A stretch of DNA of 64,000 nucleotides from Patellaria atrata CBS 101060 (taxonomy: Eukaryota; Ascomycota; Dothideomycetes; Patellariales; Patellariaceae). The notes under the pieces were generated by a model that made no database searches, was not told where the DNA came from, and worked only from the letters and a program-made list of their open reading frames with translations. The translations under genes were made by a program, and so were the position numbers. Shown piece by piece: positions 1 through 64,000 of the stretch (positions are counted from its first letter, which is position 1; each line of letters starts with the position of its first letter). The stretch covers positions 1,359,623 to 1,423,622 of the forward strand of contig MU006095.1 of the NCBI GenBank assembly GCA_010093705.1, given 5' to 3'.

Positions 1-340
1 GAGCCGTACCCGACTTCCGAGACTCCATATGAGCCATACCCGACTTCCNNNNNNNNNNNNNNNNNNNNNNNNNNNNNNNNNNNNNNNNNNNNNNNNNNNN
101 NNNNNNNNNNNNNNNNNNNNNNNNNNNNNNNNNNNNNNNNNNNNNNNNCCATACCCGACGTCCACAGAGACTCCATATGAGCCGTACCCGACGTCCACAG
201 AGACTCCATATGAGCCGTACCCGACGTCCACAGAGACTCCGTATGAGCCTTACCCGAGTTCCACAGAGACTCCGTATGAGCCGTACCCGACTTCCGAGAC
301 TCCATATGAGCCATACCCGACTTCCACAGAGACTCTTACC
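1..340 (+). repeat. Coding minisatellite, 30-33-bp unit
   Basis: Imperfect tandem copies of a 33-bp unit, with 30-bp versions lacking one codon pair, run from the window edge to about 340. They are interrupted by the assembly gap. Units differ by single bases (gacgtcc versus gacttcc, ccatat versus ccgtat), as expected for an array evolving by slippage or unequal exchange. True copy number cannot be read because of the gap. Confidence 0.9.
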
Positions 341-1312
341 CCCTATCCCACGAGCACTTCCGTCCTCACAACTTATCAAACTGTAACAACATGTCCGATC
401 ACCTATACCACAACATCGGATCATTCGACTTACGTCACTACGAAACTCACCACGAGCACGATCGTTGTTACCTCCTGCAAGTCTGGTTGCCATCATCCTC
501 ATCCTACGGAGTACCCTCATCATGACACTACTACCAAGACCCATACTCCTCACGTTCCTGATGCTACAACCATAACCTCTTATATCCCAACAACTGTTAC
601 CTCTATAATCACAAAATGGGTTCCTTGTTCTACTTCCGTCGGCCATGAGGGTACTTCGACTTACTACTCGACTTGGCTCACCCCAACTGTAACCACCACA
701 CTCTATTCTACCAGCATTTCTACCTGCATCACCCTCTATCCGACCACGAAACCTCACTCTTCCGTTCCCCCAGCAGTGACGACCCCAATTGCTTCTCCCC
801 CATATACCACCCATGTCCTTCCACCCGTGGACACCTGTCCTCCTGCCGCAACAGTTACAATCGTCAAGACTGTGACCGTTTCCTCCGGCCCTGCTCCCAC
901 GCAACCCCCGGCTAACTGCCCTCATTGCTACGAGACTGTCACAATCACTCTTCCTGGTGATCACACCACTACAATCACCATCCCGCTCCCTCCCAAGACT
1001 GTCACCTCAACAATCAGCGGTAGCACCACAAAGAGCCACTCTACAGAGACCCCTTCTACTGAGACCCACTCGACCAAAAGCCACTCCAAGAGCCACTCCT
1101 CCAAGCCGCCAATGGGCACCGGTAGCTACTCCCATTCTAGCAGCGAAAGTCACAGCTACAGCTGGAGCCATCCGACCAGCAAGCATACCTCAACTGAGAT
1201 ACCGTACCCGACCGGCCCGACTAGCGAGTCTACATCTATTAAGACGACTCAGACGCCGTATCCCACCGGCAGCGCACCTACCTATGGCGGCTACAACGTC
1301 TACGGCTACTAG
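1..1312 (+). CDS. Ser/Thr/Pro-rich tandem-repeat protein, probably cell-wall or extracellular (5' end missing)
   Basis: This is the 3' part of a gene that enters from outside the window. The left portion repeats an 11-residue unit (EPYPTSTETPY, sometimes with ST missing) encoded by 30-33-bp DNA repeats. It is followed by about 300 residues rich in Thr, Ser, Pro and Tyr, including TVTTCPITYTTT and many Ser-His blocks, a composition typical of O-glycosylated fungal wall or adhesin-like proteins. The repeat reads in frame 1 before the N gap and in frame 2 after it, so the gap length is arbitrary and the apparent ATG at 29 is in the wrong frame. The C-terminus (GGYNVYGY) has no hydrophobic tail, so I see no GPI signal in this model. 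The N-terminus and any signal peptide lie outside. The function is inferred from composition only. Confidence 0.7.
   Translation, partial: SRTRLPRLHMSHTRLXXXXXXXXXXXXXXXXXXXXXXXXXXXXXXXXXXPYPTSTETPYEPYPTSTETPYEPYPTSTETPYEPYPSSTETPYEPYPTSETPYEPYPTSTETLTPYPTSTSVLTTYQTVTTCPITYTTTSDHSTYVTTKLTTSTIVVTSCKSGCHHPHPTEYPHHDTTTKTHTPHVPDATTITSYIPTTVTSIITKWVPCSTSVGHEGTSTYYSTWLTPTVTTTLYSTSISTCITLYPTTKPHSSVPPAVTTPIASPPYTTHVLPPVDTCPPAATVTIVKTVTVSSGPAPTQPPANCPHCYETVTITLPGDHTTTITIPLPPKTVTSTISGSTTKSHSTETPSTETHSTKSHSKSHSSKPPMGTGSYSHSSSESHSYSWSHPTSKHTSTEIPYPTGPTSESTSIKTTQTPYPTGSAPTYGGYNVYGY
49..148. other. Assembly gap (100 N)
   Basis: A run of exactly 100 N sits inside the tandem repeat. The round length and the frame change across it indicate a placeholder for an unresolved stretch of repeat, not a measured distance. 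Confidence 0.97.
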
Positions 1313-1987
1313 TTTAATCAATGTGAAGACGTCTTTTCTTCCTTTTTTCTTAGCGAAACGTTCTGTGAGTATTTTCTTTTGGGCATAGCATAGCGCGGTT
1401 GGGTTGATTTTCACTGATACGATCCTTTTGACCCATGACAGTGCGGCGTTTATGGGTATATATTGGGCAAAATACTATATAGTGTGCACGTACTTTTGGA
1501 TGTATATTTGGGTGGTTTTCTGATTTAGAGCACTGGAATTAATATAGCTATAGACACTCCTTATGATGGGTAGGATAGATAATTAGGTATTTTTAATATA
1601 TGATTACGCTCTTTAAGTCCCTGTTCTTCAACTGCTGCATGAAAGGCGCACAGAAAGGGTGGTTTCTTTATTCTCCTCTATTTTCTTATACTTGAATGTG
1701 AGATAGTACACAAAAACAGCCGACTTCCCATTTAGGAAGGCCACGATGTCGCCCGTTTGCCACGCTAAATCTGGCAAGGATTATTTTTAGGTGATCGACC
1801 AATCGCTGATTGGTTGCGAGCCACATCACAACGCAGGAATATTGAATCAAACATCCTTCAAGAAATCAAGGCTAGAACTAGAATGAGATTATGACACGGG
1901 GTGGATATATTGATTTTCATAGTAAGCGCCGCTATCGTACAGGGTAATCTGGACTGTTGAGGCCTAATACAGTACCTTTGGTTAATG
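1313..1987. other. Intergenic, convergent 3' flanks
   Basis: This lies between the stop of the repeat protein (+) and the stop of the cyclophilin-RRM gene (-). It is AT-rich, with several tatata stretches that may serve 3'-end formation. I see no coding exon or RNA gene. Confidence 0.6.
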
Positions 1988-3647
1988 CTAGTGCCTTCTC
2001 CGTTCATCCCTATACCTATCGCGATCCCAGTTACGGCTTCTTTCCCTCTTCCTATCATTGTCTCTATAGTGATCCTTGCTTCTATCTCTTCTATCTCCAC
2101 GATGATGCTTCCTGTCATCCCCATATCTATCGTTTCGATGGTATTTCCTGTCATCATAATTATCGTTTCGAGAGTACCAAGGGCTCCGGCTGCGTGATCT
2201 GTGCCTATCACGTGCCTCGTACTCGTGTTCGCGTTCGCGTTCGCGTTCGCGTCTGCCATCCTTTGTTGAATCCTGCCGCTGCCCCTCGTTCCTATCGAAC
2301 ACCATGGCGGGCCTTTGGTCTTCCCGCTCCACTTCTGCGCGGTATTGACGCTTTTTCTCCAAGCCCTCAATTCCGCCAAAGCCACCCCCTCGTCGTTGGC
2401 GCTTCTCATTTGTTGCTGTCCGCCAGGAGTCGCTCAGTTTGGCGACGCTCTGCGAGAAGTCGACGTGGATACGGTGATCGTCTATCAGCACGCCTTGCAT
2501 CTTGAAGTACGCCATTTCGCACTGTTCTTGCTTTTCGAACTCGATGAAGGCGTATTGGAGACTGTCGCCTGTGCGTTTGTCGCGGATGACTTCGCAACTA
2601 AGAATCTTCCCGAAGCGGGAGAATATAAGGTCGAGGTCTTCGTCCCGCGTTACGGGGTTCAACTTGCAGACGAATAGAACATTTTCTGGTGGTGCGACTT
2701 CCGCGAAGGGTAGATCACCCACCATTTCGAGTGTCAGTGCTTGAGCGCGGGCTTCGCGCTCACGGCGAAGCTTCTCAACAGTTTCTTGGTCTGCATTTTC
2801 GTCAAGCTCTTCATCATCGGCGATGCGGACAGTAGCGAGTTGTGCCGCAGATGGGAGAGGGCTGGAAGGTGGTACGACCAAACCCGAAGGGTCATCAAAG
2901 GGGTCATCTAGAATGACTGTATGGCGGATGCGAATGTCTTTCAGAGGTCGTCCAGTATCATCGACAAATGCCGTGTTGATGGCTTCAACCGCGTCAAAGC
3001 CTTCCACGACCTTTCCAAATATTGCAGCTTTGTCGTCGAGGTATTCGAGTGTGTCTCCTAGCGTGATGATAAACTGACTACCAGCAAGTCTCTCGTCGGA
3101 GTCTTTAGATGAAGCTGCTGTAGCCATGCTAACAGTACCACGCTCCGTGTGTTTCAACTTTTTGTGGAACTCGGGCTCGAAGGTCTTCTTCGAAGGCCCG
3201 TCAAGGAGGCCCCATATCGAGCTTCCACCATCGCTATCTTTCGAGCCCGGGCCGATTGGGTCTCCTGTCTGGAAGGAAAAGTCTTTCTGAACGAGGTATA
3301 TTGGAGAGTAGTTGTAGTATTTGACTTTACATAGCTTCAGAAAGCTAAACAAAGGGGCGATGTCTTAGTCTTTGCTCATCAGAATCAATTTAGCATTTCA
3401 TGAGATAGAAAGGAGAATAAGGAGATATGGAGGCACAGGGTGAACAACATCGTGTATAAGGGTAGCTGTGTGATTGTAGCATGCAGACGTTCAGTGCGTG
3501 AGCTGAGGCTAGGTTTGCGGAAAAAGATATGGAAAAAAAATCTAGGATAAGAGGTAGTGGAACTCACTTTTCACAGCAACGAGGCGCGTAATCTACAAGC
3601 AGGTCTATCACAATATCTCCCACGCTGGTTTCAAGTAGAACAGACAT
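1988..3647 (-). CDS. cyp6: Cyclophilin-RRM protein (PPIL4/Cyp6 family), probably spliceosome-associated
   Basis: Two exons: 3568..3647 and 1988..3344, with a 223-bp intron (GTGAGT donor, TTTAG acceptor), giving 478 aa. The short first exon supplies the conserved start [17 protein letters not shown], and the junction restores the family signature [16 protein letters not shown]. The cyclophilin domain spans about residues 1-175, an RRM about 248-328 (NVLFVCKL and YAFIEFE as RNP-like segments), and the tail is rich in Arg/Asp/Glu/His like other splicing factors. As known for this subfamily, key isomerase positions are changed: the catalytic Arg position of cyclophilin A appears as Leu44 and the cyclosporin-binding Trp as Tyr128, so strong isomerase activity is unlikely. 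A GTTCGC microsatellite near 2227-2252 encodes part of the tail. The symbol follows the fungal Cyp6 name and is tentative. Confidence 0.93.
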
Positions 3648-6600
3648 TATCTGTATGAATCAGGTCTGTGGCGTATCTCGTAGATCAAATAAGTAGTCAG
3701 GGCGAGAGTAGAGCATGGTATGAGAAAATAAAAATGTTGACGAACAGTGATGAGACACCTCACAGTACCTGAGAGATGATGATGCCAAGTCCAAATCTAG
3801 CTTTATCAGGTTTAGAGGCAAATTGATTTCGTACAGCACGGTATCCTTCATGGAACATCACATCTCATCATACCTTTGTACCTATTTTCCAATAGCACTC
3901 CCCACCGCAAATACCTTCTTTTTAATGCCATTCATTTGATGGAACTTTTGCTCTTGGACATCAATTTTTCTTTACTATTCACTCGATGACCGTATCAATG
4001 CTTATTCCGAACAGAGAACCGATCGTAGAGTGCATCTATGCATTGTCACTAATCAGCCCACTCACTACCCATCAAATAAGCAGCACAGCCCACTGGCAAA
4101 CACAATCGGATGCTGGAAGGACTTGCGGACTCGTGCTATTCGATGAACTAAAATCTACCCGCTTCTCCCCCCGCGAAGGGCGACATCGTTGACCAACCAC
4201 CGGCATCCAGTAATGGAGACTTAGAACGAAGCGAACGGGTAGATGCACTGTGTGGTAATAGCAGTCCCAGTTGACCAGGGGCTAAAGCTGCAACACATAC
4301 CAAACGAAATTTTACAATATGAACTGCGTCTTTCAAAGCTTCGCAAAGCATGACAGCATGACTACTGCGGTGATAGACCCAGGAATTTGATGAAGCATCA
4401 CCTGCATCGAAGAGCGAGATTGGTCCCAACTCTACCAAAGCTGCACAACATGGTGAGTGGGTGGTTACCTTACAGTACCTGTACGGGTCCCACCAAGTCT
4501 TTTTCTTTGTGTACTTCCCTTCTTCGTTTCTATCATTGTTACATGCGCCCTTGTATATTTCCACATCAATCACCAAAGGAGCATTTCATGCATTATCAAC
4601 CGTACTATCTTGTCAGATTATCTGTTACGATCCTGGTTGTTGGTGTATGATTACTCTTTTCAAGTTAAAGCATCCTTTATGCTACTTTTAAGCTGAAATT
4701 TTTCACGACTATACTCTGTCGTTAGAATTACATTGTTCCAGCGACCTTTCCTTTCTTGGAGATAGTCTCTATAGTCTCTACTCTGGATTCAAAGGTGCGG
4801 ATTGAAGGATTCCCAAAATCGTCTTACGTTGTCTTATCATCAAGCTTCTAAGAGCTCTCCGTGGACTTCACTTTTATCAATATATCAATATTTTTTACCA
4901 TATCATGTATCAGTTTCACAAACAGGCCTACCAGTAGCTTACTGGAGCCTATGCAGCTTGCAGCTTGCAGCTTGCATCTGATATCTACCTCCAGCATTAG
5001 GAATAGTCTTCTCAGTTAGTCGAAACCTAGCCAGTACTCCAGGATGCAAAGGATCATCCAGCGTTGCTTCTATCACAAACTCAAGAATAACTTCCAGGAT
5101 TACAACGGTCTCCTGGACCATACATAGCAATATCGCGACCTCACAATCTCTCCTAGACGAAACCACGCCAATCTGACCATTCCCGCGTGGAAGTACTATA
5201 TGTCTTATTCTCTTATTATCATGTTTTTCGGAAGCTAACTGTCATTTTAGGTATCTCTCGTTCATAGAATTCGTGATTTAGACCCGCTTTATCCTTGAGA
5301 ATAAACATACCTGTTACCCAGTACACAACTGTCCAATAGAAGCCTCATTGACCTGATAGTCTTCCTAGGTTTAGCTGTGCATTAATTTAACTAACAAAAC
5401 AAACATTTGTGCATTCATGACAGCTGATTTGGAACACGGTGCACCGGTATTCCATGTCAGGCTAACATTGATGTCTACTTTGCAGTTCACCGAGCAGCTA
5501 AATCCTCTACTATTTGTGGGTATTCTATTGGTTTTAGGGCTTTTCAAACCCACCATCAACAAACATCCCGATACTGTTTGATCGCCCTCATTGGTATGCT
5601 CGCCGTCCTTACGGGCCTCGGTTATCGACTTCGCGATTAATTCTATAGATCGGTTGAAATACATGCAGGACGACGTACATAGCTCCTGCGCCTCACGCCT
5701 TGAACCCGTCTGGTGCACATTCTCTTACCCATGGCCCTCGCATAAGAGCCATCCCTTGTTGGTAAGGCACGGATGTATCGCAATGCCGCACCTATATTCA
5801 AAGCAAGATATTCCCCCAGACCTCATTAAAACCCGTTGACGAAAGCGGAGCCCCCCGCAAAGCAGCCCCTTCATCGTCCACGCAACGTTTGCTATTAGTA
5901 CGGACCAGTTGGATAATAACTCTTCGAAACGGATCGTACCCACGTGTAACGGATTGTTTGTGTTAGATCTAAAGGTCTGGTATCACCAAAAGCGGCTCGG
6001 TACAGCAACCCGTTTCTGTGCTCTAATCTCCCTACAAGTGAGTATTGCATTTGCTCATGCAACAATAATGTTTATCGTCCTCTGTACATATGCATACTGA
6101 TGTGGTTACTTAGACTGTCTGCAACAACATGGAACATGTGGTAGGTTCTTATTGCAGCACGAGCTTCTTCTCCCCGCCTCTTACGCAGAGTATCCAGACC
6201 ACCACTAACATAGGTTTCAGTATTTGTGTGGACTTGTGCCTCTAGAATTTTGTAGAACGTGATACAGAGCCCAACCTAAAACCCAAGCAGCAGACATTGG
6301 TGACTGTGGATTAACGTATCTTAACTTCAGCAGATCCTTTTTCCATCCGCGCAGCTATCCGATGAGAGAGAGAGGATGACCTTGTATGTGCTCGTATGCA
6401 AACCCTGAGGTCGAGCGAATGCGCAGTCGATCCAAACGGATTTAATATTCGGGAAGATCAGAGCATATCCTGAAATCTCTCCCCGCTTCTGCAATCTACT
6501 CGTTAAAAGTCCTCAGGGGAATACAACGCTCTATTCACCGAATTCTTTTGATTTTTCTCCATATCTATTATATCACACCCCCGCCCCTTAAACCATCTTC

Positions 6601-6809
6601 TGATTGCAAACTTTCTTTCTTTCCGTTTGAACGTGGTAACTCTGCTTTGGTCGACGAGAGGGGTGTTTTAGGTGAATAATCACACCACATACGGGTTAAG
6701 GTATTCTGGAGTTCGCTACTTTTTCTCCACATCTGCCCAATTCCATAGGCATTCCCTTGCAGTTTTCTCGTGCTAGTAAAGTCAATAGTCTTATCATCAC
6801 TCGCAGATT
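3648..6809. other. Long gene-free interval
   Basis: About 3.2 kb between the cyclophilin start (-) and a Zn2Cys6 regulator (+). Only short ORFs with no family resemblance are present. It must contain both promoters. A 7-bp tandem repeat (GCAGCTT, three copies) lies at about 4953-4976, and a TACAGTAC-type motif near 4470. I cannot exclude a non-coding RNA or a degraded transposon. Confidence 0.55.
4953..4976. repeat. Short tandem repeat (GCAGCTT)3
   Basis: Three head-to-tail copies of GCAGCTT followed by GCA. It is small and probably neutral. Confidence 0.9.
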
Positions 6810-8421
6810 ATGAGGCGTTCTGTTTACGCGGCGGAGTACGATCGTTACAATCAGACAATGCGGCATCAACACTCCTCTGATCGCAATCTAACACATTCTC
6901 GTTCCCACCCATCTCGAGACGATCCTCGCAGTGGTCCATACCAAGTATCGAAGCAAACAAAATCCGGAAGCAGCACGCGAGATAGTAGAAAGGATAGTAC
7001 TAATGGTACCTCACGACGTCGGATCCCGGTGGCTGTAAGTCTCCGAGTGAGATACTCGGTTTCTGATCTTCAATTTCTTTCCGATATACTAACTAATTTC
7101 AGTGTCAACGATGTCGCAAACGCAAGATCAAATGTAGTGGAGATTACCCAGACGGCACTGGATGTGAACACTGCAGATCTATTGGAGAAGGGTCCTTGTG
7201 TCAATTTGAGCGAGTTCGTATCATTTTCTCTGCCGCGACGTTGGATCCATCATTGATTCCCTCCAGGTCGGCACATTGAAGGAACCCGCCCAATGGCGGC
7301 CCGTTACGGACCAATTCCCGTTGCATCCCACTCTAATCCAAGGAATTCAGCAGGACTTGACCAGGCAGGCCTCAAAACCCTCGCAAATCTCTTCACAGTA
7401 CGAGCTGATCGCAGGAAAGTCCAATTCGCAATATCCTTACACTCAAACGTATGGCGAACATGCATTTCAGGAGGCTTATGGGTTGAATACTCATGCAATC
7501 ATTCCTTTATCAGACCATTTGAACGGTAGTACTGCATCTGAAGATATTCGTCGTACCTATGGGAGTCAGTCGAGACCCCAAACGGGATTTACTACCCAAA
7601 CATCACCTACGTTTTACGCGGGTAATTTAGTTCAGTATAGCTCCTGCGGGAACACCCCTGTCGCTCGTTATTCTACGATTGGTACAGAGAATGTAGCGCC
7701 GTTCGGGATGGCATCCTTGCATTTATCATTGCCTATAACTGCAGGTGATCGACAACTTCCCGCACCAAATATTTATCGTGGTTCGTCTTCGACAGCATCC
7801 AGTAGTTCGCGAAAGCAGTCATATACTGGATTTGAGGGGACCATAGGGGTAAACATAGAGGAAGACAGTAGTACTTCTGATTACGCTAAAGGACCGCCAT
7901 TGTGGAGTGCTGCTGATCACACTCATATTTCGGATGGTCGGCACAACTCAGTTACAGCGATCAATATCCATGCTCCCATGGTTTCACTATCATCGAATGG
8001 CCTTCGAAACCCTACTACCAATTCTTCAGGACAACCCTCTATGATAGTGTACAACAGTACCATATCTGATAATCCCGACAGTTACACCTCTCCGTCGACT
8101 TCGCCAACATATGAGTATAATACTACATCTGATCATTCAGCTTCTACCCTTGTCTTATCGAGCCAAGTAACGCAGACGAGCAACATGTCTGTCCTCGCAT
8201 CTGTAGCAACAGCTAGTAATGACCTGGATTCTTCAGACAACTCATCCAACGGGGATACATCACCAACCAATACCAACTATACCACGTCTCCCCTTAAGAC
8301 TATCCCGTACAGGAATCGAAATTCCCGTTCAAATACCGAGTCTCATCACAGGCATAATATCGAAGTTGTCACGTCGTCTTCCCGCGATATGAAGTCTCAG
8401 AGCTCACAGAAAGCGTACTGA
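6810..8421 (+). CDS. Zn2Cys6 transcription factor
   Basis: Three exons: 6810..7034, 7103..7213 and 7267..8421, giving 496 aa. Intron 1 (68 bp) has GTAAGT, a TACTAACT branch site and CAG. Intron 2 (53 bp) has a weaker GTTCGT donor. Joining exons 1 and 2 creates the binuclear zinc cluster starting RRRIPVACQRCRKRKIKC, with cysteine spacing C-x2-C-x6-C-x9-C-x2-C-x8-C at about residues 76-108. The rest is a long Ser/Thr/Asn-rich region without a recognisable fungal middle-homology domain. It should be a nuclear DNA-binding regulator, probably of CGG-type sites. Targets are unknown. Unspliced reading hides the zinc cluster completely, so an automatic model could miss the DNA-binding domain. The large upstream interval is common for developmental regulators, but that is inference. 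Confidence 0.88.
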
Positions 8422-10036
8422 TAGCCTTGTCTTTCACTAGTCCCATGTTAGGTCTTCATATCGCTACGCATTATGATAACGAATAGCATTTGTATTTTGG
8501 TTAATTATTATCCGGGTATCTTATTCTACTTCTCTATATCTGATTTTATTCGAGCAAGAGGACATAATTTTCCACGAAGAGTTTTCAGCATAGTTTAAAA
8601 GGCGCTCAGTCAAACTGGAAAACATCTTTTTACGGCACAAAAGTGGTCTCATTCGAGCATGACCTAATTCAAAAGAACGAGATATATATCCAGGAGTTAA
8701 GAGAGCGAAGAGTTCTTATTCAACTAATTTAATGACTTGCATTTGCGGCGCTATTCGATCAGGTATCCCGTAAGGGGAGGCCTAGGCATACTTCCGGAGC
8801 GGCTACTCTATTGTTTTTTTTCCTGGTCACTGGTCGGTTAGGACCGTTTGTTATCGAGCGCGAGCGCTGCAATGTTGGCGGCACCATATCTTTACCCTAG
8901 GAGGAGGTACAAGTGTTGGAAATGTCGGCTACACCTCTTTCCAAGCTCTGATAGAGTGTTATTACACGCAAGTGTATTTTCTCTAGTTCCTGGTTTATTA
9001 TTCTCCCCACCTCCACTCTTTAACCATGTCTTTTACACATGTTTGGATTTCCTTCCGAGTTCAAAGTTCGATTGGCCGCATTTTGGAGGTGGTTCTGCTT
9101 TATTCGCATGTTCAACATTCTTGCATACATCGGTGGATCTTCATGGATATTTCCCCTTCAGTCAGCAACGCTCGCTTCACCGTGGCCGCTGAAGCAACAA
9201 AGGAGGCTACAGGTTCTTAAGTGCTAGGTATTAACCGCACTTTTATATCAAAATCATTGGGGGGGATCATGTAGATGAATGAAGTTACTACCTGTAATGC
9301 TATAACGATAAATCAATTCATTTCGCTACTCAAGTCAGTGATGCTCGCAATCATTATAACACTTCATCTGAAGAGCACACTAACAGAAATTACGGTCGTC
9401 AAATTTAGCTCAGATGACTAGGGACGCTCCTTGTTCACGATATTCGATATCAATTCCCCCCACATCCCCTACCATGGTATCTTAACCTAGTGGTAGATCA
9501 ACCTTAATTTCAACTCTAATGTAACATTGTCTCCAAACACACCCAGGAGCACCGAGGTCGTACTCAAACCTTCGGGAGACCTATTGCTTCTCTTTCCGAC
9601 GTAGCTAACGTGGCCGGTGATGCACCCGGGGTCGTACTCGGGCCGTCTGCACGCGTGCGACACAGCAGGCACGGAAGCAAGGCACGGTTAGGAACCCAAC
9701 TCCACTCTGGATCACATCGTTGTGACCTCGGAGCAGGGGAGATTAGATTTCGGGTCGATTCTTAGGCACTTCCACGTGGATTCCCGGAAACGTTGGGTTC
9801 CAGGAACTTTTTTTCCTGCGAATTCGATGTTAGCAGCGGATGGGATCAGGGTTCGATATAGGGACAGGCGCTCCTGCTCGAGTCTACATGGGAGTTTCTT
9901 CTAGAATCAGTATTCATTTAGAATCTGGAACAATTTATGGAAGAAAATTATGAGACCTAGTTTGTCGATCCCTAAGGGTGGAATTGCATAGCAAGATATA
10001 GCAAAAGGAGAAAGTGACGCTTAATACTAGTAGCAC
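8422..10036. other. Intergenic, no gene recognised
   Basis: This is the 1.6 kb downstream of the Zn2Cys6 gene (+) and downstream of the SPRY gene (-), so both ends are 3' flanks. Short ORFs around 8848-9227 look random. A GC-richer patch of about 200 bp near 9540-9700 has a repeated 10-mer (ggtcgtactc at 9556 and 9630) and stands out slightly from its AT-rich surroundings. I cannot assign it. Confidence 0.5.
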
Positions 10037-11188
10037 TCAGATATGCTCAGGCTGATACATCCACTGGCCCGGTTGAAAGATAACCTCGAAGTCCACGCCA
10101 CCGAACACACCTACTGCACCCACTATATCATAATCGCCCTCCAGACCCCTTACGCCCCCGATGATCTTTTCGTCCAACTGCTCATGCAGATCCCAACCTC
10201 CATTCTTCTTTCCATTCCTGGTGAAGAATACTTCCGCATCCAGTAGCCGTGGTGGAGCTTGGTTTCCATATGCGGGTGGGTTCTTGGGTAGAGAATAGGT
10301 GATACCTAATCCGACAGTGTCACCTGAGTTGAATGCGTCCGTAAAGTCAAGACCTCCCCAAGGATCGTTCACAAAGCGCCGGCCGTCGTCGCCATGAACA
10401 CCGAGGGACGCGCGTTGCCAACCTGGAGCGCGCCAGCTCGGGTAAGGAGGTGCGGCGAAACCGATGGAAATACTCGCATCGGCCTCTTCAAAGGTAGTAT
10501 GACCACCCTGGCGTCCAACACCAATAATTTTAAGTTCATAGTAGATCGTTTTGGGTCTCCCTGTGCGGAGTGGTGATTGGGCAAGTGCAGAATAAAGGGG
10601 TAGTGCAGTGAGGAGACAAGCATCTTTGCACTTAGCCCAGGTACGGCATTTCCAAACACCGGCGATTTTGGTGGGAAGAAGGTCGCCTGTATACTCTGGG
10701 GGTTTAACCAGGATAATCTGACCGGAGCGGATGGCGTCAAGCTGAGCAGGGCTGAAGTTGAAGGGAGGGTACATGGGGAACCTTTCACACCAGATATCTG
10801 CTTTGTCGCTGTCTGACCTATTTGCGTTTCCGGCGAATGACTCATCATAGGACATTGAAGGAGGCGGTGGGAGGAGAGCAGTGTCGGGTATAACAGTCCA
10901 GTCATGGTAAGGCGGGGGCTCTGCGTCAGAGGATGACTGCTTCTTAGACGGTGGCGGTCCCTGTGGCGGAGCGTAAGTCTCATCGTTATTGCCTCTTTGC
11001 GGATTGAATGAAGGTGGTGGGCCAGGTAGAGGGTCATAGCTACTCGAATTCCGTCCTGGACGTGGGGCAAAGGAAATATGTGGGCCATATCCAGGAGGTG
11101 GTCCAGCCGGAGGGGGATATTCTTCTTGGGCTCTCGCTCGCCATGAAGGGGGCGGTCCCGAAGGAGGTTGAAACGTTTCGCCCGTCAT
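10037..11188 (-). CDS. SPRY-domain protein with proline-rich N-terminus and PPxY motif
   Basis: Single exon, 383 aa. The first ~130 residues are Pro-rich, with repeated GPPPS/GPPPG units and an EPPPYHDW segment whose PPPY is a candidate WW-domain ligand. The C-terminal half has SPRY features: YYELKIIGVG, ASISIGFAAPPYPSWRAPGW, LGVHGDDGRRF, GDTVGLGITY and AEVFFTRNGKK. SPRY domains bind protein partners. Fungal SPRY proteins with PPxY motifs, such as Ear1/Ssh4, recruit the ubiquitin ligase Rsp5 to membrane cargo. This protein shares the SPRY plus PPxY combination but has no transmembrane segment, so a cytosolic adaptor role is a guess. The start MTGETFQPPSGPPP is the first Met of the frame. Confidence 0.85.
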   Translation of the reverse strand: MTGETFQPPSGPPPSWRARAQEEYPPPAGPPPGYGPHISFAPRPGRNSSSYDPLPGPPPSFNPQRGNNDETYAPPQGPPPSKKQSSSDAEPPPYHDWTVIPDTALLPPPPSMSYDESFAGNANRSDSDKADIWCERFPMYPPFNFSPAQLDAIRSGQIILVKPPEYTGDLLPTKIAGVWKCRTWAKCKDACLLTALPLYSALAQSPLRTGRPKTIYYELKIIGVGRQGGHTTFEEADASISIGFAAPPYPSWRAPGWQRASLGVHGDDGRRFVNDPWGGLDFTDAFNSGDTVGLGITYSLPKNPPAYGNQAPPRLLDAEVFFTRNGKKNGGWDLHEQLDEKIIGGVRGLEGDYDIVGAVGVFGGVDFEVIFQPGQWMYQPEHI

Positions 11189-12063
11189 TGCTGAATTGAC
11201 TGATACTACAGAATGGTCCGGATGCTTGCGGCGGAAGAAGTGCCTGTTGGACCATACAGCTGATGAGACGGTTCGAAGTCGAGAATGAGAGGGGTGGGTC
11301 CGATGATGAGGTAGGTTATCCTGAGAATAAGAAAATGAGAAGTTCTCCCCTACAGGTCACGAGTAAGCCCTGAGTATTGATTCGAGCTTGGATCTCACAA
11401 GGCGGATCTATTCACAATGGAAATGATATGTTTTATGTCGAGGAAAGAAGCAGAAGCAGGTCATCCGGCGGGCTAGAACTACGTGTTAAGTAGGAGTATA
11501 AGTAAAAATCGGTCAGGAGGAATAATTCGAGATCTATAGAGCTAATAAGGTGATGAGGTCAAGTCTTGGGGTTTGAAGTGGGCGCAGTAAGGTACGGTAG
11601 TCAATGTCAAACTGGAACCTACCGTAATGCTCCTGACGTCGTTAATTGAGGCGCCGAGATTGCAGCTAAGTCGCACAGCCACGCTTTGGATGACTTTACT
11701 TTGGCCACACTATTAATTTTCATTTTTGCTTTCATGGGATTAGATCATCTCCATACAATTCGTCTTACAGTCCCCACAACCTCAGTGAATTGTAAAAAAA
11801 GAGAAAAAAAGAAAACTTCTTCAACAGATATCATGCAACCTAGCCAATCATTGAAAGGGCTCTCATCGAAAACGCCATGTAAATGCTCCTCAAAGCCCCC
11901 AACCCCAACCAATGGCGTATAAGGGGAAGTATTCCCTTTTATTTGTTTCCCTAACATAAAGGGTATCATCTCCGATCAAGAACGCCTAGAGGTGACTAGA
12001 AATATTTCCCCGGTGAGTCAAATCACCCTATTCAGGATTTCCCTTTTGCTTTCTCTTCTTCTC
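11189..12063. other. Promoter of the SPRY gene and 3' flank of RPB2
   Basis: It is 875 bp long. The left part should hold the SPRY gene promoter, the right part the RPB2 terminator. A short A-rich run (about 11793-11815) is present. I see no convincing exon. Confidence 0.55.
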
Positions 12064-15000
12064 TCACTGCCTAACACTGAAACCACTCCGTTTCGTGTAC
12101 ATCCTTGCTGCAATGTTCATAGATGCTAGCTCTTGAAAGAGTAGCTTGGCTGCATACGGAATGTGAATCTGCGATATCTTGGTCTTGTTCCTACAAGGGC
12201 GGCACTCGAATTGATTCTTTTTCAGAGATCTATTTGCAATCGTTAGTGAGGAGTTGATAGTTCGGAAAAACCATTACTTACGCAACCGGTGTCATAAGCC
12301 CGCAGATTTCGCAGATATGGACTCGATATGCATCGCTGACCTCAAACAGTCTTTCTTTCAAGAATGCGCTCGCACCATGAGATATCATACAGTCACGTTC
12401 CATCTCTCCGAATCGAAGACCACCATCTCTTGCTCTACCTTCCACAGGCTGGCGTGTCAAGATTTGAACAGGACCTCTGGCTCTCGCATGAATCTTATCA
12501 TCCACCATGTGCCTAAGACGTTGATAGTACGTTGGTCCTAAGAAGACCTGGCCTACTAGCTTTCTTCCTGTATGACCATTGTACATTACTTCAAATCCAC
12601 GGGACTGATAACCGTGTTCTCGAAGTAAATCGGAGACATTCGTTATAGTAACGTCTGTGAACGGTGTTGCGTCACCTTCCGCACCGCGTAATGCACCGAC
12701 TTTGCTAAGCAAGCACTCGATCAAATGTGCAATTGTCATACGAGACGGAATGGCATGTGGGTTGATAATTAAGTCGGGGGTAAGACCTTCCGCAGTGAAG
12801 GGCATGTCTTCTTGTCTGTACGTAATCCCGATGGTACCTTTTTGTCCGTGACGAGAAGCAAACTTGTCGCCAATTTGAGGAACTTTAGTCGTCCTTGTCC
12901 TAACTTTCACAAAGCGCAAACCTTCAGGATTTGTAGTGAGCACGACGTGATCGACAATGCCGTTTTCGGTACTACGCAAAGGCGTTGATACATCCCGCTT
13001 GACGTGCATTTTGGTTCGTTGACCTAGTTCTTCCGCATCAGGTGCAATAGGGGCGGTCTTTCCAATGATAATATCATCACCTGAGACACGTACACCAGGA
13101 GCGACAAGGCCATCTGGATCGAGTTTGTCGTAAGTGCCATGCTTAAGACGGAGAGTATCGGATCGCATGGGCTTTTCGAATGACTCCAGAGTAGCCATAC
13201 CTATCCGCTTTTCCTGATCCGTGTAGCACCGATAGAAAAGACTTCGGAACAGACCGCGGTCGATACTACTCTGGTTCATGATGACGGAGTCTTCTTGATT
13301 GTAGCCGGAGTAACAGGCGATTGCTACAATGGCATTCTGGCCGGCCGGGAGTTCTCTAAATTTGAGGTATTCCATAGAACGTGTTGTTGCTAGGGGCTTC
13401 TGAGGATAATAAAGGACATTGGACATAGTATCCATGCGTAATTCATAGTTGGTGAGCATAACACCCATGGCTTGCTTACCCATAGCTGATTGATATGTGT
13501 TACGAGGAGACTAGTGAAATTAGTAATGAAGTTCAAACCATATAAATCCCTTTTACGCACCTGATTGTGATCGGGGAACGGAATGATACTGGCACATATA
13601 CCAAGTATCATAGCTGGATGAATTTCGCAATGTGTGTAATTTCTTACAGTCGGATTTGGTTTGGGCTTGATCCGTTTATGTGGGTCTGCTTGTTCCTCCT
13701 CAGCAGATTCAATAGGTATACCCGCTTTCATTCTGGAATGTTCATCCAAATCCTCAGGCGTCATAATAATCATAGCCGTCTCCTCTTCTTCCGCATCCAT
13801 ATACTCTACTACGCCTTCTCTCAACAGATTCTTCCAGCCATATACGTGGTCGTCAATATCCGCGTCTGACATATGAGTTGTGTCGATATCTCTATCTTGC
13901 AACAACTTGTTCACGTTCTCCTTCGTCAGCTTAAGTTTGCCCTTATTGGCGCTCCTTGGATCATTGTCTATAACGAAGAGTGGTCGACAGACTCTCCCAG
14001 CATCAGTGACCAATTTGAACTCGCGTTCTCGAACATCCCACACCATGCCATATTCGTACGAGAGCACACCAGTTCTTCTAAGTTGCATGACCTGGCGGAC
14101 TAAGAGTGCTGGATCACGGTGAACACCGATCCAGACACCGTCGAGGAATATTTTTGTGGCATTAGGCGATGTAACCACATCATATTCCTCAAGTAGCTCC
14201 ATATTACGTTGAACCATGAAGTCCACCATAGGGCTACCATCTGTACCCACAGTTACATAACACATTAATGAAAGGTTCTTGACAAGACCGCAAGCTTGGC
14301 CTTCGGGTGTTTCAGCCGGACATACCAAGCCCCAGTGCGTGTTATGCAACTGGCGAGGTTTAGCGATCTTGCCATCACGACCAATTGGGGTATTGGTTCG
14401 CCGCAAATGAGATAAGGTTGAAGCGTATGTATATCGATTTAACACTTGTGATACACCAGCTTTGGCTGATGCAGCTTTCCTCTGATCACCCCAGTTGCCT
14501 GTGGCAAGGGAGTATCGCAACCCATCGGTCAGAGTGGAAGCGCGGACTGCGAGTTGCAAATTGAATTCTTTACCCGTCTCCACGACCTTCTGCATGTATT
14601 TGTAGATGTCTTTTGTCAACCTAATGAACAATTGACGAAACAAATTTGCCATGAGAGGACCAGCAAGATCAAGGCGCTTCTTGCCGAAGTGATCACGATC
14701 GTCTTCATCGCGGCGTCCTAGAACGACAAGTAGCATACGATGAGCCATATACCCCAAAAAGAAAGCTTTCCGAGTCTCGCTGCCCTCACGCTGGGAGATA
14801 TGTGGGAGAAATTCTTTTTGCATGATATCCCTTGCATATTTGATACGCCTCTCCCTTGTACCGGCTTGACTTCCACGCTTCCCAATAAAGTCCAAGGCGA
14901 CCTCGCGATCTTGAATAAGAACGCTCTCTTCGATTGACGGCATACATAGGTCCATCATTGGGTGATCTCCCTTATCAAAGCAGACATGATTGAGAATATC

Positions 15001-15936
15001 CTCATCTGAAACGATACCTAACGCACGGAAGCAGATGCCGAGTGGAACATCGGTCTTGACATAAGGTAGGTTTACGGCCATCGTAGGACCAATCTCTTTG
15101 AGGATAAAGCCTTTCTCGTACCATTTCACAGATGTAGAAGAAATCATACGGGATCCTTTTTCGACTGCACTGCGAATCTCAGCGACATACGGTGTCGGAT
15201 TTCCCTTCTTGTGGAAGACCTGAACGATATTGGCAGCACTACGCTCCTGCGCAATAAGAACCTTTTCGCTCCCATTGATAACAAAGTACCCGCCTTGGTC
15301 GTAGGGGCACTCGCATGCTGCAAACAGAAAATCCTCAGACTTGTTCCTCAACCCACATTGTTTAGACTTAAGCATGATTGGGAGCTTTCCGATAAAGACC
15401 CGAGGAACCGTTTCAATGTCGGTGTCTTCCATTTCCGTATGCCAGACGAGCTCTGTAGCGCCAGTATTTCCCATTTCCGTATCTGGGTCATCTATGTTGT
15501 CAGGTGCAATAGGGCGCTCTCTTGCCACTGATATTTTCAGGTGCATCTTGACGGTCATCGCACTAGAGTAAGTCAGATTCCGTAATCGTGCTTCATGCGG
15601 CCATAGTAATAAAGTTGTGCCGTCCCCTTCCGTGACACTAGGCATAGCAATTTGAAGATGTGAGAAAGAGATTTCATATCGCCTCTTGATAATAGGGTCG
15701 TCTTCATCGTCTCCTTGAGGCGTATTCTGATCCAAAGCAAGCCGACCATTTTCCTCTATAATTTCACGAAGAGTTGATGTTGCGAATTCATCGTAAGAAT
15801 CTATCTGCTGCGACACCAGACCCTTCGATTCAAAGAAAGATGAGATCACTGTCCAGCAGTCCTCGGAGGTAATATCCTCTTGCGATTCATCCTCGTACTC
15901 GTACTCGTCATCGTAGCCGTTCTCATAGCTAGCCAT
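12064..15936 (-). CDS. rpb2: RNA polymerase II second-largest subunit
   Basis: Three exons: 13561..15936, 12282..13510 and 12064..12229, giving 1256 aa, the normal length for the family. The introns are 50 and 52 bp. The first junction restores [19 protein letters not shown], the classic RPB2 block. The second joins [11 protein letters not shown] to [15 protein letters not shown], completing the C-terminal zinc ribbon of two C-x2-C pairs. Other hallmarks are [41 protein letters not shown], and a C-terminal [15 protein letters not shown]. It forms half of the active-centre cleft of Pol II, binding the DNA-RNA hybrid and Rpb1. The last exon is short and easily missed. RPB2 is also a standard fungal phylogenetic marker, useful for placing this organism. 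Confidence 0.98.
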
Positions 15937-17406
15937 TATGATATCGGAAACCGTTATTCAGTTGTTGGCAATGTGTGGAGTAAGACGAGTTATTGAAGCC
16001 GAATGAAAGGGGCGAGCTCTCGTAGGAACCAAGGTAGGATTGGCCGGGGTGCGCGTCGCAATGAGGTGCAGCCGTGTTATCGCTATATCATCGTAAGTAT
16101 GAATATTAGCAGGCTTTTGCGTCTTTCACCTCAGTGAAAAAGCTGGGTTGAGGAATGTAGAGACGGTTGTGGAGGAGTTGGTTGCTCTCTGCTCCTTCGA
16201 CGTTTGAGGTATTCTTGGGGGAACTTTTATTGAGCCTCATTGCGCTAAGCCTAAAAGAGGCTACGTTGACCCCTGCCGTCGATCAAGTCTTGGCTTTGCT
16301 TTTTGCCCTAGAGACCAGAGTTACTTTTGACCTCCAAACGTAAACAGGCCTATAGTTCTTGTTTGTCAACCTGCAACTCGAATTCTCGCGTTGGAACAAG
16401 TACTATCATAGTAACTCTTCCAATCGACTACTATTAGAATATGCAGCCTCTGGCAATATGTAGATACCTGATAAGATCATTCCCAGGACTACCAAAGAAC
16501 TAATCCCGAATACTTTTCCCCTTCAGTGTGAAGGGAGAGCATTACTACCACACCAATATCTGATTTTTATGATCTAAAGAATTTATTCCGAAAATTTATT
16601 AACAGAGATGAGGGACCTGAAGCTGAGATAGAATGCCCGGCCATCTTCGACCCCATCTCTACAACTTACATGCGCGGAGATAGAGAGCTATGTGGACCGA
16701 CTCCATCGTGCATTCTGACATCTGGAGTTCGTTCTTTTTGGTCTGATCGGTCTGTGTAGTACATCATTGCACATGTGATACTGTGGACTCATAGTTTCAC
16801 TAGTGAAGATGATGAACCCCCAGGGGCAGATGTTAGTTGATATTTGAAGTTGAGGTGGCTCTGAATACCAGTGAACGCGACTCGTCGAGATTTGTAGTTT
16901 GAAACGAGGTACGACAGTTTGGCTTTACTCGACTGGGCGTGATTGAGAATGCGGCCATCAAAATGTTTGGTAATATCTCAACCAAGGATTCTGTAGGTCC
17001 CAGTCAGAAGGTCCTTTCTCGAACTTGTCATGTCTTAGTCTCCTTTGTCATGAATTTTCTATCTTGAAATTGCTTCACTCATACGGTTCGAACATCAGAG
17101 GCATCAGAATATACAGTTATGCACAGCCTTTCCATTTTTATCGAAAGGGTGCACGGTCACCTTCAAAGACTCGATGGTCTAATCCTGATAATGGCCGAAG
17201 ATCCACTCGGGAACAAACTGGAGCCATTTAATAGCTGAGGGTGCACATGTAGAACAATTGTGGCATTTTCAACCATGATAATGAATGAGAGAAGAACCGT
17301 AACCCTAGGAACAATCAAAAATAGACAAAAGATCTCAGGAAAATCACCGGTTATTTCAACGCAATCTAGACTATTGATGCAGGGGAGCTTGATAATCAAT
17401 TTTCAA
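15937..17406. other. Intergenic: RPB2 promoter side and 3' flank of giant protein A
   Basis: It is 1.47 kb long. The part next to 15936 should carry the RPB2 promoter, and the part next to 17407 the terminator of giant protein A. The only ORFs are short and unremarkable. Confidence 0.55.
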
Positions 17407-20400
17407 CTATATCCCTAAACCCCCCTTCTCCAACCGTCTGAATAATTGTAAGAATCCTTCTACCATCGTGTAAGGTCCTTCATCGAGTCTCAATCGACCA
17501 TCATCCTGGCCTACATCCAACGCATTGTACTTTGTTTCCTCCGATTCTTCAGTATCGCCGACACTGTATGGTTGAAGCCAGTTCCAGACACCCTTAGCAC
17601 TGGCCGCTCCACCGATTATGGGAAGTCGAATGGTAGCACTATCGGAATCGGGCTTGAGATCGGAACGTTGAATTTCCAGCCAGGTGGAGGGAGTTAGGGG
17701 CTTTTCCTCATCGTATGGATGTGGGATGTCGCGTGTGATTAGCATGGGGCCTAAAGTGAAGAATGCGGCTAAGGAATTTGTCAGTATTGGACGATATTTG
17801 ACTGCTCGATGTTGGATCAGCCACTCACATATTTTATACAGCGCCTTCTGGACAGTCCACGCAGACAGCTTCAGCTCAGTCACTGGGAGTATTGGCGTGT
17901 ACACATGGAGAGGAGTATATGGATCAACTATCATAGTTTTCACGAGGAACTTTGAAGCATGCGTAGCCTCAAAACTGTTGCCCTTCAGCGGACCTAGGGG
18001 ATCAATGTAGTATGGACTCAGAGTCGGAAAAACATCAGGTTCAATTAATTGGCGTGGATCTCCTACAACCGGCGATGGCGGTGGAAGAATAGGCTCTCCT
18101 GTAAGAGTACCTGCAGTAAAGTACGTGTGGAGTTTGGTCCAATTCGTTGAGCCGGTTGTGCTATTATCGGTGTCGAAGTAGCCCACTACACCATCGAACG
18201 GCCGTTCAGCATCGCCGATCTTGATTGGAAATTTGTATCCGTAAAGAATATCGGCATCCGAAATAGTATTGTTCAATGTTGGAGGTAAGGTAGTCTGGGA
18301 GCTCAAAGGCTCAGTTGCAAGTTCAAGGCTAAACCCGACATTTACTAAGGCTAACGGCTTCCCAATAATTGCAGTTGCAGATGCCGCATACTCCGGTGGT
18401 GCGAAGGGCATAGTCTCTACAGCCTGTGTGACCATGTTGTAGAAAGACCTCAGATAGACACCGCCATCGGACCCAGTCAGGGTTGTGATTAGTTGGTCAA
18501 GCTGCGGCGAAATATCCGCGGTCCCTGGAGTAGGGGGGTCGAAGGGTAACCACTTTGCGGATGCAATTGTGTCAGTTGGGCCTCCTAGTGTAAGTTCTAC
18601 GTAGAAGCTACCCTCACTTGTAAAGAATTGTAACCCCTGGTTGGCATAATTGATGATTATCCAGCCCCATATCGGTTGCTCATAATCTGAAACTGTTCGC
18701 CATCCCACGAATTCATTGGCATTGGTCAAACTAATCTCTTTCACCAGAAATGAGGCATTGAGTCGAGAGTTCTGGTTGATTGCAGGTGGAAGCTGGATAT
18801 AGGGGCAAAGAGGGTAAGCTCCCGGGAGTTGAGGATCGGCGAGTGTTAGGGGAGTAACCGTGTTTAGTAACGTTGTCCCTGGAACAAATGTTGGACAAAC
18901 CTGATCACCTAGGCAGGGGTATATGGTCTCGGGATCATCCGAAGGGATTCGCAATGGAGGTTGAGCGGGTATAGCACTAATTGCCTGTCCGAACTTGTCT
19001 ATCATGTTCAACTTGGTGAAACGAAGCTGACCATGTGTGGCACCTTTGAATGGAGAACTAGTCGCAGTAGAGAAGTCTTCCAGGGTACCGTAAGGTGTCG
19101 CTGCTGTTTGATCACGTATCAACATTAAGTCTTCGCGGCTGATTCCGATATCTACACCCGCGAGAACAGCGGCTTCAAGTGGAACTGGACGAGGGTTTCC
19201 AGGCACAGTAAAGTTTGGAGGAACATGGGAACCCTCCTTCAGAGTGAGTAGATTGGTTGTCAATCCATCCAACTCGCCAGATATAAAATCGAGGGTTCCG
19301 ACTGCTTTTATAAAAGCATCTCTTTGTTCTACAGTCTCGAGCTCAGGTGGAAGATCCGTTCCAGAAACACTGAGGACTTGTGCAAGTATGGCCTGAAGGT
19401 TAAAGACTGGTTGTGGAAGGACAAGAATACGTCCGGAAACGGTACGTACGTCTTCGGTGCTCTCCAGATCATTGTAGAGAGGCTCTTTTACCATGTACCG
19501 AACTTGAGAGTGGTTGTTGCCAATTGGAGAGCTAACCAGTTCCACAGACCACTTTTCTATGGGTATGTGATAGTAAATGGCCTCCCACTCAAGAAATAAG
19601 GGACACCATGGTTGTTTTACCCACGATTTGAAACCTAGGATGCCGCCATGATCTTGCGTGGTTACAGCCTCTCCAACAAGAACTTTTATCGCAGTGTCTA
19701 AACCTGGATCTCCTGTCGAAGCCAGTCGTACAACAGGAGGTTGATCTCTGAACTGGAAATAATAAGGACTTTGCGAGAGTACTCTAATATGTAATTTGCC
19801 CAGATACTCCGTTGGCCAACCTGAATCTATACCTGCGATACACACGGTCGGGTCTTTCCTATGGAAGAAAGCTGGACGCGCAATTTTTCGAGCTTTTAAC
19901 CTTGGAAACGCGACAGGACGCACAGCTCTCACAATATTGCTGACTTGTGCTTGGAGACCAGTATCCGGAGCCCAGATCTGTTGCGTTAGAGACTTAATAA
20001 TCTCTCTAAATTTGACAACACCATCCTTGTATTTCATCAGTCTTTCCTGTTGCTTTCCATTCGGGTCTGATATAAAGTTCCACCAGACGGAAAATAAAGA
20101 CCATTGCATGTGTTTCAGTTTTCGTTCTGCAGCATCTATCTGAGCTTGGAGATCGTTGACTTTCCTCAGATACTGGGTTTCAGAATAGCCTGACTCATCA
20201 GGCTTGCTGCTGGGTGTCAGAGCTGGTTTTCCACGTTCCGCTTTTTCATCGTATTGCCATGCAACACCTCCAGCTTCACGCTGAAAGTTATGAGCGTCAA
20301 TTATATCTGAAGCTTTTACACGGCCATCATATCCATCTTCCATAGCGTAAAGAAGCTCACTGAGATTAAGAATATCCGCGGCAAGCTCACTGGATCCACT

Positions 20401-21627
20401 CCCAAGTATGACATCCGAATTGGCCTTATGCGCTTGAAGAAAGGTTAAGACGGAATCTAGAGCTGTTGTGCCCACGGATATTGGCTCCATGGTTATATTT
20501 GCTGTGAATAGCTTCGCATACTCATCGGCCGGAGTAAAAGGTTTAAGATTTCGATTCCAGGGGACATTGTATACAGTACCATGGCATGCTAACCTCGACC
20601 ACGTCCGGTCGAACCTACCGTTTTTCTCAATCCAATCAGGGGAAGTCTCTAAGAACAGTGCCCTTAGCCGCTCTTTAAAACTCCCTTTGAGACCGTCTCT
20701 TCCGACGGGATCATCGCTCAGGTTTGAATGCCACCCTACAACGGTATAATCGCAAGTAGCTTTGGTGTACTTCGATACCCTTCCAGAAATATTGACGAAT
20801 TGTAAATTATCGACCATTGAGAGAACATTGGGGTTGTGGGCGGAGTTGTCCGCAAACAGAATGTTCCCTGAATTCATAGTCGTTAACGGAATTCTTGGGA
20901 CAGTATTCCCCTTCTCTTCCCATGACGAAGCGGGAATCTTTGCACCAATATAATATTTCGTTTGATTATTCAAAACATCAGGGGAAGATTCGTCACCATC
21001 TTTGTACATAACATATGGGCTTACATCAACCTCGAGATCAACATCAGGACCCAGTTCATCAAGTGTCCATAGACGGTCGCTTTCGACCACCCATGCTTGA
21101 GTCCTTCCGAGGGCTATAGCATTTCCCGGTAGGGCATCTCGGATCGACCTTACAACTAGCCAGCGGTTTGGTATCATTCGAAACGTTGGTTCCGGGCTGA
21201 TGTTTTCCTTAGTCGGAAGCTCATCCGTCCCAGAAGCTCCTCCAGTGGCAGCTCGATAGAGCCGTGGCAAGCTCCAGTGAATATACACGCCTAATCTTCG
21301 TTCCTTTGAGCGACCAGTTGAGGCTTGATCAGTGCTTCCAGGAGAGGAACTGAGAGTAGTTGCACTTTGGTCTTCGACTGCAGTCACACGGGAATTGACT
21401 GTTGCAGGTTGAGTTCTACTCAAGTCTACGTACGGAAGGATATCATGTTTGATTTCCGAACTGTTCAATCGCAGGCCACGATAGTCTGGTTGAGTGATAG
21501 GCGCAATCCGAGAGCCGCCTTCGTCACAGACTTTCTCGTTCAATATGAACGCTTCGACATTGATCGGAGCGCAGAAGATATTGGTATCACCCATAGACAT
21601 GTTTACTGCCCGTGATCTCTCCTTCAA
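17407..21627 (-). CDS. Giant protein A: uncharacterised 1406-aa protein with IHWSLP / IPNRWLVVR blocks
   Basis: One uninterrupted exon. Recognisable blocks are an N-terminal segment with PINVEAFILN (residues 21-30), GVYIHWSLP (113-121), MIPNRWLVVR (151-160), WVVESDRL, a predicted coiled coil (YLRKVNDLQAQIDAAERKL and following, just after residue 480) ending in a Trp-rich MQWSLFSVWWNF, and a late VKTMIVDPYTPLHVYTPILPV. From memory these match large bacterial proteins of unknown function with LHWALPD...PNRWLV blocks that often occur with other giant proteins. There is no signal peptide or membrane span, so it is probably cytosolic. The start could also be Met10 (21600) or Met12 (21594). It is divergent from the tyrosinase, with 439 bp between starts. 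Lack of introns over 4.2 kb, unlike neighbouring genes, is compatible with bacterial origin. Function unknown. Confidence 0.85.
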   Translation of the reverse strand: MKERSRAVNMSMGDTNIFCAPINVEAFILNEKVCDEGGSRIAPITQPDYRGLRLNSSEIKHDILPYVDLSRTQPATVNSRVTAVEDQSATTLSSSPGSTDQASTGRSKERRLGVYIHWSLPRLYRAATGGASGTDELPTKENISPEPTFRMIPNRWLVVRSIRDALPGNAIALGRTQAWVVESDRLWTLDELGPDVDLEVDVSPYVMYKDGDESSPDVLNNQTKYYIGAKIPASSWEEKGNTVPRIPLTTMNSGNILFADNSAHNPNVLSMVDNLQFVNISGRVSKYTKATCDYTVVGWHSNLSDDPVGRDGLKGSFKERLRALFLETSPDWIEKNGRFDRTWSRLACHGTVYNVPWNRNLKPFTPADEYAKLFTANITMEPISVGTTALDSVLTFLQAHKANSDVILGSGSSELAADILNLSELLYAMEDGYDGRVKASDIIDAHNFQREAGGVAWQYDEKAERGKPALTPSSKPDESGYSETQYLRKVNDLQAQIDAAERKLKHMQWSLFSVWWNFISDPNGKQQERLMKYKDGVVKFREIIKSLTQQIWAPDTGLQAQVSNIVRAVRPVAFPRLKARKIARPAFFHRKDPTVCIAGIDSGWPTEYLGKLHIRVLSQSPYYFQFRDQPPVVRLASTGDPGLDTAIKVLVGEAVTTQDHGGILGFKSWVKQPWCPLFLEWEAIYYHIPIEKWSVELVSSPIGNNHSQVRYMVKEPLYNDLESTEDVRTVSGRILVLPQPVFNLQAILAQVLSVSGTDLPPELETVEQRDAFIKAVGTLDFISGELDGLTTNLLTLKEGSHVPPNFTVPGNPRPVPLEAAVLAGVDIGISREDLMLIRDQTAATPYGTLEDFSTATSSPFKGATHGQLRFTKLNMIDKFGQAISAIPAQPPLRIPSDDPETIYPCLGDQVCPTFVPGTTLLNTVTPLTLADPQLPGAYPLCPYIQLPPAINQNSRLNASFLVKEISLTNANEFVGWRTVSDYEQPIWGWIIINYANQGLQFFTSEGSFYVELTLGGPTDTIASAKWLPFDPPTPGTADISPQLDQLITTLTGSDGGVYLRSFYNMVTQAVETMPFAPPEYAASATAIIGKPLALVNVGFSLELATEPLSSQTTLPPTLNNTISDADILYGYKFPIKIGDAERPFDGVVGYFDTDNSTTGSTNWTKLHTYFTAGTLTGEPILPPPSPVVGDPRQLIEPDVFPTLSPYYIDPLGPLKGNSFEATHASKFLVKTMIVDPYTPLHVYTPILPVTELKLSAWTVQKALYKICEWLIQHRAVKYRPILTNSLAAFFTLGPMLITRDIPHPYDEEKPLTPSTWLEIQRSDLKPDSDSATIRLPIIGGAASAKGVWNWLQPYSVGDTEESEETKYNALDVGQDDGRLRLDEGPYTMVEGFLQLFRRLEKGGLGI

Positions 21628-22066
21628 ATCTCGTATGTATATGAAAGTACAGGGAGAACGTTGGGCTCAAAAGCTCGCTCACCCAAGGAACCGTCTACCG
21701 TATGCCACGCTTGATAGGGCATAGCGGGCTTGCAACAAGCACTCCGATATTCATCAAAACCATCTTATCATGCCTCCAGATTTGTGTCAGATCGGATGAA
21801 AGTTGTGGAGAATTTGGCTTGCATCTTGATCTGGCTCAGCCCGATTTTCGCTTATTCTGGCGATGGTGGCCCAAGCTTTATTTCAGCTTCAAGCCCCTTT
21901 TCTTAGCTCTCAATCCAGCTTCGACGACCTCGACAAAACTTGCCCTTGATGAGAGGTATCAATCATTATCCTATGCTGGAAGAAATCAGGACTTTCGATA
22001 TGTTTTGTCAACCATTATCAAGCTCTGTAACGTCTGAAGAGACAGAACTACTCTTTCTGGGTCAAT
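21628..22066. promoter_or_regulatory. Divergent promoter region, giant protein A / tyrosinase
   Basis: The 439 bp between two start codons pointing apart must hold both promoters, so the two genes may share control elements. I could not identify a specific operator with confidence. Confidence 0.6.
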
Positions 22067-24739
22067 ATGGGACCATCCGCCAAAGCAGCGAACATTGCTC
22101 GGCAGCATATACAGGAAGGAGTGGTAGCTGGAATTTTGAACAACGGCAAGAAGGGTTACCCACGCTTGGAGATTGATGACTTCTGTCAAGACTATGCCCG
22201 TCTCAATTTGTATCTTCTGGCAATGTCCGCCATTCAAGATCCAAACAATGACATTAAGGATCTGTGGAGCTGGTTTCAGATTCAAGGTATTCATGGGTAT
22301 GATTTATGATCGTTTCTTCCGAGAGGTTGTTGACTTGATATCAGAGTACCTTGGGCGGACTGGGGTGGAATAGGTCCTGAGGCTCTGTATAAGGATATCA
22401 AGAGCAGAGGTCATCAAGTAGATATTACCTCGATTGACGGACAAGACCCAAGAGAGGGTGATAGAGAGGTTGGCTATTGCACACACGGAACTATCCTGTT
22501 CCCCAGTTGGCACAGGGGATATGCAGCAATGATTGAACAGGCCATTCAAGCAAAGATGGTGGAAATAGCGAGTACATTCAAACGGAAAGGACCCAACGAT
22601 CTTGCTTCAAGGTCCAGATCCGCTGCAATCCAATTCAGACAGCCGTATGCATCATCATCCACTTCGACGCCGACTATTTACTGATACCTCTAGATATTGG
22701 GACCCATTCCGAGCTCGTGCTGGTCAAGCTTGGAATAATACTCTGCAACCCGGTCTCTCCTTGATTCTTGCCGTCAAAAGGGTCAAAGTTACCCGACCTG
22801 ATCTGACAGAAGCCGAAATTGATAACCCGTTGTACAGTTATAAATTTCCGGGGAGAGATAAGTTCATAAACGCTAGACCAGCATTACTACCTCGAATTGA
22901 AGGCAACGAGTGGGCTGGCCTCGACATCAGAACTCGAGAAACCCATAGGAGACCTCCAGACCCTAATAACCCGATAAGCTCAAATAATGTTGCTATCCAG
23001 CGACGTCTCGAGGGTTCCATTGGGGATAGTGCAGGTACTCTCCAGTGGCGCGATCTCATGGAAAAGGCATATCATACATTGATGCTCGACTCACCCCAGC
23101 AGGTTCCGAATGCAAAGAACTTATACCATCGTTTTGCGACTAACGACTGGGAAAGGGCCGAGCAGATTGCATTGGGTGTCACTCAGCTTAGTCCAAATGG
23201 TGATCCACATTCTTTAGAAGCATGGCATAATGAAAGTGAGTCTTGCTAACTGCACCCGTATCCTCGAAATTATTATACTAATTTGGTTTCTCAGTGCATG
23301 GAATAATTGGCGGACAGGGAGGAACCATGGGTAACCCAGATACTGCTGGGCATGATCCCATATTCATCTTTCATCATGCGAATGTCGATCGGCATTACGC
23401 CCTTTGGCAAGCTCGATATCCGAAGGAATGGTGGGGGGCTGCTCAAGCAGCTGCTACAGAAAACAATTACACCCAGTTGCTTGGAACGTATCAGACTCCA
23501 CAAACTCCTCTCATACCATTCAGGAGAAAACCACCCACTATTGGCCAAAATCACGCCCAGAAAAACACGTTTTGGAACACCGATGACATACGAGATCACT
23601 CTACATTAGGATATCAGTACAATCCCATACCAACAGACATGAGTCCTAATGAGAGAAGTCGCGAAGCAACTCGCGATATTAACATTAATTTAGCTTGGTA
23701 CAAAGCAAGACCGACTGCTTTGGACGGCCCCTTCGTCGACCCAGTTCCCATGGATAAAGTTAAAGCATTCCTCAGCTGGCCTCCCCGGATCGACGACCGA
23801 ACCGATCAGAACCCCCTCTGGACACCCATTACCGCGACTCCCGGCCCTTTGCACCCCAACCGACTTCCTATCCGAAGGCAACTTCGAGCTGAAGGCTCTG
23901 TTGGAGATTCCTCAGTACTGCTTCCTGTCCCTGCGCCAGAATTCGCAAAACTCCCAGACTCCGACTTCGAGTACATTTTCCCACCTTCAACTATCTCTTC
24001 AGCCGGCTACGTGAAACTCTGGTTCTTCAACTTCCGCTGCCTCCGCCACACCCTCGGCACTTCCTTCACAGTGTACGTCTTCCTTGGTGACTTCCCCACC
24101 TCTTCCTCTGAGTGGTCCAAGGCGCCTAATCTTGTAATGCCACTATTCCAAATTGTCCGTTTCAACCCCGCTGCGTTCGAAGCTACCCCCGATTCAGGAC
24201 CCGCAACGCAAAGTGGAGCAATCTCCCCGGAGGACGGCACACTAAAGAAGTTAGTCCCGAAAGTTGAGAAGGAGAAGCATAGTACCTGCGGCAATTGTGC
24301 GAGGCAGCAAGAAGATCGAAGGATGTTAGCTGATACAGCGCCCTTGACTCAATCCCTGTTGAAGTATATCCGACTTGGCGAGGCTGTCCCGGATGCCGAT
24401 GACATCGAACAAGGCGACCTACCGGGTGTCGCAGTAAGGAGCTTGGAAAGCGATGATGTGGTACCCTTTTTGAAACGAAACCTACATTGGCGGGTGGTTC
24501 GGGTATGTAAAACTAATCCGCGATCACGGAAAACCGCCATATGCTGACTGATTGTACTTTAGTCCGACGGCGAGGAGATCCCTCGCGACCAGCTAGAAGA
24601 GTTCAAGGTCTTTGTTACGCAGCGGGGCTTGACTCTACCGAAGAACAACTTCGACGTGCCGATTTACGATCCTGCAGAGTTGAAGTGGGACGTCACGGAT
24701 AATAGGCCGGGAGGGTTAGCCTCGGGGGAACATCCATAG
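22067..24739 (+). CDS. Tyrosinase (type-3 copper oxidase), long form
   Basis: Five exons: 22067..22296, 22345..22644, 22694..23235, 23295..24502 and 24563..24739, giving 818 aa. The introns are 48, 49, 59 and 60 bp. Splicing restores all copper ligands. CuA has His76 (IHGVPWADW), then GYCTHGTILFPSWHR with His124 and His133. Cys122 is placed for the Cys-His thioether seen in fungal enzymes. CuB has His355 and His359 (WHNEMHG) and DPIFIFHHANVDRH (HH at 384-385). A C-terminal tyrosinase domain (FTVYVFLGDFP) and extension follow. Known activity of the family is oxidation of monophenols and o-diphenols to quinones. The CuA-CuB spacing (about 222 residues) is longer than I remember for ascomycete enzymes. 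No signal peptide is visible, so a cytosolic latent enzyme is likely. It sits between giant proteins A and B. Confidence 0.93.
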
Positions 24740-25050
24740 ACACAAACAACTGTGCATGATGCAGTCTCGCAAATAGAAACTCTTAATACAATTTCCTTCG
24801 AACGCGACCTCTACTATTATATTATCCCTAAGAGCTAGAATAGGGGTTAAAATAGCCCTCTTTCATCTACACAGTTATCAAAGAGAAAATAGTTGACAAT
24901 CTTGTGGAAACCGAGCCATACATTTGATCTAGACCCTAACTTCTCGTAATTATGGAGAATTGGTGTTTTCTTTCAACGTATTTACCCTGAGTGTCGTTCA
25001 AATGAAATATCATCAAGTAGTCCCACGTTGTCCAGCCACTCAAAGGCCAA
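24740..25050. other. Convergent 3' flanks, tyrosinase / giant protein B
   Basis: This is the 311 bp between two stop codons facing each other. It is AT-rich and must contain both polyadenylation regions. No gene is seen. Confidence 0.6.
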
Positions 25051-28000
25051 TCACACTTCAACGCCCTTCAAATCCTTATCCCCTCCCTCCCTTTTCAACA
25101 CCACAACATCCGAAAACACCTCCCCAGTAGTCCCATCAGCCTGTAAATACGTCTCGATGACCCTGACCTTACACATTCCCCTCTGTTGCCCACCCAACCC
25201 AAAAATATTAACACTCACGGGCGTCCCCACAGGCGCGATCACGCACTCTTTGAGCACCAAACTGCAATCTCCAGTCACAGTATCCGGCAAACTTGAGATC
25301 TTTCCCAAGGCCGTCGTTCGCGGTGTTATTACGACTCTAACCTCGTCGTGCGCGTGAGACACCGAAGTCACGAGTCGCCGATTCGAGAGCATATCAGCGC
25401 CCGCACCGGCATAGACACCTTTCAGTAGAGGTTCGAGGGTAGAATCGCCTTCTATGTCTGCGGGAATGACGACTGTGATGCTAGAAAGTGCTAGATTGAT
25501 CGGTGGAGCAGCGGTGTTGCGTTTGATGGAGAATATCAGGCTGGGCAGGAACTTCGTTGCTGTAGGAATGTAGTCCTGGGCTGAGTAGACCGGATTGACG
25601 GCGTCAGTGAGATCTGGGAAAGGTGGGGCGCCACGATAGTCTGGATGAATTACAATACGGTATTGAGAACTTCCCCCGGGAATGAGGGCTTGTGCAGTCA
25701 CTTCGCGGCGTGTCTGGGGTACAGTTACTGGTCTACTCGATCGTGCAGATCTATGTCGCAGTTGATGAACCCGTGCTTCAGCGTGAAGTGTAGGAATAGT
25801 TTGATTTGGGCCACTTCTTGTCAGTCGTTCATTATCTTGTTCTGATACACGAAGAGGTCGTGGTGCAAGATCCTCCATATCTTTTCCAGCCCATAATTGT
25901 CTATCTGGTTTCAAGAAATACACTGGCCCTGTATCTCTAGGTGGGAAGATTTGTAGTTGGTAGCTTGAATCATTTAATTCGAGAGCTAGAACTGTAGAGT
26001 CTAACCCTTGCGCTAGAAATTCTTGTGTCGGAGTTTGGAATAGAAGCGCCGGGCGTAAGTCAACTATCATTTTCGGAACGTCAATACATCGAGTATTTGC
26101 ATCGTACCATGTCGCTATTTTATCAGGGGTCGGCATTTGAGCCGCCGGAATAGGGGGCCAGGATCCACTAGAGTCCGCTGGCACAGGAGCTCCCTTGGTG
26201 TAGAGTCTTCTTAGCTCGAACGATGCGATGTATCGCTGCTGATGCGGCGGTTGTATGAATTTGATCTCGAACAGGTCCTCTGGCAAACAGTCCAACAAAG
26301 CAAAAACTGTTCGCTCGTCTAATTTTGTAAGTCGAATAAGTGGATCGTGGTTGTTGTCTGGAATTAAAACCGGTGCACCATTTGGTGCTTGCCTTCTACG
26401 TCGAGCTACGATACGAATGTCAGGCATCACTCGTATGAGTTCAGAACGCAGGATAAACCCGTAACGAGGAACTGGTGGCTTCATCCCGGCAGACGGAATC
26501 TCAGTCCGTAAATAGACGTTGTATGCTTCTTTGATGCGGCGTCGGACTCTATCATCAACAGGCTCAAAATGGTTTGCAGTCGAAAGAGCACCGTCTATGA
26601 AGCAGTCCAACCAGCAGTCGTCGATGTAGAAGAATCTTAATGCTTCGGACGGTAGGTAGCTAGGGTCCGGAATAAGATAATGAGCCGGAATATCTGCTAG
26701 AAACAACTTGTCACTAATCCAGTTATGAATAATCTCCCAGTCCGAGTTATTCGCAGAGCCTAGCGTATAGTCGCTGTACAGTTCATCACCTGAAGCTGTT
26801 AGGGCTCGGAATACACGAGTGATCGATCTTTCGAACACCGGCAACACTTTTGGGTGAATTAGTGATGGCCCTACCTTTTCCGACGTCGGTAACAGGTTCC
26901 GAGCAGGCAAATCATGTCCATTGGTCGTGTCTCTAACTTCTTTGAATCTTGTTGGTATCTCCCGAAGAACTCTTTGAGGTGACAGCACACCATTTATCAC
27001 TATCCTCGTCTCACTACTAGCCCACCTATGAACCAAAGAGCGAAATCGGAGCAATGCGGAATTAAAAACCGTATCAGAAACAGCCATTAGCTTCCCTAAT
27101 TGCCATGCGGATGAATAGGTCAGATCCATAACTCCAAGGTCTTTGTCCAAAACTTGGTACTCTTTCCCTGTATTAGATGAACCTGGCCAGTCATCAGCAA
27201 CGGAGGGTTTCCAAGATGTTGGAGCAGGTGTCAAAGGCCCCCGAGAGAAGGCTAAAGTCTCTTCACCAGTCGCTGCTCTCCATCTATGAATTGTGTAGCC
27301 CAGTGACAATCGCTCATGCAGTAACTTGCTTGACACAGCTGAGTTGGGATCTTCCCCTATTGTGCCTTGAAGTAACCCCAGAGATTCATCACCTATTCTC
27401 AACATTTGCTTCGTCGCAGCCAAGTTTGTCATAATATCTTTGAAGTTGATGGGATTTGGAGGTAGAGAAAGATATGTCCAACTGTACAGGGAACACAAGC
27501 CTATTCGACCATCTCCTGTAATCTGGGTTTTATCCATTTGTTCTATATTGATGAGATGAACAACTTGAGTACGGGGGACAGTGTTATTACGAGGCCCAGT
27601 CATATGGCTCACGCATATAGAAAACAAGCCATTCTGCTGGGTTCCGGCATCTGGGAATCCCATCGTATTCATCTCCCTCACATGGCACATAAAGAAAAAC
27701 TTGTAAGGATCCTTAAGGATTGCTGCCGCTTGACTTCTTTTGGGGAAGATTACAGTTGTGTTCTCAGTAGACTCGGTGAGGGATTTCCATGCAGGATTGT
27801 TCTCGGGTTGATCAAACGCTGCTTCAAAAGTAGGTCTTGATGTGATCTTTGTAAGATAATCACCAGCAGTCATCGGAAAAGCTCCTGAAGACGTTGCCGC
27901 AGCTGCGGACGCGGGAGATATCCCTAAGGATGTAACTTCCGCTGGACTAACTTTAAGGTCTTCGGGGTCGAACACAAGAAGAGCAAACCATGGGCCTCGG

Positions 28001-28440
28001 ATACCCCTATCGGCTATTGCAAAGCTCGAGGCGGAAGGGCCTATCCGATCCCATGGAATATGGGGGTCATTGAAGACGATGTGAGGTAGTATTAACCCTT
28101 CGTCAGCACCTCCATCGGGTGGATAATGAGAATTGATTGTGTCAGGGTCGAGTGAGAACTGTGGAGCGACGACGTCGAATTTCTGTAGTAGAACAGGAGT
28201 AGTTGCTGGAGGGGGAAAGCTAACCCCCGTTGTAGAATCGTAATTGAAGATTTCTAGTTTGCCTTCATCTCCTGGGATACTGGTCTTGATAGATTGTTTC
28301 ACCTCGATGCCATAGTTTCCCGGGGGAAGCCGTGGCCGATATAAAGGATACAATCTGATATATCCCGGTTTGAGGTCTGATTCATTCACTCCATTGATAG
28401 CTCTTTCAACGTTTGCTCTTACAAGACTCCTAGGTGCCAT
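25051..28440 (-). CDS. Giant protein B: uncharacterised 1129-aa protein
   Basis: One uninterrupted exon with a clear Met start. Conserved-looking blocks are LPPGNYGIEV (residues 38-47), FSLDPDTINSHYPP (95-108), LPHIVFNDPHIPWDR (118-132), GPWFALLVFD (149-158) and RFFYIDDCWLDCFIDGALS in the middle. A C-terminal segment after about residue 950 looks beta-rich. From memory the N-terminal blocks resemble bacterial proteins of unknown function that follow the same order: a Pro-Gly-Tyr beta segment, a DP...FPP block, then LPHVVL...LPWER. I see no signal peptide, membrane span or catalytic motif. It is divergent from the DUF6603-type gene and convergent with the tyrosinase. Intronless over 3.4 kb, like giant protein A. 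Probably a structural or binding protein acting with its neighbours, which is inference. Confidence 0.85.
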   Translation of the reverse strand: MAPRSLVRANVERAINGVNESDLKPGYIRLYPLYRPRLPPGNYGIEVKQSIKTSIPGDEGKLEIFNYDSTTGVSFPPPATTPVLLQKFDVVAPQFSLDPDTINSHYPPDGGADEGLILPHIVFNDPHIPWDRIGPSASSFAIADRGIRGPWFALLVFDPEDLKVSPAEVTSLGISPASAAAATSSGAFPMTAGDYLTKITSRPTFEAAFDQPENNPAWKSLTESTENTTVIFPKRSQAAAILKDPYKFFFMCHVREMNTMGFPDAGTQQNGLFSICVSHMTGPRNNTVPRTQVVHLINIEQMDKTQITGDGRIGLCSLYSWTYLSLPPNPINFKDIMTNLAATKQMLRIGDESLGLLQGTIGEDPNSAVSSKLLHERLSLGYTIHRWRAATGEETLAFSRGPLTPAPTSWKPSVADDWPGSSNTGKEYQVLDKDLGVMDLTYSSAWQLGKLMAVSDTVFNSALLRFRSLVHRWASSETRIVINGVLSPQRVLREIPTRFKEVRDTTNGHDLPARNLLPTSEKVGPSLIHPKVLPVFERSITRVFRALTASGDELYSDYTLGSANNSDWEIIHNWISDKLFLADIPAHYLIPDPSYLPSEALRFFYIDDCWLDCFIDGALSTANHFEPVDDRVRRRIKEAYNVYLRTEIPSAGMKPPVPRYGFILRSELIRVMPDIRIVARRRRQAPNGAPVLIPDNNHDPLIRLTKLDERTVFALLDCLPEDLFEIKFIQPPHQQRYIASFELRRLYTKGAPVPADSSGSWPPIPAAQMPTPDKIATWYDANTRCIDVPKMIVDLRPALLFQTPTQEFLAQGLDSTVLALELNDSSYQLQIFPPRDTGPVYFLKPDRQLWAGKDMEDLAPRPLRVSEQDNERLTRSGPNQTIPTLHAEARVHQLRHRSARSSRPVTVPQTRREVTAQALIPGGSSQYRIVIHPDYRGAPPFPDLTDAVNPVYSAQDYIPTATKFLPSLIFSIKRNTAAPPINLALSSITVVIPADIEGDSTLEPLLKGVYAGAGADMLSNRRLVTSVSHAHDEVRVVITPRTTALGKISSLPDTVTGDCSLVLKECVIAPVGTPVSVNIFGLGGQQRGMCKVRVIETYLQADGTTGEVFSDVVVLKREGGDKDLKGVEV

Positions 28441-29002
28441 CTTGTTCCCATATGTTTTTGGCGAAGTAGAACTGCCGTCCCGTGCGATATTTACATGTCA
28501 TCGCCCGAAGGAAGGGAGTTGTAGTCATTACTGTCCTCCACAGGACATTGATAGGTTCGGTACATCTTGCCGTTGTAGAATTTCAGGCTATGCAAGATAA
28601 TCGTAGCGAAGTGTAGCTGAAAGTCGTGGCTGTTGGAGGGGGTAAGCCAGAAATTCAGAATCCCTTAGGTCACTAAGAGTTGGCCAATCAATCTTTTTCG
28701 GTGTTTCAGCTTCATGCATCGAGACGCCACATACTTTAGACAGCATAAGAACGGAGTAATACAGAAATCGTATCTCAAAGAATGGAAACTCGTGATACTT
28801 GGCGTAGATCCTTGGTGGAAGCCATGCTCCTTCGCCGTCTCTCTTGATCAAGGTAGGAGATGTGACGCAAAGGATGAAATTCTCTCAATCGGAGAGTATC
28901 ACGATGGAATAACATCAATATTGACAGCTCTAATCTGGGAGCATCATAACTGTGATCGAGCCTGTACTCCTCCTTCATTGTTTTGAATCATTCATCATCG
29001 CA
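28441..29002. promoter_or_regulatory. Divergent promoter region, giant protein B / DUF6603-type protein
   Basis: 562 bp separate the two divergent starts. A CCAAT box (CCAATCA at about 28684-28690) lies near the middle and is a plausible binding site for the HAP/NF-Y complex. If the upstream ATG at 28952 is used for the + gene, the region is 511 bp. No other element is secure. Confidence 0.55.
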
Positions 29003-32000
29003 ATGGCGTCTTCTGGTGACCACAGCTTTGAGAACCCTCCCACAAACACACCAACAGGTCAACCAAGTCTGATAGTCGAAATCATACCATTTCCCCTACC
29101 CCTAGATGAATTCATAGTGAATTCCAACCCCAATACTTCTAGTTCGAGCTGGAACAAAGTCTATGAAGCGCTAGGAGTAACATTCAGTAACTCTTCTGGT
29201 TCGCTCAATGCGAAAGTCACTAGCTTTTGGGACACAACATTCTCGTCTACTGAAAACGAGAATAAATTTGGCCCGAGCAATGGTTCTGCGACCGCTGTTG
29301 GTGGTGATGAAAATCCATCTTCTGCTGTATTTGGCATGATTCTGCCGACATCTGGAGCCCTGACGACACCATTGAAGTTCTCCGAAGTCAGAGAAAAGTT
29401 TGGGATAAACAATTCAAATGCAAACTCCTCCCTAATATCGTTACTAGATGCAGTGGACAGGGCTGGCGCGTTGATGATCACACTCGATCAAGATCCAAAG
29501 GCTCGTAACGCGTTATGGATCGTTCCCAAAGATGCCTACAAAGTCATCATGAATATGGTCTTTACGATTGCGAACGAGGAGGCAATAAGGGGATTAGAGA
29601 GCTATATCAAAGCATCGTACGGTATCACTATCAGTATTTCGGCTAGAAACTGTCGGTTTGAATTTCAGCAGACAAGTTTCTTCATTCCGAACCTCCCCAA
29701 AAGACCAGGGTTAGGAACGAATCCAGAGTTCATCAGGTCATCTAAATATCGTATGGTGGTCAGCTTCCAGGTGGCTTCCTTCGAAGTCTCGATCATTTGT
29801 ACCCCGGATGATATGGAGTTCTATTTTTCAGATCCACCAAACGCGCTTGTTACGGGAAATATCATCGATAGGTTGAATAGTGCTATAGTAAATGGTTCTG
29901 GAATGAGTTCTAATGGTTTTCCCGATTCATCTGCGGCAAATCCGTTCAGTAAGATCCTTAAAGATGTCAACCTCTGGTACATAAACATTGGAAGAGAAGT
30001 GATAGGACATACTGCTGCGACCCCTACACAGCCATCCATCCCAGAATACGGTTCCTTGTATTGGTCTATCAAGCTATTCGGCAAGTGGGAAGTCGGAGCA
30101 AGTAGTGAAACGATTCTCCTAGGGTTGAGCTATGATTCTCGAGATCAAACATTTTTCGGACAATTACTCTTCCAAGCCGATCTACCAACAGATATGGTAA
30201 AACGCCAACACGGTTTTTTCTGGGTCACTGATGATATACCGTTTAGTGTTCGAGAAAAGCTCAGGACTAGAGGGATACCACGTAGCCTCAACCTACTTGG
30301 ACTCTTCAGTCAATCTATCAAAGCTCCAAAAGGTGTACCGCTTGAGTTGACACAGGGTTACATCGCATTTAGGAGAGGTGACAATGGTTCTGGCACCGAA
30401 CTTAGCTTTGGAACCAATATCAAGTCTCAGATTGCAGTCGAGGAGAATGAAGCCGCTGCACCTTTTGGATTTTCGTGGGATGAAATTGCAGCCCAAGTTG
30501 CAATACAAGACACCGGAACTACGTCAACTACAGACATTGTTATATCGACGAGTATCAACCTACGAGGGGGTGCGGATATCCCTCCCGCTACTTTGAGTGT
30601 TGACGTAGAGTATTCCACAGGTGGGTTTTGGGTCCTTCATGGCCGTCTTGAAAACCTTTCACTCGCATTATTAGCCAAATTCTTCCACAAAAATAATCGA
30701 GAGATGGCCAAGGGTCTTCTGGGAACTCTCCGTTTACGTTATGCGGATGTGATATACACTTTTAACTCCTCTGGTGAAACTGCCGGAGAGCCTTCATCGT
30801 TCGTAATTACTGGAGCCTTAGTATTAGGAGGACTTGAGTTGGACTTGACATATGAATTTGCGTCCGCACTTATCGACTCCAGCCAATCTGCCGCGAAAAT
30901 TGCCCAGGAAAGCGGCCAACTTCCTAGTGATAGAGAAACATTACGTCCCTCCGGAGGCGAATCCCAATGGTCATTCGAAGCAGATCTGGGTGCTTCCACA
31001 ACTGGAGCAACGCTGGGTACAATCATAGGCTCTTTCTCGCCAAACGCTATATCCAGTCTACCTACCTTCGTTACAAATATCGATGTTGCACCTGCAGCTG
31101 GAGGGAAAGCCCCGATAAAGCTCAAGCTTGCCTCAGTGGGTAACACGACAGCCGGTAGCGGTGTAAGTCCTGGAAGTGGCCTCATACTCATATTCGTAGT
31201 CTCGATGCTTGATACTACTTTTACCTATATCTCTCTTAATCAACGTGGGGTGACAAAGCGAGTACTTCAGGTTAACGCTGATCAAATCCCCATCGTAAGT
31301 GATATACCGCTAGTCAAGGTACTACCTCCGCCGTTTGATGAGCTGCGGTATCTATGGGTTGATACTCCCACCCCAGTGGGCCTCTCCAAAGATGAAATCA
31401 ACCAGATCAACGCTGAGCTCGAGAAAGGCAAGATGGCAAAGCTTGCATATAAAGAGACAAGTAAAGACAGCGGCGCTTCTGCAGGTCCAGTATTGCAGAC
31501 TGGTCATCATTTCATGGTTTTGCAAGGCGGTAAAGTAATCCTCGATCACGTTTTTGGTAAACCGAATCCGGACTCTCCTGATCCAACCAATCCAGGAGGG
31601 TCGGGTAACGCTCAGGATCCACCGCCAACAAAGGGTGCTATTGACAAGCAGACACCGTTCCTTACAATAGATGGTATCCAGTTACAGTTCAAAGCACCGG
31701 TTCTTCACATCGAAATATCGGCAACGATAGTACTCGGGCCTATTAATTTCTCCGTAATAGGGTTCGATATCGGGTTCAATCTTGAGAATATCAAATTGAA
31801 CAATCTTGCAGCTCTCCTTTCTCCTGGTCTAATCTCTGTCGGGCTTCATGGGTTAGCCGTCAAAGTAGACAAACCGCCGGTCACCATGTCTGGGGTATTC
31901 ATTCATGAGGATATCAATGCCGGTGGGGTAGTTGCTGAGAGCTATCGTGGAGGTATTGCCTTCGGATTCCAGGCCTGGCAATTTATGGCAGTTGGCGAGT

Positions 32001-34251
32001 ACAGGATTGTTACACAGCCGCAAAACTATAAATCGGTGTTTGTATATGCAAAGCTTGACGGACCATTGATCACACTAGCCTTTGCAACTGTGAGCGGAGT
32101 TCGTGTTGGATTCGGATACAATAGCATAGTCCGATCACCTACTCTGCTTGAATTGCCACAGTTTCCTTTCCTGAATAGTTCTGCGGATAAAGAGGCGGGG
32201 AACGATCCCATGAAGATTCTAACTGCTATGATGGGCGATGGTAATAATGCTCCGTGGGTATCAGCGAAGGAAGATTCATATTGGGTTGCTGCAGTAAGTC
32301 GTTAGGGGGATATAGGCGTGACTTAAGACTAATCAGCATAGGGTGTTACCTTGACCGCATTTGGCCTCTTAGCAGTCACCGCGGTACTAATGGTAGGTTT
32401 CCGTGATGGTGGAGCTGTTATATCCGTCTTCGCCGATGGCATTGCACAAATGCCACCGGGCGTTAGTGCAAATGCTTGTCTGGTTTATATAGAAATTGGT
32501 ATGCTCGCGGAGCTCAACACGATCGATGGCTATTTCACTGTGCAGGCTGCTCTAGCTCCAACTTCGCATTTGATAGTAGCATCATGTCGACTGACGGGCG
32601 GGTTTGCTTTGACGAATTGGTTTCGACCAAGTCAGCATTCTGGAGACTTCGTACTGACTGTTGGAGGCGTGAGTACAAGTATGAACAAAACCAAGAATTT
32701 TTACTAAGCATCCACTCCAGTATCATAGGGCTTACAAACCACCTCCGTGGTATCCAGTTGTTCCTCGTCTCGGAGTCTCCTTCACACTTGAAGACATGAT
32801 CAACGTCACCGGAGTTGCATACTTTGCGATCACTCCAAAATGTGTTATGGGAGGAGGTGCTCTCCATCTAGGTCTTGATGTTGGACCGGTATCTGCTTGG
32901 CTAGACGTCATCCTCGATGTCTTCATCCAGTTCGATCCATTTATGTACATGGCCGATCTTGCGGTCTCCGTAGGCTGCGCCATCACGATAAAGGTGTGGT
33001 TCGTTCATATCAGAATCAGCGTCAGCGTTGGTGCTGCGCTCCACATCGAGGGACCAGATCCGTTCCGCGGCGTAAGTACCAATTCTCACATACGTGATAT
33101 ATACTTACCCTATTCAGTCGGCGAATGTCGAATTCTACCTCTTCTCGTTTACGGTCCATTTTGGTAGAAGTCCTACCATAGAAGTTGAAAAGAAATCCCT
33201 ACCACAATTCTATGAAATGGTGAAGTCGCCCGGGCCTTCGACTCCTGCACCCTCAGACTCCTCCGTGCGCGACGAGCAGCAAGCGTTGGTTAAGTTCACT
33301 GTCTCCACAGGTTTGATCCCGCCGGCTCAAACTGCACCACGTTCAGATTCCGGCCAGTTCCCTAGCACGGGAGCAACTGCAACTTGGCTTGTCAAATCCG
33401 GTACGTTTAGTTGCAACATCGGCTTCGAATTTGCCATCTCTTCAGCCCATATACGCCGCAGTAACGACGTAAACACAACTGTGGTAGAACTATTCCCCAA
33501 GGAGGGCGCATCAGCTATTAAGCCCTTCTGGTCAAAGCCAATGCAGCTGACCTCCTCCAATCCAATATCTTCATCCGTTGAAGTGAAAGTTTGGATGCTC
33601 AACCTCGCCGATCCGGAGAAGAACACCCCGATCGATGCAATGCAGGGTGAACTCGTCACCAAAGATGTTCCCGCGGCATTGTGGGGTGCCTACGACAGGG
33701 CTGAAGATCCAATCAGGACGGGAAACCCATCAGCAACTACAGCAGCTCTATCAGACCCCAGAGAGCCGACAATGAACTTGTGCATGGCCATCAATCTTTG
33801 GACGCTTCCAGGAGTTTTGTTGCCGAGCCCCATAACTGATATTGATGCCTCCGCCGCATTCCGTAGATATCTTGATCCAACGTGGTTCAATGCGTCCCCG
33901 GTCGAGCAAAAAATCTTAAGATCTAGCGGCGTCTTGTATTCCACCGAGTCGCCTTCGGAAAGATGGGCCCATGTGGTAACTGATTGGCAAAACTTTGCCG
34001 CTACTGGAAGCCCTGTTCTTGAGAGTTCAACGCTGACTGAGGGCGAAGTTCAAGGTAGTGGCTTGTTGAAGTCAGCAGCGAAGTATTTGGGTTGGGATAA
34101 GCCGTCTCCCAAGGGAGCAGGTAGTGATAATGGTAATAGTACTGACGGAAGAAAGAAGTGGATGTTGAATGCCAAACCTGCTAAACGAATGATGAAGAGT
34201 TTGCCAACTAGCTATCCGGTATTATTCAGATATAGTGCTGTAACTGCTTAG
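29003..34251 (+). CDS. Giant protein C: DUF6603-type 1700-aa protein
   Basis: Four exons: 29003..32293, 32342..32668, 32721..33071 and 33118..34251. The introns are 48, 52 and 46 bp, each with clean GTAAGT/GTGAGT donors. The start MASSGDHSFENPP is chosen; an in-frame Met at 28952 would add 17 residues. From about residue 884 to 1345 the protein matches my memory of DUF6603: LTIDGIQLQFKAPVLHIEIS, GLHGLAVKVDKPPVTMSG, VSGVRVGFGYNS, CRLTGGFALTNWFRPSQHSG, then across the intron LTVGGYHRAYKPPPWYPVVP and YFAITPKCVMGGGALHLGL. The alternating hydrophobic pattern implies a long beta-strand array. DUF6603 proteins occur mainly in bacteria as giant proteins without known function. No signal peptide is seen. 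It completes the block with proteins A and B. Confidence 0.87.
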
Positions 34252-34959
34252 TTATATGGAGTTTTCCCCTTCTTCCTTTGCATGTCCGTTCACCATCGAT
34301 GAATGTGAAGTTATGTCTCAAAATGGTGCTGAAATATCAAGTTGAAATGCGCAAAGAGCTATATGAGAATCTTCCGTCAGTAGAAACTAGAGAGGAGAGT
34401 TGATCGTCTTGTTTCAAATTCTTAATAGTCTTAAAACGGCCAGTTCCCCCGACTAGGGATGAGACGATTAGGACTACTCCGAACTGGAGTCGTAACTTTG
34501 GACTTCTAGTTCTAAGCTTGCCCTTCGAATTTGAAGGAGTTGACGACAGATGACGAGAAGCAAAACATGGTATCGATGAACTTCAGTCAATGGAGATGAT
34601 GAATATGATCAAAAGTTACTCGTGAGCAGTAGCTCGAGGCCAAGCAGATGAGTGAGCAGAAATAACGGTATTATAAGTTGTCTTGTATAAGAATAGTAGG
34701 AATCAAGATGAACAGTACAAGAGATCAATTGATGAAGGGGACGATCCTCAGGTTCGTAGTCAATATAAATCGTTGATGACGTCGTTCTCTTGATGGACAG
34801 TAGTGGTGAACTCGTGGGAGCTTCCGTCGGATCTTCGCTTTCAAACCAAGACACACAACAACAACACAAGATTTCTCACCCATCAACATCTGCCATTTCC
34901 CTTCGACTAACCCTTCTAATCTCTCAATCCCCCATCTCATATCTTGATACCGTTCCACC
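34252..34959. other. Intergenic: 3' flank of giant protein C and MCR1 promoter
   Basis: It is 708 bp long. The right half should hold the promoter and 5' leader of the cytochrome b5 reductase gene. Nothing else is recognised. Confidence 0.55.
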
Positions 34960-36106
34960 ATGTTCGCGAGACAGGTGTTGCGACCGGCGAAGACGCTGCA
35001 GAGAGTAAGTACAAACAATGAGAACGCCTAATCTCCAGCTCCACCGAGATAGCTAACCTTTGAACCGTACAGCAAGTACGACGTTATGCATCTGAATCCT
35101 CTCCCAAAGGCGGGTCCAACACAATCGCTTATGGCATCGTCGGCATCGCGGCTCTCCTTGGAGGAACTTATTACATCAATTCACGCGGCACTCCAAACCC
35201 GGCGCAAGTCCCTACATTGAAGGAATTAACACCAACGCTGCCACCCTCGTCAGGCGCCCCTCCCAAAGTAACATTCACAGGCGGAGACCAAGGGTTCCTT
35301 TCGTTGAAGCTCGATTCTGTCGACATCGTAACGCCAAACGTCAAGAGGCTCCGGTTCGCTCTTCCTGAAGAGGACGCCGTGTCCGGGATCAAGACAACTT
35401 GTAAGTCACCTTTTCCCCTTTCATATCTAAAACGCTCGAAAATCTGATTGTTCTAGCTGCGATAATCACGAAATACAAAGGCCCGAATATGGAAAAGCCT
35501 GTCATCAGACCCTACACCCCAACCAGCGACGAAGAGACTCGAGGCTTCATGGAATTCCACATCAAACGGTATCCAGACGGTCCGATGTCCCAGCACCTAC
35601 ATAATATGGAGCCAGGCCAACGGCTCGACATCAAAGGACCGATCCCCAAATATCCATGGGCGCCGAATAAGCACGAACACATTGCGCTGATTGCAGGTGG
35701 TACGGGTATCACACCGATGTGGCAGTTAGCCAACACCATTTTCAAGAATCAGGACGATAAGACGAAAGTGACGCTCGTTTTCGGGAATATCTCAGAGGAC
35801 GATATTATCTTGAAGAGGGAATGGGAACATTTGGAGAACACTTATCCGCAGCGGTTCCGGGCGTTTTATACGCTGGATAAGCCGTCGGAAACGTGGAAGG
35901 GAGGTAAGGGTTTTATTACAAAGGACTTGCTGAAGACGGTTTTGCCAGAACCTAAGGAAGGCGAGAAGGTCAAGATCTTCGTTTGTGGACCACCAGGAAT
36001 GTACAAGGCTATCAGCGGCACGAAGAAGAGTCCAGCAGACCAAGGCGAGTTAGAAGGATACCTAAAGGAGCTCGGCTACAGCAAGGACCAAGTCTACAAA
36101 TTCTAA
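34960..36106 (+). CDS. mcr1: Mitochondrial NADH-cytochrome b5 reductase
   Basis: Three exons: 34960..35004, 35073..35400 and 35457..36106, giving 340 aa; the introns are 68 and 56 bp. The 15-codon first exon ([15 protein letters not shown]) supplies an Arg-rich presequence, continued by QVRRYAS. A membrane anchor follows ([18 protein letters not shown]). The flavoprotein core has RPYTPTS for [14 protein letters not shown] and [10 protein letters not shown] for NADH. The enzyme passes electrons from NADH to cytochrome b5 or other acceptors, in the outer membrane and intermembrane space in yeast Mcr1. Length and order of motifs match Mcr1. It converges with the next gene, with 174 bp between stops. 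Confidence 0.96.
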
Positions 36107-36280
36107 CGTGTTAAGGGATAGGTGGATAGGTTACAGTACAGGCAATGTAAGATCATCATTCAGCTCGGAGATACCTCTAGCATTATCAAATAGATCTCAA
36201 GCAGTCGATAAATCGTATACTCCAATTCAAAACCCTCAAGTGCAAATCTCCCCCTTAGTACAGTGCATCAAAAATTCTGT

Positions 36281-38187
36281 CTAGCTAGCATCCCTCTCCA
36301 TCTTATCCAAAGCCGCCTTCAACGCATCCCTGAGCTCCACGAACCCGGCCGCCTCTTTAGGGGCCTGCCCCTCGAACAAAACCCCTACATCCCCATCCTC
36401 ATCATCCCACCCGTTCCCAACCCGCCTCTTAGTACCCCACCGCAACGCCACCCGTCCATTGAAAACAACCCGGGTTCTCACGCCCTTCGGGCCCTCCTGC
36501 CCCTTCACCGTCTTCCCGCCCTTCCCCTTCTTCGAAGAATCCCTCCCGTCAAACCCCTCGGGAAACCCACCCCGCCGATACGCAACCACAGCCGGGAGTC
36601 CGACGACCCTTACCAGCGGCCGTTGCGCCATGACGCGTTCCTGCACGTCTCGTGTCTCCCCCTTCCGGTACGCGACCACGGGATCCGTCTCGCGCATGAA
36701 CTCGGCGTTTACAGGACGGTAGATCGGACCCGCCGCGGCGGTACCGACCTCGATCCCGCCGCCGATCTTCCACGTCTCGTTCTGCGCGTTGTCTTTGAAG
36801 GCTGGCTGCAGGTGGTACACGACGTCGGGGTCGCGGCGCATTTGGATCGAGAGCACGGCGGCGGAGGAGAGGATCTTGTGGAGGGACTGGAGGAGGGGCC
36901 AGGCGGTGGAGGGGGGCGAGCGGTTGAGATTCGGGGGTGGGTATTTGACGGTCGGGTGCAGGAGGGAGAGGAGGGGCAGGAGAAGCTGGTAGAGTTGTGC
37001 GGTTAGGTGGGAGATCGAGGTGAGGAAGTTAGGGGGGAGGGCGTGCGGGTTGTTGGCAGGTGAGGTGAGGCCCGCGATGTCTGGGGCGCGGGCGAAGCCT
37101 GTATGGGGATCTGTCAGCGGGTTTTCGTACGGTGGTTTGGGTTTGGGTTTGGGTTCGGGAAGCGATCGTGAGCTACTGTCCATTCACCCGGAAAGGAGGG
37201 ATAACGGGTGGCAGAACAGTGGGTACGAAATGTACGCTGAAGCTGCAACCGTACAGAGACTGTGACCTTACTGTGCGCTCACTAACGTTGAAGAATGCCG
37301 GGTCCAGGATAGGTGTTCATTGTAAGGAAAAGTAACTCACCATCTTGCTCCCTCCGTCCGTACTGTCCCTCTAGCCCTCTCTCTCTCGCCTGCCCATCTT
37401 GCCCGAAGTACTCGTCCCCCAACACATGTTCCCCTAAGACAAACCCCAGAACTCCTTCCACAAGCCAGACCCTCCACTTCCTATCCCCAATCAACTCCTC
37501 CCAACCGGCGCTACCATTCGGGCCCCCGACTCCAATATACCCCACGATGCGGGCCAGCTCAGGCATGTACCGTTTCGCTGCGAGGAACTCCAGTAGCGCA
37601 CCAGGCGCTTTGAGCGAAGCGGGGAGCGGGAAACTGAAGTATTTCTCCGCGAAAGAGGTGATCTCGTCGGAGAGACAGCAGAGATGGGCCCCGATGTAGT
37701 CGTCGAAGAGGACGTAGTCTGGGACGTTGGGTTTCCCCCCGCTGTCATATCTCGGGAACCAGCCGCTGAACATCTTCGTTACGGGCTGTCCAACCCCCCT
37801 TTGACGACCGAAACTGGACTTGAACGGTACATACGGCTCTCCCCCTTGTTGTCCAAACGCAGGGGTTCGAGACGTATGCCGTTTTGCTCGGCCACCTGCC
37901 TGTTGGACTTCGACGTTATCGTCGTCGAATTCGGCGGGTAAGGGACGTTTCGTACCCTTTTTGGTGGCTGGTCCAGCAGCTGACATCGCTTCTTGGGAGA
38001 AAGGGACCCCTTTGGATGTCTGAGGAGTAGTGGTGGATGGTTTGCGGAGGGAGGATTGAAGTTTTCGTTTTTTTCCTAATCCTTCCCTTCTAGCTTTGCG
38101 CATTTCTCGGTCGGCTTTGCGGTTTAAATCCAAACCTTTGCGCGCCATACCTTTACTGGGGACGCTTTTCTTTCCTCTGTATGGCAT
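36281..38187 (-). CDS. Conserved fungal protein of unknown function (one spliced gene)
   Basis: Two exons: 37341..38187 and 36281..37098, with a 242-bp intron (GTGAGT donor, CTGAC branch site, ATACAG acceptor), giving 554 aa. The two exons also look like two separate ORFs of about 300 codons. Joining them gives REQDGFARAPDIAGL, and the halves together follow the order of a fungal family I remember but cannot name: AEKYF, then VGGPNGSAGWEELI and EDGF-like segments, LLPLLSL, LSIQMRRDPDVVYHLQPAFKD, and a final RTRVVFNGRVALRWG. The N-terminus is strongly basic (KKSVPSKGMARKGLDLNRK) and may direct it to the nucleus. The KPKPKPK stretch of the right-hand ORF, encoded by a TTTGGG-like repeat, falls in the intron. 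The function is unknown. Confidence 0.82.
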
Positions 38188-38769
38188 AGTTGCTTTAGAT
38201 GTTTGTGTGCAGTTATTAAAGGGGTAAAGTGTGTATGGCTGTGCGATTGTAAATCAATTGAGGCCTTCCGAGCGTGAAGGGTTATTCAAGTGGGTTGAAG
38301 GAAAAGTTGCGGTAAAGGAATACTGAAGTTCATCATTGCTTTTTGATATTGTTCTATTCTTTGTTGGCCTTGTATATATGGCCGCAATCGGAAACTTGGA
38401 GCTCAAAAGCCGATTGCGGAAAGTTGAAAGAACAATGGGGACGAATAGAGGTAAAAGATGTTTTGGTGAACAATAGGGACAATAGCAAAAACTAAGGTTA
38501 CAAACCAAATAGATTGCTACTCTATGATTGACATGGCGACTCGAGGAGTACGCCTGAGCAAACTGATCCTAACAAGGTAACAGTGACATAAGAATGCTCT
38601 ATTTTCTAGAGGAAGATGAATAGGTATGTAAAAAGTGAATTATGTACAGTACGGAATGATCATACCCTTGTGTAGAAAAAATACTGCTTGACCAAAGGTT
38701 TCCGACATGAAAATCTCGTCAAGCAATGAAAACTGTAGAAAATTCCTATGGACAAAATGGAAATGTACA
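38188..38769. other. Intergenic: promoter of the 36281-38187 gene and 3' flank of the Cu-ATPase
   Basis: 582 bp, AT-rich, with a TACAGTAC motif near 38645. No gene is seen. Confidence 0.55.
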
Positions 38770-41700
38770 CTATACATCCTGCAACGGTACAGGAGCGTAT
38801 CCCTCATCTTCTCTCCTCCTACCTCTCCATTTATCCACAAGGCCTATAAACGCCCCTTTCGCGCCTTTGAAAGCCCACGTGATCATACCTTCCTGATCTC
38901 TTATCCTTTCCGCTTCATCGATCTCGGCTTCTGGGTCGAGAACAGAAACTCTCATCCACTTGGGTCTTCTCCACCACCTCAGAGCAAGACTGCTTGCTAC
39001 GACAGACACACTGCTGCATGCCATAGCTGCACCTGCTGCCATAGGATGAAGATGATAGCCCCATGGAAGGAAGAAGCCCATTGCGAACGGCAGGCCTGTA
39101 ACATTGTAACCGCATGCCCATAGAAGGTTGATTTTGATGCGACGGAAAATGGTTTGGCTCAGGTGAAGAGATGCGGGAATGGACAGAAGATCAGTTGGTG
39201 ACATCAAAACAATCGCTGCGGCCTCCATTGCTACATCAGTACCCGAAGCAAGGGCAATACCTACAGCTGCTGTGGCGAGAGCTGGAGAATCGTTGATACC
39301 GTCACCAACCATAGCGACGACGTTCTTTTTGCCGTTAGGACCAAAGCTCGACTGAAGTCCCTCGATGATGCGTTGCTTATCGGATGGTGTAGCAGAGGCA
39401 TGAACGTTATCCGGAGAGATGCCGACTTGCTGTGCGACAACAAGTGCAGGTGCTCTCTGATCTCCAGTGACTATCGAGCACGAAATTCCAAGACGATGAA
39501 GTGCGCGAATGGTAGCACGTGCAGAAGGTTTGATGGTGTCTGAAAGGGAGAGCGAGCCAGTATAGACAGATGATATAGCCGTGTGAATCCTTGTGGTACC
39601 CGCTGAGGTGCTTGGAAGATCACTATCAAGCTCGTCAAGTTCATCTGGATCCTCCGCAGAGTTGGGAACAGATACACCCTGAGAGCGAAGAAACTCTACG
39701 TTTCCAACGAGCACCGGATAGCGAGTTCGTTCAGGGGAGATGGCGGCTTCGACGTTAGCGGATATGCCTTTTCCCACAATGACCTCGAAGTCACCAGCGC
39801 TCCCATCGATTGCACCATCTACCCCAAGTCCAAGATGTTCGTTTGCTGCATTTACAATCGCGCGAGCAATGGGATGTTCGCTTCCCATTTCTGCGAGACC
39901 GATGAGTGTCCACCATAGGCGACCTTTCTTCTCATCATCTATCCAATCACTTTCAATATCTGCTTTGGAAACGCTCATCTTTCCGACTGTGAGCGTACCC
40001 GTCTTATCGAGAACAACGTGGTTAACTTTAGTAGCAGTCTCCAATGCGGCGCCACCCTTGACGAGAATCCCTTGTTCGGCTCCAACACCAGTTCCCACCA
40101 TGACGGCGGTGGGTGTGCTCAAACCCAAAGCGCAGGGGCATGCAAAGACAATAACAGAGATACAGAGCTTCATGCAAACCATGACTGTTCCTCCGCTTGC
40201 GTCATCGAGGAATATCTTAGGTGGGTGAGGCAGTACATGAGATAGGATCATCCACGCTATGAACGTAACGAGGCCTAGAGTGATGATGATGGGCACGAAG
40301 TACCCAGCTACAACATCGGCCATTCTTTGAATAGGTGCACGGCTCGTCTGCGCTTCTTGAACAAGTCGAACGATCTGGCTCAGTTGGGTATCGCGACCAG
40401 CACGGGTAACAATAAAGTCAACCCGACCGGCTCCATTGACTGTACCAGCCATCAAGAGATGTCCCTTCTCTTTGAGGATAGACATTGCTTCTCCTGTAAC
40501 CATGCTTTCATCGACGTAGCTCTCTCCGCGCATGACGGTACCATCAGCGGGGATCTTATCTCCAGGTTTGAGGACAACAATATCACCAACTTCGATAAGT
40601 TCTGTAGGAATTATTCGTTCCTCAGCAGCAACTCCGTCCGCATCCTCATTGCCACGCTTTTCGTAAGCATTGGATTTCTCATCATCATCCCATTCCTCTG
40701 CAGCTTTTGCGGCCGCAATGGGATCTGCGTAAATAGTCGCCATTGACGGGGCAAGAGACATTAGTCTTGATAAGGCCTTCGATGTCTGGCCTTTAGCACG
40801 GTTCTCTAAGTATCTTCCGAGCGTTATGAAAGTAATAAGCATAGTGCTGGTGTCGAAAACCGTGCTTGGTCTGGTATGGGGAGGAATAAACAAAGAGACG
40901 AACATCGCTCCAATACTGAAGAAAAATGCTGCGGAGGTGCCAAGCACAACGAGAACATCCATGGTTGGTGATCCATGACGCATGGAGCGATAGGCTGATA
41001 TGTAGAATCGTTTGCCAATGCCGAACTGTACGGGAATCGTGAGAATGAGACAGACAACGTCGCCAAGGTAAAGGCCGGGTATCAATCGTATGCTGCCGTA
41101 ATTTAGGAACTGGAGGAATGAGGGTAACATGGGCAATATCATAGTCGTAAGGAAAACAGGTATCGCAAATGAGAGGGAAACGCGGAATGCTCTGCGCCAT
41201 TCTTGGATTTCTTTGGTCTTTGCAAGAGATTCGAGCTGTGCATTATTGTCGTCTGATTCTGAAATGAGAGCATTGTAACCCGCATCCTCGATTGTTCTTA
41301 CAATAGCTCTTAGGCCGGTAATGGAGGGGCGATGGGTTATTAATGCTTTGCCGTTACCCGGGTTGACTGATGCGGCCGTGATTCCAGGTAAAGCGCTGAG
41401 AGTAACTTCCAGATCAGACGCAGCCTTTGAGTTTGGTAGTCCATATATCTTTAGTGACACAACTGCACTTGACGAAGAGGTTTGTAATGCTCCGTCAACT
41501 GAGGAAACCACCTTCGCATCAAACCCTCGATCTTCGATGATCCCAACTATTCGAGAGGCCGGTAGTTTTAGAGGGTCATGTACAATGACGGCCCTCTCCG
41601 CGAGCAAGCTGATATTGAACTGTACTAGACCATCGAGATCTTTGAACCCACCTTCAACAGCAGAGGTGCAAGCGCCGCAAGTCATTCCTTCAATTTCAAC

Positions 41701-42378
41701 AGTAGTTGTGGCAATGGAGGTTTTCGCTTGCTGTCGCGATGCATTTTTACTAGACGTTTTCTTGCAGGCCGGGTTGGATTCCAATACCTCAGCGTCGAAT
41801 CCTGTATCCTCTATAATTTCCGCAATCTTATCAGCAGCTATTATTTTTGGGTCGTGCTTCAAGACAGCTCTCTCGGACATGAGTGAGATGTTGAAGGTCT
41901 TGACACCCGCTACATCTTTAAAGTTTCCCTCGATAGCAGCTGTACAAGCGCCGCATGTCATTCCTCCCACGGAGAGAGTAGTGACGAACAAGCCTGAGGA
42001 GGCCTCATCCTCGCTTTCCGACTCTATATCGAAGGTGTCCGGGTCTGGGACTGGAAGGTCGGTCGATAGAACCTCTGCATCAAAGCCGCGATCCTCTATT
42101 ATCTCCTTAATCATTTCTGCGGGGACCTTGATGGGGTCATGTTGGACAACGGCTCGCTCCATTACTAGACTGACAGAGACACTGCCAACACCGTCAAGAC
42201 CATCGAGACCACCTTCGACTGCCGATGTACATGCCCCACATGTCATTCCCTCCACCTTCAAAGTTGTAGTTGCCATATGTGCAGTTGGCGCATTCTTCTT
42301 GCTTGCGGATGTTCCGGTGCGGGAACTGATGGATGAGTCCACATCCTGTGTCGAGACGGGCAGGTATGAGGGCGCCAT
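38770..42378 (-). CDS. ccc2: Copper-transporting P1B-type ATPase (Ccc2/ATP7 family)
   Basis: Single exon, 1202 aa. Three N-terminal heavy-metal domains carry GMTCGAC, with CGAC at residues 47-50, 142-145 and 234-237. A fourth HMA-like fold follows (VVSLKIYGLPNSK...IEDAGYNALI) without the CxxC, so it is degenerate. The pump core has TGEAMS (actuator TGE), CPC in VFACPCALGLSTP, DKTGTLTVG with the phosphorylated Asp, SEHPIARA, and GDGINDSPAL. Such pumps move Cu(I) from the cytosol into the Golgi lumen to load secreted copper enzymes and the Fet3-type iron oxidase, and may also detoxify copper. The acidic loop between HMA1 and HMA2 (FDIESESEDEASS) may be regulatory. The ferric reductase lies upstream on the same strand, consistent with shared copper/iron physiology. 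The symbol is by family. Confidence 0.95.
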   Translation of the reverse strand: MAPSYLPVSTQDVDSSISSRTGTSASKKNAPTAHMATTTLKVEGMTCGACTSAVEGGLDGLDGVGSVSVSLVMERAVVQHDPIKVPAEMIKEIIEDRGFDAEVLSTDLPVPDPDTFDIESESEDEASSGLFVTTLSVGGMTCGACTAAIEGNFKDVAGVKTFNISLMSERAVLKHDPKIIAADKIAEIIEDTGFDAEVLESNPACKKTSSKNASRQQAKTSIATTTVEIEGMTCGACTSAVEGGFKDLDGLVQFNISLLAERAVIVHDPLKLPASRIVGIIEDRGFDAKVVSSVDGALQTSSSSAVVSLKIYGLPNSKAASDLEVTLSALPGITAASVNPGNGKALITHRPSITGLRAIVRTIEDAGYNALISESDDNNAQLESLAKTKEIQEWRRAFRVSLSFAIPVFLTTMILPMLPSFLQFLNYGSIRLIPGLYLGDVVCLILTIPVQFGIGKRFYISAYRSMRHGSPTMDVLVVLGTSAAFFFSIGAMFVSLFIPPHTRPSTVFDTSTMLITFITLGRYLENRAKGQTSKALSRLMSLAPSMATIYADPIAAAKAAEEWDDDEKSNAYEKRGNEDADGVAAEERIIPTELIEVGDIVVLKPGDKIPADGTVMRGESYVDESMVTGEAMSILKEKGHLLMAGTVNGAGRVDFIVTRAGRDTQLSQIVRLVQEAQTSRAPIQRMADVVAGYFVPIIITLGLVTFIAWMILSHVLPHPPKIFLDDASGGTVMVCMKLCISVIVFACPCALGLSTPTAVMVGTGVGAEQGILVKGGAALETATKVNHVVLDKTGTLTVGKMSVSKADIESDWIDDEKKGRLWWTLIGLAEMGSEHPIARAIVNAANEHLGLGVDGAIDGSAGDFEVIVGKGISANVEAAISPERTRYPVLVGNVEFLRSQGVSVPNSAEDPDELDELDSDLPSTSAGTTRIHTAISSVYTGSLSLSDTIKPSARATIRALHRLGISCSIVTGDQRAPALVVAQQVGISPDNVHASATPSDKQRIIEGLQSSFGPNGKKNVVAMVGDGINDSPALATAAVGIALASGTDVAMEAAAIVLMSPTDLLSIPASLHLSQTIFRRIKINLLWACGYNVTGLPFAMGFFLPWGYHLHPMAAGAAMACSSVSVVASSLALRWWRRPKWMRVSVLDPEAEIDEAERIRDQEGMITWAFKGAKGAFIGLVDKWRGRRREDEGYAPVPLQDV

Positions 42379-43524
42379 ATCGGAAAGTATGCACTCTCGA
42401 AAGAGTAACAGCTTAGGAGATGCCCCTCGGGGGGCTATGTATCAAGTTACGCCGGTGCAGGAGGTTGAGGCTGTTTGCGGTGAAGTGTAGGATAGCAAAG
42501 CAAGTTGGACGTCGTAAAGGAAAGAAAATCAAGTATGTACAGAATAAAGTAAAGGGGTATCAAAAGGTAAAAAAAAGGTGTTCAATATGAGGAAAGACCA
42601 GCTTCCTGAACGCTGAGACGAGTAATCGACAAATTGTCAGCTTCCTCCAAGGCTCACTCCAACCCAAGGGCCAAGGGCTCTCCCGCCAGAGGCGAAGTGT
42701 CAGTCCCGAACAAAGAACCGGACGCCTTGTCGCTTTAGGTTTGATCGATTGTTCCCGGCCCCCTCGTCTGGTTTGCTAGCCGCAACCCACGTCAAACGTA
42801 TCAAACAGATCTGATACCCGACTTGACGGCTTTTTCGTGATCTATCTGTACAGTAAAGGCACAACAAGTCCTCCTTTGAAACGAAACTAGAGATGCAGCG
42901 GGGAGAGAAAAAAAAAAAAAGAGGAACAGTAGAAGATCCGTCTAGAGATGTTCGGCACGCCACCCAATAATTATCGGGCTACACATAAGCCGAAGGTGTT
43001 GAAAGGGTAATATATTTTCTCGTCTTCTCGCAATTGCCTATTGGCTGCGCAAGCCATGCGAAGATGCGAAGATACGAAGATTGGGAACCTTGCGAGATGC
43101 CTTTTGTCAGGTCATCATCGTGATATATGGAATGTTATATATGATAGATTTACCTACTACTTGTGATCAAAATCAATAATGGAGATGTGGAAAGCTGATT
43201 TGATACCTCCAACTCAATACTGTTGTCCCTCTCCGATAAGTCGCATCGCAAAGAAGCCCAAGTCTTATCGTTATCGCAAGGTCTTGGCAATCTCAAGTGC
43301 CGACTGCCGAAGCCCTGCAGGAACAGGCAGGAACCACCAAGGGCAAGCCGAGACGGGAATGAACCAAAGAGAGATGATACCTTATACGCAATTCCACGTG
43401 GTCATCAAGTTCACTATCCGAATATATTATTCAGTTGTCATCATCAAAACCTGATTTCATCATGAAAAGCCGTATAGTCTGATGAGTCAATATTTACAAG
43501 AAATCAACAACACATCTCTTCATT
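42379..43524. other. Intergenic: Cu-ATPase promoter and ferric reductase 3' flank
   Basis: 1.15 kb with an A13 run at 42908-42920. I looked for GATA-type iron elements and copper elements but none was convincing. Short ORFs here look random. Confidence 0.55.
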
Positions 43525-45612
43525 TTACCCCATCCTGTCGTCCCAATATAGATCCATATCCCATCTCTCATCACCTTTCCACACTTTGTCCGCACGACTT
43601 CTCTCTGCAATCGCTCTTCTGAGATCTGTGCCCATGCCGGATGGTCCGCTCGCTACAACCTGAATTCGACCTTCCGGAACACGGTCTATGAAACCATCAA
43701 TGATAGCTGGCATAGCAGGGTGATGGTCTGTTAACCATTCCACATAGAACCTAGTACTACCATCGCATTGGGATAGCAATGCGGTAAGATCCGTACCAGT
43801 TGTTGCTATCTCAATGCCATCCTCATTCTTAACCTCTTTCTCCAAGTCTTTTATGGAGGTGGATAATGAGGAAGGCTTCGAGAAGGATTTCTCTGCATCA
43901 CGGGTGATGAATATCTTGATCCGCAATGAGGTATTCTGCGATGCTGTAGCTATTGATTTGAGCTCGAGAAGTTCGGGGAGAATCCATTCCAAGTCTTGCG
44001 TCCTACGAATGATCCAGACGAACTCAATGGCTCCCTGCGCCTTAGGACTTTTCAGAGCTGCAGTGACAACTGGCAGAGTGAAAGAGATGCCGGTCCCGCC
44101 AGCGATCGCAACAAGGTTAGGTATCCTGTCGTTGAGTGCTCGTTTCCCGTACGGACCCGTTATGATGACAGGTGTTTGTTTCTCACCAGCTTGGCCTAAG
44201 GCAGAGAGGCGAGCAGTTTCTCCCCTGAGTCCACGGATGATGTAGGTATGCTGCGGTGATGCTGGATGTGCGGCTGGAACTGATGCTGGTGTGAAAGGGT
44301 GAGATTGCCATATTGTCAACGCGGGAAAGCAAAGATAGAAATGCTGCCCTATGGCCCATGGATCATGGTTGTGAGTGAAATCAAGGCGTACCACAGTTGC
44401 TCCATCCGAGTCGGTAAAGGTCTGAATGTTAGCATCAGCAGCTTTAAAGCCGAGGCCTTCCAGACACTATTAGTGTATATACGGGGGTTACGTTGAATGT
44501 AGCACTTACCCTTCTTCCCATCCTTCAAGCCATGATGAATAAGGCATGTTCGTAGAAGGCGGACTCCTCTATCAATGAAGAACAAGCCCAAAGAAGCTAT
44601 CATCCAACATGCTAATCTAGTCCAATGGCCCCAGCAACAGGCAATGTATAGTAAGGCAATTACATAATGAGATTTCCGGAAGAACTCGTATCCGGTCATT
44701 CTGATGGCCCATCTTGTGCTGAAGATGTACAGAAATGTGACGAAGAACATTGCAACGACTCCAAAGATCATGTACTGCTGTCGAATAAAATCCCTGTATA
44801 CTTTTGGTTGCGGTTGGTACAGCTTTGCTTCGATAATCGTCCAGCCTAGAGTATGTAAAAAAGACTGGATGAAGATGATACGGCCAGTCCATCGGTGTAG
44901 AAAGTTGAAGTGGTGATAGGGTATTCCCGTGAGGAGGGACAATACACTCTCTCGGTTTGCAAGCAGGATCGTGAAGGGGGTTAAGGCGTATGCCAGAACA
45001 CCCACACGATCAGAGAATCCACCAAGTCCTGTCCTTGTGTTGAACTTGTTCGAGTTCTTGATCGGGGTGACCCATTTCTTGTATACAATACCGACGAGAC
45101 TTGAATCATTGTTAGCATCAATAAACTAGAGCTGTATATGCGTTGGCTTGATTGGTAAAGACGTACGAAAAGATCAAGAGGTAGCCGGCCAAGGTGACCA
45201 ATACGAGCAATTGCAACCTCGATACTCTTCCGAAGACACTTCGAAGAGATTCTGGTAGTAACCAGCGACGTAGAGCAGTAGTGGTGAATCTGTATGCTCG
45301 GTATACTGTGCCCTGAGGGTTACCCCGATTGGTCTGCCCTTGCATATCTTTCAAAGATTTGGTTTGATTAGATTGAGGTTCGACCAGACGACACAAAACC
45401 CAAACGAACAGTATACCCCCGACCACAGCCCATAGGATGAAACTGTATAGCATGGAAACGTCGTGCATCCAATACACAGCATCAAGGTATTCGCACGAGC
45501 CTGGATCATTCTGACATGGCCATACTCGGCTCGAATAACCCCAATGAGGGATTAGATTTTGGGCCGAGGAATGGTCCTGAATGTGACGAGGACGAAGGTT
45601 TTCATCCATCAT
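43525..45612 (-). CDS. Ferric/cupric reductase transmembrane component (FRE family)
   Basis: Three exons: 45167..45612, 44510..45099 and 43525..44456; the introns are 67 and 53 bp; 655 aa. Splicing restores LLIFSLVGIVYKKWVTP and KKGLGFKAADANIQ, both typical of fungal ferric reductases. The membrane part has several spans and bis-His heme signatures (HHFNFLHRWTGR, and KSHYVIALLYIACCWGHW). The C-terminal part has HDPWAIGQHFYLCFP and HPFTPAS for FAD, then GPYGKRA, AGGTGISFTLPV and GPSGMGTDLRRA for NADPH. It reduces Fe(III) or Cu(II) at a membrane for uptake. No signal peptide is evident, as in several Fre proteins with a first internal membrane anchor. It diverges from a secreted GH18-like gene. 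Confidence 0.95.
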
Positions 45613-46717
45613 CGAAAGAACAGAGACAAAATAACAATAAGCTCAGTATGATAGATAGAGGGGAGGGATTCCAGGTTGACATTTTGGGAAGCGAGCGTAC
45701 AACGTGCCTTATATGACAGATATTGGACTTAGACAAGGTTACAGGATATGACATAACCTGTATGGATGCAATACTAACTGAGCAAGATTGATTCGCTTTA
45801 GTCATGAAAAGATGGGATAACGTCTGATCAAGAAGAGATTTTTTTAATAATATTGCAAGTTGATAGGTGTAAGAGAAAAAGAAGAGACTGATACAGGGCT
45901 GGGCATCCCAACTGGGAATATAAATCTGCTCAAATCCTCGCGAGCCCATCCTGGTAGTCCAAGCTAGTTAGAACATGGGGTAAAAAAACGAAAACGTGGA
46001 GTAAGAAATGTCCTAAATGTCTTAAATGTCATAAATTACCTTAAACAAGCATCGGTTATGATATATATTGCGGAAGAAAACCCGGTAATGATTGAAAACG
46101 AATTTAATTCCTCGGAGATCGATGAGATGAAGTTTGTTTACAAGAGATATTCCTTAAATTCCTTTTTGGAAGAGGATGCTTACTGTATGAATGACCTTTG
46201 ACGGGAACGGGAGGTATAAGGATGTTCAGGAATGACGGGAGTTGAAACGTGGTTAAAGAACTATTTGCATTCTTCACGACGAGACACCAGCCAAGACACT
46301 TTCATCCAACCTCACTTTAACACGAGAGGTTAACAACCACATCAGTTCCGTTGTTAGAGTATTTTGCTTCTTCCAAGTCAACGATTTCTATATGAACAGT
46401 AGCATTTCCATATGGATTTGGATGAGGGAGCTATGTCTCGTGAAAATATGGACATCTCGTGTGTGCGCTGTTACGCGGTGCGTACAGCCCCTGGAATGTA
46501 AAGGAGAGGTACTGCTGTGCTACATTCTTAGACGTCTGTAAGGCTGGGTATACGAATGGTCTTGTTGAAATAATGTTCCAGTCTCTACATTCTCTTCTAA
46601 CCTTGAATCTCATCCCTAGCTCTCTTTTGGGTTCGTTATGTCTATAAAACCTCAGTCTGCGTCCTCTGTTCCAAACTCTCATCTCAACTCGATAAAACCA
46701 AATAAGATTACATAGCA
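45613..46717. promoter_or_regulatory. Divergent intergenic region, ferric reductase / GH18-like protein
   Basis: The 1.1 kb between two start codons pointing apart must contain both promoters. It is AT-rich with short poly-A and poly-T tracts. No clear iron-responsive WGATAR cluster was recognised. Confidence 0.5.
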
Positions 46718-48016
46718 ATGCTCCTATCACAACTCCCCGCGTCCATTATCCCCTTGCTACTCTCAGCTACCCCTATCGTAGCCAGAACAGTTCGTCTCCC
46801 AGTCGGACACCATCATCATCCGCGAAATGTCCTAAGTACCATCGACACCGCAGTTCCGGCGCCACAGTCAAGCGTTCCGGCAAAGGATCGCCTTCTGCAA
46901 GATGTTCAGCTACTGGACGAGACCGTCACAGCGATACCAGCGGATCTCCTAGCATTTATGCGGGAGACAGCGGATCGAATCGATCAGATTGAAAATCTGC
47001 TAGCCTCGCTGCTCGAGCCATCGTCATCCCCATCGTCATCATCAGCTCCATCCTTTTCCCGAACGAGGATCGCTCTTCCCACAGCATGGGAACCAGAACT
47101 CCCCTCTATAACTCCAGCTCTGTCGACGAGGACATACCCCCTTCCATCAGTAATCGTAAACCGCACAGGTTCAACCAGCAGCGAGGACGGAATGATTACC
47201 TCAACCCACAGAACCATTTTTCGCGTCACCCGTACCAGTACCGTCTGGGTAACTCCGGTCTCGGCAGCCCCTACTCAGACCACAAACAGCACCCTACCCC
47301 CCTACCCCTTGACAAACAGTACCGGCAGCACCAATATCACCAGTAACACCGATACTGACAGCACCTTCCCCACCTTCCCCCCACTTCCCCCCCGACCCCC
47401 CCTAGGCGCCTCACCCCCAACTCACATTCCCATCGACTCCTCCGGCACCACGACCTTCAACCCTTCTAACCCCTCCCTCTCCTCCGACGCCCTCAACTTC
47501 CTCTGCACAATCAACACAACCCGGAGCATCTCCATCCCCCTCCTCCGCCTCCCCTGCCTCAGCAACCCGTCCCCGTCCATCTTCAATCGCCTCAACCCAG
47601 CCATCTGCACCTTTGCCACAGGCGCCGCTCTCCCGGACTGCTCATACCTGATCCCCGCCCTGCAAACCTGCAAAGCAAACAACAAGACGCTCCACATCGG
47701 GGTTGCGCCCGCCGAGGACACCGCTGTCCCTCTCTTCCCGCCGGTAAACTACCCTCCTGAACTCGCGGAGGCGGACGCGCAGGGCTTCTGGGACTTTTTC
47801 GGCCCTGGAGATGGGATGGGCAGACCGTTTGGGGATGTGGTGGTTGATGGTGTTGATTTGAGGGGGTTGCAGGACGCGTTGGATAACCCGGGTGCGTCCA
47901 CGGGGGCTTTAGGCGAGTACTTGAGGGATTTTGCGAACGGGATGTTGAAGGTTGCGGCCATGGAGGGGGATACTGGGGCGTTTGGGGTTGTCTTGAGGGG
48001 GTGGATGAAGTCGTAA
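46718..48016 (+). CDS. Secreted Ser/Thr/Pro-rich protein with a degenerate GH18 (class III chitinase-like) segment
   Basis: Single exon, 432 aa. The start MLLSQLPASIIPLLLSATPIV looks like a signal peptide. An amphipathic segment, a Ser/Thr/Pro-rich stalk and a C-terminal third follow. That third resembles fungal class III chitinases: CSYLIPALQTCKANNKTLHI (like the C-x-DI-x-TC-x-K-LLSLGG region), FWDFFGPG, and RPFGDVVVDGVDL at residues 369-381. In active enzymes DGxDxDxE follows. Here it is DGVDLRGL, so the catalytic acid and its partner Asp are gone, and most of the TIM barrel is absent. Chitinase activity is therefore not expected. It could be a chitin-binding decoy or a relic domain. DNA from about 47340 to 47660 is strikingly C-rich on this strand. 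Confidence 0.78.
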   Translation: MLLSQLPASIIPLLLSATPIVARTVRLPVGHHHHPRNVLSTIDTAVPAPQSSVPAKDRLLQDVQLLDETVTAIPADLLAFMRETADRIDQIENLLASLLEPSSSPSSSSAPSFSRTRIALPTAWEPELPSITPALSTRTYPLPSVIVNRTGSTSSEDGMITSTHRTIFRVTRTSTVWVTPVSAAPTQTTNSTLPPYPLTNSTGSTNITSNTDTDSTFPTFPPLPPRPPLGASPPTHIPIDSSGTTTFNPSNPSLSSDALNFLCTINTTRSISIPLLRLPCLSNPSPSIFNRLNPAICTFATGAALPDCSYLIPALQTCKANNKTLHIGVAPAEDTAVPLFPPVNYPPELAEADAQGFWDFFGPGDGMGRPFGDVVVDGVDLRGLQDALDNPGASTGALGEYLRDFANGMLKVAAMEGDTGAFGVVLRGWMKS

Positions 48017-48136
48017 GGGGATGAGATTGATGAAGGTGCTGAAGGAATATTGGTATTAAGCTTTAGGTTTAACGGCGATTATGATAGAATGATTTACCTT
48101 GATAGTTACGGTATAATTCGATATGATTACACACCA

Positions 48137-49438
48137 CTACGCTTTACTCGTTTTCTTTTTCCTCTCCTTCCTCGCCTCCTCCCCCTTTTCACCCTTCTTC
48201 CTTTTCTCTTTCCCCTTTCCTTTCTCTTTGTTCTTGGCCTGTTCATGGTCCTGTGAGGGCACTCCATCCGACACGGTCTGTGATGACCCAATTAATGGTG
48301 TCGGACTCTTCATCGCACTCTTAATCGGTTCCTGCACCCTAACCCTCAACGCCCCCGACATGACTGGCGTGCCCTTCCTTCTCTCTTTTCGCTCCTTCCG
48401 CGTTTTTAACGACTCGGCTTCCCGTATCTCAACTTCTCGCTCCTCTTCCTCTCCTAGCAGCGTGCCTTCGAAGGTGATCAATCCGGGTTCCCCATCCTTC
48501 CCTTCGCTAGTGGTCTCGAAGTCGCGAACCCGGAATCTGATTAAGCCATCTATTTTAGTACCCATGGCGTCGGTAAAGTAGCCTTCGGAGCTCGAAGATG
48601 AGGCGGAATCCTGACCAGTACCCTCAGTAGTGGTAGCCGTGGAACCCGCAGGCGGATGGAACACCCAATTAGACGGTAAATGCGCGCGCTCGATCGATGC
48701 TCCAAAGAGATTGTACACAATAAGCCCGAGGTGCGATTCATTTGACAAGTTGACATATCCCTCCACCCACAACCCGCGTTTCGGCTTCAGGAGCAGGAAA
48801 TCTGCCGTTATCCATAAAAATGGAGCAGCATATTCATTCGTTGCTTTGGCGAGCTCTATAACTCGATCCTGCTCATCCTCGCCTTCGTCATCTTCGGAAT
48901 CCGAGTCGGAGGACGCTTTTCGCTGGGGTTTTGCGGGCGCCGCGGAGGGGGAGGGGCCGAGTCGGACGTTGCTGTACGAGAGCACGACACCTTTGAGTAG
49001 CGGTGAGTAGGTTAGAAGAAGTGGAGAGAGATGTTCTGCACAGAGGCCATCGAGCGGATACGTTTGTGAAATTGGAGCGAGCGGGACATAGAAGGAGGAA
49101 GTTTGGGTGTAGAAGAGAGAATCTGTGCTATTATCTCTCGACAAGCTTTGGATTGTTGCGGATTTGGATGCCGATTGTGAAGAAGGTGGTATTGGTGGTT
49201 GAGAGTCTGGCACGATGTCATCTATAATCTGGGATTGAGACTGTAAGAGGACATCTTTGCGAGCTTTCTTCTTCGGAGAGCCAACTGCTGTTATCAAAGA
49301 GGCGGAGGCTGCGGCATCATCTTCCTCTCTTTGGCGCTTTTTCGATGGTTTCTTCTCTTTCCTTGAGGGTTCTTTTTCGTTTTTTTTTATATGTTTCTTC
49401 TCTTTTGGAGGGTGAATAGTTGTTAGTGTAGTAGACAT
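48137..49438 (-). CDS. rpa43: RNA polymerase I subunit RPA43
   Basis: Single exon, 433 aa from the chosen Met (MSTTLTTIHPP); an in-frame Met at 49498 would add 20 unlikely residues. The N-terminus is Lys-rich (EKKHIKKNEKEPSRKEKK), suggesting nucleolar targeting. The core has YVPLAPISQTYPLDGLCAEH, SPLLLTYSPLLKGVVLSYSN, then WITADFLLLKPKRGLWVEGY and LIVYNLFGASIERAHLP, the usual order of the tip-associated and OB-fold domains of Rpa43. It pairs with Rpa14 and binds Rrn3 for Pol I initiation in yeast. The C-terminal half is longer and more charged (KERKERRKG, basic end) than yeast. It converges with the GH18-like gene (120 bp) and diverges from a J-protein (233 bp). Confidence 0.9.
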   Translation of the reverse strand: MSTTLTTIHPPKEKKHIKKNEKEPSRKEKKPSKKRQREEDDAAASASLITAVGSPKKKARKDVLLQSQSQIIDDIVPDSQPPIPPSSQSASKSATIQSLSRDNSTDSLFYTQTSSFYVPLAPISQTYPLDGLCAEHLSPLLLTYSPLLKGVVLSYSNVRLGPSPSAAPAKPQRKASSDSDSEDDEGEDEQDRVIELAKATNEYAAPFLWITADFLLLKPKRGLWVEGYVNLSNESHLGLIVYNLFGASIERAHLPSNWVFHPPAGSTATTTEGTGQDSASSSSSEGYFTDAMGTKIDGLIRFRVRDFETTSEGKDGEPGLITFEGTLLGEEEEREVEIREAESLKTRKERKERRKGTPVMSGALRVRVQEPIKSAMKSPTPLIGSSQTVSDGVPSQDHEQAKNKEKGKGKEKRKKGEKGEEARKERKKKTSKA

Positions 49439-49671
49439 TGCAATTGATGTGTTGGATGTTAATGTAAGGTTCCTGATCCTCAAAATTCCGTACAACAAAA
49501 AATTATAGAACTATTGCTTGGCAACGGTCATGGAGCTTCCTCCTCTTTCACGTACACACCAAGTCTTCAACGTGGGCTATCAGGCGCACCTTATGTGACT
49601 TCTCACCCATTCCTTCTTTCTTCCACTTCTTATTATTGCATACGTGGGGAACATGATAGTAACTTTCTAGG
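49439..49671. promoter_or_regulatory. Compact divergent promoter, RPA43 / J-protein
   Basis: Only 233 bp separate the two starts, so elements are probably shared or overlapping. No motif is secure. Confidence 0.5.
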
Positions 49672-50943
49672 ATGTCAAACGAGTTCCTCTCCTTAGCGGG
49701 ATGGTTCTTCCTGCCTCGAGTAAGTCCCTTTACACTATAGCTATTACCCTTTACCTAGTAAGCATGAAATGCTGATATGCGATATCATATAGGCTGTTGG
49801 CTGGTTACAGTCTATTTACTATGGCATCACTATCCGAGCGGGAGAACCAAAGCCTGCTCCAGGAAGCCCTCGGTTTGAAAAACACCGGAAGAACATTCAC
49901 ATCTGTCTAATCGTCACATACCTTCTCTATACGATATATGAGGCAGACTGGCAGCTACAAAGGCAAGGTCACTTCTATCAGTTGCTGGGAGTAGGTCCAG
50001 ACGCTGAGGTCAAACAAATACAATCAAAATTCCGTAGAATGTGAGATACAACTTGAGTTCCGCGTTGGCATCGAACCAAGTCATTAATATTTGTTTAGCG
50101 CAGCCAGATTTCACCCTGACAAAGTGCCAGCTGATCAGAAGCTTTTCGCGGAGAGAATCTACGTGAATGCGACAACAGCCCGTGATACTCTAATTGACCC
50201 TGCGAAACGCTTTGCATATGATCGATTCGGACCAGACATGCTCGAGTGGAAGCAATGCATCACAATGCGAGATTACTTCAACCAAGGTCTACAAAAGTCT
50301 GTACAGATGTATTTAGCAAGTGCCTTCTTCTTAATCTTGTGGACAGTACTTGGATATATGAAATTCGCTGGCTATGTGAGTTATTTGGTGTAGATCTTCT
50401 AGGTTCTTGACTGATAAAATATCATAGTGGCGATACTTCGCTTTTGTCTCCATGTTTATCTTGGAATTTCATACCATTTCGCAGCCAACACATCCATTCA
50501 TCGTGACTAATATTCTCAATCCCGTCTTCGCTTTCTACGGCTCACACCCTCCTTATGTCCCCTTTCAAATCATCACCATAGCACGAAAAATGACATTCGC
50601 TAGTTTCGTAGCAGTCTCACAGATCGCTCCACTACTGCAAAGCAACCGACAGCAAGCTCTTGCTCAAAACGCAGAGCAAGCTCAACAGCAGCAGTTTAAT
50701 CTCATGGATGAACTTGGCCGGCGTGTCAATATCGAAGCTACGTTGTTACTTAGCCTAGAAACGACTCCCTTCGAAGGTGACGAGCAGCTGCAGAACCATC
50801 TCAAAACTAGAGTTAGGAACTGGTTGGTCCAGAACACGATTAGGATGGATCCTCAGGTTAGGGATGCGTTTGGACGTGCGCTACAGAAGCGTAGGGAAGG
50901 TGTACCCGCTGGCGCAAAAAGCGCTGGACGACATCGCAAATGA
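49672..50943 (+). CDS. Membrane-anchored DnaJ (J-domain) protein
   Basis: Four exons: 49672..49719, 49793..50040, 50099..50375 and 50428..50943; introns 73, 58 and 52 bp; 362 aa. The start MSNEFLSLAGWFFLPRAVG is encoded by a 16-codon exon. A hydrophobic segment (ICLIVTYLLYTIYEA) precedes the J-domain FYQLLGVGPDAEVKQIQ...RFHPDKV, in which the HPD motif that stimulates Hsp70 ATPase is intact and is formed just after a splice junction. Two further hydrophobic segments follow (YLASAFFLILWTVLGYMKF, then WRYFAFVSMFILEF). A Gln-rich stretch and a basic tail end the protein. It most likely recruits Hsp70 to an organelle membrane, with ER the first guess. I do not recognise a precise yeast orthologue. 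Confidence 0.87.
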
Positions 50944-51832
50944 AGCACCGGAGCTACCTATAAATGTTCATCTCGTCGTTTCAAGCATGCTACGATGGAA
51001 TCCGAAAACTCGGTAGGTTGGTTGTGGTTCCTCTGTCAATATGGGCATACCTGTCCGTTTAATTCATGTGCTATCTTTCTACACCATTCGTAATCTCTTT
51101 TATTTTCTCGCAAGCCTTTAGATAGTGCTCAATCTACTCCATTCGTCGAGCCATGCCCTACCATGAAAGATACTCTAGATTCTGACGAGTTTACAGGTTC
51201 AACCTATGCTAACGATGTCTCAAAACAATCTACCTTAAAGCTTCCATTCTCAATGCTTATTGATATTCCTCTTGCTCTGTTAACAGGATGGAGGTATTTG
51301 CTGTAGGATATAGGAGAGAAATAGTGTGCTCTTATTCCGATTAAGGCATAGATATGAAGATAATCAACAATGATAGTTACAATTGGTTGTTGAAATGGAA
51401 TCGCTTTCGCAAGATGGACACCGCCCAAAGTGTGCCTCCATAGCGTTTTATACCTTCAACAATGAATGAATTTGAACACTCACATTGACGAGATTTCCTT
51501 TGTACAAGGATATATTCCTATAAATGAGAACTGACTGTAGGGAAAGGGGGCAGACAATGTACAGAAACCCCACTAAGGTAAGTTCGGTTCAACGCCACTC
51601 GCAAAGATGCATCATATCAATAAATATGTTCAGCCGTCTTGGCCCAAGGCCCTATGGTGTGAACGGACGACAGTAATTTCTACGCCGTCTTGTGAGTGAG
51701 AAAAGTTAACATATACGGAGTGATTGTAAAGAGATTGGAAAGTTAGCCGTGCCTACGGTATGATAGTGTAACGTACTGTAGAATTATCACAAGCAAATCG
51801 GCCTCTCCTTCGGTCTCGGATACAAGACCGGT
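50944..51832. other. Intergenic, J-protein 3' flank and promoter of the UPC2-like gene
   Basis: It is 889 bp long and AT-rich. Only short, unremarkable ORFs are present. Confidence 0.55.
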
Positions 51833-53126
51833 ATGCCGTCGAGACGATCTCACAAAAACTCCCACCACGGTTGTTCCCAATGTAAGGCGAGTCGAGTGAA
51901 AGTAAGATCCAGTCCTGTATCTATTTTGAGTTATACATCTGATTGGTAGATAGTGCGATGAACACACTCCACAGTGCTTGCGTTGTCAACGGCGAAATCA
52001 ACCATGTAGTTATCAGAATCTCTGGACCTCCTATAAACCTTCGAATTCTGATGAACTGATATCTGAAGAGCCGAGTAATGAGTTAGTTTTCTTGAATACT
52101 GCTAGTTCCAGTTCTGAGAGCTCCACATCCCCAGTTGAAGCAATCGATCCGTTATTCCGTATTCATAAAGCAGATGATCGACTGCATTATCATTATACGC
52201 AGATCCTCTCGCCCAGCAGCAAAGGAGCCGTGAAATTGGACTCCAAATTTGGCAATGATGCCATGCTGATGTGGGACAAAGCCATCCGACAGCACATCAC
52301 TGGTCACGGTTTCCTCTACCACAGCGTCTCCGCCCTCTCTGCCCTCCATCTTGCAATAGTCTATGAGCAAGATCGCCGACAACACCTCGCTAAAGCCTTG
52401 GAGCACCAGAATGCCGGAATAGCGCTCTTCCGCCCGGGCCTCAATAACTTCTCAAAGGATAACGCCGAAGCCCTCATGACATTCGCCGGCATCACCGTCA
52501 TCTACACTTTTGCACTCCCCTTAGCAGCAGCAACGCCTCATACCCCTATCTTCGTCGATCCCCTCAAGGAGCTCCGCCATGTCATCTCGCTATTCCGTGG
52601 CCTGGTGGCCATCTTCCGCCTCTCAATCGCGCTGAACCTCGCCGGGAACCTCTCCTCCGGCATCCGTAGGGTAACACAGATCGCCCCAAGTTTCGAGGTT
52701 GATGATCCAGCAGCAGAAGCTTCGCTCGACTTGCTCGCGCCCTCGATTGAGCATCTCCAGGATCCTGCAGCGCGGGCTATGTACCTCCACACAGTCGAGG
52801 CACTTCGAAAGATCCTAAAACGCGCGGCGGGAATGCCGAATACAGCGAGTGTGATCTTACCGTGGCCTGGTATGGTACATCCGGGGTATGTCGCAGCACT
52901 GGAGGCCGAAGAGCCGATCGCAGTTGTAATCCTGGCGCACTGGGCGGCGTGTTTGCATGGTTTGAAGGGGGTTTGGTGGACACAGAAGTGGGGGAAGGCG
53001 ACAGTGAGGGCATGTGGGACGCTATTGGGGAGAAATTGGAGGCGGTTTTTAGAGTGGCCGATGAAGAGGGCGGGATTAAAGGAGGAGAAAACGGGGAGCG
53101 AGAGGGTTGTAGAACTGATCTCGTAG
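51833..53126 (+). CDS. Zn2Cys6 transcription factor, UPC2/sterol-regulator-like
   Basis: Two exons: 51833..51901 and 51954..53126; intron 52 bp; 413 aa. The intron splits the zinc cluster. Joined it reads HHGCSQCKASRVK then CDEHTPQCLRCQRRNQPC, spacing C-x2-C-x6-C-x6-C-x2-C-x6-C. The C-terminal region follows the pattern of Upc2-like regulators: WDKAIRQHITGHGFLYHSVSAL, ALHLAIVYEQDR, ALEHQNAGIALFRPGLNNFS, and a late VVILAHWAACLHGL. In yeast Upc2 this region senses ergosterol, but in filamentous fungi this large family has many other roles. The actual target genes are unknown. The C-terminal exon is G-rich near its end, giving overlapping spurious ORFs. Confidence 0.9.
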
Positions 53127-53767
53127 ATACAAGGGGTTCCGGATGGTTTGTAAGGTAAATGGAAGGTTGGATTTCATGTTTGAATGAATCATGCTATTGA
53201 GATACTGCATTGTGCAGCTGTTGGCTTTAGGGGTATGGCTGATTGAGAAAAATGCAGCAGATAGTGCTGATTGCGTCCCTTCACGACTATTAATATGCTT
53301 ATGGTGGTGAAAAAATAAGCATGGAATTCATTTACCGAAACAGAACTCCGAGTTTGAGAGCGTCCTGTTAAGTAATAAGGATGTTCGGAAATATGCAATG
53401 TCATTACTGTGGTGTTGTTCTTCTCTATCTACAGACATGCTGATGTCGTAAACTATACCCCTCTAGGACATTCGCTACCATGAATCAGACCATTCACGGC
53501 TCGCGTACAGTACAACTACACAGTACACACTTCTATAATCTATGTTGTAACCTAAACCCATTCCTCACTGATATATGTAGAAAAAGATGTAAGCTATACT
53601 ACCGAAAGGGGACCTCGAGATTCTGTTCCTAAGTAGGAAGAACACTCTTACAATAGCTGTTATAGATCTCTAACCAAAATCCTTTTAATACTTCCCACCT
53701 CACACGTCGAAGCAGATCTCCTTCCTCGAATTATTTAACATATCCAATATACCCTACATTCGACTAC
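53127..53767. other. Convergent 3' flanks, UPC2-like gene / calpain
   Basis: It is 641 bp long and AT-rich, with a TACAGTAC-type motif near 53508. No gene is seen. Confidence 0.55.
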
Positions 53768-56366
53768 CTACAAAGTAGCTCCGGCCGGCGTATTTCCATC
53801 CACATTCAGCTCCGCACCCTCCTCCACGTCCTTCGGTTTGACTAGCTTAATTGTCGTCTCTGGATCCTTCGAAAAAACTCGCAGACTGATAACGCAGACC
53901 GCATTCCAAGCAGTCTTATCATGTTCGGCGTCTGGGGGGTTTGCAGCAGGTTGAGGAGCCGCGTCACCAGCAATGGAGACACCATCGCCTACCACGGAAG
54001 GAGATCCCGAGGGTTCTCTGCCGGGTAGGGGGTCGTATGGCGGTGGTGCGGAGGGAGATTTTAGAGGCTCTTCTGGTACGGATTCTAGAGGGGCTGAGAT
54101 GGCTTTGGAGGATTCTGATTGTTCTGCTAGAGGCGATTCTTTTGCCTCCTCCTCTGACTTTCCTTCTGGCTTCCCTTCCATTTGCTTTTGGGGCTGCTCT
54201 TCTCGTTTCTCTTCTGCTTTCTCTTCTTTCTCGACGGAAACCTCCCCCGGTTTCTTCTCTTCCGAAGCTTTATCCGCCTTAGGTTCTTCCTTCGCTGTTG
54301 CTAAGACTTTAGCATCATCAGACTTGGCTTCTTCTTTCGAAGGTTCGACAATGGTGATCTCAAAGGATTCACTTTCTGCCTTAAGAGGCTGCTGAATATC
54401 GCACTTTTTCGACGCCGATTGGTCCGCAGATTTATCGTCCTGTTTAGCTTCCTTCGGTTTTTTAGGTGGTTCTTCCTCGAAATGCACCTTCGCGTGGGCC
54501 AAGTCATAGTTAAGACCGATCTGTCTCAGTTTTTGTGGGTTCTTGTCTGCCAACTCTTTGACAACCTCTTCAACGGTTTGTTTGGCATCGTTCCTCGAAG
54601 CCAGGATCTTAGGCAAAACTTCATATCTACCGGGCTCCAAGTCAACTTCAGCACTAACAGCACGATTGCTTCCACGATTCGAGGGGGCGCGGGCCCGTAT
54701 GATGTGGTCTCCCGGCTGCGCTCCTTCCTCTTGTAAAAGGAAAGTCAATTCGAAGCTATATTGACCTTCTAAACCTACGAAGTAGCGTTCATCGAGCTAC
54801 AGTGGTTCAGTTAGTCCTATCAACATAGTAATTAGATCTAGGTCAGATCTTTACCTGGGAAAGTACTATCACAAATTGTCCTCCTTTCTTGACTTCAACG
54901 ATGAACTTGGTGTTTAGGTATCCGCTGACCCAGGACACATTGACACTGGTCCATTCTTGTATGATACTCCACTCTTCATTGAAGAGGCGGGTGCGATCAA
55001 TGACATCGAATCGCTTCAGAAGGTCATCGAAAGTCATCCAAAATTCTCCGTCATCTCCGAAACGATGATTCAACTTGGATAACCAATAAGGTGTCCATTC
55101 TTTCGAGCCATCGCTCCAAGGGCCATTCCATTCGCCCATACCGTTCCAACTTCTCTTCCCCCACGGATTTCTAACGAGAACAAGACGCACCTTATTACCA
55201 TTTTCATCCTGCTCTTCAACTGCTCTACGGATCGAATAAGCATGATTAAGTGCCAAACCCTTACGCTCATCGGAATCACCACTGCCGTTGATGGCAGGAG
55301 AAGAGCATCCAAAGATAAAGTGTTGTTCTTCATTGAGAAGGTCCTTCCAGAGCCTTTCCCTGCTCAAAATCTTATTGGTTGTGATAGTCGTGGTGACACC
55401 GCCCGTCATATCTTCAACGGCTTCACCACTCCAGCCACCCTCGATGGAGGAGTAATCGCCATGAACTTTTGCGTACGCCTTTTCGAGAAGGGGTAACCAC
55501 GTTTCGTTGCTGTCTGCGCATTTAGCATAGTATAATGCCTTGGAGCCAGTCTGTTTCGTCTTCTTCCATTCTCGTTCTTGGTCACCAGTGCTATCATAGT
55601 AGTTTCCGTAGGTAACTTCAAAGTCGTCGTTCGAAAGGTATAAGTTATCATCCACAACGGTACTAATCCACTCCCCATCTCTGTGAAATACGAAACCATA
55701 CACTCCGCACTCTTCATCTTGAACTACGCAAACTCTCTCCATAACACCTTTGACACTGCAAAGAGTTGCAACAGCGGAGATCCACCAGCAATCTCCATTT
55801 CCGCCTTGACGAACATCGTTGGTGTCAAAGCCGTCAACGGTAAATTTATGTTGACCGTCGAATATCCAGTCAATGCGATGAACTGACTCGGGTCCACTCG
55901 CAGAGCTGGGGATATTCAAAGCTGTTCCCAATGTTCTCAAATCGACAGAGGCAGAGGGAAGTGGGCCTAGAATACCACTGGCAAGGACAGTATTCAGTGC
56001 TTCTCCAAGTCCATAGGGGCCAACGGGACCGCTATCATCAGCGTAGGAGAATGGGACAAGTCCTTCAATGCAATTCTTACACCAGAAGTCTGATTCGATA
56101 TCGAAATCTGGATCCGTGAACTTCTCGTTCGTTTGATGACATTCTCGGACGATGCGCTTGACTTTGGCTTTGCACTCGGCGACAGCAGCTGCGTAGCTCT
56201 CAGCTGCATTTCGAGCTTTGGTTTTGCCATCCTGTGGCTTTCGGGGAAGAAGATGCTCGTAGAGACTTTTGGGAAAGATTGCCGTGACTTTTCCAGGAGT
56301 TTTGGTGATCAATTTGTCCCAAAACTCGTTCAACTCTTTCTGGGCCGGAAAGGTAGCAACAGCCAT
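53768..56366 (-). CDS. Calpain-family cysteine protease with long acidic C-terminal tail
   Basis: Two exons: 54855..56366 and 53768..54796; 58-bp intron (GTAAAG donor, GACTAAC branch, TGTAG acceptor); 846 aa. The catalytic triad is intact: Cys193 in GGNGDCWWISAVAT, His375 in LALNHAYSI, and Asn400 in LVRNPWG. The calpain catalytic region spans about 160-440 and is followed by a C2-like beta region that crosses the intron (FIVEVKKGGQFVIVLSQLDE). The second exon then encodes about 250 residues of Glu/Lys-rich, probably disordered sequence, a PPPY motif (SAPPPYDPL) and a short hydrophobic-polar segment near the end (AWNAVCVISLRVFS). Calpains make limited cuts in regulatory proteins. It is not clearly PalB. 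It diverges from a HET gene. Confidence 0.92.
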
Positions 56367-57251
56367 ACTGTCTACTGATTTGTATTTACGGAAGAGAAAT
56401 AGATGTTTGGTATATAGGACGCATTTTGGTCAAATATACTGGGGCGCATCTTCAGTTGATATCTTAGGGACTAAACCCCTGTTCGTACGTGGCCCCCGTG
56501 TTTTGGGGGCTGAATGGGCGTTATGGTCCATGGTGGTCCTTAGTCAGCCCTCAGATCAGTTGCGCCGACCCGCGTTTGATGACTGATGGACCGCCATTAC
56601 CTTAAAGGAGGTTTCCGACATCTGAGAGAGTTCCAAACACATTTCTCGTCCATGTTGTCATCAAAAAGACTACAGGTTGGATTCTGATGAGAACAACGTA
56701 ATATAAGAAATGAGATACTTTTAGCAACGCAGTGCGGGGTTCAGCCGAGATTAAATATTAGAACTACAGTATAGTACGGTACCTTTACAGTACGGTACGG
56801 AAGTAAGGTAATGAAGGTTTCCAGGTCAGGTCTGCCTTGTGCCTGGGCCCACGGGAGGTCCTCTTTCATTATTTTCTCATCTATTCTCCGGCTGATAGAA
56901 CTATGCAACCTCATGATTCCATCTCATCCTCCTTCATGGGGCTCTGTTCAACTCCATCCTCATTCACTTTTTTTTTTTTTTTTTTCAAACGTCGGTTACC
57001 TCCAGGCTTCAGTTTCAGCCCGAAGTTTCAAACGCGGGGCTACACGGCTGGACAGGGGAAGACCATAAAAGTTCATCACCTCTACGCGCTGTTGGTTGGA
57101 GAACCAGGGTGCCCGATCGGATAACACAGTGTCACGACTGTACTGTCATGAACCCCTTGATGAGTGGATGAAGCGTGATAACAACCAGAATTGGGACCAT
57201 CGGACATGCGACTACCTGCTGAGTTGAATCAAAGGTGGATTAGGGACGACC
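56367..57251. promoter_or_regulatory. Divergent intergenic region, calpain / HET protein
   Basis: The 885 bp between divergent starts contains a GTAC-rich patch (tagtacggtacc at about 56774) and a T18 tract at 56968-56985, which may exclude nucleosomes. No specific operator is identified. Confidence 0.5.
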
Positions 57252-59312
57252 ATGGCCGCTGGTCTTCCTGTATATGCCGGTCAGATTCGACTCCTTTCCC
57301 TTCACCCAGGCCAGTGGGAGGATGAAATCAGTTGCGACCTCCTAAGAGTCGGACTTGAGGAAGAAGTACCATATCGTGTACTTTCCTATGCTAGCACTGA
57401 TTCCAACTCAAAAGAAATTGTTCATCTTAATGGGTCTTCGGTAGAAGTGTCCAAGACTTTATATCAAGCGTTTCGTCGATATCGTGCTGCTGTTGATACC
57501 CCTGGATATCTTTGGGTGGACGTACTTTGCATGAACACCTCCGACAACTTCGATCTATCGTACCAGACGAATCTTCGACGTCATATCATAGCTAAAGCTG
57601 AAGAAACCTATGCATGGCTCGCAGAGGATGATGTACTGCAGACCCTCCAAAGAACGTCTATGGTCAAATTCTACGGAGACAGTAGAGATAATTCCGAAAT
57701 AACTGACTTTCGTAGAGTTACATCAGTCTCTCCAAGTCCAGACAGCGCTCAGTCATCTTGTAGCAAAGATGCATTGTGGCGTCTCTTCTGTGTATTACGT
57801 CTATTATCCTCTGGTCAGCATTTTGAGGATATACCGGTATTGTTAAAGATGTGGCATTCCAGCACACGAACTAACGTCTTCCTAACGCTAAATAATTTCA
57901 CGTCACAAGCATGGTGGTACCGGCCTTGGACTCCACTTGAATTGGTGTTCTCTCGTAAAACTCTTGTCATGTACGGGAACGTCGTTGCTCCTTGGCCTCT
58001 ACTATCCGATGCTGCCAAATTTTTCGATGCGCACAAGAGCTCGTGTTGTCGTTATCTAGCTTTGGGTAACAGTGGAATTGTTCTAGACCGGTTTGTCGAC
58101 GTCCTCCGTCCGTTACAAGATATCAGGAAAGCTGTTCAAGACAATCCATCCAAATACAACACCCTGAAGACTCTACCTTCACTTCTTTGGCAGTTTCGTC
58201 ACTGCAGGGCAGCTGCTGACGACCGGGAAAAGGTCTTTGCATTTCTGGGAATGATCAAGGATTGGCATGGACACACTCCGATTCTCGCGGACTATACTCA
58301 AACAACTGCGCAAGTATATCGGAACTTGACTATAACCATATTTCGTCGCATAACCTCACTATCGCTCCTCGAGAACGACCTAAGGAAATACAGAAACTTG
58401 GGTCTTCCGTCTTGGATTCCGGACTGGAGCGATGGACCCTCCAATACATTTTTCCAGAGGACCCACGACCGGACAAAACGTAGGACGCTGTTCAATGCTT
58501 CAGCCGGCTTAAAAGCTGCTCTCGAGGTTGATAGGGATGAATTGAAAGTTCAAGGGATACTCGTGGACGAGATAGAAACAATTACTAGTGTCCTTTGGCC
58601 CTCGGAGGGTGTTGATTGGAAGCCATTCCCTCCCAAAACCGTAGACCCTGCAGACAGAGACGATGAGTCTATGAGTACGTCGGGAAACTCTCATCGACGT
58701 TCAATTCCGAAAGCGATGGCGCAAGTACATTCGCTTCTTGGTAGCAGTGGCAGCAGTAGTCACTCTCAAGACAGGTCTAGAGATAATCCTCGTAGTTCTA
58801 AGCACGAGTACGAACCGGAAGCTCTTGCACTATGGCGGACTCTTTGCGCAGACTCAATAGCAGAGGCCCATTTCTATCCTCTAACATATTCTAGGCTCAA
58901 ATCTACCGATTACGAAGACCTTTTCCTCTGGGCTGATCTTCGCTTTACGCAAAACGTCCTCCCTACAAACTTACCTGAGAAATTCAAAGCTGATGAAGTC
59001 CCATATCCGAATTTTAGAGTACGCGCTATCGACAAGTCTTATGCTGCTGCTGCGGAAGACTCAAAGTTTTTCATCACTAGAAAGGGGCGTATGGGACTGG
59101 GGCCACAGGATATTCAGTCTGGAGATTGCATTGCCATCTTAGCAGGGGCTAGAATGCCATTTGCAATACGGAAAAAAACGTCTCGTCGACGCAGATTTGA
59201 AGATCCTGATCAGTACATTCTACTTGGCGCTTGTTACGTCCACGGGATCATGGATGGCCAGGCAGTCTCTAAGAGTAAAAAGAGCCAGATATATGATTTA
59301 CGCTTCATTTGA
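57252..59312 (+). CDS. HET-domain protein (heterokaryon-incompatibility-like)
   Basis: Single exon, 686 aa. The start and order fit HET: IRLLSLHPG, VPYRVLSYASTDSNSKEI where most members have SYxWGD, LWVDVLCMNTSDNFDLSYQ where most have W-DA-CINQ, and AEETYAWLAEDD. So the three HET blocks are present but two are divergent at their core residues. The C-terminal part has the usual companion segment GRMGLGPQDIQSGDCIAIL, then MPFAIR and YILLGACYVHGIMDGQAV. HET proteins trigger cell death or growth arrest on fusion of incompatible strains, or work as broader immune-type sensors. Whether this divergent copy still signals is uncertain. A Ser/Arg-rich insertion (SLLGSSGSSSHSQDRSRDN) splits the C-terminal region. 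Confidence 0.9.
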   Translation: MAAGLPVYAGQIRLLSLHPGQWEDEISCDLLRVGLEEEVPYRVLSYASTDSNSKEIVHLNGSSVEVSKTLYQAFRRYRAAVDTPGYLWVDVLCMNTSDNFDLSYQTNLRRHIIAKAEETYAWLAEDDVLQTLQRTSMVKFYGDSRDNSEITDFRRVTSVSPSPDSAQSSCSKDALWRLFCVLRLLSSGQHFEDIPVLLKMWHSSTRTNVFLTLNNFTSQAWWYRPWTPLELVFSRKTLVMYGNVVAPWPLLSDAAKFFDAHKSSCCRYLALGNSGIVLDRFVDVLRPLQDIRKAVQDNPSKYNTLKTLPSLLWQFRHCRAAADDREKVFAFLGMIKDWHGHTPILADYTQTTAQVYRNLTITIFRRITSLSLLENDLRKYRNLGLPSWIPDWSDGPSNTFFQRTHDRTKRRTLFNASAGLKAALEVDRDELKVQGILVDEIETITSVLWPSEGVDWKPFPPKTVDPADRDDESMSTSGNSHRRSIPKAMAQVHSLLGSSGSSSHSQDRSRDNPRSSKHEYEPEALALWRTLCADSIAEAHFYPLTYSRLKSTDYEDLFLWADLRFTQNVLPTNLPEKFKADEVPYPNFRVRAIDKSYAAAAEDSKFFITRKGRMGLGPQDIQSGDCIAILAGARMPFAIRKKTSRRRRFEDPDQYILLGACYVHGIMDGQAVSKSKKSQIYDLRFI

Positions 59313-60157
59313 AGGTATTTTGTGTTACTTCATCCACCTAGACAGCCACATTAAAGGAAGCGTAGTGATTACTAGTCAACAGCCACCTCGTTACGCTGTG
59401 CTGGAGAGCATACCCACGAATTCAAAGCCCTTTGGGACCACGCGCTGTATATCTCCAACAGTGCTAACGGAAGAAGAACAAGATGAGCTAATGTTGAAGA
59501 AAGTCCCTCATCTATCAAACAACAGTTTTGGGAAGAGATGACGACGCCGTACACACGTATCACACTAAGGTGTATCGCCATATCCTCTCTCCCAAGCTAC
59601 TCTGTTCGGAAATAAAGTGGCAAGAATGTAGTGACGAATACAGCAGGATAACGGCGGCATGCGATTGTTCTAGTTGTTAGTAGGGCGCATATTGTGGCGC
59701 TTATCGGAGGTTCGCGACAACAATTGGGCACGAGATGTTGCAAAAAACCGTTTTCATTCGGTCACGTAATGTAAATCGAATACTTTAGTTATTCCCGATT
59801 CGTACTAAAAAGCAATTGGTAGGTACATGTACGTTAGGTAAAAAAAAAAAAAAAAAGTCACGCTCAACAACTTATTAGTGGGGCAGTGACTGGAAGATGT
59901 TTATATATTAACCCCGCCTCTACTCTGTTAAAATTCTCCTCACAATCATCTGGTCATTCTTAAAAGCAAGAAGAGTTATATAGAAGCAATTGGGCATATC
60001 TATAATTGTTTATCACGGCTGCGCTTGGCATCAGTTTTACAATCAGCTGGAAAATCTTCAGTTCAGACCTTTCATATCTCGGATCATATTCCTTTGTCCA
60101 TTTGACTATTAATTAGCTCGGTAATACATACTATACATATTCCCTTTATACAAGCAT
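59313..60157. other. Intergenic, HET 3' flank and MFS promoter
   Basis: 845 bp with an A17 tract at 59840-59856. An ORF from 59161 to 59541 overlaps the HET end in another frame and looks random. Confidence 0.55.
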
Positions 60158-61807
60158 ATGAATAAATCTTCCAAAGGCAGCAAGCCAGGATCAGTTGCTC
60201 CAGACTTCGCACGTCCTACTATACCGTCAAATCCTGAACCTGAAAAGGAATACAATCTCTCTCACTGCGAGAAAGAGCATGATATAACCGAGAAGGGATG
60301 CATCTCTTCCCAGACCGAAAAGGATGGATCAATCAGTGACCCATCCATCTTAACATCGGGAGATAGTGACTCCAATACCTCTCTTTCATCCAGCGCCCCT
60401 TCACAACATTACGGTGACGATGGAGAATCTCAACAAGAAGAAGTCGTCTACCCGGAAGGCGGGTTGCAAGCATGGCTCGTAGTTCTGGGCTCCTTTCTCG
60501 GAATGTTCGCCTGCTTTGGTCTTATGTAAGTTCCTCCTCGATAACTTTCCCCCTTTCCTCTTCCACTGATGTCTAACACCTCATCTAGGAACTCCATCGG
60601 AATATTTCAAGCTTACCTCATGAGGAACCAGCTCTCTAACTATTCCTCTTCGACTATTGGCTGGGTCTTTTCGCTTTACGTCTTCCTCTCCTTCTTCTGT
60701 GGCATTCAAATCGGCCCTGTCTTCGACAAGCACGGTCCTAAACTACTCCTTTTCTCCGGCTCCGTTTTATTAGTCGCTTCACTCCTGTTGTTAGGCCTAT
60801 GCAAAGAACTTTGGCACTTTATGCTTACCTTTGGTGTTCTCGCGGGATTGGGGACGTCATTGATCTTCACCCCCGCGGTGTCCGCGATCGGGCATTTCTT
60901 CATGCGAAAAAGGGGCAACGCTACTGGTTTGGCTGCCGCAGGAGGGTCAACTGGAGGCGTCGTGTTCCCGCTCATGTTGCAGAAATTGCTACCTGCAGTG
61001 GGTTTTGCATGGACCACCCGTATCTTAGGCTTTATCTTCATCGGTTTCTGCGGAGCTTGCGTGCTTCTGGTCCGCTCCCGCCTTCCACCCTCTCCAGGTG
61101 GCAATGTGAAACCGGACATCCGGATCTTTAGAGATAAGGCTTTCGCGCTCGCCACGGCGGGCGTGTTCGCGATGGAATGGGGTCTGTTCATCCCGATCAC
61201 ATATCTCACGTCCTATGCCCTCTCCACTGGCGCGATGAGCGAACAATTTAGTTACCAACTTCTTGCGCTCCTGAATGCAGGTAGCTGTGTCGGACGTTGG
61301 GCACCTGGATGGGTAGCGGACCGATGGGGAAGATTCAACACTATGGTTCTCATGCTTCTACTCTGCCTTATCTCCACCTTAGCTCTCTGGCTACCCGCAA
61401 CCGTCTTGTCCGCCTCCTCCTCCTCCTTCACAGAGGGAATAGACCACACCCTCCCCCACCGTCGTGACACTACCGACGGTTCCGCCACGCACTCAGTAAT
61501 CACCCCACTCCTGATCGTGTACACCCTCATCTTCGGCCTCGCTTCTGGCTCTAACATCTCCCTCACTCCCGTCTGCGTCGGTCAGCTCTGCCGCACGGAG
61601 GAATATGGGAGGTACTATGCTACGTGCTATGCTGCCGTCTCCATCGGGACCCTGACCGGTATTCCAATCGCGGGTGCTGTGCTGGCGGCGTGTGGAGGGA
61701 ATTATTGGGGTGTTGCCGTTTTCACAGGGGGTTGTTATTTGGCGAGTGTGATATGTTTTCTTGGGGCTAGGGCTGTGCGGGTGGGTTGGGGATGGGAGAT
61801 GTTTTAG
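60158..61807 (+). CDS. MFS transporter, monocarboxylate-porter (MCT) type
   Basis: Two exons: 60158..60525 and 60589..61807; 63-bp intron; 528 aa. The first ~100 residues are a polar, probably cytosolic tail. The typical MCT start follows: [18 protein letters not shown]. The intron splits the first membrane helix, and joining gives [14 protein letters not shown]. About 12 hydrophobic spans can be traced to [20 protein letters not shown]. Loop motifs include [10 protein letters not shown] and [16 protein letters not shown]. Members move monocarboxylates, riboflavin or small metabolites with protons. Substrate cannot be told from sequence. It has no obvious metabolic partner next to it. Confidence 0.93.
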
Positions 61808-62203
61808 GGGAAAGAAGAGCAAGGTGTGTGCTGATGTGGGTTATTTCTAGGGTTTTCGAACATGATATTCACGCTCTTAATGTTGTTATGAAGGTAAAAC
61901 GGGCTGTTTCCCAATCTCTTTAGTCTTGGCTATGTTATATTGCCTTTTATGATTTAGCACTGGCGTTTCTATACTGTATGCACGCATTCCATCGGCGTAC
62001 TTTTCTCGGTATGAGAGTGCGGATGTACAGCATCGTAACTATAACTAGACGATTTGATAATACTAAACAATGTGAATAGATGACGGTGAAAGGAGTTTAT
62101 CAATTTGTGACAAAGGAGACAGGGGTCGAGAGGCTCCCACGTGACCCCGCGTAAACCTGGAAAACCTTCGAGACTAGAGTTTACAGCGCTTCTAAAAATC
62201 ATC
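61808..62203. other. Intergenic, MFS 3' flank and promoter of the 62204 gene
   Basis: It is 396 bp long. Nothing is recognised beyond AT-rich sequence. Confidence 0.5.
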
Positions 62204-63003
62204 ATGGCTAATCTTCGTGTTGCAGCAGAGGTTGCAGCTAGAGCAGTCCATCTCAAAATATTCCCACGACCAGCAGATATCGCAGAAAGCAGAGAGGTCC
62301 TCCGAGTGCTCCAATACTACGGCGAGGTTGAAACGTACCGGAACCTTCGCGTAAGAACTCTTCCCCAACGCACAGTTCGACGGTTGACGATTCCATACAG
62401 TATGAGAGATCATATCCCGCTCCTAACTCAGCATTAGCTATTTTCCAGGATGCCGCAGCTGCCCGTCGACTGTTAAAAGCGTCCCCGGTCCGCTTTAGTC
62501 TCGAGCCCATTCAGCAGGGCCATGAAATTACAGACAAAAGCAACGAAGATGAGGTTAATGATATAGGTGTAGGACATGAAGGGGTGGCGACTACAAAACA
62601 TGATGCTGCGGACGGAGCAGACTTAGCTCAAAGTGCATCATCGAACGTAGTCTCATCAGCTGAAGAAGCTAAATCCAGCCTCAAGTCACGACAGTTCAAG
62701 CTTATAGCTGATCTTTCTACCACCAACCATCTGGATCATATCGTCTGGACATCGCCGTATCAGGGCAGCTACAAATATACTTCTGGGCTCATACAAGATG
62801 ATCTTGCAAAGAGGGTACCATTAAGGGCTCTTGCGGAGATTGAGTTAGATCGCCCCTCAACACCAGCTCGACTGCAGCGGAAGGCGGAAGAAAGACTGAG
62901 AAAGAGGAAGACGTTGAGACAGTTAGCAGAGGAACAATACAAACCGCCACCTTGGGAGACTACGATCCCTCAAGACCGGGTTAATAATATGGAACCCGAA
63001 TAG
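62204..63003 (+). CDS. Hypothetical protein, possibly mitochondrial, RRM-like N-terminus
   Basis: Two exons: 62204..62350 and 62449..63003; 98-bp intron (GTAAGA donor, CTAAC branch, CCAG acceptor); 233 aa. The start MANLRVAAEVAARAVHLKIF can form a basic amphipathic helix of the kind that targets mitochondria. Residues about 20-65 (REVLRVLQYYGEVETYRNLR, then DAAAARRLLKASPVRF after the junction) look like an RRM-type fold with helix and strand order, which is a guess. The middle is low-complexity Ser/Ala/Glu, and the C-terminus has QGSYKYTSGLIQDDL and a basic RKAEERLRKRKTL helix. I do not recognise the family. Confidence 0.7.
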
Positions 63004-64000
63004 AAAGCAGACTCAGAAGACGCCCACTTTTAGCTCAGTTCGTCCAGTCCCTACTGCTAGCTGTGGTGGAAATCATTGGGTTCTGGCCTCATTGAAGGTA
63101 GTTAAGGACGATAAACTTTAGCTCAAATATCATGAGAAGTCCAAGTCACCGCATGTCCGCTTATTCCGGATCTATCATGTACTCGAATATCTGCAGTTTA
63201 TGAGCGGGCCAAATTGTGAGAACCTCTCAAGGCTCGATATTCAGCACGTCCCTCACATCTAATACGAATACTGCACTACATTGTCGTACTGTACAACGAA
63301 GTTTAGTATGGTTTCAGTCCTTATCTGAGAGATTGGAGATGAAAACCAGAGGAGGATAATCAGTGCTGCGGCGAAAGAGCACATGGATAGCTTTCACGAG
63401 GTGTGCAGCACATCGATTCGTATAATCAGCTAGTAAAGGAATGTCCAAGATGTGGAAGCAATCGTTCAAGGCTTAAAGGCTTAAAGGGGCCGCAAAGAAC
63501 GAGACAGAGTGTATCATCTTGAAGGCACTTTTTCTACCTTTGAGATTTGGTTACTCTAGATCTATTTTAACGTGCAAGTACTGTACAGTACAGGTACAAG
63601 CACAGTACAGTACCAAGTAGCACATTGCAGTAGTACTATACTGTACGAGTATGTCCACATCGCTAACTCTTCTCCGCTGTACAGGTGGTTTGTATAGTAC
63701 TTGTACAGTACAGTAGGTCATCGAGGATCCCCTTCAGCACATGTGATTAAGGAGATGCGTAAGGAGGCTACTTAGAGGAAGTAACTTAGGAATACCTAAT
63801 AAGGTAGTTCATTTAGGGCTAGCTTTTACACCTTCCTATTTGAGATTTCGCATCCGACCCGTCCGTATGCTATCCCTTCGAACTTTGAAGTTATTGTGTT
63901 TTACCAAATGCCAGGCCATTCTCACAGCACCTGTAGTTGACCTTCATACGCTCCGCGGCTTCGTCGCACCGTCCGACAATTTGCTCTACTGTAACTATTC
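63004..64000. other. Gene-free right edge with GTAC-palindrome cluster
   Basis: About 1 kb with no recognised gene. It holds the repeat cluster described separately. The promoter or end of a gene beyond the window may lie here. Confidence 0.55.
63573..63720. repeat. Cluster of GTAC / TACAGTAC palindromic motifs
   Basis: Several copies of TACAGTAC, GTACTGTAC and GTAC lie within about 150 bp. GTACTGTACAGTAC at 63578-63591 is a perfect 14-bp palindrome. Similar motifs occur singly in other intergenic stretches of the window (near 4470, 36130, 38645, 53508 and 56774). Role unknown; slippage is possible because each unit is itself short. Confidence 0.8.

What the first reader, a model, noticed from the sequence alone, without database searches (positions are those of the whole stretch)
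17407..34251. Four-gene block: three giant bacterial-like proteins with a tyrosinase
Within 17 kb, three proteins of 1406, 1129 and 1700 aa with no assigned function interleave with an 818-aa tyrosinase. They form two divergent pairs that meet tail to tail. From memory, each giant resembles a bacterial large-protein family (IHWSLP/PNRWLV; LPHIVF...PWDR; DUF6603), and I associate these families with one another in bacteria. A fungal version combined with a copper oxidase looks like a transferred module working as one system. Possible roles include a large protein assembly modified or cross-linked by quinone chemistry; that is speculation.
Basis: partly seen in the sequence, partly recalled or inferred. 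Interest (0 to 1): 0.9.

Follow-up and report, generated by a model that had tools for sequence, protein, structure and literature searches.

The report
Bacterial giant-protein module in a fungus
A fungus carries three giant, uncharacterised proteins whose relatives sit side by side in bacteria of many phyla, where they neighbour toxin-like enzymes and phage-fibre-like binding proteins; here the set surrounds a tyrosinase, which suggests a bacterial delivery-type assembly adopted by fungi.

Summary
In Patellaria atrata, A (1377 aa after splicing), tyrosinase T (818), B (1129) and C (DUF6603, 1700) lie in 17 kb as two divergent pairs meeting tail to tail; A, B and C each gave one locus in the 28.3-Mb genome. 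Fungal rows form one clade in each of three trees, so the trio reads as one bacterial-type module taken up by Pezizomycotina. Bacterial operons add variable enzymes, some toxin-like (pertussis-S1/Scabin-like, M91 protease, nuclease-like), and binding proteins with phage-fibre, lectin or propeller domains. I propose a multi-protein delivery-type assembly with exchangeable enzyme cargo. No tyrosinase was found in the bacterial loci; its role as fungal enzyme partner is plausible, not shown. Quinone cross-linking has no support of its own. The paper library holds nothing on DUF6603. Function is inferred throughout.

The parts
17407..21600 (-). Gene A: giant protein of the IHWSLP / PNRWLV family, 1377 aa after splicing; no Pfam family
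17769..17828 (-). 60-bp GT-AG intron of gene A, read through in the ORF
   Evidence: the deposited protein P0001 lacks it
22067..24739 (+). Gene T: tyrosinase, 818 aa, four introns; candidate copper ligands H76, H124, H133, H355, H359, H385, and Cys122 at the thioether position
   Evidence: ligand assignment by motif, recalled
25051..28440 (-). Gene B: giant protein of the LPHIVF...PWDR family, 1129 aa, one exon
25054..25683 (-). C-terminal Ig-like domain of B (residues ~920-1129), beyond the part shared with bacterial B
29003..34251 (+). Gene C: DUF6603 giant, 1700 aa, three introns
30461..31072 (+). Part of C (residues ~487-690) that probably corresponds to the bacterial N-terminal region (Cn), which in some bacteria is a separate gene beside a protease-like gene
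   Evidence: hhalign without the DUF6603 core: 78-93%, E 1.8e-5 to 3.5e-7, controls E 0.29-0.71; against the stand-alone rows alone not significant, E 0.02-0.03
31643..33071 (+). DUF6603 core of C (spans two introns)
   Evidence: PF20248 matches G000:C7:1391265-1392302 and 1392343-1392696

Best explanation
A, B and C are the constant core of a bacterial three-protein assembly that Pezizomycotina acquired. In bacteria the core operon (C-B-A) often comes with a variable enzyme gene, in part of toxin-like families, next to C or next to a stand-alone copy of C's N-terminal region, and with one or more genes after A, some of which end in fibre-, lectin- or propeller-type binding domains. I propose that A, B and C form the body, that C's N-terminal region docks the enzyme, that its DUF6603 core, a very long antiparallel beta-sheet with many amphipathic strands, forms a trough or pore-like wall, and that the downstream proteins bind the target. 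In this fungus the tyrosinase would be the enzyme partner, so that the complex holds or delivers quinone-producing activity. Shown: the gene set, co-occurrence, one fungal clade per family, domain content of neighbours and, in several bacteria, separate Cn genes beside protease-like genes. Inferred: that the proteins form one complex, cargo docking, delivery, and the part played by tyrosinase.
For: Co-occurrence from A: B in 57 of 60, C in 59 of 60 loci. From C: B in 25 of 25, A in 19 of 25 loci with C above 400 bits. Fungal rows form one clade in A (17 rows), B (14) and C (12), each at 100 SH-aLRT; Patellaria, Squamulea and Clohesyomyces fall in one small clade of 3-4 rows in all three. Enzyme-type genes beside the core, 29 scanned: metallo-beta-lactamase fold 8, M91 'effector' protease 3, EEP nuclease family 3, subtilase 1, Pertussis_S1/Scabin 1, RIP 1 below its cut-off. 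Downstream proteins, 78 scanned: Collar 6, Kelch 3, other propellers 3, LamG 2, S74 2, F5/8C 2, one each of B_lectin, Gp10_C and hemopexin. A same-strand gene lies within 130 bp after A in 51 of 60 loci, 35 of these in one family. Stand-alone Cn beside M91-like genes in six Streptomyces loci. DUF6603 model: 448 of 994 residues at pLDDT 90 or more; 12 of 40 strands strongly two-faced. Tyrosinase lies inside the block with its copper ligands present.
Against: No experiment shows a complex, secretion or toxicity. No tyrosinase hit in bacterial loci. I found no binding-fibre-type gene in the fungal block, and the C-terminal domain of fungal B is not detectably related to the bacterial downstream family (hhalign E 0.2). 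The Cn match of fungal C is moderate and fails against the stand-alone Cn rows alone. 24 of the 60 loci entered the enzyme set through a gene upstream of C; most of the others have none there. 12 of the 29 enzyme-set proteins and most of the 78 downstream ones match no listed family. Metallo-beta-lactamase and subtilase folds are not toxin-specific; RIP, S74 in L056, B_lectin, two M91 and one EEP hit, and the non-Kelch propellers, lie under curated cut-offs. A has no structure model; the body of B has no fold match. C's matches to outer-membrane barrels have rmsd 9.5-16, so barrel, trough and belt are not distinguished.
Confidence: 0.42

Rival explanations
1. The trio is a real transferred module, but the tyrosinase is an incidental neighbour, one of about 12 in this genome, that moved between A and B. 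(The rivals are not exclusive of one another.)
For: No tyrosinase hit in the bacterial loci. T is fungal in type: four introns and a Tyrosinase_C domain; its best solved relatives are hemocyanins and mushroom tyrosinases. About 12 tyrosinase loci exist in the genome.
Against: T lies inside the block, between A and B. In Squamulea sp. the deposited numbers are A 004484, B 004486, C 004487, leaving exactly one unseen gene at the same place; its identity could not be fetched.
Confidence: 0.4
2. A, B and C form an intracellular scaffold or storage/compartment assembly that organises variable enzymes, with no delivery to other cells.
For: By eye A, B, C and T begin without a signal peptide (no predictor run); enzyme families are diverse and some are not toxin-like.
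Against: Some downstream proteins carry Collar, LamG, S74 or lectin domains, which suggest binding outside the cell.
Confidence: 0.25
3. A large protein assembly that the tyrosinase modifies or cross-links by quinone chemistry.
For: A tyrosinase with its copper ligands lies in the block.
Against: The bacterial loci have no tyrosinase hit; no feature that I saw in A, B or C marks a cross-linking substrate, though none was searched for.
Confidence: 0.08
4. The four genes are unrelated neighbours with separate fungal histories.
For: The four genes lie in alternating directions, so they need not share control.
Against: Co-occurrence in bacteria and fungi; matching fungal clades. For T this stays open.
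Confidence: 0.02

Closest known systems
DUF6603 (Pfam PF20248)
   Same: C is a member above the curated cut-off (141.5 against 27 bits).
   Different: Pfam gives the family no function; the partners A and B have no Pfam or NCBIfam family.
Umbrella toxins of Streptomyces (UmbA/B/C; PMC11062931, passages read)
   Same: Large scaffold proteins, lectin parts for target binding, many alternative toxins.
   Different: Umb toxins are C-terminal domains of UmbC, which is built on ALF repeats; here the enzyme is a separate gene and A and B match no known family.
Tc (ABC) toxin complexes (recalled)
   Same: Several giant proteins with an exchangeable enzyme and target-binding parts.
   Different: No Pfam family in A or B; the proposed cargo is a separate gene.
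Extracellular contractile injection systems / PVC (recalled; PMC3482391, passages read)
   Same: Cargo enzymes near a conserved core; phage-fibre-type domains nearby.
   Different: No PHROGs hit in eight proteins standing for A, B, C and the downstream family.
Fungal tyrosinases (e.g. PPO4, 4oua)
   Same: Type-3 copper site and Tyrosinase_C domain.
   Different: 818 aa and placed inside a giant-protein block.

Membership tests
DUF6603 (PF20248) | profile match above the curated cut-off | tested here: met
   141.5 vs 27 bits on the first exon; two exon matches over cut-off
Tyrosinase / type-3 copper protein | PF00264 match and six copper-binding histidines | tested here: met
   44.6 vs 22.6 bits on one exon; H76, H124, H133, H355, H359, H385 by recalled motifs
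Tyrosinase / type-3 copper protein | o-quinone-forming activity | not testable with these tools
   needs an assay
Tc toxin complex | sequence families of TcA, TcB/TcC or Rhs (that Pfam holds them is recalled) | tested here: not met
   no Pfam family at E<=1 in A or B; only DUF6603 in the first exon of C
Tc toxin complex | structure of the pore-forming or cocoon subunits | tested here: inconclusive
   B and C models listed other folds; A not modelled
Contractile injection system (eCIS) | phage-tail sheath, tube and baseplate homologues | tested here: inconclusive
   no PHROGs hit in eight proteins for A, B, C and the downstream family; whole loci not scanned
Umbrella toxin | UmbC ALF repeats (that Pfam holds them is recalled) | tested here: not met
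   no such Pfam family in A, B or the first exon of C
Polymorphic toxin system | constant core with exchangeable toxin-type enzymes | tested here: inconclusive
   six enzyme types among 29 genes beside the bacterial core, but toxicity of none is shown; the fungal block has one enzyme
Polymorphic toxin system | cognate immunity genes | not tested
   -

The most novel reading that the evidence does not exclude
Pezizomycotina have domesticated a bacterial protein-delivery particle, of a kind not yet described, and reloaded it with a tyrosinase, so that a fungus makes a large particle carrying quinone-generating activity against competitors or grazers.
Probability: 0.2. Interest if true: 0.95.

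Novelty: categorically new. Interest (0 to 1): 0.78.

Why it matters
Three large protein families without assigned function turn out to be one conserved module across ten bacterial phyla and a wide range of filamentous fungi. Its bacterial neighbours make a testable functional proposal (scaffold, exchangeable enzyme, exchangeable binding part), and the fungal copies would be a rare case of a whole multi-giant-protein system passing from bacteria to eukaryotes and persisting.

Tried and rejected
Phage origin: 21 pattern matches but no confirmed relative in IMG/VR, none in phage records or PHROGs. Known defence system: no PADLOC hit for A, B, C; the enzyme gene of L010 matches MBL proteins of defence systems over short stretches (E 1.3e-12). 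Solved relatives by profile: none convincing for A, B, C. Fusion of the bacterial downstream domain into fungal B: not supported by hhalign, although the fold is Ig-like. B against viral structures: nothing at E<=0.001. Literature: DUF6603 and PF20248 give 0 papers, toxin complex with Pezizomycotina 0; the rows listed show nothing on this module. The sister operon's A' is not detectably related to A; its B' is, weakly, to B.

Corrected on checking: the first test of the Cn region (E 1.2e-22) let the start of the DUF6603 core into both profiles. Without it the match is 78-93%, E 1.8e-5 to 3.5e-7, controls 0.29-0.71, and against the stand-alone rows alone it is not significant. I lowered the two odds that lean on it slightly (0.45 to 0.42, 0.22 to 0.20).

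Caveats of the counts: the scan rests on two peptide patterns and favours close relatives of the query; 43 of its 60 loci are Actinomycetota, and by accession the 60 lie in 55 genomes. The 40 regions are from 40 of the 59 genomes with a match, picked by me with divergent and fused cases on purpose. The 78 downstream proteins are 78 of 103 listed; the 29 enzyme-set proteins are 24 of 34 listed upstream there plus five from L024, L042 and L017. Bulk Pfam counts are at E<=0.001, not at curated cut-offs. Fungal linkage rests on equal contig lengths and gene numbers, not on fetched fungal DNA. Genes in bacterial loci were called by a simple codon-usage script. No control was run for strand two-facedness.
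Full report
What is there. The window is part of the genome of Patellaria atrata CBS 101060: protein A is identical, once a 60-bp intron is removed, to the deposited protein of that strain. The block holds A (17407-21600, minus), T (22067-24739, plus), B (25051-28440, minus) and C (29003-34251, plus). T is a tyrosinase by Pfam (44.6 bits against a cut-off of 22.6; Tyrosinase_C 72.2 against 26.9) and C a DUF6603 protein (141.5 against 27); A and B match no Pfam or NCBIfam family. T has the six histidines expected for a type-3 copper site and a Cys two residues before the second (motif knowledge recalled). A, B and C each give one locus in the 28.3-Mb genome; T is one of about 12 tyrosinase loci (grouped by me). 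RPB2 lies on one side of the block and, 4.5 kb beyond C with other genes between, a P-type ATPase gene with four heavy-metal domains on the other.

Fungal relatives. A search of A gave 73 proteins, B 177 of which 120 were listed, C 40; each scored only the candidates sharing most words. The named fungal hits listed are Pezizomycotina; by recalled taxonomy they span Dothideomycetes, Lecanoromycetes, Leotiomycetes, Sordariomycetes, Eurotiomycetes, Orbiliomycetes, Geoglossomycetes and Pezizomycetes. Equal contig lengths place A, B and C on one contig in Patellaria, Squamulea, Clohesyomyces and one unnamed contig, and two of the three on one contig in seven more, among them Amniculicola and Cadophora gregata (A and B), Pyrenodesmia, Rhypophila and a Naviculisporaceae (B and C). 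In Squamulea the gene numbers are A 004484, B 004486, C 004487, so one unseen gene sits where the tyrosinase sits here.

Bacterial relatives. Nine distant relatives end the list of A; two are named, Nocardiopsis and Streptomyces, and all are shorter or differ from the fungal type. A scan of species-representative bacterial and archaeal genomes with an alignment of five of them gave 60 loci. Profiles made from the hits found A in 60, B in 57 and C in 59 of these 60 loci. The usual order is C-B-A on one strand; five loci have A first and C, or C-B, after it. The hosts belong to Actinomycetota (43 loci), Bacillota, Gemmatimonadota, Rhodothermota, Bacteroidota, Nitrospirota, Pseudomonadota, Balneolota, Cyanobacteriota and Candidatus Walliibacteriota. 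Eight plasmid records hold A; of six read, five hold A, B and C and one lacks C. Phage records and viral contigs gave none.

Reverse test. Searching DUF6603 gave matches in 37 of 394 genomes of the class around G010 (Streptomyces eurocidicus), 17 of 395 of the phylum around G002 (Aquimarina), 5 of 292 of the phylum around G003 (Nostoc) and 1 of 200 of the class around G001 (Paenibacillus), the centre genome counted each time. In 40 wider regions that I picked, 25 have a C above 400 bits; B is present in 25 of 25 and A in 19 of 25; of the six without A one ends with its contig, the others may have it outside the stretch or lack it. The other 15 have a divergent DUF6603 protein within a different set of giants. 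The protein after it is weakly related to B (hhalign 88%, E 2.9e-6, from eight of them), the next one is not detectably related to A. So DUF6603 marks at least two kinds of giant-protein operon, and the fungal block belongs to the first.

Trees. Fungal rows form one clade at 100 SH-aLRT in trees of A (17 of 47 rows), B (14 of 40) and C (12 of 42); Patellaria, Squamulea and Clohesyomyces fall in one clade of 3, 4 and 4 rows (100, 99, 100). Several bacterial groups also recur, such as Paenibacillus with three Actinomycetota. Two further prokaryotic DUF6603 proteins fall outside the core clade of C. These are quick trees without bootstrap, with long branches and many rows of unusual composition, and their root is not known, so the direction of transfer rests on distribution: ten bacterial phyla against one fungal subphylum. 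Branching among fungi does not follow fungal classes, so loss, duplication or transfer between fungi must have followed.

Neighbours in bacteria. A same-strand gene follows A within 130 bp in 51 of 60 loci; 35 of the 51 belong to one family. Of 78 downstream proteins scanned, matches at E<=0.001 include phage Collar 6, Kelch 3, other propellers 3, LamG 2, tailspike-chaperone S74 2, F5/8 type C 2, and one each of B_lectin, hemopexin and Gp10_C; most members match nothing. Where single proteins were checked, Collar, Kelch, LamG and hemopexin pass the curated cut-offs, while B_lectin, one S74 and the non-Kelch propellers do not. Of 29 enzyme-set proteins, 8 are metallo-beta-lactamase fold, 3 M91 'effector' proteases, 3 EEP nuclease family, 1 subtilase, 1 Pertussis_S1/Scabin-like (34.6 against 21.3 and 31.7 against 27 bits) and 1 RIP-like, below cut-off. 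Many loci have no such gene directly before C.

Cargo adaptor idea. A protein of about 500-580 aa in six Streptomyces loci is a stand-alone version of the first ~570 residues of long C proteins, and it sits next to an M91-like gene; in L026 and L044 an M91-like gene, under the Pfam cut-off but related by BLAST, sits directly before a long C that has this region fused. I infer that this part of C holds the enzyme. Fungal C probably keeps part of the region: with the DUF6603 core left out, residues from ~487 on match the bacterial N-terminal profile at 78-93% (E 1.8e-5 to 3.5e-7; controls 0.29-0.71), but not the stand-alone rows alone; the stronger value included part of the core. This is why I consider the tyrosinase a candidate cargo; nothing shows that they touch.

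Reading. That the trio is a real, transferred module I hold at about 0.95. That the bacterial module is a delivery-type complex with exchangeable enzyme and binding parts is the best account of its neighbourhood, at about 0.5-0.6. That the tyrosinase is its fungal enzyme partner is about even. The quinone cross-linking idea has no support beyond the tyrosinase itself. The library searched holds no paper with DUF6603 or PF20248; two papers on toxin systems were read only in passages. I call the system categorically new because no family, profile or structure search that I ran links A, B or C to a described system, while noting that what it works like, a multi-component toxin complex, is a known kind of thing.

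Noticed in passing
window 38773-42378 (-): P-type ATPase with four HMA (heavy-metal) domains 4.5 kb from the tyrosinase block; may be chance or a copper supply link.
   Followed up: no
L153-L166, L188: A sister operon of giants around a divergent DUF6603 protein, with a weak B relative and further uncharacterised large proteins.
   Followed up: partly
L149-L152: C reading frames of 3200-3460 aa whose DUF6603 core starts about 2000 residues in.
   Followed up: no
L042:15817-20509, and the like in L051, L022, L024, L025, L019: Pairs of a stand-alone C N-terminal region and an M91-like protease gene near the core operon.
   Followed up: partly
L022:14444-15562, L042:14580-15704 and relatives: Proteins of about 375 aa that BLAST matches only at the first ~113 and last ~35 residues, as in a diversified binding protein (low-complexity filter was on).
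   Followed up: no
window 57252-59309 (+) and 54846-56366 (-): A HET-domain gene and a calpain-family gene near the end of the window.
   Followed up: no
L063:1-9124: On a Paenibacillus plasmid a phage baseplate V-type gene and small nuclease and ankyrin genes lie about 9 kb before the core.
   Followed up: no
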